Part shown: one piece after another, positions 1 to 64,000 of the stretch
Numbering within the stretch: the stretch's first letter is position 1
How the letters are laid out: every line of letters begins with the position of its first letter
Assembly: GCA_001544655.2 (NCBI GenBank)
Contig: FCOD02000013.1
Span: 1-64,000 of the forward strand
Reading direction: 5' to 3'
DNA length: 64,000 bases
From: Caballeronia turbans
GTDB lineage: Bacteria > Pseudomonadota > Gammaproteobacteria > Burkholderiales > Burkholderiaceae
Notes under the pieces: generated by a model
Database searches by the model: none
What the model saw: only the letters and a program-made list of their open reading frames with translations
What the model was told of the DNA's origin: nothing
Made by a program: the position numbers and the translations under genes

Positions 1-75
1 TGGAGCGAGTCGCGCATCAAGAAAGTGATGGGCGAAAACTGGATGCGCTTCTTCGGCGAAGTCTGGAACGTCTGA
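1..75 (+). CDS. C-terminus of a membrane-dipeptidase-like protein (peptidase M19), truncated by window edge
   Basis: The first 24 codons are open and end in TGA at 73-75. The peptide contains IKKVMGENWMRFFGEVW, which resembles the C-terminal signature of M19 zinc dipeptidases, where a conserved K-x-x-GxNxxRxxxxVW helix closes the TIM barrel. The catalytic part lies outside the window, so the assignment rests only on this tail. It is followed by an inverted repeat that may terminate its transcript. Confidence 0.5.
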   Translation, partial: WSESRIKKVMGENWMRFFGEVWNV

Positions 76-84
76 TCCCGCGCG

Positions 85-118
85 AAAGTTATCGGAACTC
101 GGTGCTACGATAACTTTT
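85..118 (+). terminator. Inverted repeat, possible terminator or operator
   Basis: AAAGTTATCG (85-94) is repeated as its perfect reverse complement at 108-117, with a 13-nt spacer. The right arm ends in a run of four T. It sits between the dipeptidase stop (75) and the LuxR start (144). It could be a weak intrinsic terminator for the upstream gene or a dyad bound by the downstream regulator; the sequence does not decide. Confidence 0.5.
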
Positions 119-143
119 CGCCAGACGCGGCGCGCTTCCCGAT

Positions 144-707
144 ATGACCGACTCGACGCCCAAGCTCGACTACGAAGATTTATTCAGGCATTTGCCCGTT
201 GCCGTCATCGTTGCGAGAGAACGGGTCATGGTGGATTGCAATTCGAGAGCCCTGGAACTCTTCAGGGCGACACGCGGCGACATCATCGGTCAATCGTTCT
301 CGAAGCTCTATCCGCAGCGCAAGGACTTCTCCACCACCGGTCGCCGCCTCGCGCCGCTCCTTGCAAAGCATGCCCTCTTCAGCGATGACCGCATCATGCG
401 GCGCATCGACGGCACGCACTTCTGGGTCACGGTTTGCGGCTTCGGCTATAACCCGAAGCGGCCATTCGAGCTTGCAATCTGGACGTTCACGGACCTGTCG
501 CAGGGCACGAAGCAATCCGATAACGCGAGCATGCTGACCGAGCGCGAGCGCGACGTAGCCGCCCTGCTCGTTCACGGCATGACGAGCAAGGAGATCGGCA
601 AGGAACTGAATATCAGTCCGCGCACGGTCGACATACATCGCGCGAGCCTGCTGCGCAAATACGGCGCGAGAGCGACACAAGACCTCATTGCCCGACTGCT
701 GGCGTAG
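144..707 (+). CDS. PAS domain / LuxR-type HTH transcriptional regulator
   Basis: This 187-residue protein has an N-terminal PAS-like sensor domain (about residues 8-120, beginning EDLFRHLPVAVIV and with an NSRALELF segment) joined to a C-terminal LuxR/FixJ helix-turn-helix (about 132-187). The HTH carries the hallmark LTERERDVAALL...SKEIGKELNISPRTVDIHR. There is no receiver domain or membrane segment, so it probably senses a cytoplasmic ligand or redox cue. The start ATG follows an inverted repeat at 85-117, which could be its own operator. The target genes cannot be told from this window. Confidence 0.85.
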   Translation: MTDSTPKLDYEDLFRHLPVAVIVARERVMVDCNSRALELFRATRGDIIGQSFSKLYPQRKDFSTTGRRLAPLLAKHALFSDDRIMRRIDGTHFWVTVCGFGYNPKRPFELAIWTFTDLSQGTKQSDNASMLTERERDVAALLVHGMTSKEIGKELNISPRTVDIHRASLLRKYGARATQDLIARLLA

Positions 708-809
708 GGCGAACGCGAACGCTTGGCCTGGTCGAAAGATCGAATCTTGGCCCTTCAGCCTGTGCCATCGCGCGGATATCGTAGGTGTCATGCAACGTGG
801 AGAACACGC

Positions 810-1271
810 ATGAACACTTCGATCACCCTTCGGCATCTCGACACGCCCGACGAGTTGACGCGCGCCTTCGACGTCATGAAGGAACTGCGCCCGCATCTCA
901 CCGACGCCGACGCCTTCCGCGCGCAAATGCGCCGTCAACGCGAGGAAAGCTATCGCCTGCTCGCCGCATGCGACGATGGCGCGATTCTCGGTCTTGCCGG
1001 CTATCGCACGCAAACGAACACGCTGTACGGGCGTTTCGTCTATCTCGACGATCTCGTCGTGACGGCACGTCTGCAACGCAGCGGCATCGGCGCGCAATTG
1101 CTCGACAAGGTCCGCGAGATCGCGCGTCATTCACGCTGTGCGCATTTCGTGCTCGATACCGGCCTGCACATGGCGCTCGCTCAGCGCTTCTACTATCGCA
1201 ATGGGCTGCTCGCGAAAGGCATGCGCTTCGTCGAAACGCTCGCCGCCAACGGCACGGAGGCCGCGCGATGA
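810..1271 (+). CDS. GNAT family N-acetyltransferase
   Basis: This 153-residue GNAT-fold protein should transfer an acetyl group from acetyl-CoA to an amine of unknown identity. The central VYLDDLVVTARLQRSGIG segment contains the beta-4 strand and the R/Q-x-x-G-x-G/A acetyl-CoA pyrophosphate loop. The start at 810 is chosen because a GGAG at about 799-802 lies a normal distance upstream and because the reading frame before it lacks GNAT similarity. Its stop overlaps the ATG of the next gene (ATGA at 1268-1271), so the two are translationally coupled. Confidence 0.85.
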   Translation: MNTSITLRHLDTPDELTRAFDVMKELRPHLTDADAFRAQMRRQREESYRLLAACDDGAILGLAGYRTQTNTLYGRFVYLDDLVVTARLQRSGIGAQLLDKVREIARHSRCAHFVLDTGLHMALAQRFYYRNGLLAKGMRFVETLAANGTEAAR

Positions 1272-1885
1272 AAGTGCTTTTCATCAACGCGAGCCCGCAC
1301 GGCGATGCGAGCCATGGCTATCGGCTCGCGCTGGAAATGATCGGCATGCTGCGCAAGACGACGCGCGTCGAAGTCGTCGAACGCGATCTCGCCGCGAAGC
1401 CGTTGCCGCCCATCACGCAGGACTATGCGCGCGCGATCACGTCGCGTCATCCGGATGCGAGCCCGTTCTACGTATCCGAGGAACTGGTCCGCGAAATCGA
1501 AACGACGGACGCACTCATCATCAACACGCCGATGCACAACTTCACCGTGCCCGCCGCGTTGAAGCTGTGGATCGACTACGTGCTGCGCATTCACCGCACG
1601 TTCGCGGCCACGCCCGAGGGCAAGGTCGGTCTGATGCGCGACCGGCCCGCGTTCGTGATCGTCGGATCAGGCGGGTTTCATTGCGGCGAGCACGCGCGAC
1701 AACGCGATTTCCTCACGCCATATTTACGCTACGCGCTCGGCTCGATCGGCTTGCAAAGCCTGCACTTTCTCCTGCTGCAAGGACTCGTGCGCGGCGACGA
1801 AGCCGTAAACGAAGCGCTGCAATGCGCACGCGATGAAATCGCGCGCCACGCGCTTTTCGCCTCGGACGACGCCGTCACGCTCTAA
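1268..1885 (+). CDS. NAD(P)H-dependent FMN oxidoreductase, AzoR/AcpD-like flavodoxin fold
   Basis: This 205-residue protein belongs to the flavodoxin-fold FMN-dependent NADH oxidoreductases (azoreductase/quinone reductase group). The N-terminus MKVLFINASPHGDASHGY is the FMN phosphate loop, and NTPMHNFTVPAALKLWIDY near residues 85-105 is the characteristic AzoR flavin-binding segment. It probably reduces quinones or azo/nitro compounds using NAD(P)H. It is coupled to the preceding acetyltransferase by a 4-nt overlap. Its TAA stop interlocks with the stop of the convergent MocR gene. Confidence 0.85.
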   Translation: MKVLFINASPHGDASHGYRLALEMIGMLRKTTRVEVVERDLAAKPLPPITQDYARAITSRHPDASPFYVSEELVREIETTDALIINTPMHNFTVPAALKLWIDYVLRIHRTFAATPEGKVGLMRDRPAFVIVGSGGFHCGEHARQRDFLTPYLRYALGSIGLQSLHFLLLQGLVRGDEAVNEALQCARDEIARHALFASDDAVTL

Positions 1886-3363
1886 CCATCGTAGGCGCGT
1901 CGAAGCATGCGGGCGAGACGCGCGGCTTGCGCAGCATCGGCGACATTCGCGAAGCCGGCGACGATCCCGCGCAACGTATGCTTCGTGCGCCCGTTCAGGT
2001 ACCACGCCGACAGCGCGATCACCGCAAGCCCCGCTTCACGCGCGCGGGCGGCCATCGCCATGTCGTCGATGGGACCGCCGCGTCCCTTCCGGAAGATCGC
2101 GACGAGATGCATGCCGCCGGTCGGCAAGTCGATCGCCACGCGATCGCCGAACGCCTTCACGATCGCGTTCGCGAGCAGCATGCGCCGCTCGGCGTACAGC
2201 GCGCGCATGCGCTTCAGATGCCGCGCGAAATGCCCTTGCGCGATGAAGTCGGCCACCGCCGCCTGATAGAGATAAGGCGAGCCCGCATTCATGCTCTTCG
2301 TGAGCTGCCCGAAGCGCGCGACGGCCCGCTCGGGCGCCACCACATAAGAGAGCCGCAAGCCCGGAAACAGCACTTTGCTGAACGTGCCGCAATAGATCAC
2401 GCGATCGTCGCGATCGAGGCTTTTCAGCGCGGGCAGCGGACGACCGACATAGCGGAACTCGCTGTCGTAATCGTCCTCGACGATCCAGCTCCCCGCGCGG
2501 CTCGCCCAGTCGAGCAGTTTCATGCGTCTCGGAAGCGCGAGCGTCACACCGAGCGGACTTTGATGCGATGGCGTGACGAATGCGAAGCGCGCATCGGCAT
2601 CGAGCGCAATGCCCGCATCGACGTCGAGCCCTTCGTGATCGACCGGCACCGGCACGAGCCGCACGCCCGCTTCGACGAGAAAGTTACGCGCGAGCAGATA
2701 TCCCGGCTCTTCGAACCATGCGCGGTCCTCGGGCTTCGCGAGACTGCGCAGGACCAGTTCGAGCGTCGCGCGATATCCGTTCGTCACGAACACCTGCTCC
2801 GGCACGCAATCCACGCCACGCGAAAGACCGAGATAGGTCGCGATGCGCTCGCGCAACGGGCGATATCCGGAAGGATCGGGATACGTGAGCGCGGCGAGGT
2901 CCCCGCTGCGCGCGCGATACGCGACGAGCCGGCTCCATACCTTGCGCGGAAACGCATCGAGCGCGGGGAGACCCGGGCGCAAAGGTTTTGCGTCATTGCC
3001 GATATCGGCTGCGGGTTCGGCACGCCTGGCACGCGGCGCATCCGCGCGCTCGCGGTTCTTGCGCGCCGCGGACAGCGTGACGGCGCCCGGCAGCGACGAC
3101 GACACGAACGTGCCCGCCGCGCCGCGCATCTGCAAATAACCCTCATCGACGAGAATGTTATAAGCCATCTCGACCGTGCCGCGCGCAGTATTCAGTTGCG
3201 TCGCGAGTCCGCGCAAGGCGGGCACGCGATCGCCTGGCTTCAGATGGCCCGCTGCGATCGCGGCCTTGAAGCGCTCGCAAATCTGCAGATAAATCGGCGC
3301 GGCTTCGTGCCGGTCGATCGATATGGTCAGCGTGTTCTTGGCTCGTGGCATGGCGCGGTTCAT
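1882..3363 (-). CDS. MocR/PdxR-type GntR regulator with aminotransferase-like domain
   Basis: This protein of about 490 residues has an N-terminal GntR winged helix (about residues 12-80: AAPIYLQICERFKAAI...LRGLATQLNTARGTVEMAYNIL) fused to a fold-type I aminotransferase-like domain. The domain contains a PLP-lysine segment (YCGTFSKVLFPGLRLSY) and the VEDDYDSEFR motif. MocR proteins use PLP-bound effectors to regulate a divergent gene. Here the neighbour is the NmrA-like reductase starting 91 bp away. Translation may start at 3363 or at the internal Met at 3351; neither has a clear Shine-Dalgarno. Confidence 0.88.
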   Translation of the reverse strand: MNRAMPRAKNTLTISIDRHEAAPIYLQICERFKAAIAAGHLKPGDRVPALRGLATQLNTARGTVEMAYNILVDEGYLQMRGAAGTFVSSSLPGAVTLSAARKNRERADAPRARRAEPAADIGNDAKPLRPGLPALDAFPRKVWSRLVAYRARSGDLAALTYPDPSGYRPLRERIATYLGLSRGVDCVPEQVFVTNGYRATLELVLRSLAKPEDRAWFEEPGYLLARNFLVEAGVRLVPVPVDHEGLDVDAGIALDADARFAFVTPSHQSPLGVTLALPRRMKLLDWASRAGSWIVEDDYDSEFRYVGRPLPALKSLDRDDRVIYCGTFSKVLFPGLRLSYVVAPERAVARFGQLTKSMNAGSPYLYQAAVADFIAQGHFARHLKRMRALYAERRMLLANAIVKAFGDRVAIDLPTGGMHLVAIFRKGRGGPIDDMAMAARAREAGLAVIALSAWYLNGRTKHTLRGIVAGFANVADAAQAARLARMLRRAYDG

Positions 3364-3453
3364 GGACTAGTCCGATCGACGATTCTTGTCTCTTTGTACT
3401 AAGCCATGATTGTCGCACAATGACTTCACTTTCACTTAACCGAGAGGTGCATC
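3364..3453. promoter_or_regulatory. Divergent promoter region with two palindromes
   Basis: This 90-bp spacer between the MocR regulator and the NmrA-like gene contains the perfect palindrome GGACTAGTCC (3364-3373), touching the regulator start codon. It also contains ATTGT-CGC-ACAAT (3409-3421). Either could be the MocR operator. An AGAGG before the ATG at 3454 serves the forward gene. Confidence 0.4.
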
Positions 3454-4203
3454 ATGAAGATCGTCGTCATCGGCGGTTCGGGTTTGATCGGCGCGAAAAC
3501 GGTCGCGATTCTGCGCGCGAAGGGTCACGAGGCTATCGCCGCGTCGCCGCGCAACGGCGTGGATTCGGTGAGCGGCGCAGGTCTGAATGAAGCGCTTCGC
3601 GGCGCGCAGATCGTGATCGATGTATCGAACGCGCCTTCATGGGCGCCGGACGACGTGATGGCGTTCTTCCGTACGTCGACCACGAATCTCGTCAAGGCCG
3701 AGGCCGCGGCGGGCGTGCAGCATCATGTCGCGCTGTCGGTCGTTGGCACGGACCGCATGCCGGACAACGGCTATTTCCTCGCGAAGGTCGCGCAGGAGAA
3801 GCTGATCGCGGAATCGGGCGTGCCGTATTCCATCATTCGCGCGACGCAGTTCATGGAATTTCTCGGCGGCATCGCAGATGCCGGGATGCAGGACGGCAAG
3901 GTGCATCTCTCGACAGGACAGTTCCAGCCGATCGCAGCCGATGACGTCGCGGCCATCGTCGCCGATGTCGCCCTCGCCGCGCCGTTGAACGGCATCGTCG
4001 ACATCGCAGGGCCGCAGCGGGCGCCGTTGCATCGGATCGTCGGCCAGTATCTGAAGGCGCAGGGCGATGCGCGTGAGATCGTCGTGGATCCGAAAGCCAC
4101 GTACTTCGGCGGCACGATCACGGAGGACTCGCTCGTGCCGACCGGCGCTGCGCGTCATGGAAACATCGCGCTGGAAGACTGGCTGAAGCGCGCGCGCTCC
4201 TGA
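3454..4203 (+). CDS. NmrA-like / atypical SDR NAD(P)-binding protein
   Basis: This 249-residue Rossmann protein begins MKIVVIGGSGLIGAKTV, the GxxGxxG dinucleotide loop of atypical short-chain dehydrogenases of the NmrA/HSCARG group. The canonical YxxxK dyad is replaced by a YFLAKVAQEKL segment (about 109-119), so a simple reductase or a redox-sensing role is equally possible. Homologues are often annotated as NAD(P)H-binding or LysR-linked oxidoreductases. It is divergent from a MocR gene that is its likely regulator, and it is followed by a strong hairpin terminator. Confidence 0.82.
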   Translation: MKIVVIGGSGLIGAKTVAILRAKGHEAIAASPRNGVDSVSGAGLNEALRGAQIVIDVSNAPSWAPDDVMAFFRTSTTNLVKAEAAAGVQHHVALSVVGTDRMPDNGYFLAKVAQEKLIAESGVPYSIIRATQFMEFLGGIADAGMQDGKVHLSTGQFQPIAADDVAAIVADVALAAPLNGIVDIAGPQRAPLHRIVGQYLKAQGDAREIVVDPKATYFGGTITEDSLVPTGAARHGNIALEDWLKRARS

Positions 4204-4219
4204 CCGGCGCAACGCTTTG

Positions 4220-4258
4220 CGGCATCGTTTCGCGCGTAGAAACGATGCCGGTGCTTTT
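4220..4258 (+). terminator. Intrinsic terminator, probably bidirectional
   Basis: A perfect 12-bp stem (CGGCATCGTTTC at 4220-4231 with its complement at 4239-4250) and a 7-nt loop are followed by GTGCTTTT. It lies between the convergent NmrA-like gene (stop 4203) and the porin gene (stop 4258), so it can end transcription from the left and perhaps from the right. Confidence 0.85.
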
Positions 4259-5364
4259 CAGAACACGTGCATCATCCCGATGTAAGCGCCTGTCTGCGAC
4301 TCGCCCGCCATCGGACTCGTGCCCGGTTCGGCGTCGCGCGGTGTCGCGAAGACCGAGAACGTGCCGTTCGCACTGTTGCGCACGTAGGCCACGGTGCCGT
4401 AGAGGAAAGTGCGCTTCGTGAAGTTGTAGGTCGTGCCGAGCGCGTAGAGCATCGCATGGCTCGCAGGATCGTGCGCCGCATCGCCCGCACCCGCGCCCAC
4501 ATGGATGTAGAAGCCCGCCGCGGTGACGGCCCAGGCGGGCGTCGCCTGATAAGTCGCGCCGAGCCAGTAGTGATCGGCGCTTTCGGCCACGCCTGCGGGC
4601 GAATCCGGTGCGGCGTAGTGCGTGTAGGCGGCCTGCACCTTCCACTTGTCCACCTTCACATTCGCGCCGACGAAGTACTCTCGCGACGCCTGAAAGATGT
4701 TGTCCAGCTTGCCGTCCTGACTGCGCAGCTCGTCGTAGATGCCGCGGACGTCGAGCACCGGCGAGTGATACGTCAGCATGATGCCTTCGGAGCGGCCGAA
4801 CTCGCCGGGCGCGCCCGAATTGAACGCGCCCGGCTGATTGCCGAACGCATACTGCCCTTGCACGTCGAAGCCATGAAACACGGGGCTGTGATACTCGACG
4901 TTATTGCTGGTCTGCTGCCAGTTGCGCCCGCGCACGAGCGACGCCGATGACACCGCCTGCTGCACGAAGGGATCGAACTCCCACACGCCGTCGCTATCGA
5001 TAAAGAGGTTGCGGCCCGCCTGCAACTGGCCCCACGTCTTCGAACTCAGCCCGACATAAGCGCGGCGCGACCACAGGCGTCCGCCGCCGGTGGTGCCGTT
5101 CATGATCTGGATGGCGGTTTCGAGGTCGAAGACCGCGCTCAGGCCGGCGCCGAGATCTTCGTTGCCTTTGAGGCCCCACATGCTGGTGCCCCAGTCGCCG
5201 CCTTCGGCGCTCCATCGCGAGGCGCTGCCGCCCGTGCCGTTCGCAATGTGATTCAGATATTCGATGCCGCCATCGATCCGGCCGTACATCGTGACGCTCG
5301 TTTGCGCCCACGCGCCCGAGGTCACGAGAAGAAGGCCTGCCGCTTTCCAGAGACGAACTTTCAT
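4258..5364 (-). CDS. Trimeric Gram-negative porin, Burkholderia type
   Basis: This 368-residue outer-membrane porin starts with a signal peptide (MKVRLWKAAGLLLVTSGAWA) cleaved before QTSVTMYGRIDGG, the standard first beta-strand of betaproteobacterial porins. It ends in the outer-membrane-insertion signature ...MMHVF with a terminal phenylalanine. Internal strands such as FDLETAIQI, SRRAYVGLSSKTWGQLQAGR and GLKGNEDLGAGLSAVF fit the OmpC-like Porin_4 family. I prefer the ATG at 5364 over an in-frame GTG at 5376 because of the signal peptide and a GGAG upstream. It would allow passive uptake of small hydrophilic solutes. Confidence 0.92.
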   Translation of the reverse strand: MKVRLWKAAGLLLVTSGAWAQTSVTMYGRIDGGIEYLNHIANGTGGSASRWSAEGGDWGTSMWGLKGNEDLGAGLSAVFDLETAIQIMNGTTGGGRLWSRRAYVGLSSKTWGQLQAGRNLFIDSDGVWEFDPFVQQAVSSASLVRGRNWQQTSNNVEYHSPVFHGFDVQGQYAFGNQPGAFNSGAPGEFGRSEGIMLTYHSPVLDVRGIYDELRSQDGKLDNIFQASREYFVGANVKVDKWKVQAAYTHYAAPDSPAGVAESADHYWLGATYQATPAWAVTAAGFYIHVGAGAGDAAHDPASHAMLYALGTTYNFTKRTFLYGTVAYVRNSANGTFSVFATPRDAEPGTSPMAGESQTGAYIGMMHVF

Positions 5365-5616
5365 GGCCGACTGCACTCCATGCTGGCCCTGCCCGGTTGA
5401 GAGAAAACGATTGGCTGCACCTTAGCACCATCCGGTGAAGTCGGCAGAAATCGGCATCTGACGGGTTATTGCAATGACTTGAGCGCAAACGCCGGGCGTT
5501 ACCGTATCGTTCGGATGACGAACGTTGCCATGCGTCGCTGCCCGCACCGGCCTCAGCGTTTCGGTCAGATGCAAACGTTTCATCGACTTCAACCGGCGGT
5601 TTTCGAACGCTCCACG

Positions 5617-5643
5617 TAAAGAAACGTTTACCCGTGCCGATAA
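5617..5643 (+). promoter_or_regulatory. FliA (sigma-28) promoter
   Basis: TAAA (5617-5620), a 15-nt spacer, and GCCGATAA (5636-5643) match the sigma-28 consensus TAAA-N15-GCCGATAA in every fixed position. It lies upstream of the small gene that follows. Two identical AAACGTTT palindromes (5573-5580 and 5622-5629) sit in and upstream of it. A second GCCGATAA at 5723-5730 has no -35 partner. Confidence 0.8.
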
Positions 5644-5687
5644 CCTGAAACAGAAGGAGCCGGACGATCGTTCCGGACCTTTTCGAT

Positions 5688-5951
5688 ATGCAAGACGAGT
5701 GTCCCGCAGCGGTATTCCGCGGGCCGATAACATCCGACAGAGAAAAAATGGTCTTCAGCTACAGGGACATGATGGTCACGCCGGCAGCGGTCCGGCATGG
5801 CGATGTGTTTGCCGCGACGGCGCGAATCCAGGATTTGAACGGAATGGAGCGTTCCGTGCGTTTGCCGGGCGAGTTTCCCAACGTGGAAGAAGCGATCCGC
5901 TTCGCAATCGCGGCGGGTTTCGAATATATCGATTGCGAGCAGCGCTGCTGA
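5688..5951 (+). CDS. Small hypothetical protein, probably in the flagellar/chemotaxis regulon
   Basis: I do not recognise a named family. The frame encodes 87 residues, or 67 if translation starts at the second Met at 5748, where MVFSYRDMMVTP begins. The core pattern (a short beta-rich start, MVTPAAVRHGDVFAATARI, then PNVEEAIRFAIAAGFEYIDCE) is typical of small soluble Burkholderiaceae proteins with an alpha-helix near the C-terminus. The gene is supported mainly by the near-perfect FliA promoter at 5617-5643. An AAGGAG at about 5653 is too far from either ATG to decide the start. It may be a motility-associated accessory protein. Confidence 0.5.
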   Translation: MQDECPAAVFRGPITSDREKMVFSYRDMMVTPAAVRHGDVFAATARIQDLNGMERSVRLPGEFPNVEEAIRFAIAAGFEYIDCEQRC

Positions 5952-6012
5952 CTCACGCAACGCCGCTGCATGACGAAGCGAAGCGCGATGCTTCGCTTCA
6001 CATCACCTCACC

Positions 6013-7989
6013 TCATCGGCTCAGCTTGAGCGAGGCCGGATCGGCGGTCAGATAACCGACTGCCGCGCCGAAGCGATCCTTGTAGTTCGCGCGGATGAGC
6101 GGATCGAGCGTCGCCTGCACCTTGCCGTGCAGGGCCGTTTCCCAGTCGCCCGCGTGCTGGAAGTTGCTCATGATGTAGGTCCAGCCGTTGATCTCGTCGA
6201 CCGCATGCAGCCCCGTCGATTCCGCGCCCGAAGGCGCCGACAGAATGCGCGTCAGCGATTTCGTATCGACGTTGTACGCCCACAGAAAGTTGTTGACGTG
6301 CGCGCCGCTGTCCTCGCCGATGAAAAGCGTGCGCAGCTTCTCCGAGAACTTGAGGTTATCCGGATTCGCGACGCGCTCCGGGTTCGCGAGATTGCCGAGC
6401 GCATCGGACGCAATGTCTTCGCCGACGAGCGCAGCCGGGGCGGCCATGTCGACCGGCACCCATTCGCTGTCGATCGCCGCGCCCGCGAGATCGCGCTGGC
6501 CGCCCTTCAGGTTGAACGCGTAGACGGCGCCGGCGGTGATGGCGCGATCGAGCGCGATGTCCGTCGAGTGCGCGTCGCCCTTCACCATCGACTTGACGAT
6601 CTGCGACATCGCCGAATAGACGATCTTGTCCTTCGCGTTGACCGTCGTGCCTTCGAGTTTCGTGAAGCACATGCTCGCGCCGCGCCATGCGGCGTAGCGG
6701 TGCGTTTCCAGAAACGCGGCCGCCTTCTCCATGCCCGGCTTGATGCGAATCCAGTTGAACTTGCCGCCGAAATGAATGCGCGTATAGCTCGCATCCAGCG
6801 TCGGGCCGATCTTTTCGTCGGTGACGACGTCCATGATGTCGGCGATCGTCAGCGTGTCGGCGAGATGCTCGATCTCGTCGCTCGTCGCGTGGCCGAGGTT
6901 GAGCCAGGTGAGCGTGGCCGAACCCGCGCCCGCCGACGACGTCTGCGCGCACTTCGCGACATAGAGCGTGCCCGCCGAAAGATCCGCTTCCCTGTCGGCG
7001 ACGAACATGAAGACGCCGCCGTTGGTCGCGTCATCGCCCATCATCACGGTGCGCTTGTCGGGCATCACCTGGATCAGTTCGTGCGAGATGCGGCCGAGGC
7101 AATAGTGCTTCGTGATCGTGCCGGTGCCGTCCGCGTGCACGGTGACTTCCGGCACATGGCCGTAGTGATACGGACGCGCTTTCGTTTCATCGCCGTAGAG
7201 ATTCCTGCTGTAGGCCTTGAGCTGCGCGTCCGTCGACGAAACAGCCGCATCCGGCTCGTACTCTTCGCTCGACAAATGCGTGTTCCACGGCGACAGGCTC
7301 GCGCCGCACGTGATCCACAGGCCGTTCGCCTTCGACGTATCGACGTTCGCGTAGCTCACGAGCGAGAGCTTGCCGGTTGCCGGGTCCTGATCGAGCGTGA
7401 GCACGGCGATCGGCGACGGCAGGCGGCCGTACATGCTGACGGCGCTCTGATCGCGCGTCGTGTATTCGAACTGCACGACCGCGAACACGGCGTTGCCCTT
7501 CACGCCCTTCACCGTCGGATTGTCGATCCTGATGAGCGACGTGCCATCCGGGCAATCCGAGAAGAACTGGCGTTCCTTGCCCGGCGTGGAGCGGTCGATG
7601 ATCGGCTGATTGTCGATATCGAAATAGCCGCCCGCCACGATGGTCCCGCCGGTCGTGTTCGGCACGACATCGCCCGTCATGAAGAACGGCTGATACGCGA
7701 GCTTGTAGGCGCGGTTGCTGCCGTCGCTGAAGTTCACCGTCATCGTCGATGCGACGGTGGTCCTGGCCATCGCGCCCGGATCGGCGAGCGTCGGTGCGGC
7801 CATGCCGGTGAACGTCGCCGTGGTGAAGGCGGCGGTCGGCGCGGGCGCGGGCGTGGCCGCGTTGCTGTCGCTGCCGCCGCATGCGGTGGCGAGCAACGAA
7901 GCGGTAGCCGCGCCGCCGAGCGGCAGCATCGGCGCGCCGGCGAGAATCTTGAGGGCTTTGCGGCGGGAAAGGTCGAGTCGCTGCGCCAT
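6013..7989 (-). CDS. phoX: PhoX-family alkaline phosphatase (DUF839), Tat-exported
   Basis: This 658-residue protein belongs to the PhoX/DUF839 family of secreted Fe/Ca-dependent phosphatases that release phosphate from organic phosphoesters. The N-terminus has a twin-arginine motif (SRRKALKIL), a hydrophobic stretch, and ...LLATACGGSD, which may be a lipobox followed by an Ala/Pro/Thr-rich linker. Family segments include YFDIDNQPIIDRS, CGASLSPWNTHLSSEEYEPDA, GRISHELIQVMPDKRTVMMGDD and the C-terminal NPERVANPDNLKFSEK / FIGEDSG. A Pho-box-like element at 8098-8115 supports phosphate-starvation control. It is monocistronic. Confidence 0.88.
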   Translation of the reverse strand: MAQRLDLSRRKALKILAGAPMLPLGGAATASLLATACGGSDSNAATPAPAPTAAFTTATFTGMAAPTLADPGAMARTTVASTMTVNFSDGSNRAYKLAYQPFFMTGDVVPNTTGGTIVAGGYFDIDNQPIIDRSTPGKERQFFSDCPDGTSLIRIDNPTVKGVKGNAVFAVVQFEYTTRDQSAVSMYGRLPSPIAVLTLDQDPATGKLSLVSYANVDTSKANGLWITCGASLSPWNTHLSSEEYEPDAAVSSTDAQLKAYSRNLYGDETKARPYHYGHVPEVTVHADGTGTITKHYCLGRISHELIQVMPDKRTVMMGDDATNGGVFMFVADREADLSAGTLYVAKCAQTSSAGAGSATLTWLNLGHATSDEIEHLADTLTIADIMDVVTDEKIGPTLDASYTRIHFGGKFNWIRIKPGMEKAAAFLETHRYAAWRGASMCFTKLEGTTVNAKDKIVYSAMSQIVKSMVKGDAHSTDIALDRAITAGAVYAFNLKGGQRDLAGAAIDSEWVPVDMAAPAALVGEDIASDALGNLANPERVANPDNLKFSEKLRTLFIGEDSGAHVNNFLWAYNVDTKSLTRILSAPSGAESTGLHAVDEINGWTYIMSNFQHAGDWETALHGKVQATLDPLIRANYKDRFGAAVGYLTADPASLKLSR

Positions 7990-8097
7990 GTGTGGTGTCG
8001 AGTCCTTGATTGTGGGTTGTGTACCGGCGATGAAAGTCCCTGCTTCAGGCCGTTGCGGCCCGATGTGCCGGTTGACGCGCTACTTTAGGAAACGAAT

Positions 8098-8115
8098 GTG
8101 AAATGCGTTTGACAG
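8098..8115 (-). promoter_or_regulatory. Candidate Pho box (PhoB site) for phoX
   Basis: Read on the minus strand, this is CTGTCAAACGCATTTCAC. Both halves of the Pho-box consensus are recognisable (CTGTCA, then TTTCAC), and 12 of 18 positions match. Ten bases further downstream lies TAAAGT, a plausible -10, which is the spacing expected when PhoB replaces the -35 contact. The phoX start codon is about 110 bp downstream. Confidence 0.6.
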
Positions 8116-8203
8116 GCCGATGTAATTGTTTCGTGTTTTGCCTGAAAGCGCGGGACTGTTCGACTCGAGGTCGCGGCGGGCACATTGCGCCCGCTCGCCC
8201 CCC

Positions 8204-9232
8204 TTACATCCGGTCTGCCTCGATCACCGCATCGGCGAAAGCCTTCGGCGCTTCCTGCGGCAGATTGTGTCCGATGCCGCCCGCGATATTCCGATGCTGA
8301 TATTTGCCGGTGAACTTCTTCGCATACGCCGCTGGATCGGGATGCGGTGCGCCGTTGGCGTCGCCTTCCATCGTGATGGTCGGCACGCCGATCGTCGGCG
8401 CGGTCGCGAGACGCTGCTCCAGCGCGTCGTATTGCGCCTCGCCCTGCGCGAGCCCGAGACGCCAGCGATAGTTGTGAATCACCACCGCGACGTGATCCGG
8501 ATTCTCGAACGACTTCGCCGAGCGGTCATACGTCGCGTCATCGAAATTCCATTTCGGCGATGCGAGTTGCCAGATGAGCTTGTTGAAATCGTGACGGTTC
8601 GCCTCGTAGCCCGCCTGGCCGCGATCCGTTGCGAAGTAGAACTGATACCACCACGCGAATTCGGCCTTCGGCGGCAACGGCGCACGATTCGCCTGCTGGC
8701 TGCCGATCAGATAGCCGCTCACGGAGACCATCGCCTTGACGCGTTCGGGCCACAGCGCCGCGATGATATTGGCGGTGCGCGCGCCCCAGTCGAACGCGCC
8801 GAACGTGGCCTGCCTGATCTTGAGCGCGTCCATCAACGCGATGATGTCCACCGCGACCACCGCTTGCTGGCCGTTGCGCGGCGTGTCGGCGGACAGAAAG
8901 CGCGTCGATCCGTAGCCGCGCAGATACGGCACGATCACGCGATATCCCTGCGCGACGAGCAACGGCGTCACGTCCGCGAAAGCGTGGATGTCGTACGGCC
9001 AGCCGTGCAGCAGAATCACGACGGGGCCGTTCGCCGGCCCCGCTTGCGCATAGCCGATATTGAGCACGCCCGCATCGATCTGGCGGATCTCCGCGAAGCC
9101 CGCTCCCGGCGATGCACGTTGCGCTGTCTGAGCGCGAACGAGGTCGCTCAATCCGAGCTGCATGGCGCCGACGCTCGCGATCGCCGTGCCGAGAAAGCGG
9201 CGGCGCCATGAGTTGATCTGATCATCCGGCAT
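8204..9232 (-). CDS. Tat-exported alpha/beta hydrolase, epoxide-hydrolase/dehalogenase type
   Basis: This 342-residue protein has a twin-arginine signal (NSWRRRFLGTAIASV, residues 8-22). The mature domain has the oxyanion HGWP motif (76-79), an aspartate nucleophile in GAFDWGAR (Asp148) and a late His in GGIGHNLPQEAP. An Asp rather than Ser nucleophile is typical of epoxide hydrolases and haloacid/haloalkane dehalogenases. The substrate is unknown. A good AGGAG precedes the start. It is the last gene of an MFS - M81 peptidase - hydrolase operon. Confidence 0.85.
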   Translation of the reverse strand: MPDDQINSWRRRFLGTAIASVGAMQLGLSDLVRAQTAQRASPGAGFAEIRQIDAGVLNIGYAQAGPANGPVVILLHGWPYDIHAFADVTPLLVAQGYRVIVPYLRGYGSTRFLSADTPRNGQQAVVAVDIIALMDALKIRQATFGAFDWGARTANIIAALWPERVKAMVSVSGYLIGSQQANRAPLPPKAEFAWWYQFYFATDRGQAGYEANRHDFNKLIWQLASPKWNFDDATYDRSAKSFENPDHVAVVIHNYRWRLGLAQGEAQYDALEQRLATAPTIGVPTITMEGDANGAPHPDPAAYAKKFTGKYQHRNIAGGIGHNLPQEAPKAFADAVIEADRM

Positions 9233-9286
9233 GTTGCGATACTCCTCTTTTTAACGTATTCAATGAGCGGAAAACAACGCGAACGA

Positions 9287-10795
9287 TCATGCGGCCGATG
9301 CGCGCAACGCGGCGAGCGTCGGCCCCAGCGGGCGCACGCGCATCCGCGCATCGAGATTGCGCCACGGCAGATCGGCCGGATCGGCGGCCATCGGACCGGG
9401 CGCCTTCGCGACGAGAATGCGCGCCGCGATCGGCTCGAAATCGGCGCGGAAATGCACCGAGCTCTTGTTCACCAGAATTTTCATGCGTTCCGGCTCGATG
9501 CCCGCGACACGAAAGAGATTGCGATCGAACACCTGCATCTTGATGCTGCTCACCGCGATGCGCACGCCACCGATGCGCAGGCACGCGGTCGGCCCGAGTT
9601 CGCCCGACATGCCGTTGAGCATCGGGCCGTCGAAGCGGAAGCGTCCATCCGACAAATACTCGACTTCGAACTCGCCCTCAAGCGGTGAATCGCCCGGCAC
9701 ATTCGAGCCGCCGCCGAGCGCGAGCCGGATGCGCGCGCCCACGCCCGCGCGATGCGCCGCCCGCGCCGCCTTCTCGTCCCAGATGACGCCGACAGCCGCA
9801 TCGCGCGCGTCGTTGCGCAACAGCGCGCGGACCATGCCCATCGTGTTCGAATCGCCGCCGACGCCGGGGTTGTCCTGCGTATCCGCGATGATCACGGGCT
9901 TCGTCGCGTCGCGGCTCGCCTCGATCGCTTCGCGCGCGGCTTCGTCGGGCGAAAGAAACGGCACGTCCCAGCGCGCTTCGTCGTTCACGAGCGTCGTGTA
10001 GAGCGCATCGACGGCTTCGTCGGCGGCCTGCTGATCGAACGCGTAGCCCCAGAACACCGGGCCGCACTCGTCGAAGTCCGATGCGGGAAAGCCCGGCGCG
10101 AACGACAGCGACACGACTTCATCCTTTTCGAGCGATTCGAGCGTGCCGTACATGCCGCGCGCCGGCTCGACGAGCGTGCACATGCCGTTCACCGGAATCA
10201 AGAACGGCACGCGGCGCATCGCGCGCTTCAGAGGCTCGCCATGCGCGATGCGCCGCGCGAGCAGATGCGCCGCGCGCAGGCCGGTCTGCGCCATATCGAC
10301 ATGCGGATACGTGCGATACGCGACGAGCGCATCGGCGAGCGCGACCATGCGCGCGGTGACGTTCGCATGCAGATCGAGCGACACGACGAGCGGCATGTCA
10401 TCGCCGACAATGCCGCGCACGCGCGCCAGCAACTCGCCTTCGCCATCGTCGAGATGCTCGGTGACCATCGCGCCGTGCAGGTCGAGATAGATCGCATCGA
10501 AGCCGCCCGCGCGCACACGATCGACGATCGTGCCCGCGATGCGCTCGTACGCATCTTCCGTCACATGCGCCGATGCGCTCGCGCCCGCCCAGATCACGGG
10601 AATCAGTTCATGTCCCTGTGCCTCGGCCCACTGAATGAAACCGCCGATCGGCACGTTCACATCGCGCAGCTTGAGCACATCGTCGCCGTGCGCCATCGGC
10701 GGAAATCCTTCGCCCTGGATGAAGCTCTGATAGCTCGCCTTCGTCGGCGCAAAGGTGTTCGTTTCGTGCTGGAATCCTGCGATCAGGATCTTCAT
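9287..10795 (-). CDS. M81 family metallopeptidase, MlrC-like
   Basis: This 502-residue protein belongs to peptidase family M81, named for MlrC (microcystinase C). The start MKILIAGFQHETNTFAPT is the family signature. FDAIYLDLHGAMV and LVVSLDLHANVT carry probable zinc-binding Asp and His residues, and MRRVPFLIPVNGM and ADTQDNPGVGGDSNTMG are further conserved blocks. Outside cyanobacterial-toxin degraders these enzymes are mostly uncharacterised amide hydrolases. It lies between an ACS-family transporter and an exported hydrolase, which suggests catabolism of an imported amide-containing compound. Confidence 0.87.
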   Translation of the reverse strand: MKILIAGFQHETNTFAPTKASYQSFIQGEGFPPMAHGDDVLKLRDVNVPIGGFIQWAEAQGHELIPVIWAGASASAHVTEDAYERIAGTIVDRVRAGGFDAIYLDLHGAMVTEHLDDGEGELLARVRGIVGDDMPLVVSLDLHANVTARMVALADALVAYRTYPHVDMAQTGLRAAHLLARRIAHGEPLKRAMRRVPFLIPVNGMCTLVEPARGMYGTLESLEKDEVVSLSFAPGFPASDFDECGPVFWGYAFDQQAADEAVDALYTTLVNDEARWDVPFLSPDEAAREAIEASRDATKPVIIADTQDNPGVGGDSNTMGMVRALLRNDARDAAVGVIWDEKAARAAHRAGVGARIRLALGGGSNVPGDSPLEGEFEVEYLSDGRFRFDGPMLNGMSGELGPTACLRIGGVRIAVSSIKMQVFDRNLFRVAGIEPERMKILVNKSSVHFRADFEPIAARILVAKAPGPMAADPADLPWRNLDARMRVRPLGPTLAALRASAA

Positions 10796-10826
10796 GACCG
10801 ATGTCCTCGTAAGTGTCGATTGATGT

Positions 10827-12140
10827 TCAGGCCGTGCGCGCGCTGGCCGCGGCGACCGTGCGTTTGTTCGAGAGAATCAGCACGCATGCAAGCGCCGCCA
10901 TGCACGCCATCACGAGCAGGCCGCCGTTCGTGCTGCCGGTCGCGGACTTCACCCAGCCGATCACGGCCGGCCCCCAGAAGCCGCCCGACAGGCCGATCGT
11001 GTTGATGAGCGCGATGCCGCCGGCCGCCGCCGGGCCGGAAATCGTTTCGGACGGAATCGCCCAGAAGACCGTGTAGGCCATCCACATGCAGGCCGTGGCG
11101 AGCGTGAGCAGCGTGAGCGTGGCGACGAGATTGCCCGATGCATACGGCGTCAGCACCAGCAGCGCGGCAGCGGCGAGCGCGGGCAGCGCGCTGTGATAGC
11201 GGCGCTCGCCGACCTTGTCGGAGCGTCGTCCGGCCGCGTACATCGCGACGGCGGCAGCGACGTAGGGAATCGCGACATACCAGCCGAGGCGGATCGTGTC
11301 ATTTACCCCTTGGTCTTTGATGAGCGTCGGCAGCCAGAAGCTGATCGCGTAGATCGGAAAGATGATGCAGAAGTACGCGATCGCCAGCAGATAGATGCGC
11401 GGATTCTTCGCGATTTCCCTGAACGACTCGATGCGATGCGACGCGCCGCCGTGCCCTCCGACTTCCGCCTCGACGAGACGCTGCTCGTCCTGCGTGAGCC
11501 AGCGCGCATCGCCCGGACGATTCGCGAGCACGCGCCACACGAGTGCGCCCAGCGCGATGCACGGCAAGCCTTCGACGAGAAACATCCACTGCCAGCCGGC
11601 CAGTCCGCCGACGCCCGCCAGCGAAGAGATCAGCCACGCCGAGAGCGGCCCGCCGACGACCCCGCCGAGCGGCCCCGCGACGAACACGAGCGCAATCGCG
11701 CGCGCCATGCGCTTCGGCCCGTACCAGCACGAGAGGTAATAGATCATGCCCGGCGCGAAGCCGGCTTCGAATACGCCGAGCAGGAAGCGCATCGCGTAGA
11801 ACGCGGGCACGTTGCGCACGAAGAGCATGCACGCCGACGTGATGCCCCACAGCACGAGAATGCGGCTGAACGTGAGGCGCGCGCCGATTTTCGGCAGCAT
11901 CAGGTTGCTCGGAATCTCGAACAGCACATAGCCGATGAAAAAGATCCCGGCGCCGACGCCGTACGCCGCATCGGAGAAACCGAGATCGCTTTGCATCTGA
12001 AGTTTCGCGAAGCCCACGTTCACGCGGTCCAGATACGCGAACATGTAGCACGCGACGAGGAGCGGCAGGAGCCGCCAGTTGATCCTGCTGTAGAGCGCCG
12101 AAACGGCATCGCCGCCTCGCAAGGTCTGTATCGTGGACAT
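10827..12140 (-). CDS. MFS transporter, ACS (anion:cation symporter) family
   Basis: This protein of about 437 residues has 12 predicted membrane segments and typical ACS landmarks: YLDRVNVGFAKLQM near the first helix, FFIGYVLFEIPSNLML in the second, and MRFLLGVFEAGFAPGMIYYLS in the fourth. ACS carriers import organic anions such as tartrate, glucarate or phthalate with protons. The start at 12140 is chosen because AGGAGACGCGG directly precedes that ATG. It heads an operon with the M81 peptidase and an exported hydrolase, and is divergent from a LysR regulator. Confidence 0.88.
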   Translation of the reverse strand: MSTIQTLRGGDAVSALYSRINWRLLPLLVACYMFAYLDRVNVGFAKLQMQSDLGFSDAAYGVGAGIFFIGYVLFEIPSNLMLPKIGARLTFSRILVLWGITSACMLFVRNVPAFYAMRFLLGVFEAGFAPGMIYYLSCWYGPKRMARAIALVFVAGPLGGVVGGPLSAWLISSLAGVGGLAGWQWMFLVEGLPCIALGALVWRVLANRPGDARWLTQDEQRLVEAEVGGHGGASHRIESFREIAKNPRIYLLAIAYFCIIFPIYAISFWLPTLIKDQGVNDTIRLGWYVAIPYVAAAVAMYAAGRRSDKVGERRYHSALPALAAAALLVLTPYASGNLVATLTLLTLATACMWMAYTVFWAIPSETISGPAAAGGIALINTIGLSGGFWGPAVIGWVKSATGSTNGGLLVMACMAALACVLILSNKRTVAAASARTA

Positions 12141-12254
12141 CCGCGTCTCCTGGTTTGTCTCCCCCAACGGGTGAAGCCATGTTGAGCGCGGGCGAGCGTG
12201 CTAGCAAGAGCAACTAAGTTCACGTATCGTTGCCCTGTGAGCAACACTGAGCCA
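12141..12254. promoter_or_regulatory. Divergent promoter region, MFS operon / LysR gene
   Basis: This 114-bp spacer carries GCAAC (12210-12214 and 12241-12245) in inverted orientation to GTTGC (12229-12233). The pair GTTGC-N7-GCAAC (12229-12245) is a short dyad of the size used by LysR-type regulators. This is a weak prediction. Confidence 0.3.
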
Positions 12255-13244
12255 ATGACCATGCGCGAAATCAATCAGCAACGCCTGCGTTACTTTCATG
12301 AAGTGCTGTCGCACGGCACGATTCGGGGGGCGGCGGATCACCTGAATACGTCGCCGTCGGTGATTGCGCGGCAGATCAGACTGCTCGAGGACGAGCTCGA
12401 CACCACGCTCTTCGAGCGCGAGCCGCGCGGCGTGCGGCCGACCGAGGCGGCGTTTCATCTGCTCGAATTCTGGCGCGGCTATCGCTCGCAACAGGAGAAG
12501 CTCGAAGACCAGTTGCACGCGCTGAAGGGGTTGCAGCAAGGGCAGATACGGCTCGCCGTGAGCGAAGGCTATGTCGATACGCTCGTCGACGACGTGCTCG
12601 CGCCGTTCTGCGCGCGCTATCCGCGCCTCGAAATCGACATGCAGATGCTCGCCGTCGACGACCTGCTGGAAGAAGTCGCGCAAAGCCGCGCGCATATCGG
12701 GCTTGCGTACAACCCGCCGCCGCACGAGCGCATCGAGAGCCGCGCGAGCTCGCCGCAGCCGGTCGTGCTGCTCGCGCGGCGCGATCATCCGCTCGCGCTA
12801 CGCGGCGGCGTCGCGCGCATTCGCGATCTGCTCGACTATCCGCTCGCGCTGATGCCGCCGACGTTCGGCATCGGCCATGTCGTGAAGATGCTGGAGACGA
12901 CCGACGATCTCGCGATCCGTCCGACGCTCACGACGAACTCGCTCGGCGCGCTCAAGCGCTTCGTCGCCGCGGAAAATTTCATGACGCTGATCGGCGAATT
13001 CGCCGCGTATCGGGAACTGGCGAGCGGCGAGCTGACGACCATCCCGATCGCGCATCCGCTCTTCGAAAGCGCGCAGGCGAAGCTGCTCGTGAAGACGGGG
13101 CGTCCGCTCGCGGCGGGGCCGCAGGAATTGCTCGACTGGATTCTCACGCGAATGCCGATGTTCGCGCGCCCGTCCGCTGCGAGCGTCAAACGAGCGCGCC
13201 ATCGGGCACATCGGCGAGACGCGCCGCCGGAGAAACCGCGATGA
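12255..13244 (+). CDS. LysR family transcriptional regulator
   Basis: The protein has about 329 residues. The N-terminal winged HTH ([45 protein letters not shown], broken here by normal helix boundaries) is followed by a periplasmic-binding-like effector domain from about residue 95. The start at 12255 (MTMREINQQ) is preferred over the longer frame. It is divergent from the ACS transporter operon and probably controls it. The last 19 codons overlap the convergent MFS gene and encode an Arg/Lys-rich tail ([18 protein letters not shown]) unlike normal LysR ends. Confidence 0.87.
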
Positions 13245-14403
13245 TCCACGCCTGCACGACGAAGCCCGCCGCCGCCGCGACGAGGCACGGCCCCATGCCG
13301 AAGCGCGCGCTGATCGCCGCGCCGAGCAGCGCGCCCAATGGCCGCGCGCCGTAGGTCGCCGTGCTGTTGAGCGCCGAGACGCGGCCCATCATGTTCGCGG
13401 GCGTGATGGCCTGGCGCAGCGTCGTCGAGCCGACCGTCCACAGGATCGGCCCCGCGCCCAGCAGAAAGAAGCTCGATGCCGCGAGCCAGAACGACGGCAC
13501 GGCGAGCGTCGCCACCATCGCGAGCGATGCGGCCAGCCCGCAGAACGGCCCGACGAGCAGCATGCGGCCGAACGCGATGCGCCGCGCCACGGCCGGCGCC
13601 GCGAGCGCGCCGCACACCATGCCGACGCCATACGCGCCGAGGGTGGCGCCGATTGCCGATGCACTCAGGCCGAGCCGCTGCACCGCATAGGGCACATAGA
13701 CCGACTGCAACGTGAAGAAGCCGATGTTGAAGAACACGGCGGTGGCGAGCATCGGGCGCAGCAGCGCATCGCCGCCGACGAAACGCGCGCCTTCGCGCAA
13801 CTCGATGAGGAAATGGCGCGCGGCGGCGTGGTGGCGCGGCGGTTCGCGTAATCCCGCGAGCAGCACCGCCGCCGCTGCCGACAAGCCCGCCGCGCAGCCA
13901 TACGCCCAGCCCGCGCCGATCCATCCGACGATCAGCCCGCCCAGCGCCGGCCCCGCCGAATACGCGGCGCTGCGCGCAAGCTCGATGCGCCCGTTCGCGG
14001 CGGGCAGCGCGGCGCGCTCGACGAGCGCCGGCACGAGCGCGGGCGCGGCGACGTTGTAGGCGACCGTGCCGGTCGCGCCGAGAAAACCGAGCAGCGCGAG
14101 CAGCGGGAGCGTCAACGTGTGCGTGAGGACGAGCAGCAGCACGCAGGCCATCGCGAGCGCGCGGGCGCATTCGGCGGCGGCCATCAGCGTGCGGCGCGAG
14201 CGGCGGTCGGCGATCACGCCGAGCGGAATGGACATCAGCAGGAACGGCAGCGTCTGCGCGCTCTGCAAGAAACCGATATCGACGGCGGACGCGCCGAGCG
14301 CGAACACGGCGGCGAGCGGCGCGGCGGCAAGGCCGATCTGTTCCGCCGATTGCGCGAGCAGATTCGACCACGCGAGGCGTTGAAACGAAGCGGGGAAGCG
14401 CAT
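13186..14403 (-). CDS. MFS exporter, DHA3/EntS-like
   Basis: This 405-residue 12-helix transporter resembles the drug:H+ antiporter-3 group (EntS, macrolide exporters). The start [21 protein letters not shown] is followed by the loop-2/3 motif [13 protein letters not shown]. The rest is strongly Ala/Leu-rich, with typical [11 protein letters not shown] and [11 protein letters not shown] repeats. It probably exports small hydrophobic or siderophore-like molecules. Its 3-prime end overlaps the convergent LysR gene by 59 bp. Confidence 0.85.
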
Positions 14404-14489
14404 CGAAGTGACTCCGTGACAGGCTGGGAAAACTCATCGTCACGGATGCGGCGCGCGCCCGCACTCCAGATCTTGCGCTTTGATTCGCG

Positions 14490-15140
14490 CTACTGCGGCT
14501 TGCCGTCGAGCTTCGCCTTCTCCGCCGCGATCTGCCCGGCGATCCTGGCTGCGAGATCGTCGAGCGAAGAGATTGCCTCGGTCGTGTTGATCACGAAGCG
14601 CGCCGCCGCGCCGTAGGGCTTGGGCGCTGCCGCCGATTTCTGCCCTTTCAGCTCGCCGCTCGTATCGATCTGCGTGAGCGGCGCGTCCGGGCTCGCCGCG
14701 AGATTGGCGAGCTGCACGGTGACGTGCGTGTTGGGCGGCTTGTCCGACGAACCCATCGACGGCAGCCCGGCGCCGAATCCCGATGAGAGCGTTTCGTCGA
14801 ATTCGCCGGTCACGAGCCAGCCCGAGGTCGGCGGCGGCGAATCCGCCGTCATGTGGCACGCGCCGATGCCCTTCGCGTCGAGCGCCCTGACAATGCCTTC
14901 GGCGAGCGCCGATGCGTTCTGATCGACCTTCATCGCGTTGCGCGCGGCACGCAGCCGCGAGCCGGGAAAATGCGATCCGCCGCCTTGCTGGCTTACCGGC
15001 GTGAAGTCGCGAACCTGAACCAGCGTGCCCGCGTTCGCATCGTTCGCGCCCGGACACGGCGGCGCGGAATCGGCGAGCGCGAGCGTGCTGATCGCGAAGC
15101 CGAGCACGGCCAGCGAAACGCGTAAAGATGAAGTGTTCAT
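14490..15140 (-). CDS. Secreted DUF4410-like protein
   Basis: This 216-residue protein has a signal peptide (MNTSSLRVSLAVLGFAISTLALA, cleaved before DSAPPCPG). The mature region, with FTPVSQQGG, LAEGIVRALDAKG and the repeated GWLVTGEFDETLSSG, matches the general layout of DUF4410 periplasmic proteins: an A-type beta/alpha fold in which a GxxxxF strand is followed by a Ser/Gly-rich loop. The function is unknown. The start at 15140 is set by the signal peptide. The neighbours suggest no pathway. Confidence 0.7.
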   Translation of the reverse strand: MNTSSLRVSLAVLGFAISTLALADSAPPCPGANDANAGTLVQVRDFTPVSQQGGGSHFPGSRLRAARNAMKVDQNASALAEGIVRALDAKGIGACHMTADSPPPTSGWLVTGEFDETLSSGFGAGLPSMGSSDKPPNTHVTVQLANLAASPDAPLTQIDTSGELKGQKSAAAPKPYGAAARFVINTTEAISSLDDLAARIAGQIAAEKAKLDGKPQ

Positions 15141-15189
15141 CGGCTGTCTCCGGCTCGCATGCGCGAATGTCGCGATGATAACGCCGGCT

Positions 15190-17469
15190 TCACGGCAGCG
15201 CAGCGAACTCCTGCGCATCGGAGCGCGCCATCAGGCTCGCGAGCGGCACCGGACGGCTGAGCAGAAAGCCCTGCACCTTGTCGCAGTTCACTTCGCGCAG
15301 CGTATCGAGCTGCTCCTGCGTCTCGACGCCTTCGGCGACCACGGTCACACCGAGCTTGTGCGCGAGATCGATCACACCTTCGACCACCGTGCGCACCATG
15401 GCATCGGTGGCGATGTTGTCGACGAAGGATTTGTCGAGCTTCAGCACGTCCGGGCGAAAGCGCGCCAGGTAGCTGAGGCTCGAATAGCCCGTGCCGAAAT
15501 CGTCGATGGCGATGCGCACGCCCATCGCCCGCACATTCGAGAGCACGTCCTGCGCGTCGTCGACGTTGTCGATCAGCGCGGATTCGGTGATCTCGAGCGT
15601 GATGCGGTTCGAGTCGATGCAGCCGCGCCTGATCGCCTGCCTCAGCACGGACACGAGGCGCGGATCGCGGAACTGTTTCGGCGACACGTTGAGCGCCACC
15701 GAGCACGCCTGCGGCAGCGCGAGCGCGAGTTGCGAGGCCGCCAGCACGGCCTCGCGTATGACCCAGTGCCCGGCTTCGGCGATGAGCACGCTCTCTTCCA
15801 GCACCGGCACGAACGCGCCGGGCGCGAGCAGTCCGAGCTGCGGATGATTCCAGCGCAAGAGCGCCTCGACGCCGACGAGCTCGCCCGTCTCGACGCGATA
15901 CTGCGGCTGATAGTGCAGCACGAACTGATTCTCGCGGATCGCGCCGTGCAGTTCCGCCTCCAGATGCGCGCGCGCGAGATCGTCCTTCTCGCGATCGCCG
16001 AACACGCGGAACGTGTTGCGGCCCGCGCGCTTCGCGGCGTACATCGCCATGTCGGCGCTGATGAAGAGCGCTTCGGGCGTGCGTCCGTGTTCGGGATAGA
16101 GCGCGACGCCGATCGAGCATGTCATCGTCACGCTCTTGCAGTCGATCTTGATCGGCCGATGGCAGGCGAGCGAGAGCTTGCGGCACGCCCGCGCAATGCT
16201 TTCCTGTGCGAACGTGCCCGGCAGGATCACCGTGAACTCGTCGCCGCCCGGACGCGCGGCCACGGCGCCTTCGGGCAGCGTTTCCTGGATGCGTCGGGCG
16301 ATCGTGCGCAACACGGCATCGCCGGCGATATGGCCCGCCGTGTCGTTGATGGACTTGAAGCGGTCGATATCGATGAAGAGATACGCGAACGGCGCGCCCG
16401 CTTCACAGCGCTTCAGGAGCGCGTCCATCATCGCGTTGCGGTTGGCGAGGCCCGTGAGGCTGTCGGTGTTCGCGAGCCGGTGCAGTTCCTGAAGACGCTC
16501 GCGCTCGTCGGTGGCATCCACGCACACGCTCACGACGCGCGACACGACGCCGTCCTCGGTCACCGGATAGATGTCCGCGCGAACCCAGCGCGTGCGGCCG
16601 TGCGGCAGGCACAGGCGGAAATAACTCTGCGTCGGGGCGCCCATGTTCAGGGCCGTGCGCATTTCATCGCGCAGCGCGGGCAGATCGTCGGGATGCACGC
16701 GCTGCGACCATGCGGTCTGATCCGCTTCGAGCGCCGACATCGGCATTTCCCACATGCGCTCGAATGCGGAGCTCACATGCAGGAGCTCGCGAAAATCGCG
16801 CGTCGCGGTCCAGAACACGGCGTCGACGTGATCTTCCATGTCCTTCTGCACGCGCGCGTTGCCGCGCAATTCCTCGATGAGATTCACTTCCGCGGTGATG
16901 TCGCGCGATTTGCACAGGACCGCGGTGACCTTGCCGTGCTCGCCGTAGACGGGCGCGAAGGTCGATGTCCACCACTTCAGCGTGCCGTGCATCGTGCGGC
17001 AGGTGCCGGAAAACGACGTCGATTCACCCAGCTTCGCGCGCTCGAAGGCTTGCCGCGCATCGGGACCGTCCCAGAGCGCGAGCCAGTCGAAGCCGACGAG
17101 TTCCTCGGCGCAGTCCGCTCCGAGCAAACGCCTGCCGACTTCGGAGATGCACATGATGCGGCCTTCGAGCGATAGCAGCTTCAGGCAATCCTCGGCGATC
17201 GAAAGCAGTCCGTGCGCGACCTGCCGCGCGACGAAGACCTGGCGATTCGCCTTCTGCATGCGATGCACGACGATCGCCGCGCCGAAGAGCAGCGCGGCGA
17301 GCAGCCCGTTCCACGGCCGCGGCACGAAGAAGGCGCCGCACGCGGCGACGAGCACGCCGAGCGGCGCGAGACCGAGCCCACCGAAACGACGTGCGCGTTC
17401 GATGTACGGCAGGTTCCTGGCGATGGTTTCGCCGATGGTCCCGAGGAAATCGTTGGCGCCTCTCTGCAC
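15190..17469 (-). CDS. PAS-GGDEF-EAL dual-domain c-di-GMP enzyme
   Basis: This 759-residue protein has one or two N-terminal membrane segments (about 28-68), two PAS/PAC regions (about 85-215 and 220-330), a GGDEF domain (about 335-500) and an EAL domain (about 510-755). The diguanylate cyclase motif RPGGDEF is intact, with no RxxD inhibitory site before it. The phosphodiesterase motifs EALLRW, NVSPKQF, EITESAL, DDFGTGYSSL, KLDKSFV and EGVET are all intact. It can therefore in principle both make and degrade c-di-GMP. It starts with GTG. A FliA promoter just upstream (17508-17534) links it to motility control. Confidence 0.92.
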   Translation of the reverse strand: MQRGANDFLGTIGETIARNLPYIERARRFGGLGLAPLGVLVAACGAFFVPRPWNGLLAALLFGAAIVVHRMQKANRQVFVARQVAHGLLSIAEDCLKLLSLEGRIMCISEVGRRLLGADCAEELVGFDWLALWDGPDARQAFERAKLGESTSFSGTCRTMHGTLKWWTSTFAPVYGEHGKVTAVLCKSRDITAEVNLIEELRGNARVQKDMEDHVDAVFWTATRDFRELLHVSSAFERMWEMPMSALEADQTAWSQRVHPDDLPALRDEMRTALNMGAPTQSYFRLCLPHGRTRWVRADIYPVTEDGVVSRVVSVCVDATDERERLQELHRLANTDSLTGLANRNAMMDALLKRCEAGAPFAYLFIDIDRFKSINDTAGHIAGDAVLRTIARRIQETLPEGAVAARPGGDEFTVILPGTFAQESIARACRKLSLACHRPIKIDCKSVTMTCSIGVALYPEHGRTPEALFISADMAMYAAKRAGRNTFRVFGDREKDDLARAHLEAELHGAIRENQFVLHYQPQYRVETGELVGVEALLRWNHPQLGLLAPGAFVPVLEESVLIAEAGHWVIREAVLAASQLALALPQACSVALNVSPKQFRDPRLVSVLRQAIRRGCIDSNRITLEITESALIDNVDDAQDVLSNVRAMGVRIAIDDFGTGYSSLSYLARFRPDVLKLDKSFVDNIATDAMVRTVVEGVIDLAHKLGVTVVAEGVETQEQLDTLREVNCDKVQGFLLSRPVPLASLMARSDAQEFAALP

Positions 17470-17507
17470 CTTTCTGGCCCTGTTGCAATGATGGGTTTGA
17501 TCGGTGT

Positions 17508-17534
17508 TTATCGGCGTGAGGGCGGAACTCTTGA
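17508..17534 (-). promoter_or_regulatory. FliA (sigma-28) promoter of the GGDEF-EAL gene
   Basis: On the minus strand, TCAA (17534-17531), 15 nt, then GCCGATAA (17515-17508) matches the sigma-28 consensus with 8 of 8 in the -10 and 3 of 4 in the -35. Transcription would begin near 17501, about 30 bp before the GTG start codon at 17469. Confidence 0.72.
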
Positions 17535-17595
17535 ATAAGCGATGCGGTGGTAAAGATTGCCGAGTCGTGCCGCGACGCCGGACGAAAGCAGGTTT

Positions 17596-18234
17596 TCAGC
17601 CGCGCCTGGGTTTGCGCACCGCCCGCACCTTGCCCGTGCGCCCGCCGCCGCAGAAGAAGCGGTCCTGGCCGTCCGATTCGAGCCCGGACACGCCGACGCC
17701 TTCGGGCATCTCCAGCCGCTCGATGACTTCGCCCGATTGCGGATCGATATGCCGCAGCTCGCTCTCGTCGCCTTCCCACGTCGCATGCCAGAGTTCGCCC
17801 TCGATCCAGGTCACGCCCGTGACGAAGCGATTCGACTCGATGGTGCGCAGGATCGCACCGTTGTCCGGATCGACCTGATGAATCTTGCGCTCGTTGTATT
17901 GCCCGACCCAGAGCGTGCCCTCGGCCCACGCGAGGCCCGAGTCCGCGCCGCCGCCGGGCGCGGGAATCGTCGAGAGGACGCGCCCTGTCTTCGGATCGAT
18001 CTTCTGAATGCGGTCCTCGGCGATCTGAAACAGATGCTCGCCGTCGAAGGCCGTGCCCGCATGCGCCGCAATGTTCAGCGAACGTTCTTTCTCGCCGCTG
18101 TCCGGATTGAAGGCGTTGAGCGTGTCGCCCGCCGCGAACCACACGCGCTCCCCGTCCCAGGTGACGCCGTGCACGCCCTCGACGTCCGGAAAAGGCCCGT
18201 ATTCACGGATGATTTCCGCCTTTGCGCGTTTCAT
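17596..18234 (-). CDS. Beta-propeller protein, glutamine-cyclotransferase/SMP-30-like
   Basis: This 212-residue cytoplasmic protein has no signal peptide and is built of repeats of about 40 residues with W-D-G/E-L-W strands: GVTWDGERVWFAAGD, GTAFDGEHLFQIAED, GLAWAEGTLWVGQY, GVTWIEGELWHATWEG. This is the pattern of YncE/SMP-30 or glutaminyl cyclotransferase-like propellers, but about five short blades is fewer than a full ring. A catalytic role is not proven. A perfect AGGAGG precedes the start. It lies downstream of the HTH regulator on the same strand and may be coexpressed with it. Confidence 0.65.
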   Translation of the reverse strand: MKRAKAEIIREYGPFPDVEGVHGVTWDGERVWFAAGDTLNAFNPDSGEKERSLNIAAHAGTAFDGEHLFQIAEDRIQKIDPKTGRVLSTIPAPGGGADSGLAWAEGTLWVGQYNERKIHQVDPDNGAILRTIESNRFVTGVTWIEGELWHATWEGDESELRHIDPQSGEVIERLEMPEGVGVSGLESDGQDRFFCGGGRTGKVRAVRKPRRG

Positions 18235-18270
18235 GTCGCCGTCCTCCTGATGACTGATCGTGACTTCATG

Positions 18271-19491
18271 CTAATCACTCGCGAGCCCGATGGGGAGTAA
18301 CAAGGTCGTCGTGAATCCGGGCATCGGCGGCGTCGTCCAGCGGCGCGCGCGACCGCGACCGAACGATTGCACCTTGCCGCTCGCGGCGAGCGCATCGAGC
18401 GAGCGCTGCACCGTGCGCTGGCTCGCGCCGAGCGCAATTGCGAGCGCCGAGCTCGACCACGACTCGCCATCGGCGAGAAACGCCAGCAACGGCGCGAATT
18501 CGTCTTCGACGGGCAGCGCGAGCACGGCCACGTCGCGCGCATGACGCGGCTTCAGCACGAAGCCTCGCGGCGTCGCGTCGATGCTCGCGTGCGCCCGCAG
18601 CATCGCGCGTAATCTGCCCATCTCGACGCGCAGCCGCGCACGATGCGTCTCGTCCGCTTCCCTGATGCGAAACGCCCGCAGAATGAGCGCGTCGCGCGGC
18701 ACGTCGCGAGGCCATGCCTGCGCGAGCATGCGCGCGAGCGTGAAGAGCACGGGGCGCGTCGCGAGCGATATCGACATGCCGTTCTCACGCACGCACAGAC
18801 GGCATGCATCGACGACAAATGCGTCCGATGCCAGCAACGCCTCGACTTCGTAGAGCCGCAGCAGCCGCTCTTGCCCATGTGCGATGAGGCGCGCGGCGGG
18901 CGTGCTCAACATGCGCCATGCGCTATCCACTTCGGCGGCAAGTGCCGGAATGCCCGCCTGCCGCGCGGCTTGCGTCGCGCGTTCGAGCGCGGCGTGCGCC
19001 GCTTTCGTATGAAGACGCCGCAACGCGATGCCTGCCGCGATCAGCTCATGCGCCGCCCGCGACGCAGCGGGAAGCGCCCCGGGATTCAGTTCGACGAGCA
19101 TGCGCTCGGCATCGTCGGTTCGTCCGATGAGCAGCGCGCGACGCACTTCCAGATAGCGCGCATGCGCGGCGTTCGCGTGGTCGCCGTGCGCTTCGAGAAT
19201 CGCGCGGGCGTGATCGAGTGCTTTCGCGGGCCACGCGAGATCGCGCGATGCGAGCGCGATCTCCGCTTCCGCGACGATACAGCGCGAGCGCGCGAGCGCC
19301 TCTTTCGCACCGAACGCACGCGCCGCGCTTTTCACGAGCGCACGCGCGCGCACGAAGTCGCCGAGCTGCGCCATCGCGATGCCGCGCAACGCAAGCGCGC
19401 TTGCATCCTCACGCAGCGCGATGCGATTCAGCGCGCCGAGCGGATCACCCGCCGCGAGCGCGCGCGCCGCCGCCGTGATCAGCGAATCCAT
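18271..19491 (-). CDS. Large HTH regulator with helical-repeat N-terminus
   Basis: This 406-residue protein has an Ala-rich helical N-terminal region (about 1-200) that looks like TPR/HEAT-type repeats. A winged-helix-like segment follows at about 225-310 (SLATRPVLFTLARML...LILRAFRIREADETHRARLRV). The C-terminus is a second HTH (SSSALAIALGASQRTVQRSLDALAASGKV, about 345-375). The layout resembles SARP/BTAD-related regulators without a named match. It is divergent from the DUF2182 gene, whose promoter lies in the 99-bp spacer, and precedes a beta-propeller gene on its own strand. Confidence 0.6.
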   Translation of the reverse strand: MDSLITAAARALAAGDPLGALNRIALREDASALALRGIAMAQLGDFVRARALVKSAARAFGAKEALARSRCIVAEAEIALASRDLAWPAKALDHARAILEAHGDHANAAHARYLEVRRALLIGRTDDAERMLVELNPGALPAASRAAHELIAAGIALRRLHTKAAHAALERATQAARQAGIPALAAEVDSAWRMLSTPAARLIAHGQERLLRLYEVEALLASDAFVVDACRLCVRENGMSISLATRPVLFTLARMLAQAWPRDVPRDALILRAFRIREADETHRARLRVEMGRLRAMLRAHASIDATPRGFVLKPRHARDVAVLALPVEDEFAPLLAFLADGESWSSSALAIALGASQRTVQRSLDALAASGKVQSFGRGRARRWTTPPMPGFTTTLLLPIGLASD

Positions 19492-19590
19492 GCGAATCCC
19501 GACACACTTGTCACTCCTTTGCGGTAGATGCCCGCGACTAATCTAACACCGTACCCGACGCGCACCGGGCGAATGCAAAGGGACGACATC

Positions 19591-20370
19591 ATGAACGTGC
19601 TCACCGTGAACATCGAACGAGAGGCCTCGCCTCATTCGCGCCGCCGCTTCGTTGCCGTGGCCGCGCTCGTTTTTCTGGCGGGCGTGATCGTGACGTGCGC
19701 GATCCATACGTCGATGTCATCGATGAGCGAGTTGCCGATGCCCGGCGGCTGGATGCTCTCGCCCACCTTCACGCCGATGTGCGGCCGCACATGGCTGCGC
19801 ACGGCGACGGCATTCGTCGGCATGTGGATCGCGATGATGACCGCGATGATGCTGCCTTCTTTCGCGCCGCTTCTGTGGCGTTATCGCGCAATGCTCGATG
19901 GCGCGGGCACGCGTCTCTCGTGGAGCATGGCCGCAGGCTATGCCTTCATTTGGACGATGACCGGCATCGCTGCTTTCGCGCTCGTCGCGATCCTCACCGA
20001 GTTCGTGATGCGCGCACCGGCCATCGCGCGTTGTGTTCCCTTCGCGAGTGGCGCCGTCGTGTCGCTGGCGGGCGTGGCGCAGTGTTCGCAGTGGCATGCG
20101 ACGCTGCTTGCGCGCTGCACGCATTGCAGGCACATGCGTGCCGAGTGGCTCGACGGCGTGCGACACGGACTTCATTGCGTCTCTTGCTGCGCAGGCCTGA
20201 CCGCGGCCCTCTTCGTCTTCGGCGTCATGGATCTGCGCGCAATGGCGCTCGTTACGCTGGCGATAACCGCGGAACGTCTGCTGCCTTCGTTCAGGCGCGT
20301 GCCGCAGGTTATCGGCATCGTTCTGGTGCTGCTCGGGTTGATGATTATCGCCGGTTCAAGCCGGCTGTAA
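19591..20370 (+). CDS. DUF2182 metal-binding integral membrane protein
   Basis: This 259-residue protein has about five or six membrane helices and the DUF2182 signature GMWIAMMTAMMLPSFAPLL (about 85-105). A Cys/His-rich loop, CTHCRHMR ... HGLHCVSCCAGL, is typical of the family and may bind a metal or heme. The start at 19591 is chosen because AAAGGGA sits eight bases upstream and the longer frame adds nothing conserved. Family members are often linked to copper or cytochrome functions, but the role is unknown. The large HTH regulator is divergent. Confidence 0.8.
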   Translation: MNVLTVNIEREASPHSRRRFVAVAALVFLAGVIVTCAIHTSMSSMSELPMPGGWMLSPTFTPMCGRTWLRTATAFVGMWIAMMTAMMLPSFAPLLWRYRAMLDGAGTRLSWSMAAGYAFIWTMTGIAAFALVAILTEFVMRAPAIARCVPFASGAVVSLAGVAQCSQWHATLLARCTHCRHMRAEWLDGVRHGLHCVSCCAGLTAALFVFGVMDLRAMALVTLAITAERLLPSFRRVPQVIGIVLVLLGLMIIAGSSRL

Positions 20371-20419
20371 GCAAGGCCTTTACCGGGCAAGCGATTTGAA
20401 ATACGTTTTAATCGCTCAC

Positions 20420-20446
20420 TAAAGGACGGTGCTTTGCTGTCGTTAT
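20420..20446 (+). promoter_or_regulatory. Candidate FliA (sigma-28) promoter of the chemoreceptor gene
   Basis: TAAA (20420-20423), a 15-nt spacer and GTCGTTAT (20439-20446) match the FliA consensus with 4 of 4 and 5 of 8 positions. It lies about 95 bp before the chemoreceptor ATG. Chemoreceptor genes are normally in the FliA regulon, which strengthens an otherwise moderate match. Confidence 0.5.
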
Positions 20447-20542
20447 ACAGACCAGCCGACGCGTTTCATCGGCCGCGCAGCAGGCGAAGCATCGCCGCCC
20501 GCGTGCGTACGCCTTCTCGATGCAGCCACTCTTGAGAGAACT

Positions 20543-22099
20543 ATGTTTTCGACAATCAAAGGCCGTCTGGCCTTGGCCATGATGCTGTTGAGCGCGCTGC
20601 TTGTCGCGATCGGCATGGTCGGACTGACCGGCATGAGCCGGTCCAACGCGGTAGCGTACGACCTCTTCACGAATGAAATGCCGAGCGCGGTGTCCGTCGG
20701 CAACGCGGAAATGTTCATGGCGCGCGAGCGCCTCTCCTTCGACCGCGCAGCGCTGAATGTGGGCACGCCCGCGGCGGAAGATGCGATCGGACGCGGCGCG
20801 CTGATGCGCAAGACCTCCGACGACGCATGGACGAAATATGCCGGCCTGCCGCAAGGCTCCGACGAAAAGCCGCTCGCCGACAAATTCAACGAGCAGCGTC
20901 TCGCGCTGCAAAAGCAGATCGACGAAGGTTATGCCGATATCCGCGCGCAGGATCAGGCGAAGATCGTCGCCGACGCGAGCGCGATGCAGGCAGCATTCAA
21001 CGAGTTCGCGAAGACGGGCGTCGCGCTGCGCAAGCTGCAATTCGACCAGGCGAAGGCCTTGTATGACGAAGGCCAGGAAACCTTCGGCGCGTTTCGCATC
21101 GGCTGCATTGTTGCGATTCTGCTCGGCGTCGCCGCGGCGCTCCATACGTGGATGTCGTTGCGCCGTCGTATCTCGCGTCCGCTCGATGCCGCGCTCGCGC
21201 AATTCAATGCGATCGCAAACGGCGACCTGCGCCGCAGCGTGACGGTCAGCTCGAACGACGAAATGGGCCAGTTGTTGCGCGGTCTCGCGACCATGCAAGC
21301 GAGCCTCATCGATACGGTTCGCACGGTACGCGGCGGCAGCGAATCGATTGCATCCGCGACCAAGCAGATCGCGGCGGGCAACGTGGATCTTTCCTCACGC
21401 ACGGAACAGCAGGCGTCGGCGCTTCAGGAAACCGCCTCGAGCATGGACGAACTGACGGGCACGGTGAAGCAGAACGCCGACAACGCGCGTCAGGCTAGCG
21501 TGCTCGCCGCGAACGCGTCGGAGATCGCGGGCAAGGGCAGCCATGTCGTGTCGCAAGTCGTGACGACGATGGGCGAGATCAACCAGAGCTCGTCGAAGAT
21601 CGCGGACATCATCACGATCATCGAAGGCATCGCGTTCCAGACCAACATTCTCGCGCTGAACGCGGCGGTCGAAGCCGCGCGCGCCGGCGAGGAAGGACGC
21701 GGCTTCGCAGTCGTCGCAGGCGAAGTGCGCTCGCTCGCGCAGCGTTCGTCGGCGGCGGCGAAGGAGATCAAGGAACTGATCGACAGCTCGGTCGAGCGCG
21801 TGCAATCGGGCACCGCGCTCGTCGACGAAGCCGGCCGCACGATGAACGAGATCAGCACGGCCGTGCAGCGCGTGACCGACATCATGGGCGAAATCGCGGC
21901 GGCTTCGGAAGAGCAGAGCAGCGGCATCGAGCAGGTGGCGCGCGCCGTCACGCAGATGGATGAAGTGACGCAACAGAACGCGGCGCTCGTCGAAGAAGCG
22001 GCGGCGGCGGCCCAGTCGCTCGAAGATCAGGCTGGCGCGTTGCGCACGGCAGTGGAGACGTTCCGGCTTCACGACGAAGGCATGCGCGCGACGGCCTGA
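20543..22099 (+). CDS. Methyl-accepting chemotaxis protein, Tar-like
   Basis: This 518-residue receptor has an N-terminal membrane helix (about 8-29) and a periplasmic four-helix-bundle ligand domain (about 30-190). A second membrane helix (about 190-210) is followed by a HAMP domain ([24 protein letters not shown]). The long cytoplasmic signalling hairpin has the invariant tip [20 protein letters not shown]. There is no C-terminal NWETF-type pentapeptide, so adaptation would rely on other receptors' CheR tethers. The ligand is unknown. The start at 20543 is set by the membrane helix. Confidence 0.93.
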
Positions 22100-22124
22100 A
22101 GCCGTTTCGCGGTTCCATGATGCG

Positions 22125-22164
22125 CGGCTCGCGATCCTTCGGGACGCGAGCCGTTTTCCTTTCC
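22125..22164 (+). terminator. Intrinsic terminator after the chemoreceptor gene
   Basis: CGGCTCGCG (22125-22133) pairs with CGCGAGCCG (22145-22153). The inner TCC-TTCG-GGA forms a stable C(UUCG)G tetraloop, and TTTTCCTTT follows. It lies 25 bp after the chemoreceptor stop. Confidence 0.88.
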
Positions 22165-22326
22165 GAGCCATAACCGCCGGTAATCACCTCATGAGGCGAA
22201 TTCAATAGACGGCTATCGCTGTTTTCGCGAGACTGCGGGACGTCGGACCATCATGCGGTCCGCCCTCGAAAAGAGCGCGCGCAACGGATCAATCCGCGCG
22301 CAACAAGCCTCGGAGGAGACAAGAAG

Positions 22327-23652
22327 ATGCTGCATCGCCCAAGAGTCACCCGCTCCGTTCTCGCGCTGATGTGCGCGATGTCCTTCATCATGTACCTCGA
22401 TCGCGTCAACCTGTCTGCTGCCGCAGGTCTGATCCGCGACGATCTTCATCTCACCAACACCGACATCGGGCTCGTGTTCGGTGCTTTCGCTTATACGTAT
22501 GCGATCTGTCAGGTCATCGGCGGATGGTTCAGCGACCGCTTCGGCGCCAAGACGACGCTCGTGCTGTGCGCGTCGATCTGGATCGTCGCGACGATCGCGA
22601 CGGGATTCGCGGGTGGCGTCGTGTCGCTGTTCTGCGCGCGCATGCTGCTCGGCGTCGGCGAAGGCGCGGCGCTGCCCGCGCAGGCGCGCGCACTCGTCAA
22701 CTGGTATCCGGCGGGCAAGCGCGGCTTCGTGCAAGGTCTCACGCATTCGTTCTCGCGCCTCGGCAACGCGCTCACGCCGCCCTTGATCGCGTTACTGGTC
22801 GCGTTCGCTTCGTGGCGCGCTTCGTTCGTGCTCGTCGGCGCGCTGACGGCGGTGTGGGTCGTCGTATATGCGTGGTACTTCGCGGATAACCCGCGCAAGC
22901 ATCGGCACATGACGGCCGAGGAAGAAGCGCAGTTGCCGCCTGAAAACAAGGTCGCCGTCGACAAGACGCGCGAGCCTACGCCCTGGGGCCGCCTGCTCAA
23001 GCGCATCTCGCCGACGATGATCGTCTACTTCTGCTATGGCTGGACCGGCTGGCTCTTCTTCACGTGGCTGCCGACTTTCTTCATGCATGGACGCGGTCTC
23101 GATCTGAAGAGCTCGGCGCTCTTTTCGGCGGGCGTATTTCTTTCGGGTGTCGTCGGCAATACGGCGGGCGGCGTGATCTCGGATCGCATTCTGAAGCGCA
23201 CGGGCAGTGTCGTTTCAGCGCGGCGCAACATGATCATCGTCGCGTTCCTCGGTGCGCTCGTGTTTCTCGCGCCGGTGATGGTCGTGAAATCGCTGCCGGT
23301 CATGGCTGCGTCGTTGAGCCTGTCGTTCTTCTTTCTGGAGATGACGATCGGGCCGATCTGGGCCGTGCCGATGGACATTACGCCGAAGCACGTCGGGATC
23401 GCGAGCGGGCTCGTCAATGCGGGATCGGCTATCGCCGGGATCTTTTCGCCGATCGTGTTCGGGTTCGTCGTCGACCGGACTGGGAGTTGGACGTTGCCTT
23501 TCGCAGGATCGCTCGGGTTGCTCGCGGTCGGAATCGTGATGACGTTTTTCATGCGGCCGGATATCGCACTGGATAGTGCTGCAGCTTCCGATAATGCCGG
23601 GCGCACGGCGCATGGGGAGTTGAAGCTGGCGGAGCGGCGGAGCGGGTCGTGA
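22327..23652 (+). CDS. MFS transporter, ACS family (hexuronate/glucarate-like)
   Basis: This 441-residue carrier has 12 membrane helices. Landmarks are SFIMYLDRVNLSAAAGLIRDD after helix 1, GWFSDRFGAKTTL in loop 2-3 and ARMLLGVGEGAALPAQARAL in helix 4, all typical of GudP/ExuT/GarP-type ACS carriers of sugar acids. An excellent GGAGGAGA precedes the start. It stands alone, without enzymes, so the substrate cannot be narrowed. Confidence 0.88.
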   Translation: MLHRPRVTRSVLALMCAMSFIMYLDRVNLSAAAGLIRDDLHLTNTDIGLVFGAFAYTYAICQVIGGWFSDRFGAKTTLVLCASIWIVATIATGFAGGVVSLFCARMLLGVGEGAALPAQARALVNWYPAGKRGFVQGLTHSFSRLGNALTPPLIALLVAFASWRASFVLVGALTAVWVVVYAWYFADNPRKHRHMTAEEEAQLPPENKVAVDKTREPTPWGRLLKRISPTMIVYFCYGWTGWLFFTWLPTFFMHGRGLDLKSSALFSAGVFLSGVVGNTAGGVISDRILKRTGSVVSARRNMIIVAFLGALVFLAPVMVVKSLPVMAASLSLSFFFLEMTIGPIWAVPMDITPKHVGIASGLVNAGSAIAGIFSPIVFGFVVDRTGSWTLPFAGSLGLLAVGIVMTFFMRPDIALDSAAASDNAGRTAHGELKLAERRSGS

Positions 23653-23718
23653 GGGCCTGCTCGTATTCCTCCGCAAAACGCCTTTGCTACTCGAATGCAC
23701 GCATGCTGCTTTCAAACG

Positions 23719-23746
23719 CAAAAAAAGACCGGCGCGAACGCCGGTC
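23719..23746 (-). terminator. Intrinsic terminator of the kynurenine/porin operon
   Basis: On the minus strand, GACCGGCG and CGCCGGTC form a perfect 8-bp stem with a TTCG loop, followed by TTTTTT. It lies about 80 bp beyond the porin stop at 23826. A second small hairpin, CCCCG-TTG-CGGGG, is at about 23752-23764. Confidence 0.9.
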
Positions 23747-23825
23747 AAAGGCCCCCGTTGCGGGGACCACTTAGGTACTCTGAATCAGGACGCGGCGGCC
23801 GCAACGCTCCGTGGACATAGCACGC

Positions 23826-24893
23826 TTAGAACTTGTGGCGAATCCCGATTCGAACCGCGGTCTGCACGTCCGTCCCGGACGCGTCACCTAGCGCGGCCTG
23901 CGCCTGTGCGCTAAAGCCGTGGTCATGCGCAAGCGCGGCTACGAAATAGACGTCCGTACGCTTCGAGAGGAAATAGTCGCCGCTGAGTGTCAACTGGTTC
24001 GCGCTGCCGACTCCATTGTTGCGGTGCTGATATTGCGCGCCGCCCGCAAGAGACAACGTCGGAATGACCTGATAGGCCAGGCCGGCTTCATAGGTCGTTG
24101 CGCGCGGTTTCGTTCCGCTGCTGAGTTGCACGTCGGAAACCATTCCGAACAGGCGCGCTTTTCCAATCATGTAGGCCGCGCCGCCCGCGAATTCTCTCGA
24201 GTTTGCAGAAGGCGTGGCGTTGTGGCGCGACATATACGCAAGTGCAGCGCTCAGCGGTCCGTTGTCGTAGCTCACGACGAAGTTGCTCGAACTGTTCGTG
24301 CCCATCGAACCGGCAACGTTACCGAAACCGTACATACCGCCAAGCGTGAAACCCGCGATGGACGGCGACTGGTACTTCACCGCGTTGTTCACCTGATCGC
24401 CCCATACGCGATTGTCGAGCGAGTAGCCGCCGGCTGCGTATGCGGGGAGACTCCATGCGAGAAGGCCCGCTGGTGTATTCGAGCCTACCGCGAACGCCGG
24501 GAAGATGTCGCCGATGAAATCGTACTGCCGGCCCAGCGTGAGCGTGCCCCAATTGCTCGACAGTCCGACGAAGGCTTGTCGTCCGAACTCGAGCCCGCCC
24601 TGACCGAGTGCACCGGTTCCGACGTCGAACCCGTTCTCCAGCGCAAAGATCGCTTTGAGTCCACCGCCCAGATCTTCGGATCCTCTCAGTCCCCATCGAC
24701 TGCCCTGTGAAGATCCCGACGTGAATTGCACGACGGCGCCCTTCTGCGTGGGCGTATCCACCCGATTGGTGTAAGTGACTCCCGCATCGATTATTCCGTA
24801 CAAAGTCACGGATGATTGCGCTGAAGCGGCTCCGCACGTCAAAGTCGCAATGGCCGCTATGATTGGTCTTTTAATTTTCCGTCTCCTTAGCAT
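23826..24893 (-). CDS. Trimeric porin, last gene of the kynurenine-type operon
   Basis: This 355-residue porin has a signal peptide (RRRKIKRPIIAAIATLTCGAASA) cleaved before QSSVTLYGIIDAGV, and it ends RIGIRHKF with the terminal Phe needed for outer-membrane assembly. It shares the FALENGFDVGTG / RQAFVGLSSNWGTLTLGRQ blocks of Burkholderia Porin_4 proteins. It sits 68 bp after the isomerase gene in the same direction and before a strong terminator. It therefore probably provides outer-membrane passage for the substrate of the operon. An AAGGAG lies inside the first codons rather than upstream. Confidence 0.9.
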   Translation of the reverse strand: MLRRRKIKRPIIAAIATLTCGAASAQSSVTLYGIIDAGVTYTNRVDTPTQKGAVVQFTSGSSQGSRWGLRGSEDLGGGLKAIFALENGFDVGTGALGQGGLEFGRQAFVGLSSNWGTLTLGRQYDFIGDIFPAFAVGSNTPAGLLAWSLPAYAAGGYSLDNRVWGDQVNNAVKYQSPSIAGFTLGGMYGFGNVAGSMGTNSSSNFVVSYDNGPLSAALAYMSRHNATPSANSREFAGGAAYMIGKARLFGMVSDVQLSSGTKPRATTYEAGLAYQVIPTLSLAGGAQYQHRNNGVGSANQLTLSGDYFLSKRTDVYFVAALAHDHGFSAQAQAALGDASGTDVQTAVRIGIRHKF

Positions 24894-24961
24894 ATCTAAA
24901 CTTAAACCGATTTACTATTTGCTCGGTCGCAAACGTCACTCGTACGTAACGCTCGAACTTC

Positions 24962-25720
24962 TCAATATCGTCCGGACAACAGGGAGCCGAAGCCAGGCAC
25001 CGACGGATCCAGGCCAAGCCGCTTGAGCATGGCGAATGCGGTCGCCACCGAAGAAGACACCACCGGCAGGCCGATCCGATCCTCGATTGGCTGGACGGAC
25101 GCGAGCGACGGCATCTGAACGCAGGCGGATGCGACAACGGCATCGACTCCGCTGATATTGAGTCTTCGCGTTATCTCGATGGGCGCGCGCGGGTCTCGAA
25201 GTCCCACTTCGATGTTATCGGGGATTTCGAGCGAGATGCTGTCGACGACTTCGATTCCCTCGTTCGCGAGGTAGTCGATGACCAGCCCGGTCAATGGCTT
25301 CATGTAGGGCGTGAGAATCGACACCTTCCTGGCGCCCAACGTCTTGAGACCATCGACCAGAGCACCCGCACTGGTCACGACCGGCGCCAGCGCGCCGTTT
25401 TCCACCGTTCGCCGCATCAGCCGGGCCTCCGACGTGTGGTGATAGCCGGGTCCCATGCTCATGATGGCGACCAGACACGCATAGCCGATGACATCGACGT
25501 GCGCATCGGACAGTTCGAGCGCACATCGCTCGCTCTCGCCGTCCATGCGCTCCAGCTCTTCCTTCGTCACGTGCTTCATGCGCATCCGGCTCGAATGAAA
25601 CGTGAAGCGTTCGCTTGCGACGGCCTCGCGCGCCCGAAAGATGGCGGGGACCTCCGTCTCCATCGTGGTATTCGAGGAAGGAACGATCTGTCCGATACGA
25701 AAGGCCTTCTTTTCACTCAT
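24962..25720 (-). CDS. Maleate cis-trans isomerase-like Asp/Glu racemase family protein
   Basis: This 252-residue member of the Asp/Glu racemase superfamily resembles maleate isomerase (MaiA/NicE) and arylmalonate decarboxylase. The start RIGQIVPSSNTTMETEVP is the typical N-terminal substrate loop. The two expected cysteines are present in GYACLVAIMSMG (about 80) and VASACVQMPS (about 198). Maleate isomerase converts maleate to fumarate. The start at 25720 has GGAGCCCGG upstream and overlaps the nitrilase stop by 8 nt. In this operon it would be the last step after ring cleavage and hydrolysis. Confidence 0.8.
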   Translation of the reverse strand: MSEKKAFRIGQIVPSSNTTMETEVPAIFRAREAVASERFTFHSSRMRMKHVTKEELERMDGESERCALELSDAHVDVIGYACLVAIMSMGPGYHHTSEARLMRRTVENGALAPVVTSAGALVDGLKTLGARKVSILTPYMKPLTGLVIDYLANEGIEVVDSISLEIPDNIEVGLRDPRAPIEITRRLNISGVDAVVASACVQMPSLASVQPIEDRIGLPVVSSSVATAFAMLKRLGLDPSVPGFGSLLSGRY

Positions 25721-26729
25721 TTCCGGGCTCCAGCAACTCGTTATCGTTCTCGGCTTGTTCGGAAGCCGCATCCTCGAACGTCGCTGCTTGCAGCGGCTTG
25801 CGTTTCACACGAAGTTGGAAAATATCGAATCGGTTGTATTGCCCGGCGATGTCATGCATCTGGCGCGGCTGGATACAATTTCCGAGATCGATATCCGCGT
25901 AGGCGATTCCTTCTTCGTCGATGAGCGGTTCACCGATCACCCGACCGTCCGGTCCGAGAAAACCTGAAAACGCACTGTGGCGCCGCGTCAGGCGCTCGCG
26001 CGCGTTCGGATAATCGGTTTCGAGCGCGCCAATGATCTCTTCTGAAACGGTCGAGCACGAGACGACAGTGAATAGCTTGCCCTCGAAGCTATGCGCAGCC
26101 GCGCGTACTTTGATGGCTTCGGCCATGTCGTAGTCCAGCGGCGCCGCCGGCAACGCGATGTAGTTCGCGACGTGCACCAGCTCACCTTGCGCGATCAGTG
26201 CGAAGCGCGCGAGCGTGTTGGTGTTTTCTCCACAAGCGAGCACGCCGAGCGGTCCCACGCTCGTAGCGTGAACACGCAGGCATGCGGCATCCCCCGGCGC
26301 CCACGTGAGCTTTTCCGCCCATGTGGGCACCAGCTTGCGATGACGGCCGAGAATCCGCCCCTCGTCGGATATCGTGACGACGGTGTTGAACAAAGTCCCG
26401 ATGGAACTCCGGCTGCGCTCGTTGACACCGATTACCACGTTGATCCGGTGCAGTGCTGCTGCTTCCGCGATCTTCGAAATCTCGGGGCCGGGAATCTCGA
26501 TTGCCGCGCGCGCCAGGCGCTCGAACCAGCGGCTGCCTTGCAATGGGTCGCCGAGCCAGCTCCAATAGGGATACGCGGAAACGAACACTTCCGGGAAGGC
26601 CACGAGCTGCGCGCCATTGGCCGCTGCTTCTGCGATGAGGCTCACTGCCTTCTCGACGGTCGCATCCGTGTCGAGAAACACAGGGGCCGTCTGGACCGCC
26701 GCGGCTTTGAATTTGCGAAGTTGCAGCAT
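25713..26729 (-). CDS. Nitrilase-superfamily C-N hydrolase in the kynurenine-type operon
   Basis: This 338-residue enzyme has the complete Glu47 (FPEVFV), Lys132 (RHRKLVPT) and Cys166 (VLACGENTN) triad plus the second Glu (WAEK) of the nitrilase superfamily. The overall sequence is closest in feel to true nitrilases (branch 1), but the nucleophile motif is CGEN, not the usual CWE. The substrate may be a nitrile or a small amide. Its place between a ring-cleavage hydrolase and a maleate isomerase makes maleamate-type amidase activity worth testing. Its ATG overlaps the stop of the preceding FAH gene (TGATG). Confidence 0.82.
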   Translation of the reverse strand: MLQLRKFKAAAVQTAPVFLDTDATVEKAVSLIAEAAANGAQLVAFPEVFVSAYPYWSWLGDPLQGSRWFERLARAAIEIPGPEISKIAEAAALHRINVVIGVNERSRSSIGTLFNTVVTISDEGRILGRHRKLVPTWAEKLTWAPGDAACLRVHATSVGPLGVLACGENTNTLARFALIAQGELVHVANYIALPAAPLDYDMAEAIKVRAAAHSFEGKLFTVVSCSTVSEEIIGALETDYPNARERLTRRHSAFSGFLGPDGRVIGEPLIDEEGIAYADIDLGNCIQPRQMHDIAGQYNRFDIFQLRVKRKPLQAATFEDAASEQAENDNELLEPGNE

Positions 26730-27685
26730 CAGTTATCCCCGGCACGTTGCGACCGAGTCTTTCGCGGCTCGTTGCCCACGGCGACCACCGGGTTGCGCAG
26801 CGTACCGATCTTTTCGACCCACGCCTCGACGACATCGCCCGGCCACAACCATTCCTGAGGCGATCGTCCCGCCCCGACGCCCGCGGGTGTCCCCGTCGCG
26901 ATGATGTCGCCCGGTTCCAACGTAATGGCCGAACTGATGTCCGCGATCAGAGCTGGAATGTCGAACAACAAGTGGCGCGTGTTGGAGCGTTGCTTCTCCA
27001 CGCCATTGACCTTCAAGCCGAGGTCCAGGTCGTGGGGATCGCCAATCTCGTCGGCCGTCACGAGCACAGGTCCGAGCGGTGCGTACGTGTCTTGGCCCTT
27101 CGAGAAGATCCATTGACCGGCGCGGCGATTGTCACGGGCGCTGATGTCATTAATGACCGTGTAGCCGAAGACGTGGCCGAGCGCGTCTTGCACGCTCACG
27201 TTCTTTGCCCGACGACCGATGACGACGGCCAGCTCACCTTCCCAGTCGAGCTGCTGCGTGATCGCCGCGTTATGCTCGATGGCGTCTCCTGTTCCGATCA
27301 CGCTCGTGGGAGGCTTCGAAAATATGACCGGTTGCTTCGCCAGATCCTTCGACGTGTCCAGTGTTCGGCTCGACTCATCCACGTGTTCGACGTAATTCAA
27401 TCCGACGCCGAATATGTTCTTCCGCGGCCGCGGAATGGGTGCGAGCAGCTTCACGTTCACGAGCGGAACAGCACAGTCCAGCGGCCCGTTCCCCCCGTGC
27501 TGCTCCAGCAGCTTCGCAACGCGCTCGACCGCGTGCGGCCCGATGTCGATGAATTCGAGCATATCGGAGGGAAGCGTGACACCGGCGTGAGCACCGAGTT
27601 GCTCGATGTCGATGATGAAATCACCGACAACCGCGCCGAGCCGGGCGGCAGCGGTAACATTCGTTCGATAGGTAGCGAGTTGCAT
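26729..27685 (-). CDS. Fumarylacetoacetate hydrolase-family protein (acylpyruvate hydrolase-like)
   Basis: This 318-residue FAH-fold enzyme has the family start of its catalytic domain at IFGVGLNYVEHVDES, with metal-ligand acid residues in DWEGELAVVIGR. NDISARDN, SKGQDTYAPLGPVLV and GDIIATGTPAGVG follow as further FAH motifs. FAH-family members hydrolyse acylpyruvates such as maleyl- or fumarylpyruvate. Directly downstream of a gentisate-type dioxygenase gene, it would release pyruvate from the ring-cleavage product. The start at 27685 (MQLATYRT) is preferred to an upstream Met. The spacing to the next gene is minimal. Confidence 0.88.
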   Translation of the reverse strand: MQLATYRTNVTAAARLGAVVGDFIIDIEQLGAHAGVTLPSDMLEFIDIGPHAVERVAKLLEQHGGNGPLDCAVPLVNVKLLAPIPRPRKNIFGVGLNYVEHVDESSRTLDTSKDLAKQPVIFSKPPTSVIGTGDAIEHNAAITQQLDWEGELAVVIGRRAKNVSVQDALGHVFGYTVINDISARDNRRAGQWIFSKGQDTYAPLGPVLVTADEIGDPHDLDLGLKVNGVEKQRSNTRHLLFDIPALIADISSAITLEPGDIIATGTPAGVGAGRSPQEWLWPGDVVEAWVEKIGTLRNPVVAVGNEPRKTRSQRAGDN

Positions 27686-27728
27686 GATGTGTGTCTCTTG
27701 AATCAAAAGTTCCGACGCGAAATTTCGC

Positions 27729-28862
27729 TCAAAGCGCTGGCTGCGAAGAAACCGGCTGGTGGCCCGCGTTATCCGCCAAGGCCTCTTCGTAGAAGAGCCC
27801 CAGTTTTTCCATCACTGGAAGATCATTGAACGAGAACAGGCAGGCGTCCTCGGTCGAACTGAGGTTCACGTGCTCATGCCATGCCCACGAGGGGACGCAG
27901 AATATGTCCCGTTCGCGCCAGTCGAAACGGTGTCCGTCGATGATCGAATAGCCCGCGCCCTTTGCCACCTGATAAAGAAAACTCCCGGTGTGACGGTGAG
28001 CCTTGCCCTCGAAGCCGGGACGAAGAAGCTGCATGCTGGCGCCGGCGGTCGCCATGACGTGGCCACCGGTAACAGGATTCGTGTAGTGCATCAGCGCGCT
28101 GTCGAACGGGTTGTCATCGTGGTTCGCGGCGTAGTTTTTCAATGCATCGTACGTCGGTTCCCACTGGTACTTGAACAACGGGGAATAAGGCTTGTCCCAG
28201 CCAGCCTGATGCGCACGAAGTCCGGCCGCGCCCCACATGCTCACGCCGTCATCCACGGGAAATCCGACGGCCTGATGCAAATCCGGGTGCACCGCATAGA
28301 ACCCGGCCTCGAGTGCGTTGACCAGCGGGATATCCAGACCGTCCTGCCAGATGCATGGCGTCCCGTTCTCCTCGACGCCGTGTTCATGCCATGTGCCATT
28401 CGGCGTGAGCACGAAGTCGTTCGCGCCGAGCGTCATCTTGTGACCATCGACGATCGTGTATGCGCCGCTTCCTTCCATGATGAAACGCAGCGCAGAAGAC
28501 GAGTGCCGATGCGCGGTGGCCCGCTCGCCCGGATGCATGACCTGCAGTCCCGAGTAGAGCCATCCCACTGCCGCCGATACATCCCGCCTTCCAGGGTTCT
28601 CGAAGAAGATCACCCGCCGGCCAGCCTTCTCCGGCGTGACGAGCCGCACGGAACGCAGCACATGTTCGCGAAGGTCGCGATAGCGCCAGATCACGGGCAC
28701 CGATTCCGATTTCGGCTGCCACGGTTCGATCTTGTTGGCCACGGTCCACAGTGCACCGGTCTTGAGTCGCTCGAGGTCGCGGTAATAAGCGATGAGTTCA
28801 GGCGAATCTTCGACGTTTGCCCGGCCCGCCATCTCTTCGCGAAAAGTGTCGTACTTGGTCAT
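27729..28862 (-). CDS. Gentisate 1,2-dioxygenase-type bicupin ring-cleaving dioxygenase
   Basis: This 377-residue bicupin belongs to the gentisate / salicylate / 1-hydroxy-2-naphthoate dioxygenase group. The N-terminal cupin has the metal motif ERATAHRHSSSALRFIMEG. The second cupin has GKAHRHTGSFLYQVAKG and WAWHEHVN. These Fe(II) enzymes insert O2 between the carboxyl-bearing carbon and its hydroxylated neighbour. No salicylate or gentisate genes are present. The operon instead makes anthranilate-type compounds through kynureninase, so an aminobenzoate such as 5-hydroxyanthranilate is a reasonable substrate to test. Confidence 0.85.
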   Translation of the reverse strand: MTKYDTFREEMAGRANVEDSPELIAYYRDLERLKTGALWTVANKIEPWQPKSESVPVIWRYRDLREHVLRSVRLVTPEKAGRRVIFFENPGRRDVSAAVGWLYSGLQVMHPGERATAHRHSSSALRFIMEGSGAYTIVDGHKMTLGANDFVLTPNGTWHEHGVEENGTPCIWQDGLDIPLVNALEAGFYAVHPDLHQAVGFPVDDGVSMWGAAGLRAHQAGWDKPYSPLFKYQWEPTYDALKNYAANHDDNPFDSALMHYTNPVTGGHVMATAGASMQLLRPGFEGKAHRHTGSFLYQVAKGAGYSIIDGHRFDWRERDIFCVPSWAWHEHVNLSSTEDACLFSFNDLPVMEKLGLFYEEALADNAGHQPVSSQPAL

Positions 28863-28895
28863 CGCGTTGCTCCAGTCGATCGGCTCATTTCCAGG

Positions 28896-30293
28896 TCACT
28901 CGACCGCCAGAAGTTTTTGCGGATCCGGCTTTTTAAGCAGCGCATAGGTCACCATGAGAGCGACGAGCATCGGAACACCCGTAACCACCGACATGCGGAA
29001 CGCGGGCACGAAGAACGTCGAGACGATGACCGCTACCATCATGACGAGGCCGAGCAAAGTGGGAATCGGGAACAAGGGCAGTCGAAAGGCCGGGGTAACA
29101 CCATCGCGCTTGCACGCCATACGGAACCGAAGATGAGTCGCGAAGATCATCAGCCAGCCGAAGAGCGCCCCGAACATCGCAATCGACATGACCAGAATGA
29201 ACGATCCTCCGGGCATCATGACGCTCGTGATCGCTGCAAAGGCCACACCGAGGGACGAAAGCAGCAAAGCGCGAACGGGTACGCCGTTACTGCTGACACT
29301 GCTCAGGAACGCCGGCGCATAGGCACTCCGTGACAGGCTGAAGATCATCCGTGTCGCGACGTACAACTGGGCATTCATCGCCGACAAGGCGGCCGTCAAG
29401 ATAACGAAGTTCATGACGCTCGGACCGCCAGACACTCCGATCTTTTCCATCACCATCACGAATGGACTTTTGCCGGTGCCGGCGGACTGCCAGGGAACGA
29501 TGGCAACCATCAAACCGATCGTCAAAATATAGAAGATGACGAGTCGAAGAAGCGCCGACTTGAATGCGCTCCTTGCGGCGCGCTCGGGTTCATTGGCCTC
29601 GCCTGCCGCCACGGCGATAAACTCGATGCCGATAAAGCTGAATACCGCAACCACCACCGCGTTCCATGTTCCTGAGAATCCGTTCGGAAAGAATCCGCCG
29701 TCGACATAGAAGTTCGCGAGGCCCACTGAGCTATTTTCAGGAGCGGAAAACACCGCGTAGCTGCCGAGGATGATGAATCCGACGATGGCGGCTACCTTGA
29801 CGATCGAGAACCAGTACTCCGCCGCTCCGAAGGCGCTGGCGCTTCGGGCATTGATCGCGATCAGCGCGGCGGAGAAGACGACGATCCACAACCAGCCCGG
29901 AGAGGTTGGAAACCAGAAGTGCATATAGACGGATATCGCCGTCACTTCGGCGCCGATCACGAGCACGACGGAGATCCAGTATGCGTATCTGACGACGAAC
30001 CCCGCCAGGCCTCCCAGATAATGTTCCGCGTACGACCCGAACGAGCCGGTACTCGGATGTGTGACCACCATTTCGGCCAGACAACCCATGAGAAGAAGGG
30101 CAATAAAAGCGCCGATTGCAAAGCTGATAATGACGCTCGGCCCGGCAAGATGGATCGCGGCGCCGCTGCCCAGGAAAAGGCCTGTGCCGATCGCGCTTCC
30201 GATGGCGATCATCATCAGTTGAGCTCGTGTAAGAGATCGCTTCAGTCCGCCTTCTCTGTCCGCGATGACCTTGAATCCTTTGACCGCACTCAT
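28896..30293 (-). CDS. APC-superfamily amino acid permease (AroP/PheP-like)
   Basis: This 465-residue inner-membrane carrier has 12 predicted helices. The conserved start LKRSLTRAQLMMIAIGSAIGTGLFLGSG is the APC/AAT family signature (first helix, GxG substrate loop). VFSFIGIEFIAVAAGEANEPERAAR is the consensus amphipathic region. AAT-family members import aromatic or branched amino acids, which suits an operon that starts with tryptophan breakdown. Base composition here is visibly lower in GC than in neighbouring operons. Confidence 0.9.
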   Translation of the reverse strand: MSAVKGFKVIADREGGLKRSLTRAQLMMIAIGSAIGTGLFLGSGAAIHLAGPSVIISFAIGAFIALLLMGCLAEMVVTHPSTGSFGSYAEHYLGGLAGFVVRYAYWISVVLVIGAEVTAISVYMHFWFPTSPGWLWIVVFSAALIAINARSASAFGAAEYWFSIVKVAAIVGFIILGSYAVFSAPENSSVGLANFYVDGGFFPNGFSGTWNAVVVAVFSFIGIEFIAVAAGEANEPERAARSAFKSALLRLVIFYILTIGLMVAIVPWQSAGTGKSPFVMVMEKIGVSGGPSVMNFVILTAALSAMNAQLYVATRMIFSLSRSAYAPAFLSSVSSNGVPVRALLLSSLGVAFAAITSVMMPGGSFILVMSIAMFGALFGWLMIFATHLRFRMACKRDGVTPAFRLPLFPIPTLLGLVMMVAVIVSTFFVPAFRMSVVTGVPMLVALMVTYALLKKPDPQKLLAVE

Positions 30294-30362
30294 TCATGTC
30301 TCCGTCGATTCGTTATACTGATTAAATGGAAAGTTTCCATTCTCTTTGTTGCGGCTACGTGC

Positions 30363-31589
30363 TTACGTGAAGGCGCGACGCTGTTCGTAGTCGGGGTTGT
30401 CCCAGGCACGAGTCGTCATGATCTGATCGATTTGATCCACGAGGTACTCCACTTCATCCGCCGTGTTGAAGAGCGGCGCGAAGCCGAATCGCATGAAATC
30501 CGGCATGCGGAAGTCCCCGATTACGCCTCGCCGGCTCAACTCCTGCATGATGGCGTAGCCTTGCGGGTGACGAAGCGAGACGTGGCTTCCGCGCACATTC
30601 GAATCCTTCGGCGAGGCGACCACGAACCCGTGCGGAGCAAGCCGGTTCTCCGCGCTCGATATGAACTGCTCGGTCAACTCGAGGCTTCGGGTTCTGATTT
30701 CTTCGATCGAAATTCCGTCGAACACTTCGAGCGAACGGTTCAGGAGCGAAAGCGCGATCACCTGATTCGTCCCGCAGAGAAAGCGCTCGATGCCCGGCGC
30801 GGGCGCATAGGACGGCGTGAACTCGAACGGCGCGGCGTGCCCGAACCATCCGGTCAGCGGCTGTTCGCAATCCGTGTGGTGACGCTTCGCGGCGTACAGG
30901 AAAGCGGGTGCACCGGGACCGCCGTTCAAGTATTTGTATCCGCAGCCGACCGCGAAATCGACCTCGGACTCGTCGAGGTTGCAGGGAATCGCACCGGCGG
31001 AATGCGAAAGGTCGCATACCATGAGCGCGCCGGCCCGATGTGCCGCGCGTGTCAGGCGAGCGAGGTCATAAACCTCGGCGCTGCGATAGTCGACATGGCA
31101 CAGCAATACTGCCGCCACGCGATCGTTCAGGAATTTCGGAAATTCGCTCACCGGCAAGTTGAGTATCTCCGCACCGCACAGCCGAGCCACCTGCTCGGCG
31201 ATGTAAAGGTCGGTCGGAAACGACGATGCGTCGGTCAAGATCACCTTCCGGTCGGCACGCAGGCGTAGCGCCGCGGTCAAGACCTTGAACAGGTTGACCG
31301 ACGTGGAATCGCAGGCAACCACCTGTCCCGCGGCCGCGCCGATCAAACGGCCGATCGCATCGCCGACGCGCTGCGGCAGCGTATTCCATTTCGCGCTCCG
31401 CCACGAGCGGATCAACCCGTCGCCCCACTCGTGGGTCGTCGTGATATAGGCCTGCATCTGAACGGCCTTGGGCAGTGGGCCCAGCGAGTTTCCATCAAAG
31501 TATCGAACACCCTCCGGCAGGGAAAATTTTTCCCGAGTCAGCGCGAACGTATCGCGAGCGGGAGATGCGGGAACGGTCATATCATTCAT
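30363..31589 (-). CDS. kynU: Kynureninase
   Basis: This 408-residue PLP enzyme cleaves kynurenine to anthranilate and alanine, or 3-/5-hydroxykynurenine to the hydroxyanthranilates. RYFDGNSLGPLP is the N-terminal signature. CDLSHSAGA holds the PLP-ring-binding Asp193, and GCGYKYLNGGPGAP holds the Schiff-base Lys219. The C-terminal GSHVSLRHPQG and IGDFRMPDFMRFGFAPLFNT are also conserved. Its start is 3 nt after the tryptophan dioxygenase stop, so the two are translated together. Confidence 0.94.
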   Translation of the reverse strand: MNDMTVPASPARDTFALTREKFSLPEGVRYFDGNSLGPLPKAVQMQAYITTTHEWGDGLIRSWRSAKWNTLPQRVGDAIGRLIGAAAGQVVACDSTSVNLFKVLTAALRLRADRKVILTDASSFPTDLYIAEQVARLCGAEILNLPVSEFPKFLNDRVAAVLLCHVDYRSAEVYDLARLTRAAHRAGALMVCDLSHSAGAIPCNLDESEVDFAVGCGYKYLNGGPGAPAFLYAAKRHHTDCEQPLTGWFGHAAPFEFTPSYAPAPGIERFLCGTNQVIALSLLNRSLEVFDGISIEEIRTRSLELTEQFISSAENRLAPHGFVVASPKDSNVRGSHVSLRHPQGYAIMQELSRRGVIGDFRMPDFMRFGFAPLFNTADEVEYLVDQIDQIMTTRAWDNPDYEQRRAFT

Positions 31590-31592
31590 CTC

Positions 31593-32534
31593 TCACGCCC
31601 CCAACACAGTGCGGATAGACCAGAGTTCCGGGAAGAAGCGAAGCTCGACGACATGTTTGAGCCAGCCGACGCCTGCGGAACCGCCCGTACCGGGCTTGAA
31701 ACCGAGAATGCGCTCCACCGAGGTAAAGTGCCGCCAGCGATATTGGGCGAACAGGTCCGCAATTTCGATCAGCGCTTCGCCGAGAAGGTAGAGGTCGTTG
31801 TCCGGCGACGGGTCCGCATAAACCGCGAGCCATGCTTTCTCGACCTCGGGATTGGACGCGTAAGTTTCCGACCAGGCACGATCCAGCGCTTGCTCCGGCA
31901 CCGGAATACCCCGGCGATGCAGCAGCGCCAGTACATCGTCGTACAGGCTCGGATTGTTGAGTGCCTCTTGCAATTGCGGATAGACATCGGGGTTATTCGA
32001 ATGCGCCGCCGCCAGTCGCTTCGACTTGTTGCCGAGAATGAATTCGACGTGCCGGTAGATATACGATTGCTGTCCAGAAGACACGCCCAGATGATTGCGG
32101 AACTCGTTGAAGCCGTGCGTCGTAATCGTCGACAACACGTCCCAGGTCTTGATCAGGTACTCGAACAGGCGCTTCACGCGCGGGACGAGCTCGAGCGCCC
32201 CGCTCACGTCGTCTCGTGTGATACGCAACTGCATGTTGTACAGCTCGTAATGGATAGCTTTGAACGTCAACTCCTTGCACTGCGTCATCAGGATGAACAC
32301 CATTTCATCGTGCCCTTCGCTGCGCATGTGCTGGATGCTGAGCAACAGGTCGTTGCGGTGATAATCGATGTAGGGATTGCTCTTTCCCTCGAAGCTGACC
32401 ATCGGCTCGCCGGCCGTGGTCTTCACCGCTTCGTTGCGCGTTTCGTTCGTCGAAATAGCAATTTCACTGACGAGCGATAGCTCCAGTTCCGGATTGCGGA
32501 TTTCCGGAATCACGCGTTTGCGGCTTGCAGACAT
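31593..32534 (-). CDS. kynA: Tryptophan 2,3-dioxygenase
   Basis: This 313-residue heme enzyme oxidises L-tryptophan to N-formylkynurenine. YHRNDLLLSIQH, HDEMVFILMTQCKELTFK (His75 equals the active-site base) and RWRHFTSVERILGFKPGTGG (His269 = axial heme ligand) are clear. The region FRNHLGVSSGQQSYIYRHVEF corresponds to the usual SGFQSxQYR helix but with changed residues, so substrate preference may differ from plain tryptophan. It abuts the formamidase stop exactly (32534/32535). Confidence 0.9.
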   Translation of the reverse strand: MSASRKRVIPEIRNPELELSLVSEIAISTNETRNEAVKTTAGEPMVSFEGKSNPYIDYHRNDLLLSIQHMRSEGHDEMVFILMTQCKELTFKAIHYELYNMQLRITRDDVSGALELVPRVKRLFEYLIKTWDVLSTITTHGFNEFRNHLGVSSGQQSYIYRHVEFILGNKSKRLAAAHSNNPDVYPQLQEALNNPSLYDDVLALLHRRGIPVPEQALDRAWSETYASNPEVEKAWLAVYADPSPDNDLYLLGEALIEIADLFAQYRWRHFTSVERILGFKPGTGGSAGVGWLKHVVELRFFPELWSIRTVLGA

Positions 32535-33362
32535 TTACTTTGCTCCAATCAAATGTTCAATTGCGGCGCCCAGTTCGCTGGACGGCGTCGCCAGATCGAA
32601 CAGGATGTCAAAGTGGTTGCGTCCGGAGACTTCGAGGAGCCGTACAGGCACGGCGTCATCGGTCAGGCGCTGTGCGTATTCAAGGCTTTGACGCTTGAAT
32701 TCAGCAGTTTCGTGCTCACCCCAGCTTATGAGTGTAGGCAAGCGATGGCGGGTCTTGATGAACATCGGGCTTACCGCTAAAGCCGTCTCGCTGCTCAGAT
32801 CGAGCGGCTCGTTGATGTAGGTGCCTACGATCGGGCGCAGATCGTAGACGCCCGACGCAAGCACATAACCCTTGATTCGCGTCTCGAGCTCGGGCTCCCA
32901 ATCGAGCGTCGCCATCATTGCGGCAAGGTGTGCCCCTGCTGAGCTTCCCGCGATCACGAGCTTCAGGTCAGGATGAGCGGCAGCAATGGCGCGTATCGCC
33001 CTTTCACATTGCCGAATCATCATGCCGATGTTCGCAAGGGGCGCGAGTGTGTAGTTCACGGCCGCATACGACACACCGCGTTCGACGAACTCCCGCGCGG
33101 GGAAGCAGGAATCCTCCGCGGAGAGTTCCTGCCAGTAGCCGCCGTGGATAAAAACCACGATCGCACCCGCCGAGGTCCGGGCGGGGAATACGATCGAATA
33201 CTCATCGGACGGCAAGCCGTACTTCAGCCGATAGCTTACGAGGGATGCCGATACCGCTTCGCTCTCGGCAGTGTAGGCAGCGACGACCGCCAGGTAGTCG
33301 TGGGCGACGGAGCTAGGCGAGTACTCCCGCTCCAACTGTGCCTGAGTGAATTCTTGCCACAT
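32535..33362 (-). CDS. Alpha/beta-hydrolase-type kynurenine formamidase
   Basis: This 275-residue alpha/beta hydrolase has the HGGYW oxyanion motif (73-77) that marks eukaryotic-type arylformamidases (AFMID/BNA7), a nucleophile in AGSSAGAH (Ser141) and a late His in SGRNHFDI. It should hydrolyse N-formylkynurenine to kynurenine and formate. It is not homologous to the usual bacterial cyclase-family KynB. The start at 33362 has AGGAGACGAG upstream. It is the first gene of the operon. Confidence 0.87.
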   Translation of the reverse strand: MWQEFTQAQLEREYSPSSVAHDYLAVVAAYTAESEAVSASLVSYRLKYGLPSDEYSIVFPARTSAGAIVVFIHGGYWQELSAEDSCFPAREFVERGVSYAAVNYTLAPLANIGMMIRQCERAIRAIAAAHPDLKLVIAGSSAGAHLAAMMATLDWEPELETRIKGYVLASGVYDLRPIVGTYINEPLDLSSETALAVSPMFIKTRHRLPTLISWGEHETAEFKRQSLEYAQRLTDDAVPVRLLEVSGRNHFDILFDLATPSSELGAAIEHLIGAK

Positions 33363-33656
33363 GTCTCGTCTCCTGATGCAAAAAATTCTAGTTTTTGACA
33401 GGCGGTTTTTCTTTTCTATTTTTGCCGGTTTAATCGGCGAGAGCGGCATGTGATGCCGGCATATAACTTCAAGGCGAAATGATTTGCCGACCTTTAAGGA
33501 CGACGCTAAGAGATCAGGGTCAACCCTAGCGCTCGCGGTCTGATATCACGCGAAATAAAGTAGCATCGGCATGAACTTGCCGAACGGTGCCGAATATCCG
33601 ATAGACTTGACCCGCGATCCCGCAGCAGACACAAATTCGTTCCAGAGGAAATCGCA
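33363..33656. promoter_or_regulatory. Divergent kyn operon / Lrp-type promoter region with TGCCG(A/G) repeats
   Basis: This AT-rich 294-bp spacer contains repeated TGCCGA/TCGGCA-type half-sites. TCGGCA (33566-33571), TGCCGA (33578-33583) and TGCCGA (33588-33593) form an array near the regulator start. TGCCG (33423-33427), GCGGCA and TGCCGGCA (about 33443-33460) and TGCCGA (33485-33490) lie nearer the kyn operon. Spacings near one helical turn fit octameric Lrp/AsnC proteins. Confidence 0.4.
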
Positions 33657-34127
33657 GTGGAAACCACGCCGCTCAGTTCGACCGATCGTCAGATTCTTCG
33701 CCATCTGCAGGAAGATCCGCGCATATCCATGGCGGAACTGGCCGAGCGAATGAACAGTTCCTCATCGCCGGTGTGGCGTCGCGTCAAACGCCTGCAAGAG
33801 GTCGGGGTTATCGAAGGCTATCACCTGGACCTGAATCGGAAGGCCCTCGGCTTCGGAATCGACGCCTTCGTCTTTGTGAAGATCACGTCCCATCAGGAAC
33901 GGGACGCCGTCGAGTTCGAGACTTCCCTGCAGGCAATCGACCAGGTCCTGTCGTGTTACATCCTGTCCGGTGTCGAGGACTATCTTCTGCGGATCGTCGC
34001 GCCGGATCTTGACGGATTCGCCAACTTCAGCCGGAAAGTCCTGGCGGCGCTGCCCCATGTCAGGGAGGTACGCAGTGCATTTGTCATGCACACGATAAAG
34101 GAATCCAACCGTCTGCCGCTCGACTGA
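33657..34127 (+). CDS. Lrp/AsnC family regulator (KynR-like position)
   Basis: This 156-residue protein starts at GTG (AGAGGAA upstream). The HTH (STDRQILRHLQEDPRISMAELAERMNSSSSPVWRRVKRL) is followed by an RAM effector domain (about 65-150). Lrp-type KynR regulators activate kynurenine operons in response to kynurenine in Pseudomonas and Burkholderia. The divergent placement here supports the same role. It converges on a LysR gene with a 19-bp gap. Confidence 0.88.
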   Translation: METTPLSSTDRQILRHLQEDPRISMAELAERMNSSSSPVWRRVKRLQEVGVIEGYHLDLNRKALGFGIDAFVFVKITSHQERDAVEFETSLQAIDQVLSCYILSGVEDYLLRIVAPDLDGFANFSRKVLAALPHVREVRSAFVMHTIKESNRLPLD

Positions 34128-34146
34128 GCGCCGCCTCGCTACTCCC

Positions 34147-35070
34147 TCACGCCTGCCGAATCGCTTCGATAACCAGCTGCGTCGCCGGACTGATCCGCCG
34201 GTTCTTTCTGAGAATCAACCCATAAGGCGCGAGGCGCCCACGCAATGCGGTGGGCAACGAAGCGATCGTATCGAGCGCGGAATAATAGTCTGCGACCGAA
34301 CTCGGCAGCACGGCGAGCATGTCCGAATCCATCAAGAGCGACAAGGTCGTCAGAATAGAAGACGTCTCGACGGTACTCACCGGCGGCGCAACGCGCGATT
34401 CCCGAAACGTCTGGTCGATGATCTGCCGCATCGGACTCGGATGCGGCTGCACGATCCACGGATACTTCGCGAGATCGGCGAGCTTCGGTTTCGCCGTCAT
34501 GCCGACAGCCGGGTGATCCGGCCGCGCGACGATCGCGAGCGCCTCTTCCGACAAGGTCTCGAACGTCAGATCCAGCGCGGAAAAGCCGTAAGGAATGCGC
34601 CCCACCACGATATCCAGCTGATCCTGCTGCAACGCCTGCACGAGCACATCGCTCGTGTCGATCTGCACGCTGATCTGCAGGCGCGGATGCGCTTCCTTCA
34701 ATTGCACGATCACCTTCGTGAGCAAATCGGGAGCCGGCGCCATCACCGCGCCGATGCGCACCTTGCCGATATCGCCCGCCTCGATCGCCGCCAGTTCCTC
34801 GCGCAATTCATCGAGATCCTCGAAGACGACGCGCGCGTATCGCATCACCGCCTCTCCGTAGATGGTCGGCTCCATCCCTCGCGCATGACGCACGAATAAC
34901 GTTGCCCCGATGGTGTCCTCCAGCTCCTTCAACGCCTTGGTCGCGGCGGGCTGCGTCATCGAGAGCTCGTCGGCTGCGCTTCTGAGCGATTCCGTTTCCG
35001 AGAGCGCCGTCATCAATTGCAGATGACGCAGGCGCAGGCGTTTGCGTATGGCCGTGGCGGGCGCGATCAT
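34147..35070 (-). CDS. LysR family transcriptional regulator, GbpR-like
   Basis: This 307-residue protein has the N-terminal HTH LRHLQLMTALSETESLRSAADELSMTQPAATKALKELE, where TQPAATKALKELE is typical of the GbpR/PcaQ-like LysR branch. The effector domain follows from about residue 95. It is divergent from the enolase-superfamily dehydratase gene and probably controls that trio. It may also serve the nearby gallate operon, whose own regulator is not otherwise present. Confidence 0.88.
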   Translation of the reverse strand: MIAPATAIRKRLRLRHLQLMTALSETESLRSAADELSMTQPAATKALKELEDTIGATLFVRHARGMEPTIYGEAVMRYARVVFEDLDELREELAAIEAGDIGKVRIGAVMAPAPDLLTKVIVQLKEAHPRLQISVQIDTSDVLVQALQQDQLDIVVGRIPYGFSALDLTFETLSEEALAIVARPDHPAVGMTAKPKLADLAKYPWIVQPHPSPMRQIIDQTFRESRVAPPVSTVETSSILTTLSLLMDSDMLAVLPSSVADYYSALDTIASLPTALRGRLAPYGLILRKNRRISPATQLVIEAIRQA

Positions 35071-35104
35071 GCGAGCGATAACTCCAGGAAATAGCCTGAT
35101 GCAA

Positions 35105-35124
35105 ATAATTCAATGGTCAGTTAT
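35105..35124. promoter_or_regulatory. Candidate LysR operator
   Basis: ATAATTCAATGGTCAGTTAT is an imperfect 20-bp palindrome (5 of 6 arm positions match) containing T-N11-A. It lies between the LysR gene (start 35070) and the dehydratase gene (start 35216), where an autoregulatory site is expected. Confidence 0.45.
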
Positions 35125-35215
35125 CGCGGAGTTTCGCACACTAGCGCTACCCGATACAGCCGCGCAAACCCTCGTTTCAGCGGCCCCACCCGAATAGAAC
35201 CCGGAGACACCGAAG

Positions 35216-36391
35216 ATGAAGATCAAGCACGTCCGCGCACGCGTTTTCGAATGGAAAGGCAAGGTCGTTCCGCCGCAAGCGCACTTCTGCACGAATGCCG
35301 TCGATATCCTCTACGAGCGCGGCGACGCGATGGGCTCGTTCCGCTTTCACGGCTGGCTCGTCGTCGAGATCGAATGCGACGACGGCACCATCGGCATCGG
35401 CAATTGCGCGCTCGCGCCGCGTGTCGCGAAGCAGATCGTCGATGAATATCTCGCGCCTATCGCCATCGGCGAAGATCCGTTCGATCATGAATATATCTGG
35501 CAGAAGATGTATCGGCGCACGCTCGCATGGGGCCGCAAGGGCATCGGCATGGCGGCGATCTCCGCGATGGATATCGCCCTGTGGGACATCATGGGCAAGG
35601 CGGTGAAAAAGCCCGTCTTCAAGCTGCTCGGCGGCCGCACGAAAGAAAACATCTGGTGCTACGCATCGAAGCTCTATAACAACGACGACCGCGACGCCTT
35701 TCTCGCGGAAGCCCAGGGCTATCTCGACCAGGGCTTCACCGCGATGAAGATGCGCTTCGGCTACGGCCCGAAAGATGGTCCGAAGGGCATGGCGAAGAAT
35801 CTGGAGCAGGTGCGCCTGCTGCGCGAACTCGCAGGCGACGATGTGGACATCATGCTGGAATGCTATATGGGCTGGACGCTGGAATACGCGCGCCGCATGC
35901 TGCCGCGTCTTGCCGAGTTCAATCCGCGCTGGCTCGAAGAGCCCGTGATCGGCGACGACGTCGAAGGCTATCAGGAGCTGAAGAAAATGAACATCGTGCC
36001 GATCTCCGGCGGCGAGCACGAGTTCACGAGCTATGGCTTCAAGGATCTGCTGGAACGCCGCGCCGTCGATGTCATTCAGTACGATACGAATCGCGTGGGG
36101 GGCATCACCGCCGCGCGCAAGATCAACGCGATGGCCGAAGCGTGGTCCGTTCCTGTGATTCCGCACGCGGGGCAGATGCACAACTATCACCTGACGATGT
36201 CGAGCACCGCGAGCCCGATGTCCGAGTTCTTCCCCGTGTTCGATGTGGAAGTGGGCAACGAGCTCTTCTATTACATCTTCGACGGCGAGCCGCAACCGCA
36301 AAACGGTTATCTGCAACTTTCCGATGAAACGCCGGGTCTCGGCATCACGCTGTCCGACAAGCATCTGAGCGACTTCGACATCATCGAGTGA
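35216..36391 (+). CDS. Enolase-superfamily acid-sugar dehydratase, rhamnonate-dehydratase-like
   Basis: This 391-residue mandelate-racemase-type enzyme has KMRF after TAMK (catalytic Lys region, about 178), metal ligands in [18 protein letters not shown] and ISGGEHE, and a late catalytic His in [11 protein letters not shown]. The arrangement resembles L-rhamnonate dehydratase and related acid-sugar dehydratases, which remove water from an aldonate to give a 2-keto-3-deoxy acid. The exact substrate is not certain. It is followed by PdxA2-like and DapA-like genes on the same strand. Confidence 0.8.
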
Positions 36392-36511
36392 TGCAAACAC
36401 GCGGCTGCACTTTTACGGCGCGTGCGCGCGGGTGCATATCTTCGGTTCGACCGCCCTCGACCGGCGCCGCCCCCGCTTGCAACCGATCACGAGATACGAG
36501 ACCCTACCAAC

Positions 36512-37513
36512 ATGAAACCTCTCATCGCAGTTCTTCTCGGCGATCCCGCCGGCATCGGTCCCGAACTCATCGCGCGCCTCATCGCGAAGGCTGAGAATCG
36601 CGCGCGCGCCGATCTGCTCATCGTCGGCGACAAGCGCGAGCTGGATCACGGCATGGAGATCGCGCAGCAGCGCTTCGACTATCGACTGGTCGAGCGCGTC
36701 GACGACGCCGCGCGCGACACCGACGTGCCATCGCTCATCGACTTCCGCCTCCCCGACGACGCCCCCTATGAGCGCGCCGTATCGACCGAACGCGGCGGCC
36801 GGTACAGCCTCGAAGCCTTCAAACAAGCCCTTGCGATGACGCGCGCCAACCGCACGCAGGCGATGCTCTTCGCGCCAGTCAACAAGACCTCGCTGCATAT
36901 GGCCGGCATGGAGACGAACGACGAGATGGAATGGTTTGCGCGCCAGCTCGATTTCAGCGGCGCATTCTGCGAATTCAATGTCCTCGACGAGCTCTGGACC
37001 TCGCGCGTGACGTCGCATATCGCGTTGAAGGATGTGAGCGCGAGACTCACGCAGGAGCGCATCGGCGGCGCGGTGCAATTGATTCATGACGGCCTCAACC
37101 GCGCCGGCGTGGCGCAGCCGCGCATCGCGGTATGCGGCTTCAATCCGCACAACGGCGACAACGGCGCGTTCGGTCGCGAGGAAATCGACGTGATCGCGCC
37201 AGCCGTCGAACATGCGCGCGCTCGAGGTTACGATGCGCAAGGCCCCTTCCCCGCCGACACCATCTTCGTGCGCGCACGCGATCAGAAGGTCTTCGACGGC
37301 GTCGTCACGATGTACCACGACCAAGGTCAGATCGCGATGAAGCTGATGGGCTTCTGGCGCGGCGTCACCGTGCACGGCGGCCTGCCCGTGCCGATCGCGA
37401 CGCCCGCGCACGGCACCGCGTTCGATATCCACGGCCAGGGCCGTGCCGATGTCGGCGCGACGCAGAAAGCGTTCGACATCGCCGTGCGCATGGCGCAAGA
37501 TCGCCTGGCCTGA
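36512..37513 (+). CDS. pdxA2: PdxA2-type dehydrogenase (4-hydroxythreonine-4-phosphate dehydrogenase family)
   Basis: This 333-residue protein has the PdxA start (LIAVLLGDPAGIGPELIARLI) and the three metal-binding His residues in TSHIALKD, GFNPHNGDNG and MYHDQGQIAMK. This protein stands beside catabolic genes, which points to the PdxA2/TphB group of NAD-dependent oxidative decarboxylases rather than vitamin B6 synthesis. The start at 36512 (MKPLIAV) is chosen because the upstream frame is not conserved. It is the middle gene of a dehydratase/PdxA2/DapA-like trio. Confidence 0.85.
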   Translation: MKPLIAVLLGDPAGIGPELIARLIAKAENRARADLLIVGDKRELDHGMEIAQQRFDYRLVERVDDAARDTDVPSLIDFRLPDDAPYERAVSTERGGRYSLEAFKQALAMTRANRTQAMLFAPVNKTSLHMAGMETNDEMEWFARQLDFSGAFCEFNVLDELWTSRVTSHIALKDVSARLTQERIGGAVQLIHDGLNRAGVAQPRIAVCGFNPHNGDNGAFGREEIDVIAPAVEHARARGYDAQGPFPADTIFVRARDQKVFDGVVTMYHDQGQIAMKLMGFWRGVTVHGGLPVPIATPAHGTAFDIHGQGRADVGATQKAFDIAVRMAQDRLA

Positions 37514-37808
37514 GGCCATGATGCAAGAGCGCACCGAAACTTTGCGCCGCGCTTTCCCGAAAGCGGCGGCGCATCGCGCCGAAAAGCGGCCTGATGTTCG
37601 AATTGCAGGCGCCGTGGCGGCAATTCAACGAAGATGCGCTTGCGCAATGGCCGAACGTATGGCTCTGGATATCGGGCATAGGCGAAGCTGGGGTAAGCTG
37701 GAGCGTCGGGCGCAACGGACGCATCGCGCGCGGGAAGAACGCCTCGCGCTATCCTTCGATAACGCGACGCTGTAGCGGATCTGAACCAATCAAAGGAGAC
37801 ACACTTCA
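37514..37808. other. Spacer with no convincing gene
   Basis: This is 295 bp between the PdxA2-like and DapA-like genes. Several open frames cross it on both strands, but none has a recognisable domain and codon usage is mixed. A good AAGGAG for the DapA-like gene lies at its right end. The gap may carry a separate promoter. Confidence 0.6.
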
Positions 37809-38729
37809 ATGGCTGCACCTGTTTATCGCGGCGTTTTCCCCGTCGCCCCGACCATTTTCGACGATCAAGGCGGCCTCGATCTCGAAGGCCAGAAACGCGC
37901 GATCGATTTCATGATCGACGCCGGTTCGCACGGCGTGTGCATACTCGCGAACTTCTCCGAGCAATTCGCACTGTCCGATGCCGAGCGCGATACGGTGCAG
38001 CGCACCGTGCTCGAACATGTCGCCGGGCGCGTGCCCGTCATCGTCACGACGACGCATTTCAGCTCGCGCGTGTGCGCCGAGCGCAGCCGCGCAGCGCAAG
38101 ACGCGGGCGCTGCGATGGTCATGATCATGCCGCCGTATCATGGCGCGACGATTCGCGTCGGAGAGCGCGGCATTCACGAGTTCTATCGCGAAGTATCGAA
38201 TGCGATCGACATTCCTATCATGATTCAGGACGCGCCCGTCGCGGGCACGCCGCTCTCTGCATCGTTTCTCGCGAAGCTCGCGCGCGACGTCGAGCATGTG
38301 TCGTACTTCAAGATCGAAACGGCGCAGGCCGCCTCGAAGCTGCGCGAACTGATCGGGTTGGGCGGCGATGCGATCGTCGGTCCGTGGGACGGAGAAGAAG
38401 CGATCACGCTGATCCCCGACTTCGATGCGGGCGCCACGGGCGCGATGACGGGCGGCGGCTACCCGGACGGCATTCGCAAGATCGTCGATGCTTACTTCGC
38501 GGGCGACACCGACCGAGCCGCCGACCTGTATCAGCAATGGCTTCCGCTCATCAACTACGAGAACCGGCAATGCGGTCTCGCCGCATGCAAGACCCTGATG
38601 AAGGAAGGCGGCGTCATTCGCTCGGATGCGGTGCGTCATCCGCTCGCGCCGATGCATCCCGCCGTGCGCGAAGGGCTGTTGAAAGTCGCGCGCAAGCTCG
38701 ATCCGCTCGTGCTGCGCTGGGGACATTGA
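37809..38729 (+). CDS. DapA-family class I aldolase/dehydratase
   Basis: This 306-residue TIM-barrel enzyme has the dihydrodipicolinate synthase fold start (RGVFPVAPTIFDDQGGLDLEGQKRAIDFMI), the GSHGVCILANFSE loop and the Schiff-base lysine in SYFKIET. The usual catalytic YNxP block reads IQDAPVAGT, so it is not a lysine-biosynthetic DapA. Relatives in acid-sugar loci cleave or dehydrate 2-keto-3-deoxy acids. That suits the product of the enolase-family dehydratase two genes upstream. Confidence 0.85.
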   Translation: MAAPVYRGVFPVAPTIFDDQGGLDLEGQKRAIDFMIDAGSHGVCILANFSEQFALSDAERDTVQRTVLEHVAGRVPVIVTTTHFSSRVCAERSRAAQDAGAAMVMIMPPYHGATIRVGERGIHEFYREVSNAIDIPIMIQDAPVAGTPLSASFLAKLARDVEHVSYFKIETAQAASKLRELIGLGGDAIVGPWDGEEAITLIPDFDAGATGAMTGGGYPDGIRKIVDAYFAGDTDRAADLYQQWLPLINYENRQCGLAACKTLMKEGGVIRSDAVRHPLAPMHPAVREGLLKVARKLDPLVLRWGH

Positions 38730-38767
38730 CTGGCGCCGGCGCTTCTTTTTCCGTATCGGCCTTCATC

Positions 38768-38791
38768 GCGGGAACGCCCAGGCGTTCCCGC
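38768..38791. terminator. Hairpin between convergent operons
   Basis: GCGGGAACGCC (38768-38778) and its perfect complement (38781-38791) are separated by 2 nt. No T-run follows on either strand, but the position between two convergent gene ends suggests a bidirectional terminator. Confidence 0.5.
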
Positions 38792-38820
38792 GCCTGTTCC
38801 GCGGCGTGCAATCAGTCTTG

Positions 38821-39510
38821 TTAGCAAGGCTCCATGCCGTGCCGTACCTTCGCGCTATCGGCGTTGGACGAACCGAGAAACGCAAGGAACGCGCGAGCCA
38901 GTTGCGGCGCATTCGCGTTCGCGCATATCGCGCCTTCGAACACCGTGAGAGTCTGAATCGCAGGCGGCAACATGCCGAGCACGTCGATACCTTCGAGGCC
39001 GGTCATCTCGCTCATCTGCTGAAAGCCCAGTTCAACCTCGCCACGCGCGATGAGCGCGCCCACCGCGACGCCCGGCGGCGCCTGCACGATGCGCGACGCG
39101 ATGCGTTCCGCAATGCCCCAGCGCTCGAACAGACGCATGAGATAAACGCCGCTCGGCCCCGTCGAATATCCGATGCTGCGCGCCGCGAGCACCGCCTCGC
39201 GCACGGCCGCCTCATCGTCGATGGAGGGACGCGGCGAGCCCGACGCCACCGCGATGGCCACGCCCGAGCGCGCGATGCGCACGCGGCTCGTTGCATCGAT
39301 ACGCGCCGCCGCCGCGAGCCGGTCGATCGCGTCCGAAGCGAGCACGACGATATCGAACGCCTCGCCTTCCTCGATTCGCTTTAACGCCGCGACGCCGCCC
39401 ACCGATTCGATCGCGATGCGCTGCCCCGTCTGCGCTTCGAATGTCGAGGCAAGCGCATCGAGCACCTGGCGCGTCGCCATCGAAGAGATAGCGGTGATGC
39501 TCATGGTCAT
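38821..39510 (-). CDS. Cytosolic ModA-like substrate-binding-domain protein in the gallate operon
   Basis: This 229-residue protein has the periplasmic-binding (ModA/PBP2) layout: TRQVLDALASTFEAQTGQRI, EGEAFDIVVLASDAIDRL, IGYSTGPSGVYLMRLFERWG and GEVELGFQQMSEM. It has no signal peptide and no ABC transporter partner. It may therefore act as a cytoplasmic ligand-binding or catalytic protein. It is the last gene after the LigK-type aldolase, with a 1-nt stop/start overlap (TGATG). No tautomerase for 4-oxalomesaconate is recognisable in the operon. Confidence 0.72.
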   Translation of the reverse strand: MTMSITAISSMATRQVLDALASTFEAQTGQRIAIESVGGVAALKRIEEGEAFDIVVLASDAIDRLAAAARIDATSRVRIARSGVAIAVASGSPRPSIDDEAAVREAVLAARSIGYSTGPSGVYLMRLFERWGIAERIASRIVQAPPGVAVGALIARGEVELGFQQMSEMTGLEGIDVLGMLPPAIQTLTVFEGAICANANAPQLARAFLAFLGSSNADSAKVRHGMEPC

Positions 39511-40193
39511 CAATCGATATAGCGCAGCCCCGCTTTTTCCAGCGGTTCGCGCATGGCGTACATGTCGAGGCCGAGCACGCCGCTTGCGAGCTTCGCGCGC
39601 TTCTCTTCTTCGAGCGCCTCGCGCGCGACGGCCTTGTCGAGCACCTGCTGCGCCGATGCGGATGGCACGACGACGACGCCGTCGTCATCCGCGACGATCA
39701 CATCACCCGGGTTCACCCATGCGCCCGCGCACACGACGGGAATGTTCACCGAGCCGAGCGTCGCCTTCACCGTGCCTTTCGCCGAAATCGCGCGGCTCCA
39801 GACCGGGAAGTTCATCCCGGTCAGCACACGCACATCGCGCACGCCACCGTCGATGATGAGCGCCCGCGCGCCGCGCGCCTTGAAGCTCGTGGCGAGCAGA
39901 TCGCCGAAGAAACCATCGGTGTTATCGGTCGTGCAGGCAGCCACGACGATATCGCCCGGCTGAATCTGCTCGGCGGCGACATGGAGCATCCAGTTGTCGC
40001 CCGGTTGCAGCAGCACGGTGACGGCCGTGCCGCTCGCCTGCGCGCCCGCGTAGATCGGCCGCATGTAGGTCTTCATCAGGCCGACACGGCCCATTGCTTC
40101 GTGCACGGTCGCCGCGCCGAGCGGGCCGAGCTTTTCCGCCGCATCCGCGTTCGCGCGACCGATGTTGCGATACACCACACCCAGTTCGTACAT
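39510..40193 (-). CDS. ligK: 4-carboxy-4-hydroxy-2-oxoadipate aldolase (LigK/RraA family)
   Basis: This 227-residue RraA-fold protein has the motifs [22 protein letters not shown] and [13 protein letters not shown], whose Arg-Asp pair binds the catalytic metal. [20 protein letters not shown]-like C-terminal blocks follow. Next to a LigJ hydratase and an extradiol dioxygenase it should split 4-carboxy-4-hydroxy-2-oxoadipate into pyruvate and oxaloacetate. The start at 40193 ([13 protein letters not shown]) is 1 nt from the LigJ stop. The longer frame upstream is Arg/Ser-rich noise. Confidence 0.88.
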
Positions 40194-40194
40194 G

Positions 40195-41220
40195 TCAGCG
40201 TCCCTTTGCCTTGAGCGCCGCATCGAGGCGCGGATACACGCGGCGCGCGTTGCCTTCGTAGATCTTGTAGCGCGCGTCGGGCTCGATGTGCGCAGCCTCG
40301 ACATAGCGCTTCGTATCGTCGAAATAATGCCCCGTTTCAGGATCGATGCCACGCACCGCGCCGATCATCTCGCTTGCGAACAGAATGTTGTCGACGGGGA
40401 TCACGCGCGTCAGCAAGTCGATGCCCGGTTGGTGATAGACGCACGTATCGAAGAACACGTTGTTCAGCAAATGATCCTTCAGCAAGGGTTTTTTCAGCTC
40501 CTGCGCGAGACCCCGGAAACGTCCCCAGTGATACGGCACCGCGCCGCCGCCGTGCGGAATCACAAACTTGAGCGTCGGGAAATCGCGGAACAGATCGGAC
40601 GTGAGGCACTGCATGAACGCGGTGGTGTCCGCATTGAGGTAATGCGCGCCCGTCGTATGGAAACACGCGTTGCAGCTTGTGCTCACGTGAATCATCGCGG
40701 GGACGTCGTACTCGACCATCTTTTCGTAGATCGGATACCAGTAGCGATCCGAGAGCGGCGGGCTCGTCCAGTGGCCGCCCGACGGGTCCGGATTCAGGTT
40801 GATCGCGACATTGCCGTATTGCTCGACGCACTTCACGAGCTCGGGGATGCACGTCGAGACATCGACGCCCGGACTCTGCGGCAGCATCGCCGCCGGAATG
40901 AAGCTGTCCGGAAACAGCTCGCTCACGCGATAGCACAGCTCGTTGCAGATCGCGGCCCACGTGCTCGACACTTCGAAGTCGCCGATGTGATGCGCCATGA
41001 AGCTCGCGCGCGGGCTGAACACGGTGAGATCGAGGCCGCGTTCGCGCATCAGTCGAAGCTGATTCGCTTCGATGGATTCGCGCAGTTCATCGTCGCTGAT
41101 ATGCAGCTCCGATGCGGCCGGCATCGCCGAAGGATTCTCGATGCCGGCTATCTGCCGGTTGCGCCACGCTTCCAGCGCCTTCGGCGCGGTCGTGTAGTGG
41201 CCGTGAATGTCGATGATCAT
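40195..41220 (-). CDS. ligJ: 4-oxalomesaconate hydratase (LigJ, amidohydrolase family 2)
   Basis: This 341-residue amidohydrolase has the HxH metal motif at the start ([13 protein letters not shown]) and later His/Asp ligands in [24 protein letters not shown] and [20 protein letters not shown], matching LigJ-type hydratases. It converts 4-oxalomesaconate to 4-carboxy-4-hydroxy-2-oxoadipate in the gallate and protocatechuate 4,5-cleavage pathways. It is cytoplasmic and tightly coupled to the aldolase gene. Confidence 0.9.
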
Positions 41221-41235
41221 GCGTCACTCCAGGTA

Positions 41236-42585
41236 CTAATGTGCTGCTTTGGTTTGTGCGTGCGCTTCGTCGGCATGCGTGCGTTGCGCGACGAGTATCG
41301 AAATCGCGGCGAGCGTCGCGGGCACGGCAAGGATCGCGAGGATCGCGCCGAACTCCCAGCCGAGGCCGAGCAGCGCGCCGCCGAACGCGGAGCCGAAGAT
41401 GCTGCCGAAGCGGCCCATGCCGAGCATCCAGCTCACGCCGGTGGCACGCGCAACCGTCGGATAACGGCTCGGCGCGAACGCGTTGAGGCCCGTTTGCGCG
41501 CCGCTCATGCAAAAGCCCGCTGCGAACACGAGCACGGCCAGCGACGACGACAACGCGCCGATCCAGGCGAGCCCGAGCACGCAGACCGCGCCGCCGAGAT
41601 ACGCCGCGCTGATGACGGGCGCCGGGCGCACCTTGTCCATGATCCACCCGACGATGATCGCGCCGATCGTGCCGCCGATCTGGAACATCGCCGTGATGTT
41701 CGCCGCCGACGATACCGTGAGCCCCGCGTCCTTCATCAGCGTCGGCAGCCAGCCGGTGAGCAGGTAGATCACGAGCAGGCCCATGAAATAGGTCGCCCAC
41801 AGCGCGGCCGTCATCAGGCCGTAGCCATGCGAAAACAACACGCCGATGGGCTTCTTCGTCGGCAGCGGCGGCTCGTTCGATACGAACGTCTCCGTGCCGT
41901 CGAAGCGCGCGCCGCATACGCGGCCGAGCACCTTGCCGATGCGTGCCGAGCTCGCGCCGCGCACCGCGAGCAGACGCGCCGATTCGGGCAGCAGCCAGAT
42001 TTGCAGCGGAATCAGCACGAGCGGCAGCGCGCCGCCACAGATCAGCACGGAGCGCCAGCCGTGCACCGGAATCAAGGCGCCGGCGAGGAAGCCGATCAGC
42101 GCCGAGCCGAGATTGAAGCCCGTGAACATGATCGTGATCAGTAGCGCGCGCTTGCGTTGCGGCGCGTACTCGGAGAGCAGCGTCGTCGTATTGGGCATCG
42201 CGGCGCCGAGGCCGATGCCGGTCAGCACGCGCAGCAAGGCCATGCTCGAAGGCGAATTCGTGAACGCGGTGGCGATCGTGAACACGCCGAAGAGAAACAC
42301 CGACGCAATCAGAACCCACTTGCGTCCGATGCGATCCGACGCCGGGCCTGCCGCGAGCGCGCCGATCACGAGACCAATGGGCGCCGCGCTCATCACGAGG
42401 CCGAACGCGGGCCGCGAGATGTGCCAGTCCGCGATGATCGAAGGCGCGACGAAGCCCATGATCGCGACATCCATGCCGTCGGCCGTCACGATCAGAAAGC
42501 ACAGCGCCACCAGCAGCCACTGGTAGGCGGAAATCGGGCGTTCGTCGATGAAGCCCTTGATGTCGATGGTTTTACCGATAGTCAT
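41236..42585 (-). CDS. AAHS-family aromatic acid:H+ symporter (gallate/PcaK-like)
   Basis: This 449-residue MFS carrier has the AAHS motifs VTADGMDVAIMGFVAPSI (helix 1, DG-x2-D), GPASDRIGRKWVL (loop 2-3) and LTGIGLGAAMPNTTTLLSEYAPQRKR (helix 4/loop). AAHS proteins import benzoate-type acids. Lying between the gallate dioxygenase and LigJ genes, it is probably a gallate (GalT-like) or protocatechuate importer. Confidence 0.9.
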   Translation of the reverse strand: MTIGKTIDIKGFIDERPISAYQWLLVALCFLIVTADGMDVAIMGFVAPSIIADWHISRPAFGLVMSAAPIGLVIGALAAGPASDRIGRKWVLIASVFLFGVFTIATAFTNSPSSMALLRVLTGIGLGAAMPNTTTLLSEYAPQRKRALLITIMFTGFNLGSALIGFLAGALIPVHGWRSVLICGGALPLVLIPLQIWLLPESARLLAVRGASSARIGKVLGRVCGARFDGTETFVSNEPPLPTKKPIGVLFSHGYGLMTAALWATYFMGLLVIYLLTGWLPTLMKDAGLTVSSAANITAMFQIGGTIGAIIVGWIMDKVRPAPVISAAYLGGAVCVLGLAWIGALSSSLAVLVFAAGFCMSGAQTGLNAFAPSRYPTVARATGVSWMLGMGRFGSIFGSAFGGALLGLGWEFGAILAILAVPATLAAISILVAQRTHADEAHAQTKAAH

Positions 42586-42611
42586 ATGTGTCTCCCGTCC
42601 CCGTTGCCTGC

Positions 42612-43913
42612 TTAGTCTTTGGCCTTCCCGGCCTTGTCCCAGTCGAGCTTGCCCGCGCCCTTGCCCGCGACCGAGTACAGTGCACCGGGCGCATTGCGGG
42701 TCTTCTGAAATGCTTCGAGTGTTTCGCCGCGCATCGCGGCGTAGATGTGCAGGTTCGACACGCCGGTCACCGCGCCGAGCTTCTCCAGCATGAAGAAAAT
42801 CACGCCGTAATGAAGCAGGCCGCGCCAGTCGCGCCGGCGAATGAGGTCCCGCTCCTCTTCGCTGAGACCGGCCGCCTCGAAGCTCGCTTCCTCGTCTTGC
42901 CTGAATGCCTCGCGATGCGCGGGCTCGACCATGCGATGCAGATAGTCGTTGATGCGATACGCGCGCACGGCGGTTTCGATCGAGAACGGATAGGTGCCTT
43001 CGAGGTTCTCGACAACGGTGAGCTGCACCGCCATCTTCTGACGATGACGCTCGATGATCGCCGGCTTGATCTCGCTATCCTCGCCTTCATAGATCGCGGT
43101 CGCGATGCCCGCCATCGACGGCAGGTAATAGCTGCGATGCTTGCACACGACATTCGACGACAACGCGCCGCGCATCGTGAGCCACATGATGACTTCGGCG
43201 CCTTCGTAGCCGCCGAGCGCCGCATATTCGGCGATGGTCATGTCCGCGAGTTGTTCGGGATCGCGCTCGAAGAGATCGAGAAAGCGCGCGTCCCATGCCG
43301 TGTTATTGAAGCCCGCGCGTTCGCCGTGTACCTGATGCGAAAGACCGCCCGTCGCGAGAATCGCGACCTTGATGTCCTCCGGATAACTTTCGATCGCGCG
43401 GCGCAGCGCCTGACCCAGCTTGTAGAAGCGGCGCGCGCTCGGCACGGGCAATTGCAGCACGCCCATTTGCAGCGGCACGAGCTTCACCGGCCATTCGGGT
43501 TCGTGCGGGCACAGCATCGAAAGCGGCGAGAAGCAGCCGTGATCGAGCGCCTTGTTCTGGAAGAACGACATGTCGAATTCGTCGGACATCAGCGACGTGC
43601 CGATGTGCGCGGCAAGCGCCGGATGACCCTTGATCGGCGGCAGGTCGCGTGCGCCGCCGCCTTCGTCCGCAACGCGCCATTGCGGTCCTACGCCGAGTGC
43701 GAATGCGGAGTAGTGATCGAAGAAGAATGACGTGACGTGGTCGTTGTAGATCGTGACGATGACATCGGGCTGCTTCTCCGCGAGCCAGTTCGTGAGCGGC
43801 GCGAAGTTCTCGAAGATCGGCGCCCAGACGGGATCGTCGCGTTTGTTCTTGTCGAACGCGAAACCGATAGTCGGTGTGTGCGAGGCGGCAATGCCTCCGA
43901 TGATCCGTGCCAT
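42612..43913 (-). CDS. galA: Gallate dioxygenase (fused LigB-LigA class III extradiol dioxygenase)
   Basis: This 433-residue protein has an N-terminal LigB catalytic domain (MARIIGGIAASHTPTIGFAFD, TIYNDHVTSFFFD, ILATGGLSHQVHGERAGFNN; Fe(II) ligands His12 and His about 61 with a later Glu) and a C-terminal LigA-like domain (about 320-420: DYLHRMVEPAHREAF ... RDWRGLLHYGVIFFMLEKLGAVTG). The fused architecture and length match gallate dioxygenases (GalA/DesZ) rather than two-subunit LigAB. It cleaves gallate to 4-oxalomesaconate. The start at 43913 is the conserved Met-Ala-Arg. Confidence 0.86.
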   Translation of the reverse strand: MARIIGGIAASHTPTIGFAFDKNKRDDPVWAPIFENFAPLTNWLAEKQPDVIVTIYNDHVTSFFFDHYSAFALGVGPQWRVADEGGGARDLPPIKGHPALAAHIGTSLMSDEFDMSFFQNKALDHGCFSPLSMLCPHEPEWPVKLVPLQMGVLQLPVPSARRFYKLGQALRRAIESYPEDIKVAILATGGLSHQVHGERAGFNNTAWDARFLDLFERDPEQLADMTIAEYAALGGYEGAEVIMWLTMRGALSSNVVCKHRSYYLPSMAGIATAIYEGEDSEIKPAIIERHRQKMAVQLTVVENLEGTYPFSIETAVRAYRINDYLHRMVEPAHREAFRQDEEASFEAAGLSEEERDLIRRRDWRGLLHYGVIFFMLEKLGAVTGVSNLHIYAAMRGETLEAFQKTRNAPGALYSVAGKGAGKLDWDKAGKAKD

Positions 43914-44210
43914 GTGCGCTACTCCTTCAGAATGCGTAAGCCCGAAGGGTAGCGATGAAGGCAGCGTGGCTGGTACTACGCGTAAACCACCATCTTGCTT
44001 TTGCGGATAGGGTTCTGACGCGTGGAAAGCCCGGTGGGACGGCCGCAGCGAGGCGTGCGGCCGCCTACTACCAGCGATATGTCGATAAACAAAACTGATG
44101 GCTCGTGAAGCAGGACGCAAGAGGTCGCGAGAAACCGTCTGGGTCAGGTCCACGGCAATGAGCGAGGCGTGATCTTCGGACAAGATCCATCAAGCGTACA
44201 GACGGTACCC
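43914..44210. promoter_or_regulatory. Gallate operon promoter region / 3-prime end of the Nit1C operon
   Basis: This 297-bp gap has no gene. It contains a GC hairpin CGGCCGCA-N8-TGCGGCCG (44040-44063), which lacks a T-run but could end the Nit1C operon. It also contains a distant inverted pair, GCTGGTACTAC (43969-43979) and CTACTACCAGC (44065-44075), that might be regulator contacts for galA. Confidence 0.4.
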
Positions 44211-46316
44211 TTATTCGAGGACTCGCGTGCGTTCTGGCACGCGCCGGGTCAACCCACCGAGGCGGCTCGTTTCAATCAGCCGCACAAGCCGCTCGACGAT
44301 CTCGTGTACGGTTGTCCCCGGTCCGAAGATTTCTGCCACGCCTATGTTCCGCAGAGAAAGCGCGTCTTGATCTGGCACGATCCCGCCGACGACTACCGGC
44401 GCACATACGTCTATTTCTCCAAGCTCGCGCATGAATTGAAGGACGAGACTTCCATGCGCTCCCGCGAGCGACGAAATACCGATCACGTCGCATCCTTCTT
44501 TCCCGGCAATCCTCGCTGCACGCGTCGGCGAAGCAAACAGGCCGCTCATCGCTACATCGAAGCCCGCGTCCTTCAGCGCCGCCGACACCACGTTCGCGCC
44601 GCGATCGTGTCCGTCGAGTCCGAGTTTTGCCATCAGCAGGCGTGGTCTTCTGCCTAGCTTTTTCGCGAGACGCGCTACCTGTGCCCTCACCGCATGCCAT
44701 GCCTCGTCCTCTCCACATCGTGTTCCATACGCATTCGACACAACGCCGGATGCCTGCACATGGCGCGGCCAAACTGCTTCAAGGGCACGCGTGCATTCAC
44801 CCACCGTCGCCCGTGCGCGCATGCAATCGATTGTCAGTGCAAGCAGGTTTGCGGCATCGTCGTGTGCGGCGCGAGTCAATGCCGAGAGCGTCGTGCTCAC
44901 CCGATACTCGTCGCGTCGGCGCTTGACGTCGGAAATTCTGCGCGACTGTTGCACGCGCACACGTTCCCCATCGATTGCGACACATTCGGGAGCATCATCA
45001 TCTGCCTCGATTGCCGGAAAGGCGTTGGTGCCGACGATCACCTGTTTCCCCGCATCGATGCGCGCCTGCGTCGCCGCCGCGCTTGCTCGAATCTGCTGCT
45101 GAACCCAGCCCGTGCGAATCGCCTCGCGCGCGCCGCCGCCCGCCTCGATTGCGTCGATCATGTCGCGCGCCCGCCCGGCAAGATCCGCCGTCAGCGATTC
45201 CATCATGTACGAGCCGGCCCACGGATCGATCACGTCGCACAAGCCCATTTCGTGCTGAAGGATGAGTTGCGTGTCGCGCGCGAGTTGCGAAGCCGATGCG
45301 GATGGCAGCGCGAGCGCCTCGTCATGCGCATTCGTGTGCAGCGACTGCGTTCCGCCGAACACGGCCGCCATCGCCTCGACGGTCGTACGCACGATGTTGT
45401 TATGCGTGCGCGTCGGGCTGAGCGACCAGCCCGAAGTCTGGCAGTGCATGCGTAGCGCACGGCCTTTCGGCGTGCTCGCACCCTCTTCGGCCGCGATTCT
45501 CGACCACAGCAAGCGCGCCGCGCGCAGTTTCGCGATCTCTGTATAAAAGTCCGTTCCGGCGCCGAAGAAAAAGCTCAGTTGCTCGCAAACGGCATTGGCC
45601 TCCAGGCCGCGCGCACGCAACGCGCGAAGATATTCGCGGGCATTCGCGAACGTGAGCGCAAGTTCGAGCGATGCATCCGCGCCCGCTTCCTGAAAGTGAT
45701 AGCCCGACACGGAAAGCGCCTTGAAGCGCGGCATGTGTTCGTTCAGAAACTGCGCGACATCCGCGACGATGCGCATCGACGGTTCCGGCGCGAACACGTA
45801 GGCATTGCGCACCATGAACTCCTTGAGGATGTCGTTCTGCACCGTGCCCGAGAGCGAATCCATCGCGATGCCGCGCTCTTCGGCCGCGACGATGAAAGCG
45901 GCGAGTACCGGCAGCACTGCGCCGTTCATCGTCATCGAGACGGACACGCGATCGAGCGCGATGCCTTCGAAGAGACGCGCCATGTCGTCGACAGTATCGA
46001 TCGCCACGCCTGCGAGGCCGACGTCCGGGCATGCTTCGCGATCGGTGGAATCGTAGCCGAGCTGCGTCGGCAGATCGAAGGCCACAGACAGGCCTTGCGC
46101 CCCGTGTGCGAGCGCCTTGCGAAACGCGAGATTCGAATCTGCGGCGTCCGCATAACCGGCGTACTGGCGAATGGTCCAGGGTTTCGCCGTGTACATGGAG
46201 GCATACGGTCCGCGCACGAATGGTTGCGCGCCGGGTTGCGAACCGAGATGCTCGATGCGGTCAAGATCCGCCGAAGTGTAAAGCGGCTTCAATGGAACGC
46301 GTCGCGGACGGCTCAT
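44211..46316 (-). CDS. Methylmalonyl-CoA mutase (single-chain, B12-dependent), last gene of the Nit1C operon
   Basis: This 701-residue mutase has the TIM-barrel substrate domain (KPWTIRQYAGYADAADSN, GLSVAFDLPTQLGYDS, TVQNDILKEFMVRN, LSVSGYHFQEAGA) and a C-terminal B12 domain (LLMAKLGLDGHDRG, with the DxHxxG cobalamin-His motif). Tyr in RQYAG is the residue typical of methylmalonyl-CoA mutase; isobutyryl- and hydroxyisobutyryl-CoA mutases carry Phe or Ile there. It interconverts succinyl- and methylmalonyl-CoA. The start at 46316 overlaps the LnmK-like stop (ATGA). No MeaB chaperone gene is nearby. Confidence 0.85.
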   Translation of the reverse strand: MSRPRRVPLKPLYTSADLDRIEHLGSQPGAQPFVRGPYASMYTAKPWTIRQYAGYADAADSNLAFRKALAHGAQGLSVAFDLPTQLGYDSTDREACPDVGLAGVAIDTVDDMARLFEGIALDRVSVSMTMNGAVLPVLAAFIVAAEERGIAMDSLSGTVQNDILKEFMVRNAYVFAPEPSMRIVADVAQFLNEHMPRFKALSVSGYHFQEAGADASLELALTFANAREYLRALRARGLEANAVCEQLSFFFGAGTDFYTEIAKLRAARLLWSRIAAEEGASTPKGRALRMHCQTSGWSLSPTRTHNNIVRTTVEAMAAVFGGTQSLHTNAHDEALALPSASASQLARDTQLILQHEMGLCDVIDPWAGSYMMESLTADLAGRARDMIDAIEAGGGAREAIRTGWVQQQIRASAAATQARIDAGKQVIVGTNAFPAIEADDDAPECVAIDGERVRVQQSRRISDVKRRRDEYRVSTTLSALTRAAHDDAANLLALTIDCMRARATVGECTRALEAVWPRHVQASGVVSNAYGTRCGEDEAWHAVRAQVARLAKKLGRRPRLLMAKLGLDGHDRGANVVSAALKDAGFDVAMSGLFASPTRAARIAGKEGCDVIGISSLAGAHGSLVLQFMRELGEIDVCAPVVVGGIVPDQDALSLRNIGVAEIFGPGTTVHEIVERLVRLIETSRLGGLTRRVPERTRVLE

Positions 46317-47140
46317 GCGCGCCTCCGGGCCTTGTGCGTGAGGACGTCGGCGATCTTCCTGCCGTCGCTCGTGCGTTCGATCTCGCACCAGTGCGCCACG
46401 CGTGTCTCGTCGACGAAGGCGCGCCGAAACGTCAGGCGCAGGCTCTCGCCGACGTCGATGTTGCCGTGATAATGCAGTTCGCGCGAGACGAGCGCGGGGG
46501 TATCCGCGAGACGCCAGGTCTGCCATTCCGCGCGATCGACAAAGCCCTGGAAGCTTGCGAAGTAGAGGAAGTGCGCGCCATTGAAATCGTTGTAAGGGCA
46601 CGGCAGAAACTCGACCGGCGCGCAGTCTTCCGCGCGCAGGCCCATTTCCACGAGGCGCGGCCCCGCTTCGCACAGGCGCAGTTGGCGCGCGGCGTCCTGT
46701 ATGTCGGTGATCGCCGCGTTCATCGGCGCGATGTCGCCCTTCATTTTCGCAAAGCTCGCGCGCGCGACCGAGCGGTTGTTACGCGCCTCGGTTCGCCGCA
46801 CGAAGGTGGACATCATCGACAGCGAGGCGATCGCGCCATGTTCACGCTCCACGCGATGCTCGCTGATATGCCGCGCCGCGCCGATCCGCGCAAGCTCCGT
46901 GCGAATGCGGAACGCGTCGTTCTCGCGCACCTCGTGCATGCCGTGCGCGCGCAGCCGGATCGACGTGAACGCGGCATAGGCGCGCGTGCCTTCATCGGCG
47001 ACGAAGTCGCTGCCGGTGGCTTGCGCGAGTGCGCCCCAGTGCCGGTCGCCGCATTCCTTGAGCAGCCAGTTTTCGGACAGGCCGGCGTAGTTGAGTTGCG
47101 GCATGCCGGCGCGGTAAGTGTCGTCGTAAGGAGGCGTCAT
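46313..47140 (-). CDS. LnmK-like hot-dog-fold protein (Pnap_2097 family)
   Basis: This 275-residue protein has the N-terminal signature MPQLNYAGLSENWLLKECGDRHW, which I associate with LnmK and the Pnap_2097 biosynthetic family: double hot-dog proteins, of which LnmK is a methylmalonyl-CoA acyltransferase/decarboxylase. A second half repeats hot-dog elements (EFLPCPYNDFNGAHFLYFASFQG). The gene lies 6 nt after the flavoprotein gene and overlaps the methylmalonyl-CoA mutase gene, so it may use methylmalonyl-CoA made by its neighbour. Assignment of catalysis is an inference. Confidence 0.7.
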   Translation of the reverse strand: MTPPYDDTYRAGMPQLNYAGLSENWLLKECGDRHWGALAQATGSDFVADEGTRAYAAFTSIRLRAHGMHEVRENDAFRIRTELARIGAARHISEHRVEREHGAIASLSMMSTFVRRTEARNNRSVARASFAKMKGDIAPMNAAITDIQDAARQLRLCEAGPRLVEMGLRAEDCAPVEFLPCPYNDFNGAHFLYFASFQGFVDRAEWQTWRLADTPALVSRELHYHGNIDVGESLRLTFRRAFVDETRVAHWCEIERTSDGRKIADVLTHKARRRA

Positions 47141-47146
47141 GCTTCT

Positions 47147-48436
47147 TCACGCACACGCAATCGACACATGATCGGGCACGTTCGAGCGCTGCGCGCAGAT
47201 CGCGTCGACGACGTACTGCGCGTCGCGCGCGACGCCGGAGAAGCGTCCCGAGCCCCACGTATGCAGCCACGGGAGGCCGACGAAATAAATGCCCGGAACG
47301 GCCGTCACGCCGCGCACGTGAGCCGGATATCCGCGCCCGTTGAACACTGGGGCGTCGAGCCAGGCGAAGTCCGGCGTGAAGCCGATGCACCACACGATAG
47401 ACGTGATGCCGCTCGCCTGCAGATCGAGTTCCGCGCGTTCAGCCGGCGGATGCCACAGCGGCTCATACCGCGCGGCAGCCGGCGCATCGATACCATGCTT
47501 CTCGATGAAACCGTCGATGCTCGCGTTGATGCGGTTGTACGTGTCGTCCGCATCGTCGAGGTTGGCGCGCAGGTTCGGCGCAAAACGCAGTTTTCCATCG
47601 CGGAAGTCCTCCAGCCGCCCGAACAGTTCCATGCCTTCGGACGCGAAGCGGCGCAGGTCGATATCGCGTCCGCCGTCGCGGCCCGTCACATAGTGATTGG
47701 TGTTGTCGCGCACGCCTTCGCGCAGCGGATGATCGGTCACCGGCATGTCGTAGTAGCGCATGTCGGCCAGCCAGTCGACGACGTCGCGGCCCCGATAAAA
47801 GCGCGCGCAACGCGGCGCCTCCCCGACCGCGAGATGCACCTTGCGGCCCGCCAGGTGCAGATCTTCCGCGATCTGCGCGCCGGACTGCCCCGAGCCGACG
47901 ACGAGCACCGCGCCGGGTGGCAGCGCGTCGGCGTTGCGGTATTCCGACGACTGCACCTGCACGATGCTCTGCGGCAGGCGCTCCGCCATGCGCGGCACGA
48001 TCGGCGTGTGATAGCCGCCCGACGCGACGACCACCTGATCGGCCGTATACGTCCCGCGCGTGCTTTGGACGATGTAGCCGCCACCGGCGTTGCGCGTTAC
48101 CCGCGTGACAGCCGCGCCTTCGAGCACCGGCGCGTTCACCTTGGCGATGAACGCATCGAGATAGGCGATGATCTCGTCCTTCTTCATGAAGCCGTGCGGG
48201 TCCGGGCCATCGTATGGATGGCCCGGCAGCGCGCATTGCCAGTTGGGCGTCACGAGACAGAACGTGTCCCAGCGCTGTGTGCGCCACGTGTGCGTGAGAC
48301 TGTGCTTTTCGAGCACGAGATGCCCGATATTCGCCTGTTGCAGAAAGTAGCTGACCGAGAGCCCGGCCTGCCCGCCGCCGATGACGATCACGCCGAGATG
48401 TTCCGGCGCTGCCTGAGTGGATTCGATGTTCGACAT
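47147..48436 (-). CDS. MSMEG_0569-type flavin-dependent monooxygenase (Nit1C)
   Basis: This 429-residue flavoprotein has an FAD Rossmann motif (VIVIGGGQAGLSVSYFLQQ), an NAD(P)H Rossmann motif (VLVVGSGQSGAQIAEDL) and a CIGFTPDF closing motif, the layout of class B flavoprotein monooxygenases. The C-terminal PGIYFVGLPWLHTWGSGRFSGVARDA is typical of the MSMEG_0569 family found in Nit1C clusters. It presumably oxidises an N-containing product of the pathway. GAGGAA precedes the start. Confidence 0.88.
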   Translation of the reverse strand: MSNIESTQAAPEHLGVIVIGGGQAGLSVSYFLQQANIGHLVLEKHSLTHTWRTQRWDTFCLVTPNWQCALPGHPYDGPDPHGFMKKDEIIAYLDAFIAKVNAPVLEGAAVTRVTRNAGGGYIVQSTRGTYTADQVVVASGGYHTPIVPRMAERLPQSIVQVQSSEYRNADALPPGAVLVVGSGQSGAQIAEDLHLAGRKVHLAVGEAPRCARFYRGRDVVDWLADMRYYDMPVTDHPLREGVRDNTNHYVTGRDGGRDIDLRRFASEGMELFGRLEDFRDGKLRFAPNLRANLDDADDTYNRINASIDGFIEKHGIDAPAAARYEPLWHPPAERAELDLQASGITSIVWCIGFTPDFAWLDAPVFNGRGYPAHVRGVTAVPGIYFVGLPWLHTWGSGRFSGVARDAQYVVDAICAQRSNVPDHVSIACA

Positions 48437-48461
48437 ATCCGCTTCCTCTTCGACAAATGGG

Positions 48462-48746
48462 TCAATCGAGCGCGAGCACGGTCACGCGCGCATCGTGCGC
48501 ATCGGCAAACCGTCCCGCATCGTCTTCGATACGTGCAAGCTGATCGAGCGCCGCGGAGCACGCGAAGCCGTACTTCTCGCGCACGCGCTGCGAGCCGATG
48601 TTGAGCGCCTCGCGCGAGCGCGCGACGAAGTCGCCGACGGCATAGCTTTCGCCCACCGCGAAATATTCGCTGACGACCGTAGAGGGCGAATAGCAGTTCG
48701 CCTCGACGCCGTCCGGCCAGCGAATTCGAAAGTGCATGACAGGCAT
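48462..48746 (-). CDS. MSMEG_0570-type nitrogen starvation small protein (Nit1C)
   Basis: This 94-residue protein (MPVMHFRIRWPDGVEANCYSPS...) matches the small MSMEG_0570 family, which always accompanies Nit1C clusters. Conserved features are FRIRWPDG, CYSPSTVV and the YAVGDFVARSREALNIGSQRVREKYGFACSAA block. The function is unknown. It was placed by GGAGG upstream of 48746 and by its position between the glycosyltransferase and flavoprotein genes. Confidence 0.85.
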   Translation of the reverse strand: MPVMHFRIRWPDGVEANCYSPSTVVSEYFAVGESYAVGDFVARSREALNIGSQRVREKYGFACSAALDQLARIEDDAGRFADAHDARVTVLALD

Positions 48747-48759
48747 GTGCAAGCCTCCG

Positions 48760-49947
48760 TTATGGGTTGAGCGCAAGCGGCGCGCGCGCGAGCCACCTGC
48801 CATAGATGTCGAGATGACGCACGGCGCTTGCCCGCCAGGTGAAGCGCCGCAGCAGCGCGGGCACGGCGTGAAGGAAGTCGATGCCGCTCCTGCCCTCGAG
48901 CGCCGTGTCGAGTGCCGCGGCAATGGCTTGCGCGTCGTGCGGATCGGCGAAGAGGCACGCTTTATCGTCGAGATATTCGGTGAACGGCGCGATGTGCGAC
49001 ACCACGACCGCACGCCCGCTCGCCAGCGCCTCCAGCACCACGAGGCCGAAGCCTTCGCGCAGCGAGATCATCGAGACGACACCGGCCAGGCGATAAAGCG
49101 CGGGCATCGATGCATCGGGCAGCGCGCCGGTGACGACGACCGGCGTGCCTTTGCCGCTCACGTCCAGTCGCAGTTCGGCGGCGCGTGCGAGAAAGCCGCG
49201 CGTATAGACGTCGTGATCGAGCAGACTTGCGCCGCCCGCGAGCACGAGTTGCGCGCCGGGCCGCCGGCGGCGCAAGAATGCGAACGCTTCGAGCAGCATC
49301 GAGGTATTCTTGCGCGCCTCTATGCCGCCCACCGCCAGCACGACCGGTCCCGCGCCGAGACCGAAGCGCTCGCGCAACGCCGCTGTTTCGCCATCCGCCG
49401 ATGCCCCGAAGCGCGCGCGGTCGATGCCGTTGGTGACCGTATGCGCCGCGATGCCGCAGGTCGAACGCATCGTGTGCGTCCAGGCTTCGCTCACGCACAG
49501 CACGGCATCGGCATCGCGCCATGCGCGGGTTTGCCAGTGCGCGAGCCGCGCATCGTCGAAATGGTCGAGATGATGCACCGTGCGAATGAAACCGCGAATC
49601 GCCCCTTGTTCCTTCAGGTCCGCCAGCGCATTGCCGCCGATGCTGTCCTGCGCGTGCATCACATCGAAGAGACCGGTGCCCTGGTCCGCGAGCGTCCGCT
49701 TCAATGCGTTCATGCGCTCGCCGACCATGCCCGCCAGACCTTGCTGCGCGCCTTCGATTCGCGCCAGCACGATGCGGCACGGCGATGCGCGGAACATCGA
49801 CTCGCCCGCGCGCGCCGGCGCGAACACCGTGACGTCATGACCAAGTTCATGCAATGCGCGCCCGAGTTCGAGCGTATGCACGACACCGCCGCGCGGGTTC
49901 ACCGAATGCGTGAGCAGCGCGACGCGCAGTGTGTTCATCGCGCACAT
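48760..49947 (-). CDS. MSMEG_0565-type glycosyltransferase, GT4 family (Nit1C)
   Basis: This 395-residue GT-B glycosyltransferase has the N-terminal acceptor region (LLTHSVNPRGGVVHTLELGRAL) and a C-terminal GT4 domain with ALPDASMPALYRLAGV and SLREGFGLVVLEALASGRAVV (EX7E-type nucleotide-sugar motif). It should transfer a sugar to an unknown acceptor in the Nit1C pathway. It overlaps the upstream PurM-like gene by 13 nt; the second Met at 49938 is an alternative start. Confidence 0.87.
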   Translation of the reverse strand: MCAMNTLRVALLTHSVNPRGGVVHTLELGRALHELGHDVTVFAPARAGESMFRASPCRIVLARIEGAQQGLAGMVGERMNALKRTLADQGTGLFDVMHAQDSIGGNALADLKEQGAIRGFIRTVHHLDHFDDARLAHWQTRAWRDADAVLCVSEAWTHTMRSTCGIAAHTVTNGIDRARFGASADGETAALRERFGLGAGPVVLAVGGIEARKNTSMLLEAFAFLRRRRPGAQLVLAGGASLLDHDVYTRGFLARAAELRLDVSGKGTPVVVTGALPDASMPALYRLAGVVSMISLREGFGLVVLEALASGRAVVVSHIAPFTEYLDDKACLFADPHDAQAIAAALDTALEGRSGIDFLHAVPALLRRFTWRASAVRHLDIYGRWLARAPLALNP

Positions 49948-50885
49948 ATGAACGGCTCCTCACGCAGATTCCACAGCAAGGCGGCCTCGCTGCCGCGCGT
50001 CACGACCACTTCGCGCGAGGCATCGACTTCACCGATCACCGCGCTCGCGAGATCGCGCCCGGCGAAACGGGCCAGCACCTCGCCGACATGCTCGCGACGC
50101 ACGGAAAGCACGAAGCCGAAGCTCGGAAACGCCGTGAGCCAGCGTTCGATCCCGACATCGGCGGGACGCGGCAACGCATCGAGGTCGATACGCGCGCCGG
50201 CTTTCGAGCATTCGAGCAGCATCAATGCGGTCCCAAGCACGCCCGCCATGCTGATGTCCTTTGCGGCATCGCACAGACCCTCTTCGGCGAGCGCGGGCAG
50301 CAATTCGAAATCGGCGCGTGCGCGGCCTTCGGGCGACCCCACCGATGCATTCCAGAACGGATACGGCTCCTCGAACCTGCCGCGCAGATCGACGGCCATC
50401 ACGAGCGCATCGCCCGGGCGCGCATCGAAACTGGTCAGAAGCTTGCGCGCCCGTCCTACGATCGCCACCGCGAGTTGCGCGCCGTCGCTGCGCACGTTGC
50501 TGTGTCCGCCGACGACCGGCACGCCATACACCTCCGATGCCGCCGCCATGCCCGCGAGCACTTCGCCGGCGGCGTGTGCGCTGCCGCTCCACAGCGCATC
50601 GACGACGGCGAGCGGGCGGCCGCCCATCGCGTAGATGTCGCTCACGTTCACCATCACGCCGCTGTAGCCGGCGAACCAGGGCATCGAGCGAACGAAGTCG
50701 CTCACCATGCCTTCGATCGCGAAGAGCAGATAGCCATCGCCGTCGGGAATCGCGGCGCAGTCATCGCCGATCGCCACGGATTGCGCGTTCGGACGAAGAC
50801 GCGAAAGCACATGCGAGATATCGTTCTTGTGACGAAAGCCGCGACTCTCGCGCAGGCGCTCGACCAGTCCGGCGAGCGCGCTCAC
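49935..50885 (-). CDS. sll0787-type AIR synthase-like (PurM/ThiL/SelD superfamily) protein (Nit1C)
   Basis: This 316-residue protein has the PurM/ThiL-like ATP-binding layout: SVAIGDDCAAIPDGDGYLLFAIEGM (glycine/Asp nucleotide loop), GVMVNVSDIYAMGGRPLAVVDALW, VVGGHSNVRS and AKDISMAGVLGTALMLLE. A role in ATP-dependent phosphorylation or activation is expected. I use the GTG at 50885, which overlaps the GNAT stop (GTGA) and starts at the conserved SALAGLVERLRES helix. The longer frame upstream is not conserved. Confidence 0.85.
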   Translation of the reverse strand: MSALAGLVERLRESRGFRHKNDISHVLSRLRPNAQSVAIGDDCAAIPDGDGYLLFAIEGMVSDFVRSMPWFAGYSGVMVNVSDIYAMGGRPLAVVDALWSGSAHAAGEVLAGMAAASEVYGVPVVGGHSNVRSDGAQLAVAIVGRARKLLTSFDARPGDALVMAVDLRGRFEEPYPFWNASVGSPEGRARADFELLPALAEEGLCDAAKDISMAGVLGTALMLLECSKAGARIDLDALPRPADVGIERWLTAFPSFGFVLSVRREHVGEVLARFAGRDLASAVIGEVDASREVVVTRGSEAALLWNLREEPFICAR

Positions 50886-51442
50886 GGCAGCCTCCGCGCC
50901 AGCGCGACGAAACCGCTTTGCGGGGTCAGGCACGGCGGGTACGCGTCGAGTTGCGCGCGCATCAAATGATGAGGGCGGCCGAACAGCGTTTCCTCCTGCT
51001 GCGTGTCCCAGCGCAGACGGCGAAAGAGCGGCACGTTCTGCGCCTGCACATGGGCGAGAAAAGTCTCGCAGCCCAGCGCATGCGCGCTCGATACCGCGAG
51101 CCGGATGAGCGTCGAGCCGATCTTTCCATGCGAGCGGAAGGCCGCGTGCACCGCGAGCCGCGAGCCGCACCACACGCCCGGCTCCGTCTCGTGGATGCGC
51201 ACGGTGCCGACCACCTGCTCCGGCATGCCTGCGACGCAACTCAGCGCGACCAGCAACTGCGCGCGCTCATCGATCTCGTCGCGATCGTCACCGACGAACA
51301 CGCCCTGCTCGATGCAGAACACCGCGCGCCGCAGCGTGTACGCTTCATCCTCTTCCCACGGCAGCGTTGCCCACTTCACGCGGTATTCGACCGGCGTGTA
51401 GTCGAGATCGAACGCATCGCCGACGATGGCTTCGACGAACAT
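50882..51442 (-). CDS. MSMEG_0567/sll0786-type GNAT acetyltransferase (Nit1C)
   Basis: This 186-residue GNAT protein starts MFVEAIVGDAFDLDYTPVEYRVKWA. It carries AVFCIEQGVFVGDDRDEID near residue 40, acetyl-CoA loop elements in SRLAVHAAFRSHGKIGSTLIR, and LAHVQAQNVPLFRRLRW. This is the N-acetyltransferase that accompanies nitrilase and radical SAM genes in Nit1C clusters. The start at 51442 is 3 nt after the radical SAM stop. Confidence 0.87.
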   Translation of the reverse strand: MFVEAIVGDAFDLDYTPVEYRVKWATLPWEEDEAYTLRRAVFCIEQGVFVGDDRDEIDERAQLLVALSCVAGMPEQVVGTVRIHETEPGVWCGSRLAVHAAFRSHGKIGSTLIRLAVSSAHALGCETFLAHVQAQNVPLFRRLRWDTQQEETLFGRPHHLMRAQLDAYPPCLTPQSGFVALARRLP

Positions 51443-51444
51443 GG

Positions 51445-52557
51445 TCACACCTCGTACGATGAAAGCGACGAACATGCGCCGCATTTGCCGCAGCCCGCCT
51501 TGATATCGGCGGAACGCATGCTCGCCTGCGCGAGCATCGCGCCGATCGGCGCCAGCACCGAGCGCATGAAGTCGGGCGTGGGTGCGGGATGGTCCTCGAG
51601 CGGCGTGCCGCTGATCGGCACGAACGGCACGACGAACGGATACACGCCGAGCGCAATCAAATCGCCCGCCATATCGACGATGGCCTGTGCGGTGTCGCCG
51701 AGTCCCGCGAGGATGTACGTGCTCACCTGCCCGCGCCCGAACACCGCGACCGCTGCCTCGAACGCTTCCATGTAGCGCGACACCGGCACGCTCGCCTTGC
51801 CTGGCATGATGCGGTCGCGCACCGCGGGCGTCACCGCTTCGAGATGCATGCCGAGCGTATCGATGCCGCTCGCCTTCATGCGCTCGAACCAGCGGTCGTC
51901 ATCGGGCGGCTCGCACTGCGCCTGGATCGGCAGATCGACTGCCGCCCTGATCGCGAACGCGCTCTCACACAGGATCTGCGCGCCGCGATCCGGCGTCGGC
52001 GGCGTGCCGGTGGTCAGCACCATGTGCTTGACGCCGTCGAGCAACACGGCGGCGCGCGCCACCTCGGCGAGCTGCTCGGGTGTCTTGCGCGCGATGGTGC
52101 GTCCCGCCGCGAGCGATTGCCCGATCGCGCAGAACTTGCACGATTTGCGCCGGCTTTCGTAACGGATGCAGGTTTGCAGCACGGTTGTCGCGAGGACGTC
52201 GGCACTGTGCAGCGTCGCTATGTGCGAATAAGGCACGCCGTCGAGTGTCTGCATCGCGTAGAAGCGCGGCGTCTTCGGAAAGCTGATGCTCGCGATCGGG
52301 ATCGTGTTGCGCATCAGCGCGCTGTTGCCGCTCGCGTCCGGCTGGCCCGCGACGAACGGCGAATCCCAGGCAGTGCTCGTATGCACGGGCACCATGATGG
52401 TCACGCCATCGACGGTCACCGCCTTGTGATCCGATGGTCCCGCGCCGCCGCGCCGGCTCGACACACCCGCGCGCGGATCGACCAGTCGCAGGCCGCTCGA
52501 CTGAAGCTCAATCATCAATTGCCGGCTCGACGCCGGCAGGCTCTCTCTTGCGCTCAT
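51445..52557 (-). CDS. MSMEG_0568-type radical SAM protein (Nit1C)
   Basis: This 370-residue radical SAM enzyme has an unusual cluster-binding motif, Cys130-x9-Cys140-x2-Cys143 ([14 protein letters not shown]), in place of CX3CX2C. Its C-terminal Cys356-x2-Cys359-x2-Cys362 (CGKCGAC) may bind a second Fe-S cluster. These features, with [18 protein letters not shown] and [10 protein letters not shown], match the MSMEG_0568 family. The reaction is unknown. The start may be at 52557 or at the internal Met at 52515; both overlap the nitrilase stop. Confidence 0.88.
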
Positions 52558-53515
52558 CGTCGTAGGTGTCCTTGAAAGAAGTGACGGGCGTGGCGGGTCG
52601 GTCGTTGATCGCGAGACTCAGCAGCTCGGGCCGCGCGTAGTGGCCGACCGAATCCATCATGCGTTTGCGCTTGGTGATGAGCGACATGTCGAGATCGGCG
52701 ATCACCATGCCTTCGCCTTCGCGCAAAGGCTCGGCCAGATGCTGACCTTCGGGCGAGACGATCGCCGTGTTGCAGCCGCCGCGCAGCGCGCGTTGCAGGT
52801 TCGGATCCGGCGTAATGGCTTCCATCTGCGCATCGGTCAGCCAGCCTGTCGCATTGACGACGAAGCAACCCGACTCCAGCGCGTGATGCCGGATCGTCAC
52901 TTCGATCTGCTCGGCGAAGATCGGGCCGACCAGCGAGCCGGGAAACTGGCTGCAATGGATCTCTTCATGCTGCGTCATCAGCGCGTACCGCGCGAGCGGG
53001 TTGTAGTGCTCCCAGCAAGCCAGCGCGCCGACGCGGCCAACGCGCGTTTCAGCGACCTTCAGCCCCGCGGCATCGCCTTGTCCCCAGATCATCCGTTCGT
53101 GGAACGTCGGCGTGATCTTGCGGCGCTTGAGCAGCAGGCGGCCATCGGTGTCGAAGATGAGCTGCGTGTTGTAGAGGCTGCCGTGATCGCGCTCGTTGAC
53201 GCCGAGCACGACCACCATGTTCGCGAGCCGCGCGTGTTCCGCGATTGCCTGCGTGACCGGACCCGGCACACCCACCGCCTGTTCGTAGAGCTTCATGTGA
53301 TCCGGACCCGAAGCAACCGGTGCGCGCACGAACGAGAAGTACGGGTAATACGGCACGAAGGTCTCGGGAAACACGATCAGCTGCACGCCTTTCGCGGCGG
53401 CTTCGTCGATGGTCGTGCAGACGCGCTCGAGCGTGCCGTTCGGGCGTTCGAAATCCGGCGCGATCTGCACGGCGGCGGCGCGCACGACGCGCTTGGTCGT
53501 CAGGGCATCGGCCAT
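52508..53515 (-). CDS. Nit1C (Nit6803-type) nitrilase
   Basis: This 335-residue nitrilase has Glu51 ([15 protein letters not shown]), Lys133 ([13 protein letters not shown]) and Cys167 in [16 protein letters not shown], the standard catalytic triad with the CWEH nucleophile motif. Nit6803-type nitrilases in Nit1C clusters have been linked to bacterial growth on cyanide and may act on aminonitriles. The start MADALTTKR at 53515 is 5 nt from the sll0783-like stop. It is the second gene of the operon. Confidence 0.92.
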
Positions 53516-53520
53516 GATCG

Positions 53521-54003
53521 TCACACGGTCCACGTATGAATAACGAGCGCGTTCTCCTTGCGATGAAGCAACTGAAGATCGAGCACATCGAGCGGGTTGA
53601 TCGGACGAATGCCTTCGATGAGCGACGCCTCGCCGTGTCCGTAGAGAGCCTGCAATGCGAAGCGGCATGCGTAGACCTTCCCGCCTTCAGCCATGAACTT
53701 CTGAAGCTGCTTGTTGAAGTTGAGATGGCCGGGGAACGCTTCGTCGCCGAGCGTCGGGAAGCCGCGTTGCAGGCCGAGCGTCACGCCCGGTCCATAGAGC
53801 AGCACGGAGGTGTCGAATCCCTTGCGTTGCAGACGCGTGGCTTGCAGCAGATTCACGAAGCCGATCGAGCCTTCGAATGCGACCGTATGAAACGTGACGA
53901 GTGCTTTCTCGCCAGGTTCGGCCTTCACGTCTTCGAAAACTTTCTCTTCGTAGTCGACCAGAAAGTCGCCGTTCTTGTGAAGCGGTTGATTGACTGCGGG
54001 CAT
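53521..54003 (-). CDS. MSMEG_0572/sll0783-type nitrogen starvation protein (Nit1C), first gene of the operon
   Basis: This 160-residue protein ([80 protein letters not shown]) matches the sll0783/MSMEG_0572 family, with a DsrE-like fold and a single exposed Cys. It is always the lead gene of Nit1C clusters. The start [12 protein letters not shown] at 54003 has CGGAG upstream. A sigma-54 promoter lies about 70 bp upstream. Confidence 0.9.
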
Positions 54004-54069
54004 GGCATTCTCCGATGTTGGGTTCACGTGTATACCGTCATGTTTCATCGCGACGGCGAACGCTCAAAC

Positions 54070-54084
54070 GCAACGGATATGCCA
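54070..54084 (-). promoter_or_regulatory. Sigma-54 (-24/-12) promoter of the Nit1C operon
   Basis: On the minus strand, TGGCAT (54084-54079), five bases, then TTGC (54073-54070) matches the RpoN consensus TGGCAC-N5-TTGC with one pyrimidine change and correct GG/GC spacing. Transcription would start near 54058, leaving a 55-nt leader before the ATG at 54003. A nitrogen-limitation activator (NtrC-type) would be required. Confidence 0.75.
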
Positions 54085-54093
54085 ATGATTGGC
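54081..54093. repeat. Perfect palindrome overlapping the -24 element
   Basis: GCCAAT-G-ATTGGC is a perfect 13-bp dyad whose left arm overlaps the -24 element of the sigma-54 promoter. It is well placed for a repressor or modulator. A second short dyad, GTGC-GCA-GCAC (54252-54262), lies in the enhancer region. Confidence 0.5.
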
Positions 54094-54101
54094 CCGTAAA
54101 A

Positions 54102-54120
54102 TGCAATCACTTTGCAATCA
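54102..54120. repeat. TGC(A/G)ATCA box pair next to the Nit1C promoter
   Basis: TGCAATCA occurs at 54102-54109 and 54113-54120, spaced 11 bp (one helical turn). This is the tandem direct-repeat arrangement bound by MocR-type regulators. Related boxes lie near the MocR gene start. Confidence 0.6.
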
Positions 54121-54280
54121 AGCAAAACAAACTTGCATGCGCGACACGAAAAATTCTCGTGCAAGCCGTTGCGGACGGCCTTTCGTAGTCGTGCACGGGA
54201 GCCTTGCCGAGCGAGGCGCGCACGCTTTCAGCGCAGGAAAGCCTGTGCGTGGTGCGCAGCACACTGACGATGTGCATGGA

Positions 54281-54320
54281 TGCGATCAATGCAATCAACT
54301 GCGATCAGCGCATGCGATCT
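54281..54320. repeat. Four-copy TGC(A/G)ATC(A/T) array before the MocR gene
   Basis: TGCGATCA (54281-54288), TGCAATCA (54290-54297), TGCGATCA (54300-54307) and TGCGATCT (54313-54320) are direct repeats 9-13 bp apart. With the pair at 54102-54120 they suggest one regulator controlling both divergent units. The MocR start codon is 64 bp away. Confidence 0.65.
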
Positions 54321-54383
54321 CTTTTCTTTTGATTGATTTGTCATGCTAAGGTGAATCGAACCTTCGCCGAGGACATCGCGGTC

Positions 54384-55775
54384 ATGAATCAGCCGGCGCA
54401 TCACTGGATCAGAAAGCTCGAGGAGAGTAGAAAGCCCGCTTATCTGACGATTCCCGATCTGATCGAAGAAGACCTTGCCACCGGGCGATTGCGGCCACGT
54501 GACCGATTGCCGGGTTTGCGCGATCTCGCCGACCTGCTCGGCCTCAACTACACGACGGTCGCGCGTGCGTACGCGGAAGCGCGCAAGCGCGGCCTGCTCG
54601 ATGCGCGCGCGGGTAGCGGAACCTTCGCGCGCGGCAGGACGCCGACGTTGCCGCTCGCGGGGGGCGGCGGCGTCGAGATGTCGATGAACATGCCGCCCGA
54701 ACCACCGCTGTTGGCAGCGCGACTGCGCGCGTCGGCGGCGAGCCTGATGGAGCGTGCCGATCCGTTTCAGTTGTTGCGTTATCAGGATTTCGGCGGAACG
54801 GCGGCGGATCGCGCGGCGGGACGCGAATGGCTTCGGAAACGCGTTCCGGATTGCGATGTCGATAACGTGCTCGTTTGTCCGGGCATTCATGGCGCGCTCG
54901 TTGCGCTGGTGTCGCAGCTTGCGCGGCCGGGCGAGATCATCTGTCTGGATTCGCTCGCTTATCCCGGGATCAAGGCGATTGCTTCGCAACTAGGCGTGCG
55001 CTTGCAGGCCTTGCCCCGCGATGACGAAGGCCCGTTGCCGCATGCGTTCGAAGCGTTGTGCAAGACGGAGAAGCCGGGAGCGTTCTACTGCAATCCCACG
55101 CTGCAGAACCCGAGCACATTGACGCTTACGCTGCAGCGGCGCGAAGCCCTTGCCGATGTGGCCTTGCGTTACAACGTGCCGATCATCGAAGACGAGCCTT
55201 ACGGCATGTTGCCTTTCGACGCGCCCGCCACGCTCGCGCAACTCGCGCCCGAACTGACGTATCACGTGACCGGCTTATCGAAGACGCTGGGCGCGGGGTT
55301 GCGCGTGGCATATCTCAAAGCGCCTACGCTGCGGCAGACGCAGCGGATCGCGGGAGCATTGCGTGCGACGACGGTCATGCCGAGCCCTTTCACCGTCCTC
55401 CTCGCGACCCAATGGGTCAACGACGGCACGGCTTCAGACGTGCTCGAAGCTATTCGCGAGGAGGCATCGGCCAGACAGGCGATCGCGTCGGACGAGCTTC
55501 GAGGCTTCGCGTTCGACGCCGACCCGCACGGGTTTCATCTGTGGCTGCCCGTGCCTTCGATGTGTGACTGGAGTGCGCCGGAATTGGCCCTCCAGTTGCG
55601 CAATCAAGGCATCGGCGCGGTGGCCGGGGCCGCATTTTCCGCAGATGGGAATCCGCCGAATGCGCTGCGGTTATGTCTCGGTGGACCTCAGAACCGGGAA
55701 GATTGCCGCGAAGCGCTAAGGCGCGTCGCCGATATGATGGGCGATCCGCATCATCTGCATATGCCGACGCTTTGA
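54384..55775 (+). CDS. MocR-type GntR/aminotransferase regulator, divergent from the Nit1C operon
   Basis: This 463-residue protein has a GntR winged helix (about 15-80: KPAYLTIPDLIEEDLATGRL...GLRDLADLLGLNYTTVARAYAEARKRGLL) and a fold-type I aminotransferase-like domain. The domain contains IIEDEPYGMLPFD (Asp contact to PLP) and HVTGLSKTLGAGLRVAYLK (Lys Schiff base). The start at 54384 (MNQPAHHW) is used. It is divergent from the Nit1C operon, and direct repeats flank both starts, so it is the probable local regulator. Confidence 0.88.
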   Translation: MNQPAHHWIRKLEESRKPAYLTIPDLIEEDLATGRLRPRDRLPGLRDLADLLGLNYTTVARAYAEARKRGLLDARAGSGTFARGRTPTLPLAGGGGVEMSMNMPPEPPLLAARLRASAASLMERADPFQLLRYQDFGGTAADRAAGREWLRKRVPDCDVDNVLVCPGIHGALVALVSQLARPGEIICLDSLAYPGIKAIASQLGVRLQALPRDDEGPLPHAFEALCKTEKPGAFYCNPTLQNPSTLTLTLQRREALADVALRYNVPIIEDEPYGMLPFDAPATLAQLAPELTYHVTGLSKTLGAGLRVAYLKAPTLRQTQRIAGALRATTVMPSPFTVLLATQWVNDGTASDVLEAIREEASARQAIASDELRGFAFDADPHGFHLWLPVPSMCDWSAPELALQLRNQGIGAVAGAAFSADGNPPNALRLCLGGPQNREDCREALRRVADMMGDPHHLHMPTL

Positions 55776-56126
55776 AAACGCGCTATCGCCTAAGTGAACG
55801 GGCGATTCGACCCGCAGCGGTCTCTTGCGGATACCGCGCGCAAAGCCCACAAAGCAGCCCTCACGCGCCACCGTGCGACCGTCACGCGCTTCGCCTTGCA
55901 TGGCAGGAGCTTCATAGCTGCCGCCTGAGCGTTCGACGAGATTCTCCTTCAAGTCATTGAGCATCATCACGGCCTGCCGCGCGTCGATCTGAGTCCGAAG
56001 CCCGCAAGCGAACACCAATTCGCGGATAAGCAAACCACCGATTGCCGCCCCATGTCGCAACTCGGTGCGGTCATGCACGAAGACGAGGCCGCCAGGACAT
56101 CTGTGGTGCACCACATATTTCGATAC
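55716..56126 (-). CDS. Possible small hypothetical protein
   Basis: The 543-bp gap between the MocR and ABC-transporter genes contains a minus-strand frame open from 56201 to 55716 with fairly GC-rich third positions. A GTG at 56126 would give about 136 residues with no recognisable family. The sigma-54 element at 56185-56199 lies at the upstream end of this frame. It overlaps the end of the MocR gene by 60 bp. I regard it as only possible. Confidence 0.25.
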   Translation of the reverse strand, partial: VSKYVVHHRCPGGLVFVHDRTELRHGAAIGGLLIRELVFACGLRTQIDARQAVMMLNDLKENLVERSGGSYEAPAMQGEARDGRTVAREGCFVGFARGIRKRPLRVESPVHLGDSAFSKRRHMQMMRIAHHIGDAP

Positions 56127-56184
56127 GGCGGCTCGTGTGCCGCATGAACGCCGGTTCGTCGGGGATGGCGGCGCGATGGATCGT

Positions 56185-56199
56185 TGGCATACCACTTGC
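56185..56199 (+). promoter_or_regulatory. Sigma-54 (-24/-12) promoter of the ABC transporter operon
   Basis: TGGCAT (56185-56190), five bases (ACCAC), then TTGC (56196-56199, followed by A) matches TGGCAC-N5-TTGCA. Transcription would begin near 56211, about 108 bp before the substrate-binding-protein ATG. RpoN control is common for amino-acid uptake under nitrogen limitation. Confidence 0.7.
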
Positions 56200-56318
56200 A
56201 TATTCCGAAGTCGATTTCATCGGTACTCGAACGAATCGTCCATTCGACGATCGCCAACCAGCGACCGCGCATGCATCGAACGCCGTGCGCGCCATCGCAA
56301 ACATCAAAGAGGCCTCTC

Positions 56319-57188
56319 ATGTCAGCCTGTCTCACCCGTCGCGATGCTCGTCAGTCGAAACAGCGCACCGCCGTCACGCTTCTTCGCTCGTGCGCGCTCA
56401 TGCTCGTCGCGACGTTCGGCCTGAGCCAGGCGGCTCATGCAGCGGGCGCGGAGGAAATCAAGGCGCGGGGCTATCTGAGCGTCGCGACCGAGGACGACTA
56501 CAACCCGTTCGAATTCGTCGAGAACGGCAAGAACACGGGCTATGACAACGACCTGCTCGCGCTGATGCGCAAGAAGCTCGGCGTCGACGTCAAACAACAG
56601 GTGATGCCGTGGTCCGGCATCCTGCCCGGCGTCACGACGGGCAAGTACGACATGGCATTGAGCGCGGTGCTCGTCACCGAAGAGCGCAAGAAGAACTTCG
56701 ACTTCGCGTCGCCGACCTGCGAGGCCGTCACCGTGTATGCGACCAAGAAGGGCGCCCCGATCAAGACCGCCGACGATCTCGTCGGCAAGGTCGTGGGCGC
56801 GGAAACGGGCAGCGCGATGCTGGCGGACCTCAAGTCCTTCAACGAGGAACTGAAAAAGAAGCACGGCGGCAACGGTCTCAAGCAGATCGTCGAGTATCAG
56901 TCGTATCCGGAGGCTTATCAGGATCTCGGGCTCGGTCGCGTCGATGCGGTCGCGAATACGCAGATCAGCCTGAACTCGCTCGTGAAGACGCGCCCGGACG
57001 TGTTCGTCGTCGGCCAGGCGATCGGCAAGCCGACCTATATCGCGTGGGCCGTGAAAAAGGGCAATACCGACGTGCTGAAGATAGTCGATGCCGCTTTGCT
57101 CGAACTGCGCAAGAGCGGCGAGATGTACCAGCTCCAGCAGAAGTGGCTCGGCGCGAGCTACAAGGACATGCCGCAGTCGGTCAACTGA
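56319..57188 (+). CDS. Polar amino-acid-type ABC transporter substrate-binding protein
   Basis: This 289-residue periplasmic protein has a long signal sequence (about 1-42, ending GLSQAAHAAGA) followed by a PBP2 cluster 3 domain. Markers are IKARGYLSVATEDDYNPFEFVENGKNTGYDNDLL, VMPWSGILPGVTTGKYDMAL and FDFASPTCEAVTVYA. The start at 56319 has AGAGG upstream. It begins a four-gene operon with two permeases and an ATPase. The ligand is probably an amino acid or related nitrogenous compound. Confidence 0.92.
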   Translation: MSACLTRRDARQSKQRTAVTLLRSCALMLVATFGLSQAAHAAGAEEIKARGYLSVATEDDYNPFEFVENGKNTGYDNDLLALMRKKLGVDVKQQVMPWSGILPGVTTGKYDMALSAVLVTEERKKNFDFASPTCEAVTVYATKKGAPIKTADDLVGKVVGAETGSAMLADLKSFNEELKKKHGGNGLKQIVEYQSYPEAYQDLGLGRVDAVANTQISLNSLVKTRPDVFVVGQAIGKPTYIAWAVKKGNTDVLKIVDAALLELRKSGEMYQLQQKWLGASYKDMPQSVN

Positions 57189-57215
57189 CCTTTACGCCCA
57201 TATCATCCCGCATCG

Positions 57216-57860
57216 ATGAACGCCTTCGATTACTGGAGCATCGCGCAAGGAGCGCTGGAGACCGTGCTTCTCTCGGTCGCCAGCATCGTGCTCGGCGTGC
57301 CGCTGGGACTCGGCCTCGCGTTGATCCGCTGGGCGCGCGTGCCGTATCTCAACCGCATCGTGCTCGCGTACGTGAGCCTCATCCGCTCGTGTCCCGCCGT
57401 GACGCTGACGCTGCTGATCTTCTTCGCGCTGCCGCAGTTCGGCATCTCGCTTGACCCGACGCCCGCCGCGATCCTCGCGCTCACCATCAGCACTGCGGCG
57501 TTCAACTGCGAAATCTGGCGCGCCGCGCTGATCAACTTTCCGCGCGACCAGTACGATGCCGCCCTCGCCTTCGCGATGCCGCGCAGCCTGCGGTTCCGGC
57601 GCATCGTGTTGCCGCAGCTCTGGCGCGCGAGCCTTCCGGGTCTCGTCAACGAGATGACCCTGCAGATCAAGTCGACGCCCGCGGTCGCGGTCATCGGCAT
57701 CGTCGAAATCACGCGCGCGGCCTTGCGTGTGGGCGCGCGCACCTATGATCCGCTGCCGCCCTTCGTGTTCGCGCTGGTGCTCTACGGACTTATCGTGTTC
57801 GTGCTGATCCGGGCACAGCGCGTGATCGAGCGTCGCCAGCCCGTGGAGGCCCGCGCATGA
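57216..57860 (+). CDS. Amino-acid-type ABC transporter permease 1
   Basis: This 214-residue HisM/GlnP-type permease has about five membrane helices. The EAA-type ATPase-contact loop reads RDQYDAALAFAMPRSLRFRRIVLPQL, and YVSLIRSCPAVTLTLLIFFALPQFG is the typical first-half signature (RGTP region). Its stop overlaps the next ATG (ATGA). Confidence 0.92.
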   Translation: MNAFDYWSIAQGALETVLLSVASIVLGVPLGLGLALIRWARVPYLNRIVLAYVSLIRSCPAVTLTLLIFFALPQFGISLDPTPAAILALTISTAAFNCEIWRAALINFPRDQYDAALAFAMPRSLRFRRIVLPQLWRASLPGLVNEMTLQIKSTPAVAVIGIVEITRAALRVGARTYDPLPPFVFALVLYGLIVFVLIRAQRVIERRQPVEARA

Positions 57861-58516
57861 CGGAACACTTTCTGATCGTCTGGCAGCAGCGCGCGGACGT
57901 GCTTTCGGGTTTGCTCGACACGCTCGGACTGCTCGCGGTCGCCGCACTCGCGTCGCTCCTGCTGGGCGCGCTGCTCGCACCCGCGCTCATGTCGAAGCGC
58001 CCGGCCATCGCGCACATCGCCGTGCTGTATGTCGATGCGATGCGCTGCGCGCCCTTCCTGTTGTTCGTCTATCTGATCTATTTCGGGCTGCCGAGCGCGG
58101 GCATTCGCCTGTCGAACTGGTGGGCCGGCGCCATCGCGCTGATTCTCTACAACACCGCCTACATGGCCGAGCTGCTGCGCGGCGCGTGGGCCGGCCTGCC
58201 CGCGCCGATGATCGAAGCCGCGCGCGCGTACGGCTTTCACGGCTTCGGCCTGGTTCGCCGCATCATCCTGCCTCAGGTCTTCACAGTCGCCTTGCCGATG
58301 ATCGGCAACCAGCTCGTGCAGATCGTGAAGGACAGCGCGTTTCTCACGGTGATCGCGGTCGGCGAGCTGACGCATCAGATGAACGGCATTCAGGCGACCT
58401 ATTTCATCCCGTTCGCCGCGTTCATCACGGCCGTGCTGCTTTACTGGGCCATATGCCTCGTGATCGAAGGCGGCAGCGGATTACTGTCCAGATTTGCCGA
58501 GGAACGCAGAGCATGA
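57857..58516 (+). CDS. Amino-acid-type ABC transporter permease 2
   Basis: This 219-residue paralogue of the previous permease has YVDAMRCAPFLLFVYLIYFGLPSAG in the first half and an EAA-type loop in PMIEAARAYGFHGFGLVRRIILPQV. GGAGG precedes the start. The stop overlaps the ATPase start (ATGA), so the genes are translationally coupled. The heterodimer should form the inner-membrane channel. Confidence 0.92.
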   Translation: MTEHFLIVWQQRADVLSGLLDTLGLLAVAALASLLLGALLAPALMSKRPAIAHIAVLYVDAMRCAPFLLFVYLIYFGLPSAGIRLSNWWAGAIALILYNTAYMAELLRGAWAGLPAPMIEAARAYGFHGFGLVRRIILPQVFTVALPMIGNQLVQIVKDSAFLTVIAVGELTHQMNGIQATYFIPFAAFITAVLLYWAICLVIEGGSGLLSRFAEERRA

Positions 58517-59388
58517 ACATTTCGAACGACGTCCCGGTCACCATCATGCGCGCGACCGACGCAGCCGGAGCATCGTCCGGCCTCGCGAGCGGCGCGGCGA
58601 GCCAGGCGGCGCTTACGGTCCTGCAACTCAACGGCATATCGAAGTCGTTCGGCGAGAATCACGTGCTGCGCGATGTCTCGCTCACCGTGCACAAGGGCGA
58701 GACCGTATGCCTGCTGGGACCGTCGGGCTGTGGCAAGTCCACGCTGCTGCGCTGCGTGAACTGGCTGGAAATTCCCGATGCCGGCACGGTCCACGTATCC
58801 GGCCGGCGCATGGGCCTGCGCGAAGGCTCGTCGATCAAGATGAACGATGCCGAACTCGCGCGTTCGCGCGCGCGCATCGGCATGGTGTTTCAACATTTCG
58901 CGCTCTGGCCGCATCTGACGGTGCTGCAGAACGTGATGGAAGCGCCGTTGCACGTGCTCGGACTTCCACGCGACGTAGTGCACGCGGAAGCCGAGCGCCT
59001 GCTTGAACGCGTCGGCCTCGCGGCCAAGATGGATGCGTATCCGTCGCGGCTGTCGGGCGGCCAGAAGCAGCGCGTGGGCATTGCGCGCGCACTGGCCATG
59101 AAGCCCGACATCCTGCTCTTCGACGAACCCACCAGCGCGCTCGATCCGATGCTCGTCGGCGAAGTGCTGAGCGTGATGCGCTCGCTCGCGCAGGAAGGCG
59201 CGACCATGGTCATCGTCACGCACGAGATGGAGTTCGCGCGGCAGGTGGCGAGCCGCGTCGTGTTCATGGACGCGGGACAGGTGATCGAAAGCGCGCCGCC
59301 CGAGCAGTTCTTCGACGCGCCGCAGACGCCGCGCGCGCGGCAGTTTCTTGCGCGCTTTCGCTCGCCGCATCACGCGGCCGAAGACTGA
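58513..59388 (+). CDS. Amino-acid-type ABC transporter ATP-binding protein
   Basis: This 291-residue ATPase has Walker A (LLGPSGCGKST), Q-loop (GMVFQHFALWPHLTV), signature LSGGQKQRVGIARAL, Walker B DILLFDEPTSALDP and H-loop (VIVTHEMEFARQV). The residues match GlnQ/HisP-type polar amino-acid importers. An N-terminal extension of about 30 residues is Ala/Gly/Ser-rich. It closes the operon, followed by a 15-bp hairpin. Confidence 0.95.
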   Translation: MNISNDVPVTIMRATDAAGASSGLASGAASQAALTVLQLNGISKSFGENHVLRDVSLTVHKGETVCLLGPSGCGKSTLLRCVNWLEIPDAGTVHVSGRRMGLREGSSIKMNDAELARSRARIGMVFQHFALWPHLTVLQNVMEAPLHVLGLPRDVVHAEAERLLERVGLAAKMDAYPSRLSGGQKQRVGIARALAMKPDILLFDEPTSALDPMLVGEVLSVMRSLAQEGATMVIVTHEMEFARQVASRVVFMDAGQVIESAPPEQFFDAPQTPRARQFLARFRSPHHAAED

Positions 59389-59413
59389 GCGAGTCTTCCG
59401 GACGCGCCTGACG

Positions 59414-59455
59414 TTCAGACTCGTCGCGGCCTGCATGCGCCGCGACGAGTCTGAG
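59414..59455. terminator. Long perfect hairpin between convergent operons
   Basis: CAGACTCGTCGCGGC (59416-59430) and its exact complement (59439-59453) flank an 8-nt loop, and one more T-A pair extends the stem. No T-run follows on either strand. It lies between the ABC ATPase and the PhyH-like gene and probably acts as a bidirectional terminator or transcript end. Confidence 0.65.
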
Positions 59456-59460
59456 CGGAT

Positions 59461-60291
59461 TCATTGCGGCGCAGCCATGTCCGCGGCCTGCCTGACTTCA
59501 CCGTCCTTGTACTTGCCCCAGGTTTGCGCCAGTTCGCTCATCGACCGCGGATCGCAGTCGTATTCGGGCAAGGTGTCGGCATCCCAGTGACCGAAGCGAT
59601 CGACGCCGCGCACGAGCGTCGCCCGACGTCGGCCGGTGACGGATCGCACATGCGCCGGCACATAGAAGAACGCGAAGCCGATGCGCCGATCATCCGAGCG
59701 ATTCGGCAACGAACTGTGCGCGGTGCGTTCGTGATGCATCGAAAATTCGCCCGGCTCAAGCGGCATTTCGACCGCCAGGTTTTCGTCGATGTCGACGAGC
59801 GTCTGCCCCTTGGCGAGCATGTTGTCCTTCGCGTACGTCTCGACGTGCTTGAGGTCCGGCCCGCTGTGCGAGCCGGGCAGCACGCGCAGCACGCCGTTGA
59901 CCGAATTCGCCGGCGTGAGCGCGACCCACACGGTCACTTCCTCGTGCGGCGTCAGCCCGAAATACGTCGAGTCCTGATGCCAGGACACATAGCGCGGATC
60001 ACGACCGTTTTTAGCGAAGATCGACGCGCCGAACAGCATGATGTCCGGCCCGATGAGATCCTCGACCGCATCCAGAATGGCCGGATGACGGCCGAGTTCG
60101 ACGATCGCCGGCAAGGCCAGATGACCTTTGATCTTGAGCGTCCTGTTGACGTCCTCGCCGGAGGACGCCTCGTACCGTTCGATGATGCGGCGATACTCCG
60201 CCGCCTCGTGCGCGTCGATCGCGCGCATCGGATAGACATAGCCGTGCTGCTTGAAGTGCGCGACCTGCGCTTCGGTGAGATGCTTCGTCAT
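59461..60291 (-). CDS. PhyH-like Fe(II)/2-oxoglutarate dioxygenase
   Basis: This 276-residue protein of the phytanoyl-CoA dioxygenase family has HQD in VSWHQDSTYFGL (HxD facial triad) and a distal His in HHERTAHSSLPNRSD with Arg for 2-oxoglutarate. The ITXFKQHGYVYP-type N-terminus (AQVAHFKQHGYVYPMRA) is standard. It would hydroxylate an unknown small substrate. The start at 60291 (MTKHLTEAQ) is used. It is the last gene of the heterocycle-type operon, 74 bp after the amidase. Confidence 0.85.
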   Translation of the reverse strand: MTKHLTEAQVAHFKQHGYVYPMRAIDAHEAAEYRRIIERYEASSGEDVNRTLKIKGHLALPAIVELGRHPAILDAVEDLIGPDIMLFGASIFAKNGRDPRYVSWHQDSTYFGLTPHEEVTVWVALTPANSVNGVLRVLPGSHSGPDLKHVETYAKDNMLAKGQTLVDIDENLAVEMPLEPGEFSMHHERTAHSSLPNRSDDRRIGFAFFYVPAHVRSVTGRRRATLVRGVDRFGHWDADTLPEYDCDPRSMSELAQTWGKYKDGEVRQAADMAAPQ

Positions 60292-60365
60292 GGACGTTCC
60301 TCTGAGTGTGCTTCGATCGGAAAGACGCTTGCTCGTCCGGCAACGGGTCGCGCCCGCGCGGACGC

Positions 60366-61571
60366 TTACCGCATGAGTTCGTGCACGGCGCGCGCGACGC
60401 GCAACACGCCTTCGTCCGCGCCGCGCGCGCCGATGACGGACACGCCGACCGGCGCGCTGCCGATGCGCGTCCACGGCATGCTCACCTGCGGCAGGCCTGC
60501 GAGACCGGCGACGCACAGCATCTGCTGCGCACGGGCGCGCGTGTGATCGACCGTTTGCGCCGATGCATCGGCGCGCGGCGCGCCGCCCGGCACCGTCGGA
60601 ACCAGCCAGTAGGTGCCTTGCGGCAGGGCTTCGGCCATTGCGTGGATCGCTTCAACGCGAAGCCGCTGCGCCTGCGCGATCTGCTCGCGCGTGATGGTCA
60701 GGCTCATCGCGAAGCGCGCGCCGACGTCCGCACCGAAGCTCGCCGAATGCTCGCGCGCCCACTTTCCGTATCGCTGGGCGATTTCCCCCGCCTGCAACAC
60801 GCGGAACGTCTGCGCCCAGTCAGGCAGCGGTGCCTGCGGCGCGACGAAGCTCACGCGCTCGCCGAGCGCCTCGATCGACGCCTCGAAGCGCGCCGCGACG
60901 GGCGCATCGACGCAGGCGAGCAGGTTGCGCGGCACGTGAACGGCGAATGCATCGTCGTTCGATCCGACGACGCTTTGCGCCAGTACCTCGAACATGAGCG
61001 CGAGAGTGTGCGGATCGCGCGCGAACCAGCCGACCGTGTCGAAGCTGTGCGCGAGCGTGAGACATCCGTCGGTCGCGATGCGGCCGTGCGTGGGCCGCAT
61101 GCCCCACACGCCGCAATAGCTAGCCGGCAGGCGCACGGAGCCGCCGCAATCGGTGCCGAGCGCGACGTCCGCATGACCCGCCGCGACTGCCACGACCGAC
61201 CCCGACGACGATCCGCCCGGCATGCGCGCCGGGTCCGCCGGATTCACGGGCGTGCCGTAGTGCGCGTTGACGCCGGCAAGGCTGTAGGTAAGTTCGTCGG
61301 TGACGGTCTTGCCGATCCACTGCGCGCCTTCTTCGAGCAGCGCACGCACGGCGAGTGCGGTGCGCGCGGCGACCGGCTGCTGATCGCGCCAGGCCGGATT
61401 GCCGCCGCCGGTGCGCAATCCGGCGATATCGAAGACATCCTTCACCGCGAGGCGCAAGGTCGCGAGCCGATCGCCGGTGCGCGGCGGCAGCGCGGCGGGC
61501 GGCAGCGAGGCGAAGCCATCGGCGACGAATGCGCCGTGGAGGCCTGCTTGCAGCAAATCGTTCCGCGTCAT
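60366..61571 (-). CDS. Amidase signature (AS) family amidase, AtzE/HpxY-like context
   Basis: This 401-residue amidase has the Lys-cisSer-Ser triad in AVKDVFD (Lys), GGSSSGSVVAVAAG (cis-Ser) and LGTDCGGSVRLPA (nucleophile Ser). It is short for the family. It follows the HpxZ-like gene with a 4-nt overlap (ATGA), a pairing seen in purine and s-triazine nitrogen pathways where AtzE/HpxY amidases act on oxalurate- or biuret-type substrates. The exact substrate is not certain. The start at 61571 (MTRNDLLQAG) is used. Confidence 0.85.
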   Translation of the reverse strand: MTRNDLLQAGLHGAFVADGFASLPPAALPPRTGDRLATLRLAVKDVFDIAGLRTGGGNPAWRDQQPVAARTALAVRALLEEGAQWIGKTVTDELTYSLAGVNAHYGTPVNPADPARMPGGSSSGSVVAVAAGHADVALGTDCGGSVRLPASYCGVWGMRPTHGRIATDGCLTLAHSFDTVGWFARDPHTLALMFEVLAQSVVGSNDDAFAVHVPRNLLACVDAPVAARFEASIEALGERVSFVAPQAPLPDWAQTFRVLQAGEIAQRYGKWAREHSASFGADVGARFAMSLTITREQIAQAQRLRVEAIHAMAEALPQGTYWLVPTVPGGAPRADASAQTVDHTRARAQQMLCVAGLAGLPQVSMPWTRIGSAPVGVSVIGARGADEGVLRVARAVHELMR

Positions 61572-61957
61572 GACGGGTCCATCCAGCTGACGTGAGCGGC
61601 GACCACGCGCCATTGACCGTCGATACGCGCCCACGTCTGCGACTGGCGCCCGATGCGCGGCTCGCCTGCGCGCGAGAACGTGATGTTCGTCACGGCGAAG
61701 TCCGCGCCGAAGCTCGTCACCGACCGGTCGACGATCGTGCGCATCAGGCCCTTGCCCGGACGCTGCGCCCGAAACTCGCGGATGGCGTCGTAGCCTTGCA
61801 GGTTTTCGGTCGCGCCGTAGCGCAGCGTGTGCGGACTCATCCAGAAGAGCGTGTCGAGCACGGCGACGTCGTTGGTCGTGAGCGCGCGCTCGTATTCGTC
61901 GAAGGCGGTTTCGACCGCCGCGAGCGTGGCCGGATGGTTGATCGGTTCTGCGCTCAT
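61568..61957 (-). CDS. hpxZ: HpxZ-like (AtzH/DUF3225) small protein
   Basis: This 129-residue NTF2-like protein has AFDEYERALTTNDVAVLDTLFW near residues 18-39 and WARIDGQWRVVAAHVSWMD at the C-terminus, the signature of DUF3225/HpxZ. These small proteins accompany AtzE-type amidases and the oxalurate pathway, possibly as partner subunits. Both ends overlap neighbouring genes by 4 nt (ATGA), which indicates tight coupling with the amidase and the DUF1116 gene. Confidence 0.82.
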   Translation of the reverse strand: MSAEPINHPATLAAVETAFDEYERALTTNDVAVLDTLFWMSPHTLRYGATENLQGYDAIREFRAQRPGKGLMRTIVDRSVTSFGADFAVTNITFSRAGEPRIGRQSQTWARIDGQWRVVAAHVSWMDPS

Positions 61958-63147
61958 GCGTTGTCGCCGGAAAGGTTTCTCATTGCGCGCGCGAAGAGTT
62001 CGGGCGGCGCCGCATAGAGACCGCGCCCGAGCAGGCCTGCGCGTCCGTCGCCGCCGATCATCGCGATGGCGGCGAGTGGCGCGATACCTTCGCGCTCGAC
62101 GCGGGCGGCATCGAGCACACCGGGCAGCCGCGGGAACGCGGGATGCGGCTCCGTGTAAAGGCGCGCCTGGCGCTCGCGCCAGCCGGCGGGCAACAATGCC
62201 TCGAACGCCTGCGCCGGCTCCGGCGCGAGCGCCTGCGCGCCGAAACCGGCCGCGTCGATGACGCCGCTGTCGCCGGTCAGCGGCGCCGCCTCCGCCTGCT
62301 GGTGCGGATCGATGCGCGGTCCTTCCGGCGCGCGGGCGTCGGCGGTGATCCACCGTGAGGGCGCGCCCGCAAGCCGGATACCGATGCGCTCGCCGTTGCC
62401 CGCGAGCGCCACCACGAGCGTCGATGAAGCATCGCCCGCGCGCGCCGCCGCCGAAAGCATGAGCGCGCACGCGGCCATCCACGGCGTGAGGAAGAAAAGC
62501 GGCGTCTGGGCGAGCATCGCGTCGATCTCGCCGGATGCATCGGAGAGGCGCGGCGCGAGCAGCTCGCGCAGTGCGGCGGTGGCAGCCGTGGTGCGCGCGT
62601 GCAGATCGTCGCCATCATCGAGACCGGTTTGCGCCAGCGCCAGCAGATCGAGCGGGCCGCGAGCGAGCGCTGCATCGAGCGCGGGCGCGAGCACTCGGTC
62701 GCGCCATTTCATGCGATCGAGAATGCGCAGATCGCGGCCGCCGAAGCGAATCTGCGGACCCGCGCCGCTGCCCAGCATGGACCACGCACGCGCGGCGGAA
62801 TCGTTCGCGTCGTTCACCTCGACGAGCATCGTGCGCGGCGAGATCACGGCCGCGAGCGGCGTCACCACGCCATACGCCTGCGCGCATTCGAGCCGCACTT
62901 CTCCTTGCGCGATCAGCCGTTCGGCGTGCACTTCATCCTTCGCCCAGCCTTCGTACAGACAGCACAGGACCGCAGACGAACGCACCGGCGCGGACGGCTC
63001 GCGCGGATTGTCGAACGGCGGCCCCGCATGCAGCAGCGTGAAGTCCGGCAGACGCACCGCGTCGCGCGCCGCCACGACCGCGCGCCATTGCGGACGCACC
63101 GCGTGAACGCGGCTCAGCGCGCGTGCGTTGGCATCGTCGGTGCGCAT
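61954..63147 (-). CDS. DUF1116 (YlbE/AllG-like) protein
   Basis: This 397-residue protein has the DUF1116 blocks LLHAGPPFDNPREPSAPVRS, LCCLYEGWAKDEVHAERLI, GVVTPLAAVISPRTMLVEV and GGDGRAGLLGRGLYAAPPELFAR. DUF1116 includes AllG (YlbE), a subunit of the oxamate carbamoyltransferase of allantoin fermentation. No AllF (FdrA) or AllH partner is visible, but they could lie beyond the edge. The start at 63147 (MRTDDANARAL) is used. Confidence 0.78.
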   Translation of the reverse strand: MRTDDANARALSRVHAVRPQWRAVVAARDAVRLPDFTLLHAGPPFDNPREPSAPVRSSAVLCCLYEGWAKDEVHAERLIAQGEVRLECAQAYGVVTPLAAVISPRTMLVEVNDANDSAARAWSMLGSGAGPQIRFGGRDLRILDRMKWRDRVLAPALDAALARGPLDLLALAQTGLDDGDDLHARTTAATAALRELLAPRLSDASGEIDAMLAQTPLFFLTPWMAACALMLSAAARAGDASSTLVVALAGNGERIGIRLAGAPSRWITADARAPEGPRIDPHQQAEAAPLTGDSGVIDAAGFGAQALAPEPAQAFEALLPAGWRERQARLYTEPHPAFPRLPGVLDAARVEREGIAPLAAIAMIGGDGRAGLLGRGLYAAPPELFARAMRNLSGDNA

Positions 63148-63149
63148 GG

Positions 63150-63812
63150 TCAGCGGGCCGCGAAGCTGAACAGTCCGCGCAGGCGCGACCACAGCATCTT
63201 CCAGAACAGATTGCCGACATCGAGCGGCGCGTTTGCCGCTTTCGCCGATGCCGCACGCACTCCCGGACGCGGTTCCACGCGCGTCTTCGGGGCGGGCGCT
63301 TCGGCTTCCTGCACGACGGCCGGCGCTGCGGCCTGCACCAGCGCGCTGCCTGCTGCCGTGTCCGCGACGTCGAGCTTCGCCTTGAGATTTTCGGCGAACG
63401 CTTCGGTCATGCGCGTCGCCAGTTCCTTCACGATCCCGCCGCGCGAAAACTGCGCGAGGCTGCCGCCGATCGTGTAGTCCACCTTCACGTCGACACGCGT
63501 TTCGCTCGCCGCCGTGGCTTCGAGCGCGAACGACGCCACGCCCTTCACGCGCGACGAACTCTTCCGGTCCACACCCGTTCCCGTGATGCTGCCGCGATAC
63601 TGCGCATCGTCGAGCTGCATCGCGCCGTCGCCCGCGAACGACGCGACGATCGGCCCGAGCTTGACGGTCATCGCGAGCTTGAGCATGCCGTTCGCGACTG
63701 GCGCTGTGAGCGAGGCGCCCGGCAGGCACGCGACGATCCCGGGCGTGTCGTGAAAGCGCGCCCATACGGCATGGCGCGGATAAGGGACGGTGAAGCTTTG
63801 TTCGATTTCCAT
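63150..63812 (-). CDS. CoxG-like SRPBCC protein (molybdenum hydroxylase accessory)
   Basis: This 220-residue SRPBCC protein has MEIEQSFTVPYPRHAVWARFHDTPGIVACLPGASLT, the CoxG signature, in the first 36 residues, and DAQYRGSITGTGVDRKSSSRVKGVASFALEA. The C-terminal region after about residue 150 is an Ala/Pro-rich linker leading to a hydrophobic end (LFWKMLWSRLRGLFSF) that may anchor it to the membrane. CoxG proteins recruit or mature Cox/XDH-type hydroxylases. The start at 63812 is used. Confidence 0.85.
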   Translation of the reverse strand: MEIEQSFTVPYPRHAVWARFHDTPGIVACLPGASLTAPVANGMLKLAMTVKLGPIVASFAGDGAMQLDDAQYRGSITGTGVDRKSSSRVKGVASFALEATAASETRVDVKVDYTIGGSLAQFSRGGIVKELATRMTEAFAENLKAKLDVADTAAGSALVQAAAPAVVQEAEAPAPKTRVEPRPGVRAASAKAANAPLDVGNLFWKMLWSRLRGLFSFAAR

Positions 63813-63835
63813 GGCGCGAATTCCGTATGAGTGTT

Positions 63836-64000
63836 TCAGGCGGTCGCGGCGGCGGCCGCGAGCGGGGCTGCGGCGCGGGCGCGACGCGCATCGAGCACGC
63901 GGCGGATCGCGCGGACGATGCCCACGTAGCCCGTGCAGCGGCACAGGTTGCCGGAGAGTTCGAGGCGCACGCGCGCGTCGTCGGCATCGGGCAGGCGCGT
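63836..64000 (-). CDS. C-terminus of a [2Fe-2S] subunit of a molybdenum hydroxylase (CoxS-like), truncated by window edge
   Basis: The 54 codons up to TGA (63836-63838) contain LSGNLCRCTGYVGIVRAIR, the second [2Fe-2S] cluster motif (CxRCTGY) of CoxS/XdhC-type small subunits, and end in an Ala-rich tail. The first cluster domain lies beyond the window. With CoxG it shows that a xanthine-dehydrogenase-family hydroxylase leads this operon. The large and medium subunits may lie further upstream. Confidence 0.85.
   Translation of the reverse strand, partial: TRLPDADDARVRLELSGNLCRCTGYVGIVRAIRRVLDARRARAAAPLAAAAATA

Follow-up and report, generated by a model that had tools for sequence, protein, structure and literature searches.

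An LnmK-like protein and a methylmalonyl-CoA mutase in the Nit1C operon of Caballeronia turbans: a possible acyl-supply extension of the pathway

Introduction

Why does a Nit1C operon continue into genes for an LnmK-like protein and a B12-dependent methylmalonyl-CoA mutase (MCM)? The question is raised by a stretch of 64,000 nucleotides from Caballeronia turbans (contig FCOD02000013.1, positions 1 to 64,000), hereafter the window. A link between Nit1C and viridisamide was considered but gained no support: in the listed viridisamide literature, which deals with cyanobacteria, Nit1C appeared in no title or abstract opening. The cluster responds to nitrogen starvation and spans several phyla, and all seven defining genes, in the same order as in the window, are found in the description by Podar et al. 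(2005, PMC1199592), which already notes a glycosyltransferase (GT) for Burkholderia and Rubrivivax, as the window has too. The window adds co-directional lnmK-like and mcm genes, and the word "mutase" was not found in the main text of that paper. An operon with such an MCM is listed for NitraS-ATII from Red Sea Atlantis II (2016, PMC4751646), whose nitrilase shares 98% identity with a Cupriavidus basilensis nitrilase; its eighth gene appears there as a conserved hypothetical protein, and the text consulted gives neither an LnmK-like identification for it nor a role for the mutase.

Results

Operon layout

Family assignment of the operon proteins relied on NCBIfam profile cut-offs, and the features are as follows.

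53521..54003, minus strand: MSMEG_0572/Sll0783 family protein, first gene (TIGR04044, 288 bits, cut-off 110)
52508..53515, minus strand: Nit6803-family (Nit1C) nitrilase (TIGR04048, 580 bits, cut-off 503)
51445..52557, alternative start 52515, minus strand: MSMEG_0568 family radical SAM protein (TIGR04043, 603 bits)
50882..51442, minus strand: MSMEG_0567 family GNAT N-acyltransferase (TIGR04045, 237 bits)
49935..50885, minus strand: sll0787 family AIR-synthase-like (PurM-like, AIRS) protein (TIGR04049, 469 bits)
48760..49947, alternative start 49938, minus strand: MSMEG_0565 family GT (TIGR04047, 503 bits)
48462..48746, minus strand: MSMEG_0570 family small protein (TIGR04042, 128 bits)
47147..48436, minus strand: MSMEG_0569 family flavin-dependent oxidoreductase, the flavoprotein (TIGR04046, 695 bits)
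46313..47140, minus strand: LnmK-like acyltransferase/decarboxylase (Pnap_2097 family), 275 aa (TIGR04099, 302 bits, cut-off 125; TIGR04098, 274 bits, cut-off 100)
44211..46316, minus strand: B12-dependent MCM, 701 aa (NF006944, 965 bits, cut-off 876)
54070..54084, minus strand: promoter-like site of sigma-54 type, TGGCA-N6-TTGC, preceding the first gene (motif scan of the window: 2 matches against 0.44 expected)
54333..55775, plus strand: divergent MocR-type regulator with GntR and aminotransferase fold (Pfam GntR and Aminotran_1_2)

All ten genes are present on the minus strand between 54003 and 44211, in the order and single direction that had been claimed, and each passes the cut-off of its family. 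The nitrilase exceeds the Nit6803 cut-off and the six other defining families are contiguous in the window, which places the operon in Nit1C. Gaps of 5 nt (sll0783/nitrilase), 2 nt (radical SAM/GNAT), 13 nt (GT/MSMEG_0570) and 6 nt (flavoprotein/lnmK) alternate with overlaps of 8 or 50 nt, by choice of start (nitrilase/radical SAM), 4 nt (GNAT/AIRS), 4 or 13 nt (AIRS/GT) and 4 nt at an ATGA (lnmK/mcm). The original statement that gaps stay below 15 nt thus fails at one junction, between MSMEG_0570 and the flavoprotein, where the gap is 25 nt. The mutase likely starts at the ATG at 46316 (701 aa), the 820-aa reading frame 44211-46673 being too long. The GNAT of the window has a weak similarity to FeeM (Pfam E 3e-5, below cut-off).

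Of 98 loci, 84 have the pattern TGG[CT]A-N6-TTGC in the 250 nt that precede the first gene, where letter shuffles give an expectation of 0.1. This motif is the feature that bears on induction by nitrogen limitation, a trait of Nit1C. For the divergent regulator, the nearest NCBIfam model is EhuR, at 373 bits, under the cut-off of 480.

Co-occurrence of LnmK with Nit1C

We surveyed 249 genomes of the host's family, 50 of them with Nit1C. An LnmK-like gene above cut-off was found in 23 of the 249, and in 23/23 it lies 4.1-6.5 kb from the Nit1C nitrilase on the same contig. Among named LnmK loci (the best 80 of 112), at least one Nit1C-family gene is present in 78 and an MCM in 61. The pair is widespread beside Nit1C; confinement to the present genome, which would have refuted the original reading, is not what we see. 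The association spans Burkholderiaceae, Methylophilaceae, Oceanospirillaceae, Vibrionaceae, Comamonadaceae and several alphaproteobacterial families, with mostly short gaps and overlaps across loci. On the basis of these co-occurrence counts, the ten-gene arrangement exceeds chance.

A Roseobacter protein combines an LnmK domain with a hexapeptide acyltransferase, a point in favour of the acyl-supply reading discussed below. Co-evolution of the GNAT with LnmK was considered and discarded: 11 LnmK changes are needed on the GNAT tree and 10-13 on the trees of other Nit1C genes.

Distribution of the mutase

Counting as full an MCM of 640 bits or more, we found one in 22 of the 23 LnmK-positive Nit1C genomes, each time adjoining lnmK, and in 0/26 other Nit1C genomes, plus one contig-broken case (G037). 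The mutase of the window is the sole PF01642 match of the host genome, and in the clusters with MCM outside the host's family the cluster copy is likewise the only such match of its genome (6/6). Twenty-nine LnmK genomes have no other full MCM, and 28 of them carry one beside lnmK; conversely, where no MCM adjoins lnmK (n=20), one of 756-805 bits is located elsewhere in the genome for 19. The exception in both counts is Cupriavidus campinensis (L111, G069), which keeps lnmK and has no full MCM. Genes were called by codon scoring, which missed a few.

On the Nit1C protein tree, nine independent LnmK contrasts show the cluster MCM changing in the same direction in 8 (average) and in the opposite direction in 0 (median p 0.008), a joint gain and loss that may partly reflect linkage, since lnmK and mcm adjoin. 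A branch with support 88/87 separates the cluster MCMs from the other MCMs. When the MCM label is mapped on the tree of LnmK, 2 changes suffice, and C. campinensis accounts for one. The complementarity of cluster and housekeeping MCM thus rests on few evolutionary switches, which weighs against the acyl-supply reading below. MCM is common in alphaproteobacteria anyway.

The window MCM retains the equivalents of Tyr89, Gln197, Arg207, Tyr243 and His244, residues whose roles we take to be those of MCM, with Tyr89 and Arg207 presumably differing in relatives that use other substrates. Across 61 cluster MCMs, the window included, Arg207 and His244 are present in all, Tyr89 in 60 with one gap, and the His of the DGHDRG motif in 60. 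Two HCM-like rows have Ile/Gln instead, and therefore the signature positions discriminate. The B12-binding domain of the window mutase scores 133 bits with TIGR00640 (cut-off 57). Given these residues, the presence of the mutase in genomes without another full MCM, the linked gain and loss, and the lack of a methylmalonyl-CoA epimerase above cut-off in all 50 Nit1C genomes (host included), the claim that the mutase is the methylmalonyl-CoA source for the LnmK-like protein is probable by comparison.

Discussion

We lean, with some reserve, towards the LnmK-like protein and the mutase extending the Nit1C pathway with a supply of acyl groups. As comparison of clusters suggests, the in-operon mutase would convert succinyl-CoA to (2R)-methylmalonyl-CoA. 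By homology, the LnmK-like protein would then decarboxylate and/or transfer this isomer to give a propionyl (or methylmalonyl) thioester. More speculatively, the acyl group might end up on the Nit1C product; the likeliest route is the operon GNAT, acting on an amine or hydroxylamine to whose formation the flavoprotein contributes. The first proposal, that methylmalonyl is transferred to a Nit1C intermediate or decarboxylated onto it, is plausible. LnmK-positive clusters would yield a propionylated or methylmalonylated product and LnmK-negative ones another acyl form, for example acetyl; species with a housekeeping MCM would not need the cluster copy, and those lacking one would carry it in the cluster.

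MCM makes the (2R) isomer of methylmalonyl-CoA. Specificity for (2R)-methylmalonyl-CoA has been reported for LnmK, and from the MCM pattern we infer that the LnmK-like protein acts on it too. Searched against the PDB with E values of up to 0.01, the family profile retrieved no chains other than those of LnmK, the best at 7e-13. LnmK of leinamycin (PDB 4hzn-4hzp, 6x7l-6x7p) and LrgK of largimycin (PMC9396626) belong to the same family over cut-off, with the aligned Tyr and Asn and a presumed methylmalonyl substrate; according to that source, the PKS clusters to which they belong also encode an HMG synthase and a discrete ACP, whereas the window operon has neither. No PP-binding match was found among its ten proteins, and the missing carrier-protein gene speaks against the acyl-supply reading, LnmK acting on ACP, although a housekeeping ACP might serve. 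The exceptional species also count against it: besides C. campinensis, Polaromonas glacialis (L135) has lnmK without an adjoining Nit1C gene and no sll0787-type AIRS above cut-off, and Hansschlegelia plantiphila (L151) has it in a set without GNAT, the GNAT being located elsewhere. So does a GNAT tree that tracks LnmK no better than others do, and in which the GNAT of the small set in L108, described below, is nearest to one from an LnmK-negative cluster.

The pair could instead be a general route from succinyl-CoA to propionyl-CoA that serves bulk metabolism, such as that of polyhydroxyalkanoate (PHA), under nitrogen starvation and leaves the Nit1C product untouched. The Sbm/YgfG pathway is a comparable route, and such a net effect is expected from an MCM with a decarboxylase. 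The sigma-54-type site of the operon would suit this explanation, and a sll0783 mutation is named in work on Synechocystis PHB (PMC3901256). We nevertheless consider it unlikely. In three genomes, each also with a full Nit1C, a second small set keeps lnmK-mcm together with the GNAT, the Nit1C flavoprotein or both: s0783-GNAT-flav-lnmK-mcm (L094), GNAT-lnmK-mcm (L108) and flav-lnmK-mcm (L088). These sets also favour the acyl-supply reading. LnmK stays beside Nit1C where the host MCM is located elsewhere, a truncated lnmK accompanies absence of MCM in G032 and G234, and neither CoA-transferase nor MeaB nor PHA genes were found downstream of the mutase in the window and two annotated plasmids.

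An alternative that we also judge improbable, to a similar degree, is that the LnmK-like protein moves intact methylmalonyl, or is an editing thioesterase, without decarboxylation. Hot-dog proteins catalyze many thioester reactions, single-sequence similarity to LnmK is low (E 1e-5), and the sole Pfam hint is a match to the thioesterase-like superfamily below cut-off. On the other side, Tyr55 and Asn187 are invariant (77/77); in the alignment with LnmK chains this Tyr pairs with Tyr62, which we take to be a residue of interest in LnmK, and the Asn lies within a DxNG loop. Such a loop Asn is said to catalyze decarboxylation in LnmK and to be critical in MadB (PMC8666670). The malonyl-ACP decarboxylases MadA and MadB are likewise hot-dog enzymes, and MadA is joined to a GNAT domain, comparable to lnmK beside GNAT in L108; in contrast to what is predicted for the LnmK-like protein, a putative double hot dog, they have a single hot dog, a malonyl substrate and a role in fatty acid initiation (PMC8666670).

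That the mutase is catabolic, clearing propionyl or methylmalonyl units from nitrile breakdown, seems very unlikely, even though Nit1C and its nitrilase have been tied to cyanide use in reports on Pseudomonas. A catabolic mutase would have LnmK as a competitor for its substrate, and the absence of epimerase noted above argues against it; as a discriminator that absence was dropped, because 8 betaproteobacterial genomes whose MCM is a housekeeping one lack the enzyme too, and we keep it only against this catabolic role. No stand-alone MeaB was seen in the 23 LnmK-positive genomes among 39 candidates scored in each. The host gave one 20-bit match to the MeaB profile (25.8 with in-frame neighbours) in a 994-aa reading frame, and the 11 strong matches across the 50 genomes, again from 39 candidates per genome, all lie in IcmF-sized frames of 1126-1267 aa. 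Lastly, a passenger status of lnmK and mcm, sharing no function with Nit1C, could be argued from the family's Nit1C clusters, only 23/50 of which hold an intact lnmK (27 have none or fragments only), but this is hardly credible against an association that recurs in many families, mostly with short gaps or overlaps, and with correlated gain and loss.

One element of the original prediction, a glycosylated product, finds no support in the form proposed. Although the window has the GT, 39 complete LnmK+MCM clusters out of 57 lack it and 18 have it, so that glycosylation is not a fixed part of them. The GT occurs in 12 of 15 LnmK-only clusters (absent in 3) and in 19 of 24 LnmK-negative ones (absent in 5), giving raw contrasts with Fisher p of 0.001 and 0.0002. 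Replacement of the GT by LnmK+MCM was rejected as a candidate: over 11 independent MCM contrasts on the tree, the GT changed in the opposite direction in about 4, in the same direction in 0 and showed no change in about 7 (median p 0.125).

Tentatively, and with less assurance than for the acyl supply, we suggest one Nit1C core metabolite in all these bacteria with an exchangeable acyl group, to which LnmK-positive lineages would add succinyl-CoA-derived propionyl or methylmalonyl through a dedicated B12 mutase. If this is true, the carbon unit derived from methylmalonyl-CoA would allow the Nit1C product to be sought by its mass and by isotopes, and B12 dependence could be exploited together with a simple comparison of strains with LnmK-positive and LnmK-negative clusters. 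It would also represent an MCM acting outside propionate catabolism and polyketide supply, and the sole MCM of Caballeronia and its relatives would be a biosynthetic, nitrogen-starvation enzyme.

The operon and its surroundings in the window

The genes considered here are the following:
44211-54003 (-): ten co-directional genes read from 54003, being eight Nit1C genes, including the betaproteobacterial glycosyltransferase, followed by the LnmK-like gene and the methylmalonyl-CoA mutase gene
46313-47140 (-): LnmK-like gene of the Pnap_2097 family (lnmK)
44211-46316 (-): B12-dependent methylmalonyl-CoA mutase (MCM) gene (mcm)
56185-59385 (+): operon for an ABC transporter of the polar amino-acid type, with a binding protein, a pair of permeases and an ATPase
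39513-43913 (-): genes for a gallate dioxygenase, an aromatic-acid transporter, an amidohydrolase and an RraA-like aldolase
25716-26729 (-): second nitrilase-like gene, with EutA-like, fumarylacetoacetate-hydrolase family, cupin and amino-acid permease neighbours

All ten operon proteins exceeded their NCBIfam cut-offs. The flavoprotein gene and lnmK are 6 nt apart and lnmK overlaps mcm by 4 nt. The order and single direction first described hold, but not the claim that all gaps are below 15 nt, as 25 nt separate MSMEG_0570 from the flavoprotein gene. No sigma-70-like promoter was found within 43900-54500, where terminator-like sites were not above expectation (7 versus 8.9 in shuffles). The first gene is preceded, at 67-81 nt, by a sigma-54-type motif, and a slightly wider pattern occurs in 84 of 98 loci, related and not independent, versus 0.1 in letter shuffles; by class, it is present in 56/58 loci with LnmK and MCM, 21/23 LnmK-negative, 5/15 LnmK-only and 2/2 unclassed loci. 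A divergent MocR-type regulator, whose nearest model is the ectoine regulator EhuR (below cut-off), precedes the operon, and such regulators were also found or annotated beside several relatives' operons.

A second sigma-54-type motif, at 56185-56199, precedes the called start of the ABC transporter operon by about 200 nt; this operon may belong to the same nitrogen response. Downstream of the mutase, 39513-43913 is apparently a gallate degradation run with no obvious relation to it. The gene at 25716-26729, with 218 bits to the Nit6803 model (cut-off 503), does not belong to Nit1C.

The closest named LnmK relatives, among the best 80 of 112, are those of Caballeronia glebae and C. jiangsuensis (94%). 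The C. glebae locus (L072) shares 97% identity with the window over four core proteins; the glycosyltransferase gene at the junction of the PurM-like and MSMEG_0570 genes varies between such near relatives, being present in the window and absent in L072.

Distribution of LnmK-like genes with Nit1C

Using LnmK-like and Nit1C nitrilase profiles at cut-off on 249 genomes of the window's family, we found the former in 23 and the latter in 50. In 23/23 genomes lnmK shares the nitrilase contig, at a start-to-start distance of 4.1-6.5 kb. Three more genomes carry lnmK fragments, adjoining Nit1C in G032 and G234 and at a contig edge in G037. In G032 and G234, shortened frames of 124 and 134 aa end otherwise complete Nit1C clusters (L044, L045), and no match to PF01642, the profile used in genome-wide MCM searches, was found in either whole genome, as if lnmK and mcm had decayed together.

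Among named genomes, the best 80 of 112 LnmK relatives were used; they overlap with the 50 family genomes, hence the counts are not additive. A Nit1C-family gene lies in the fetched stretch of 78/80, so that the expected co-occurrence is borne out in both samples. One stretch (L141) stops at a contig end and shows mcm only; that of Polaromonas glacialis (L135) contains no Nit1C-family gene, nor was an sll0787-type PurM-like protein found above cut-off in its genome. In a sample spanning the phylum, 6/329 genomes passed the LnmK cut-off, the window's genome among them. Of the five others, three match strongly (283-299 bits), at a distance of 6.4-7.9 kb from a Nit1C nitrilase; in the two that match weakly (131-132 bits), a search at E 1e-100 gave no such enzyme.

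Weaker LnmK relatives occur in Azospirillum, in a PKS cluster with a phosphopantetheine-binding protein, and in Thalassospira, accompanied by an ACP and an NRPS-type gene. On a Roseobacter litoralis plasmid (L169, 8323-9780), a hexapeptide acyltransferase is fused to an LnmK domain within a polysaccharide cluster, which suggests that LnmK domains can feed other acyltransferases.

Location and history of the mutase

An MCM gene was found at 61 of the best 80 (of 112) named loci; the 19 others include two uninformative ones (L110, L139), whose sequence ends within about 120 nt of lnmK. PF01642 reached at least 640 bits in 23/50 Nit1C family genomes, namely 22 of the 23 LnmK-positive ones, in all of which MCM adjoins lnmK, and G037, with broken contigs; it did so in 0/26 of the remainder. 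Additional matches of 424-436 bits fall in IcmF-sized ORFs of 1126-1267 aa, and G146 has a partial second match of 173 bits. In the window's genome the operon mutase is the sole match.

Outside the family, together with C. campinensis and excluding L110 and L131, 17 LnmK loci lack an adjacent MCM (including the cut L139 and the Nit1C-free L135) and 6 have it. A separate MCM (756-805 bits) exists in 16/17 of the former; the exception, C. campinensis, is likewise the sole LnmK-positive family genome without an MCM of at least 640 bits. Where the cluster has an MCM (6/6 genomes), the match is single and its coordinates lie inside the cluster. The three genomes with strong matches in the phylum sample also carry a separate MCM (768-804 bits), on a different contig. 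Thus, with one exception, the mutase lies in the operon of genomes that lack any other MCM, and none was seen there in genomes with a separate one. Within Betaproteobacteria, eight genomes (Rhodoferax, Polaromonas, Azohydromonas, four Methyloversatilis and one Burkholderiales MAG) have a separate MCM, versus only a cluster MCM in 22 Burkholderiaceae and 3 Methylophilaceae. On the LnmK tree, however, 2 changes suffice for the MCM label, C. campinensis being one, so this complementarity rests on few events, and alphaproteobacteria usually possess MCM anyway; its weight is lowered accordingly.

A tree built with FastTree from four Nit1C proteins covered 97/105 loci, 8 being dropped for missing one of the four. 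Across 9 independent LnmK contrasts on it, cluster MCM changed in the same direction in 8 (mean) and in the opposite one in 0 (median p 0.008), although linkage may contribute, lnmK and mcm being neighbours. In the MCM tree, with 26/61 cluster rows, one branch splits cluster from other MCMs (support 88/87; 88% of 200 bootstrap trees concur); this fits a single recruitment of a mutase that would have stayed with lnmK since, but the root is not fixed.

Conserved residues and likely direction of the reaction

Aligned with the Propionibacterium enzyme, the window MCM retains the residues at Tyr89, Gln197, Arg207, Tyr243 and His244. Across the 61 cluster MCMs, the window's included, the last four are each conserved in 61/61 and Tyr89 in 60, with one gap. 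Ile and Gln replace Tyr89 and Arg207 in 2/16 other mutases (genomes G257 and G264, each with an ordinary MCM as well), the pattern of 2-hydroxyisobutyryl-CoA mutase; these positions therefore do separate substrates.

The substrate isomer of MCM is (2R). LnmK is described as "specifying (2R)-methylmalonyl-CoA" in a 2020 title cited by the MadA/MadB paper (PMC8666670), passages of which attribute LnmK decarboxylation to an Asn on a similar loop. All of 77 LnmK-like proteins share Tyr55, which aligns to LnmK Tyr62, and the DxNG-loop residue Asn187.

Methylmalonyl-CoA epimerase was above cut-off in 0/50 Nit1C family genomes, and scoring of 39 candidates per genome revealed no stand-alone MeaB in the 23 that are LnmK-positive. 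Given both results, a role of the mutase in propionate breakdown appears unlikely in these 23 genomes, and it more likely runs from succinyl-CoA towards the substrate of LnmK.

Partner genes and implications

Nit1C and lnmK sets are split in four genomes:
Caballeronia sp. dw_19: Sll0783-GNAT-flavoprotein-lnmK-mcm (L094); full LnmK-free Nit1C elsewhere (L173)
Ralstonia sp. NFACC01 (L108): GNAT-lnmK-mcm, directly followed by a full cluster that has a GNAT gene of its own
Paraburkholderia MAG, possibly chimeric: flavoprotein-lnmK-mcm (L088); full cluster elsewhere (L174)
Hansschlegelia plantiphila: Sll0783-nitrilase-radical SAM-flavoprotein-lnmK (L151); GNAT-PurM-like-glycosyltransferase-MSMEG_0570-flavoprotein (L175)

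A flavoprotein copy is kept beside lnmK in 3/4 and a GNAT copy in 2/4. By path length, the closest GNATs to the small-set copy of dw_19 come from LnmK-positive clusters, with support that is not strong, and the other GNAT of this strain groups with those of LnmK-negative clusters (98); the nearest neighbour of the L108 small-set GNAT is from an LnmK-negative cluster. The retained partners point to, and do not prove, a putative acylation step.

In open-licence literature, "Pnap_2097" and "TIGR04099" were absent among the matches listed, and neither "methylmalonyl" nor "LnmK" occurs in the main text of a genomic study of Pseudomonas Nit1C from 2024. The sole paper combining "Nit1C" with "methylmalonyl" (PMC4751646, 2016) lists an operon whose last two genes encode a conserved hypothetical protein and a putative methylmalonyl-CoA mutase; the gene order had hence already been seen, uninterpreted in the passages concerned. 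In public records the gene is already annotated as "Pnap_2097 family protein", next to scpA, on Caballeronia zhejiangensis and Burkholderia anthina plasmids.

Within the limits of few switches and gene linkage, genome comparison lends good support to the original prediction that the operon mutase would supply the LnmK-like protein. The Nit1C operon bearing LnmK and MCM is a real and widespread variant.
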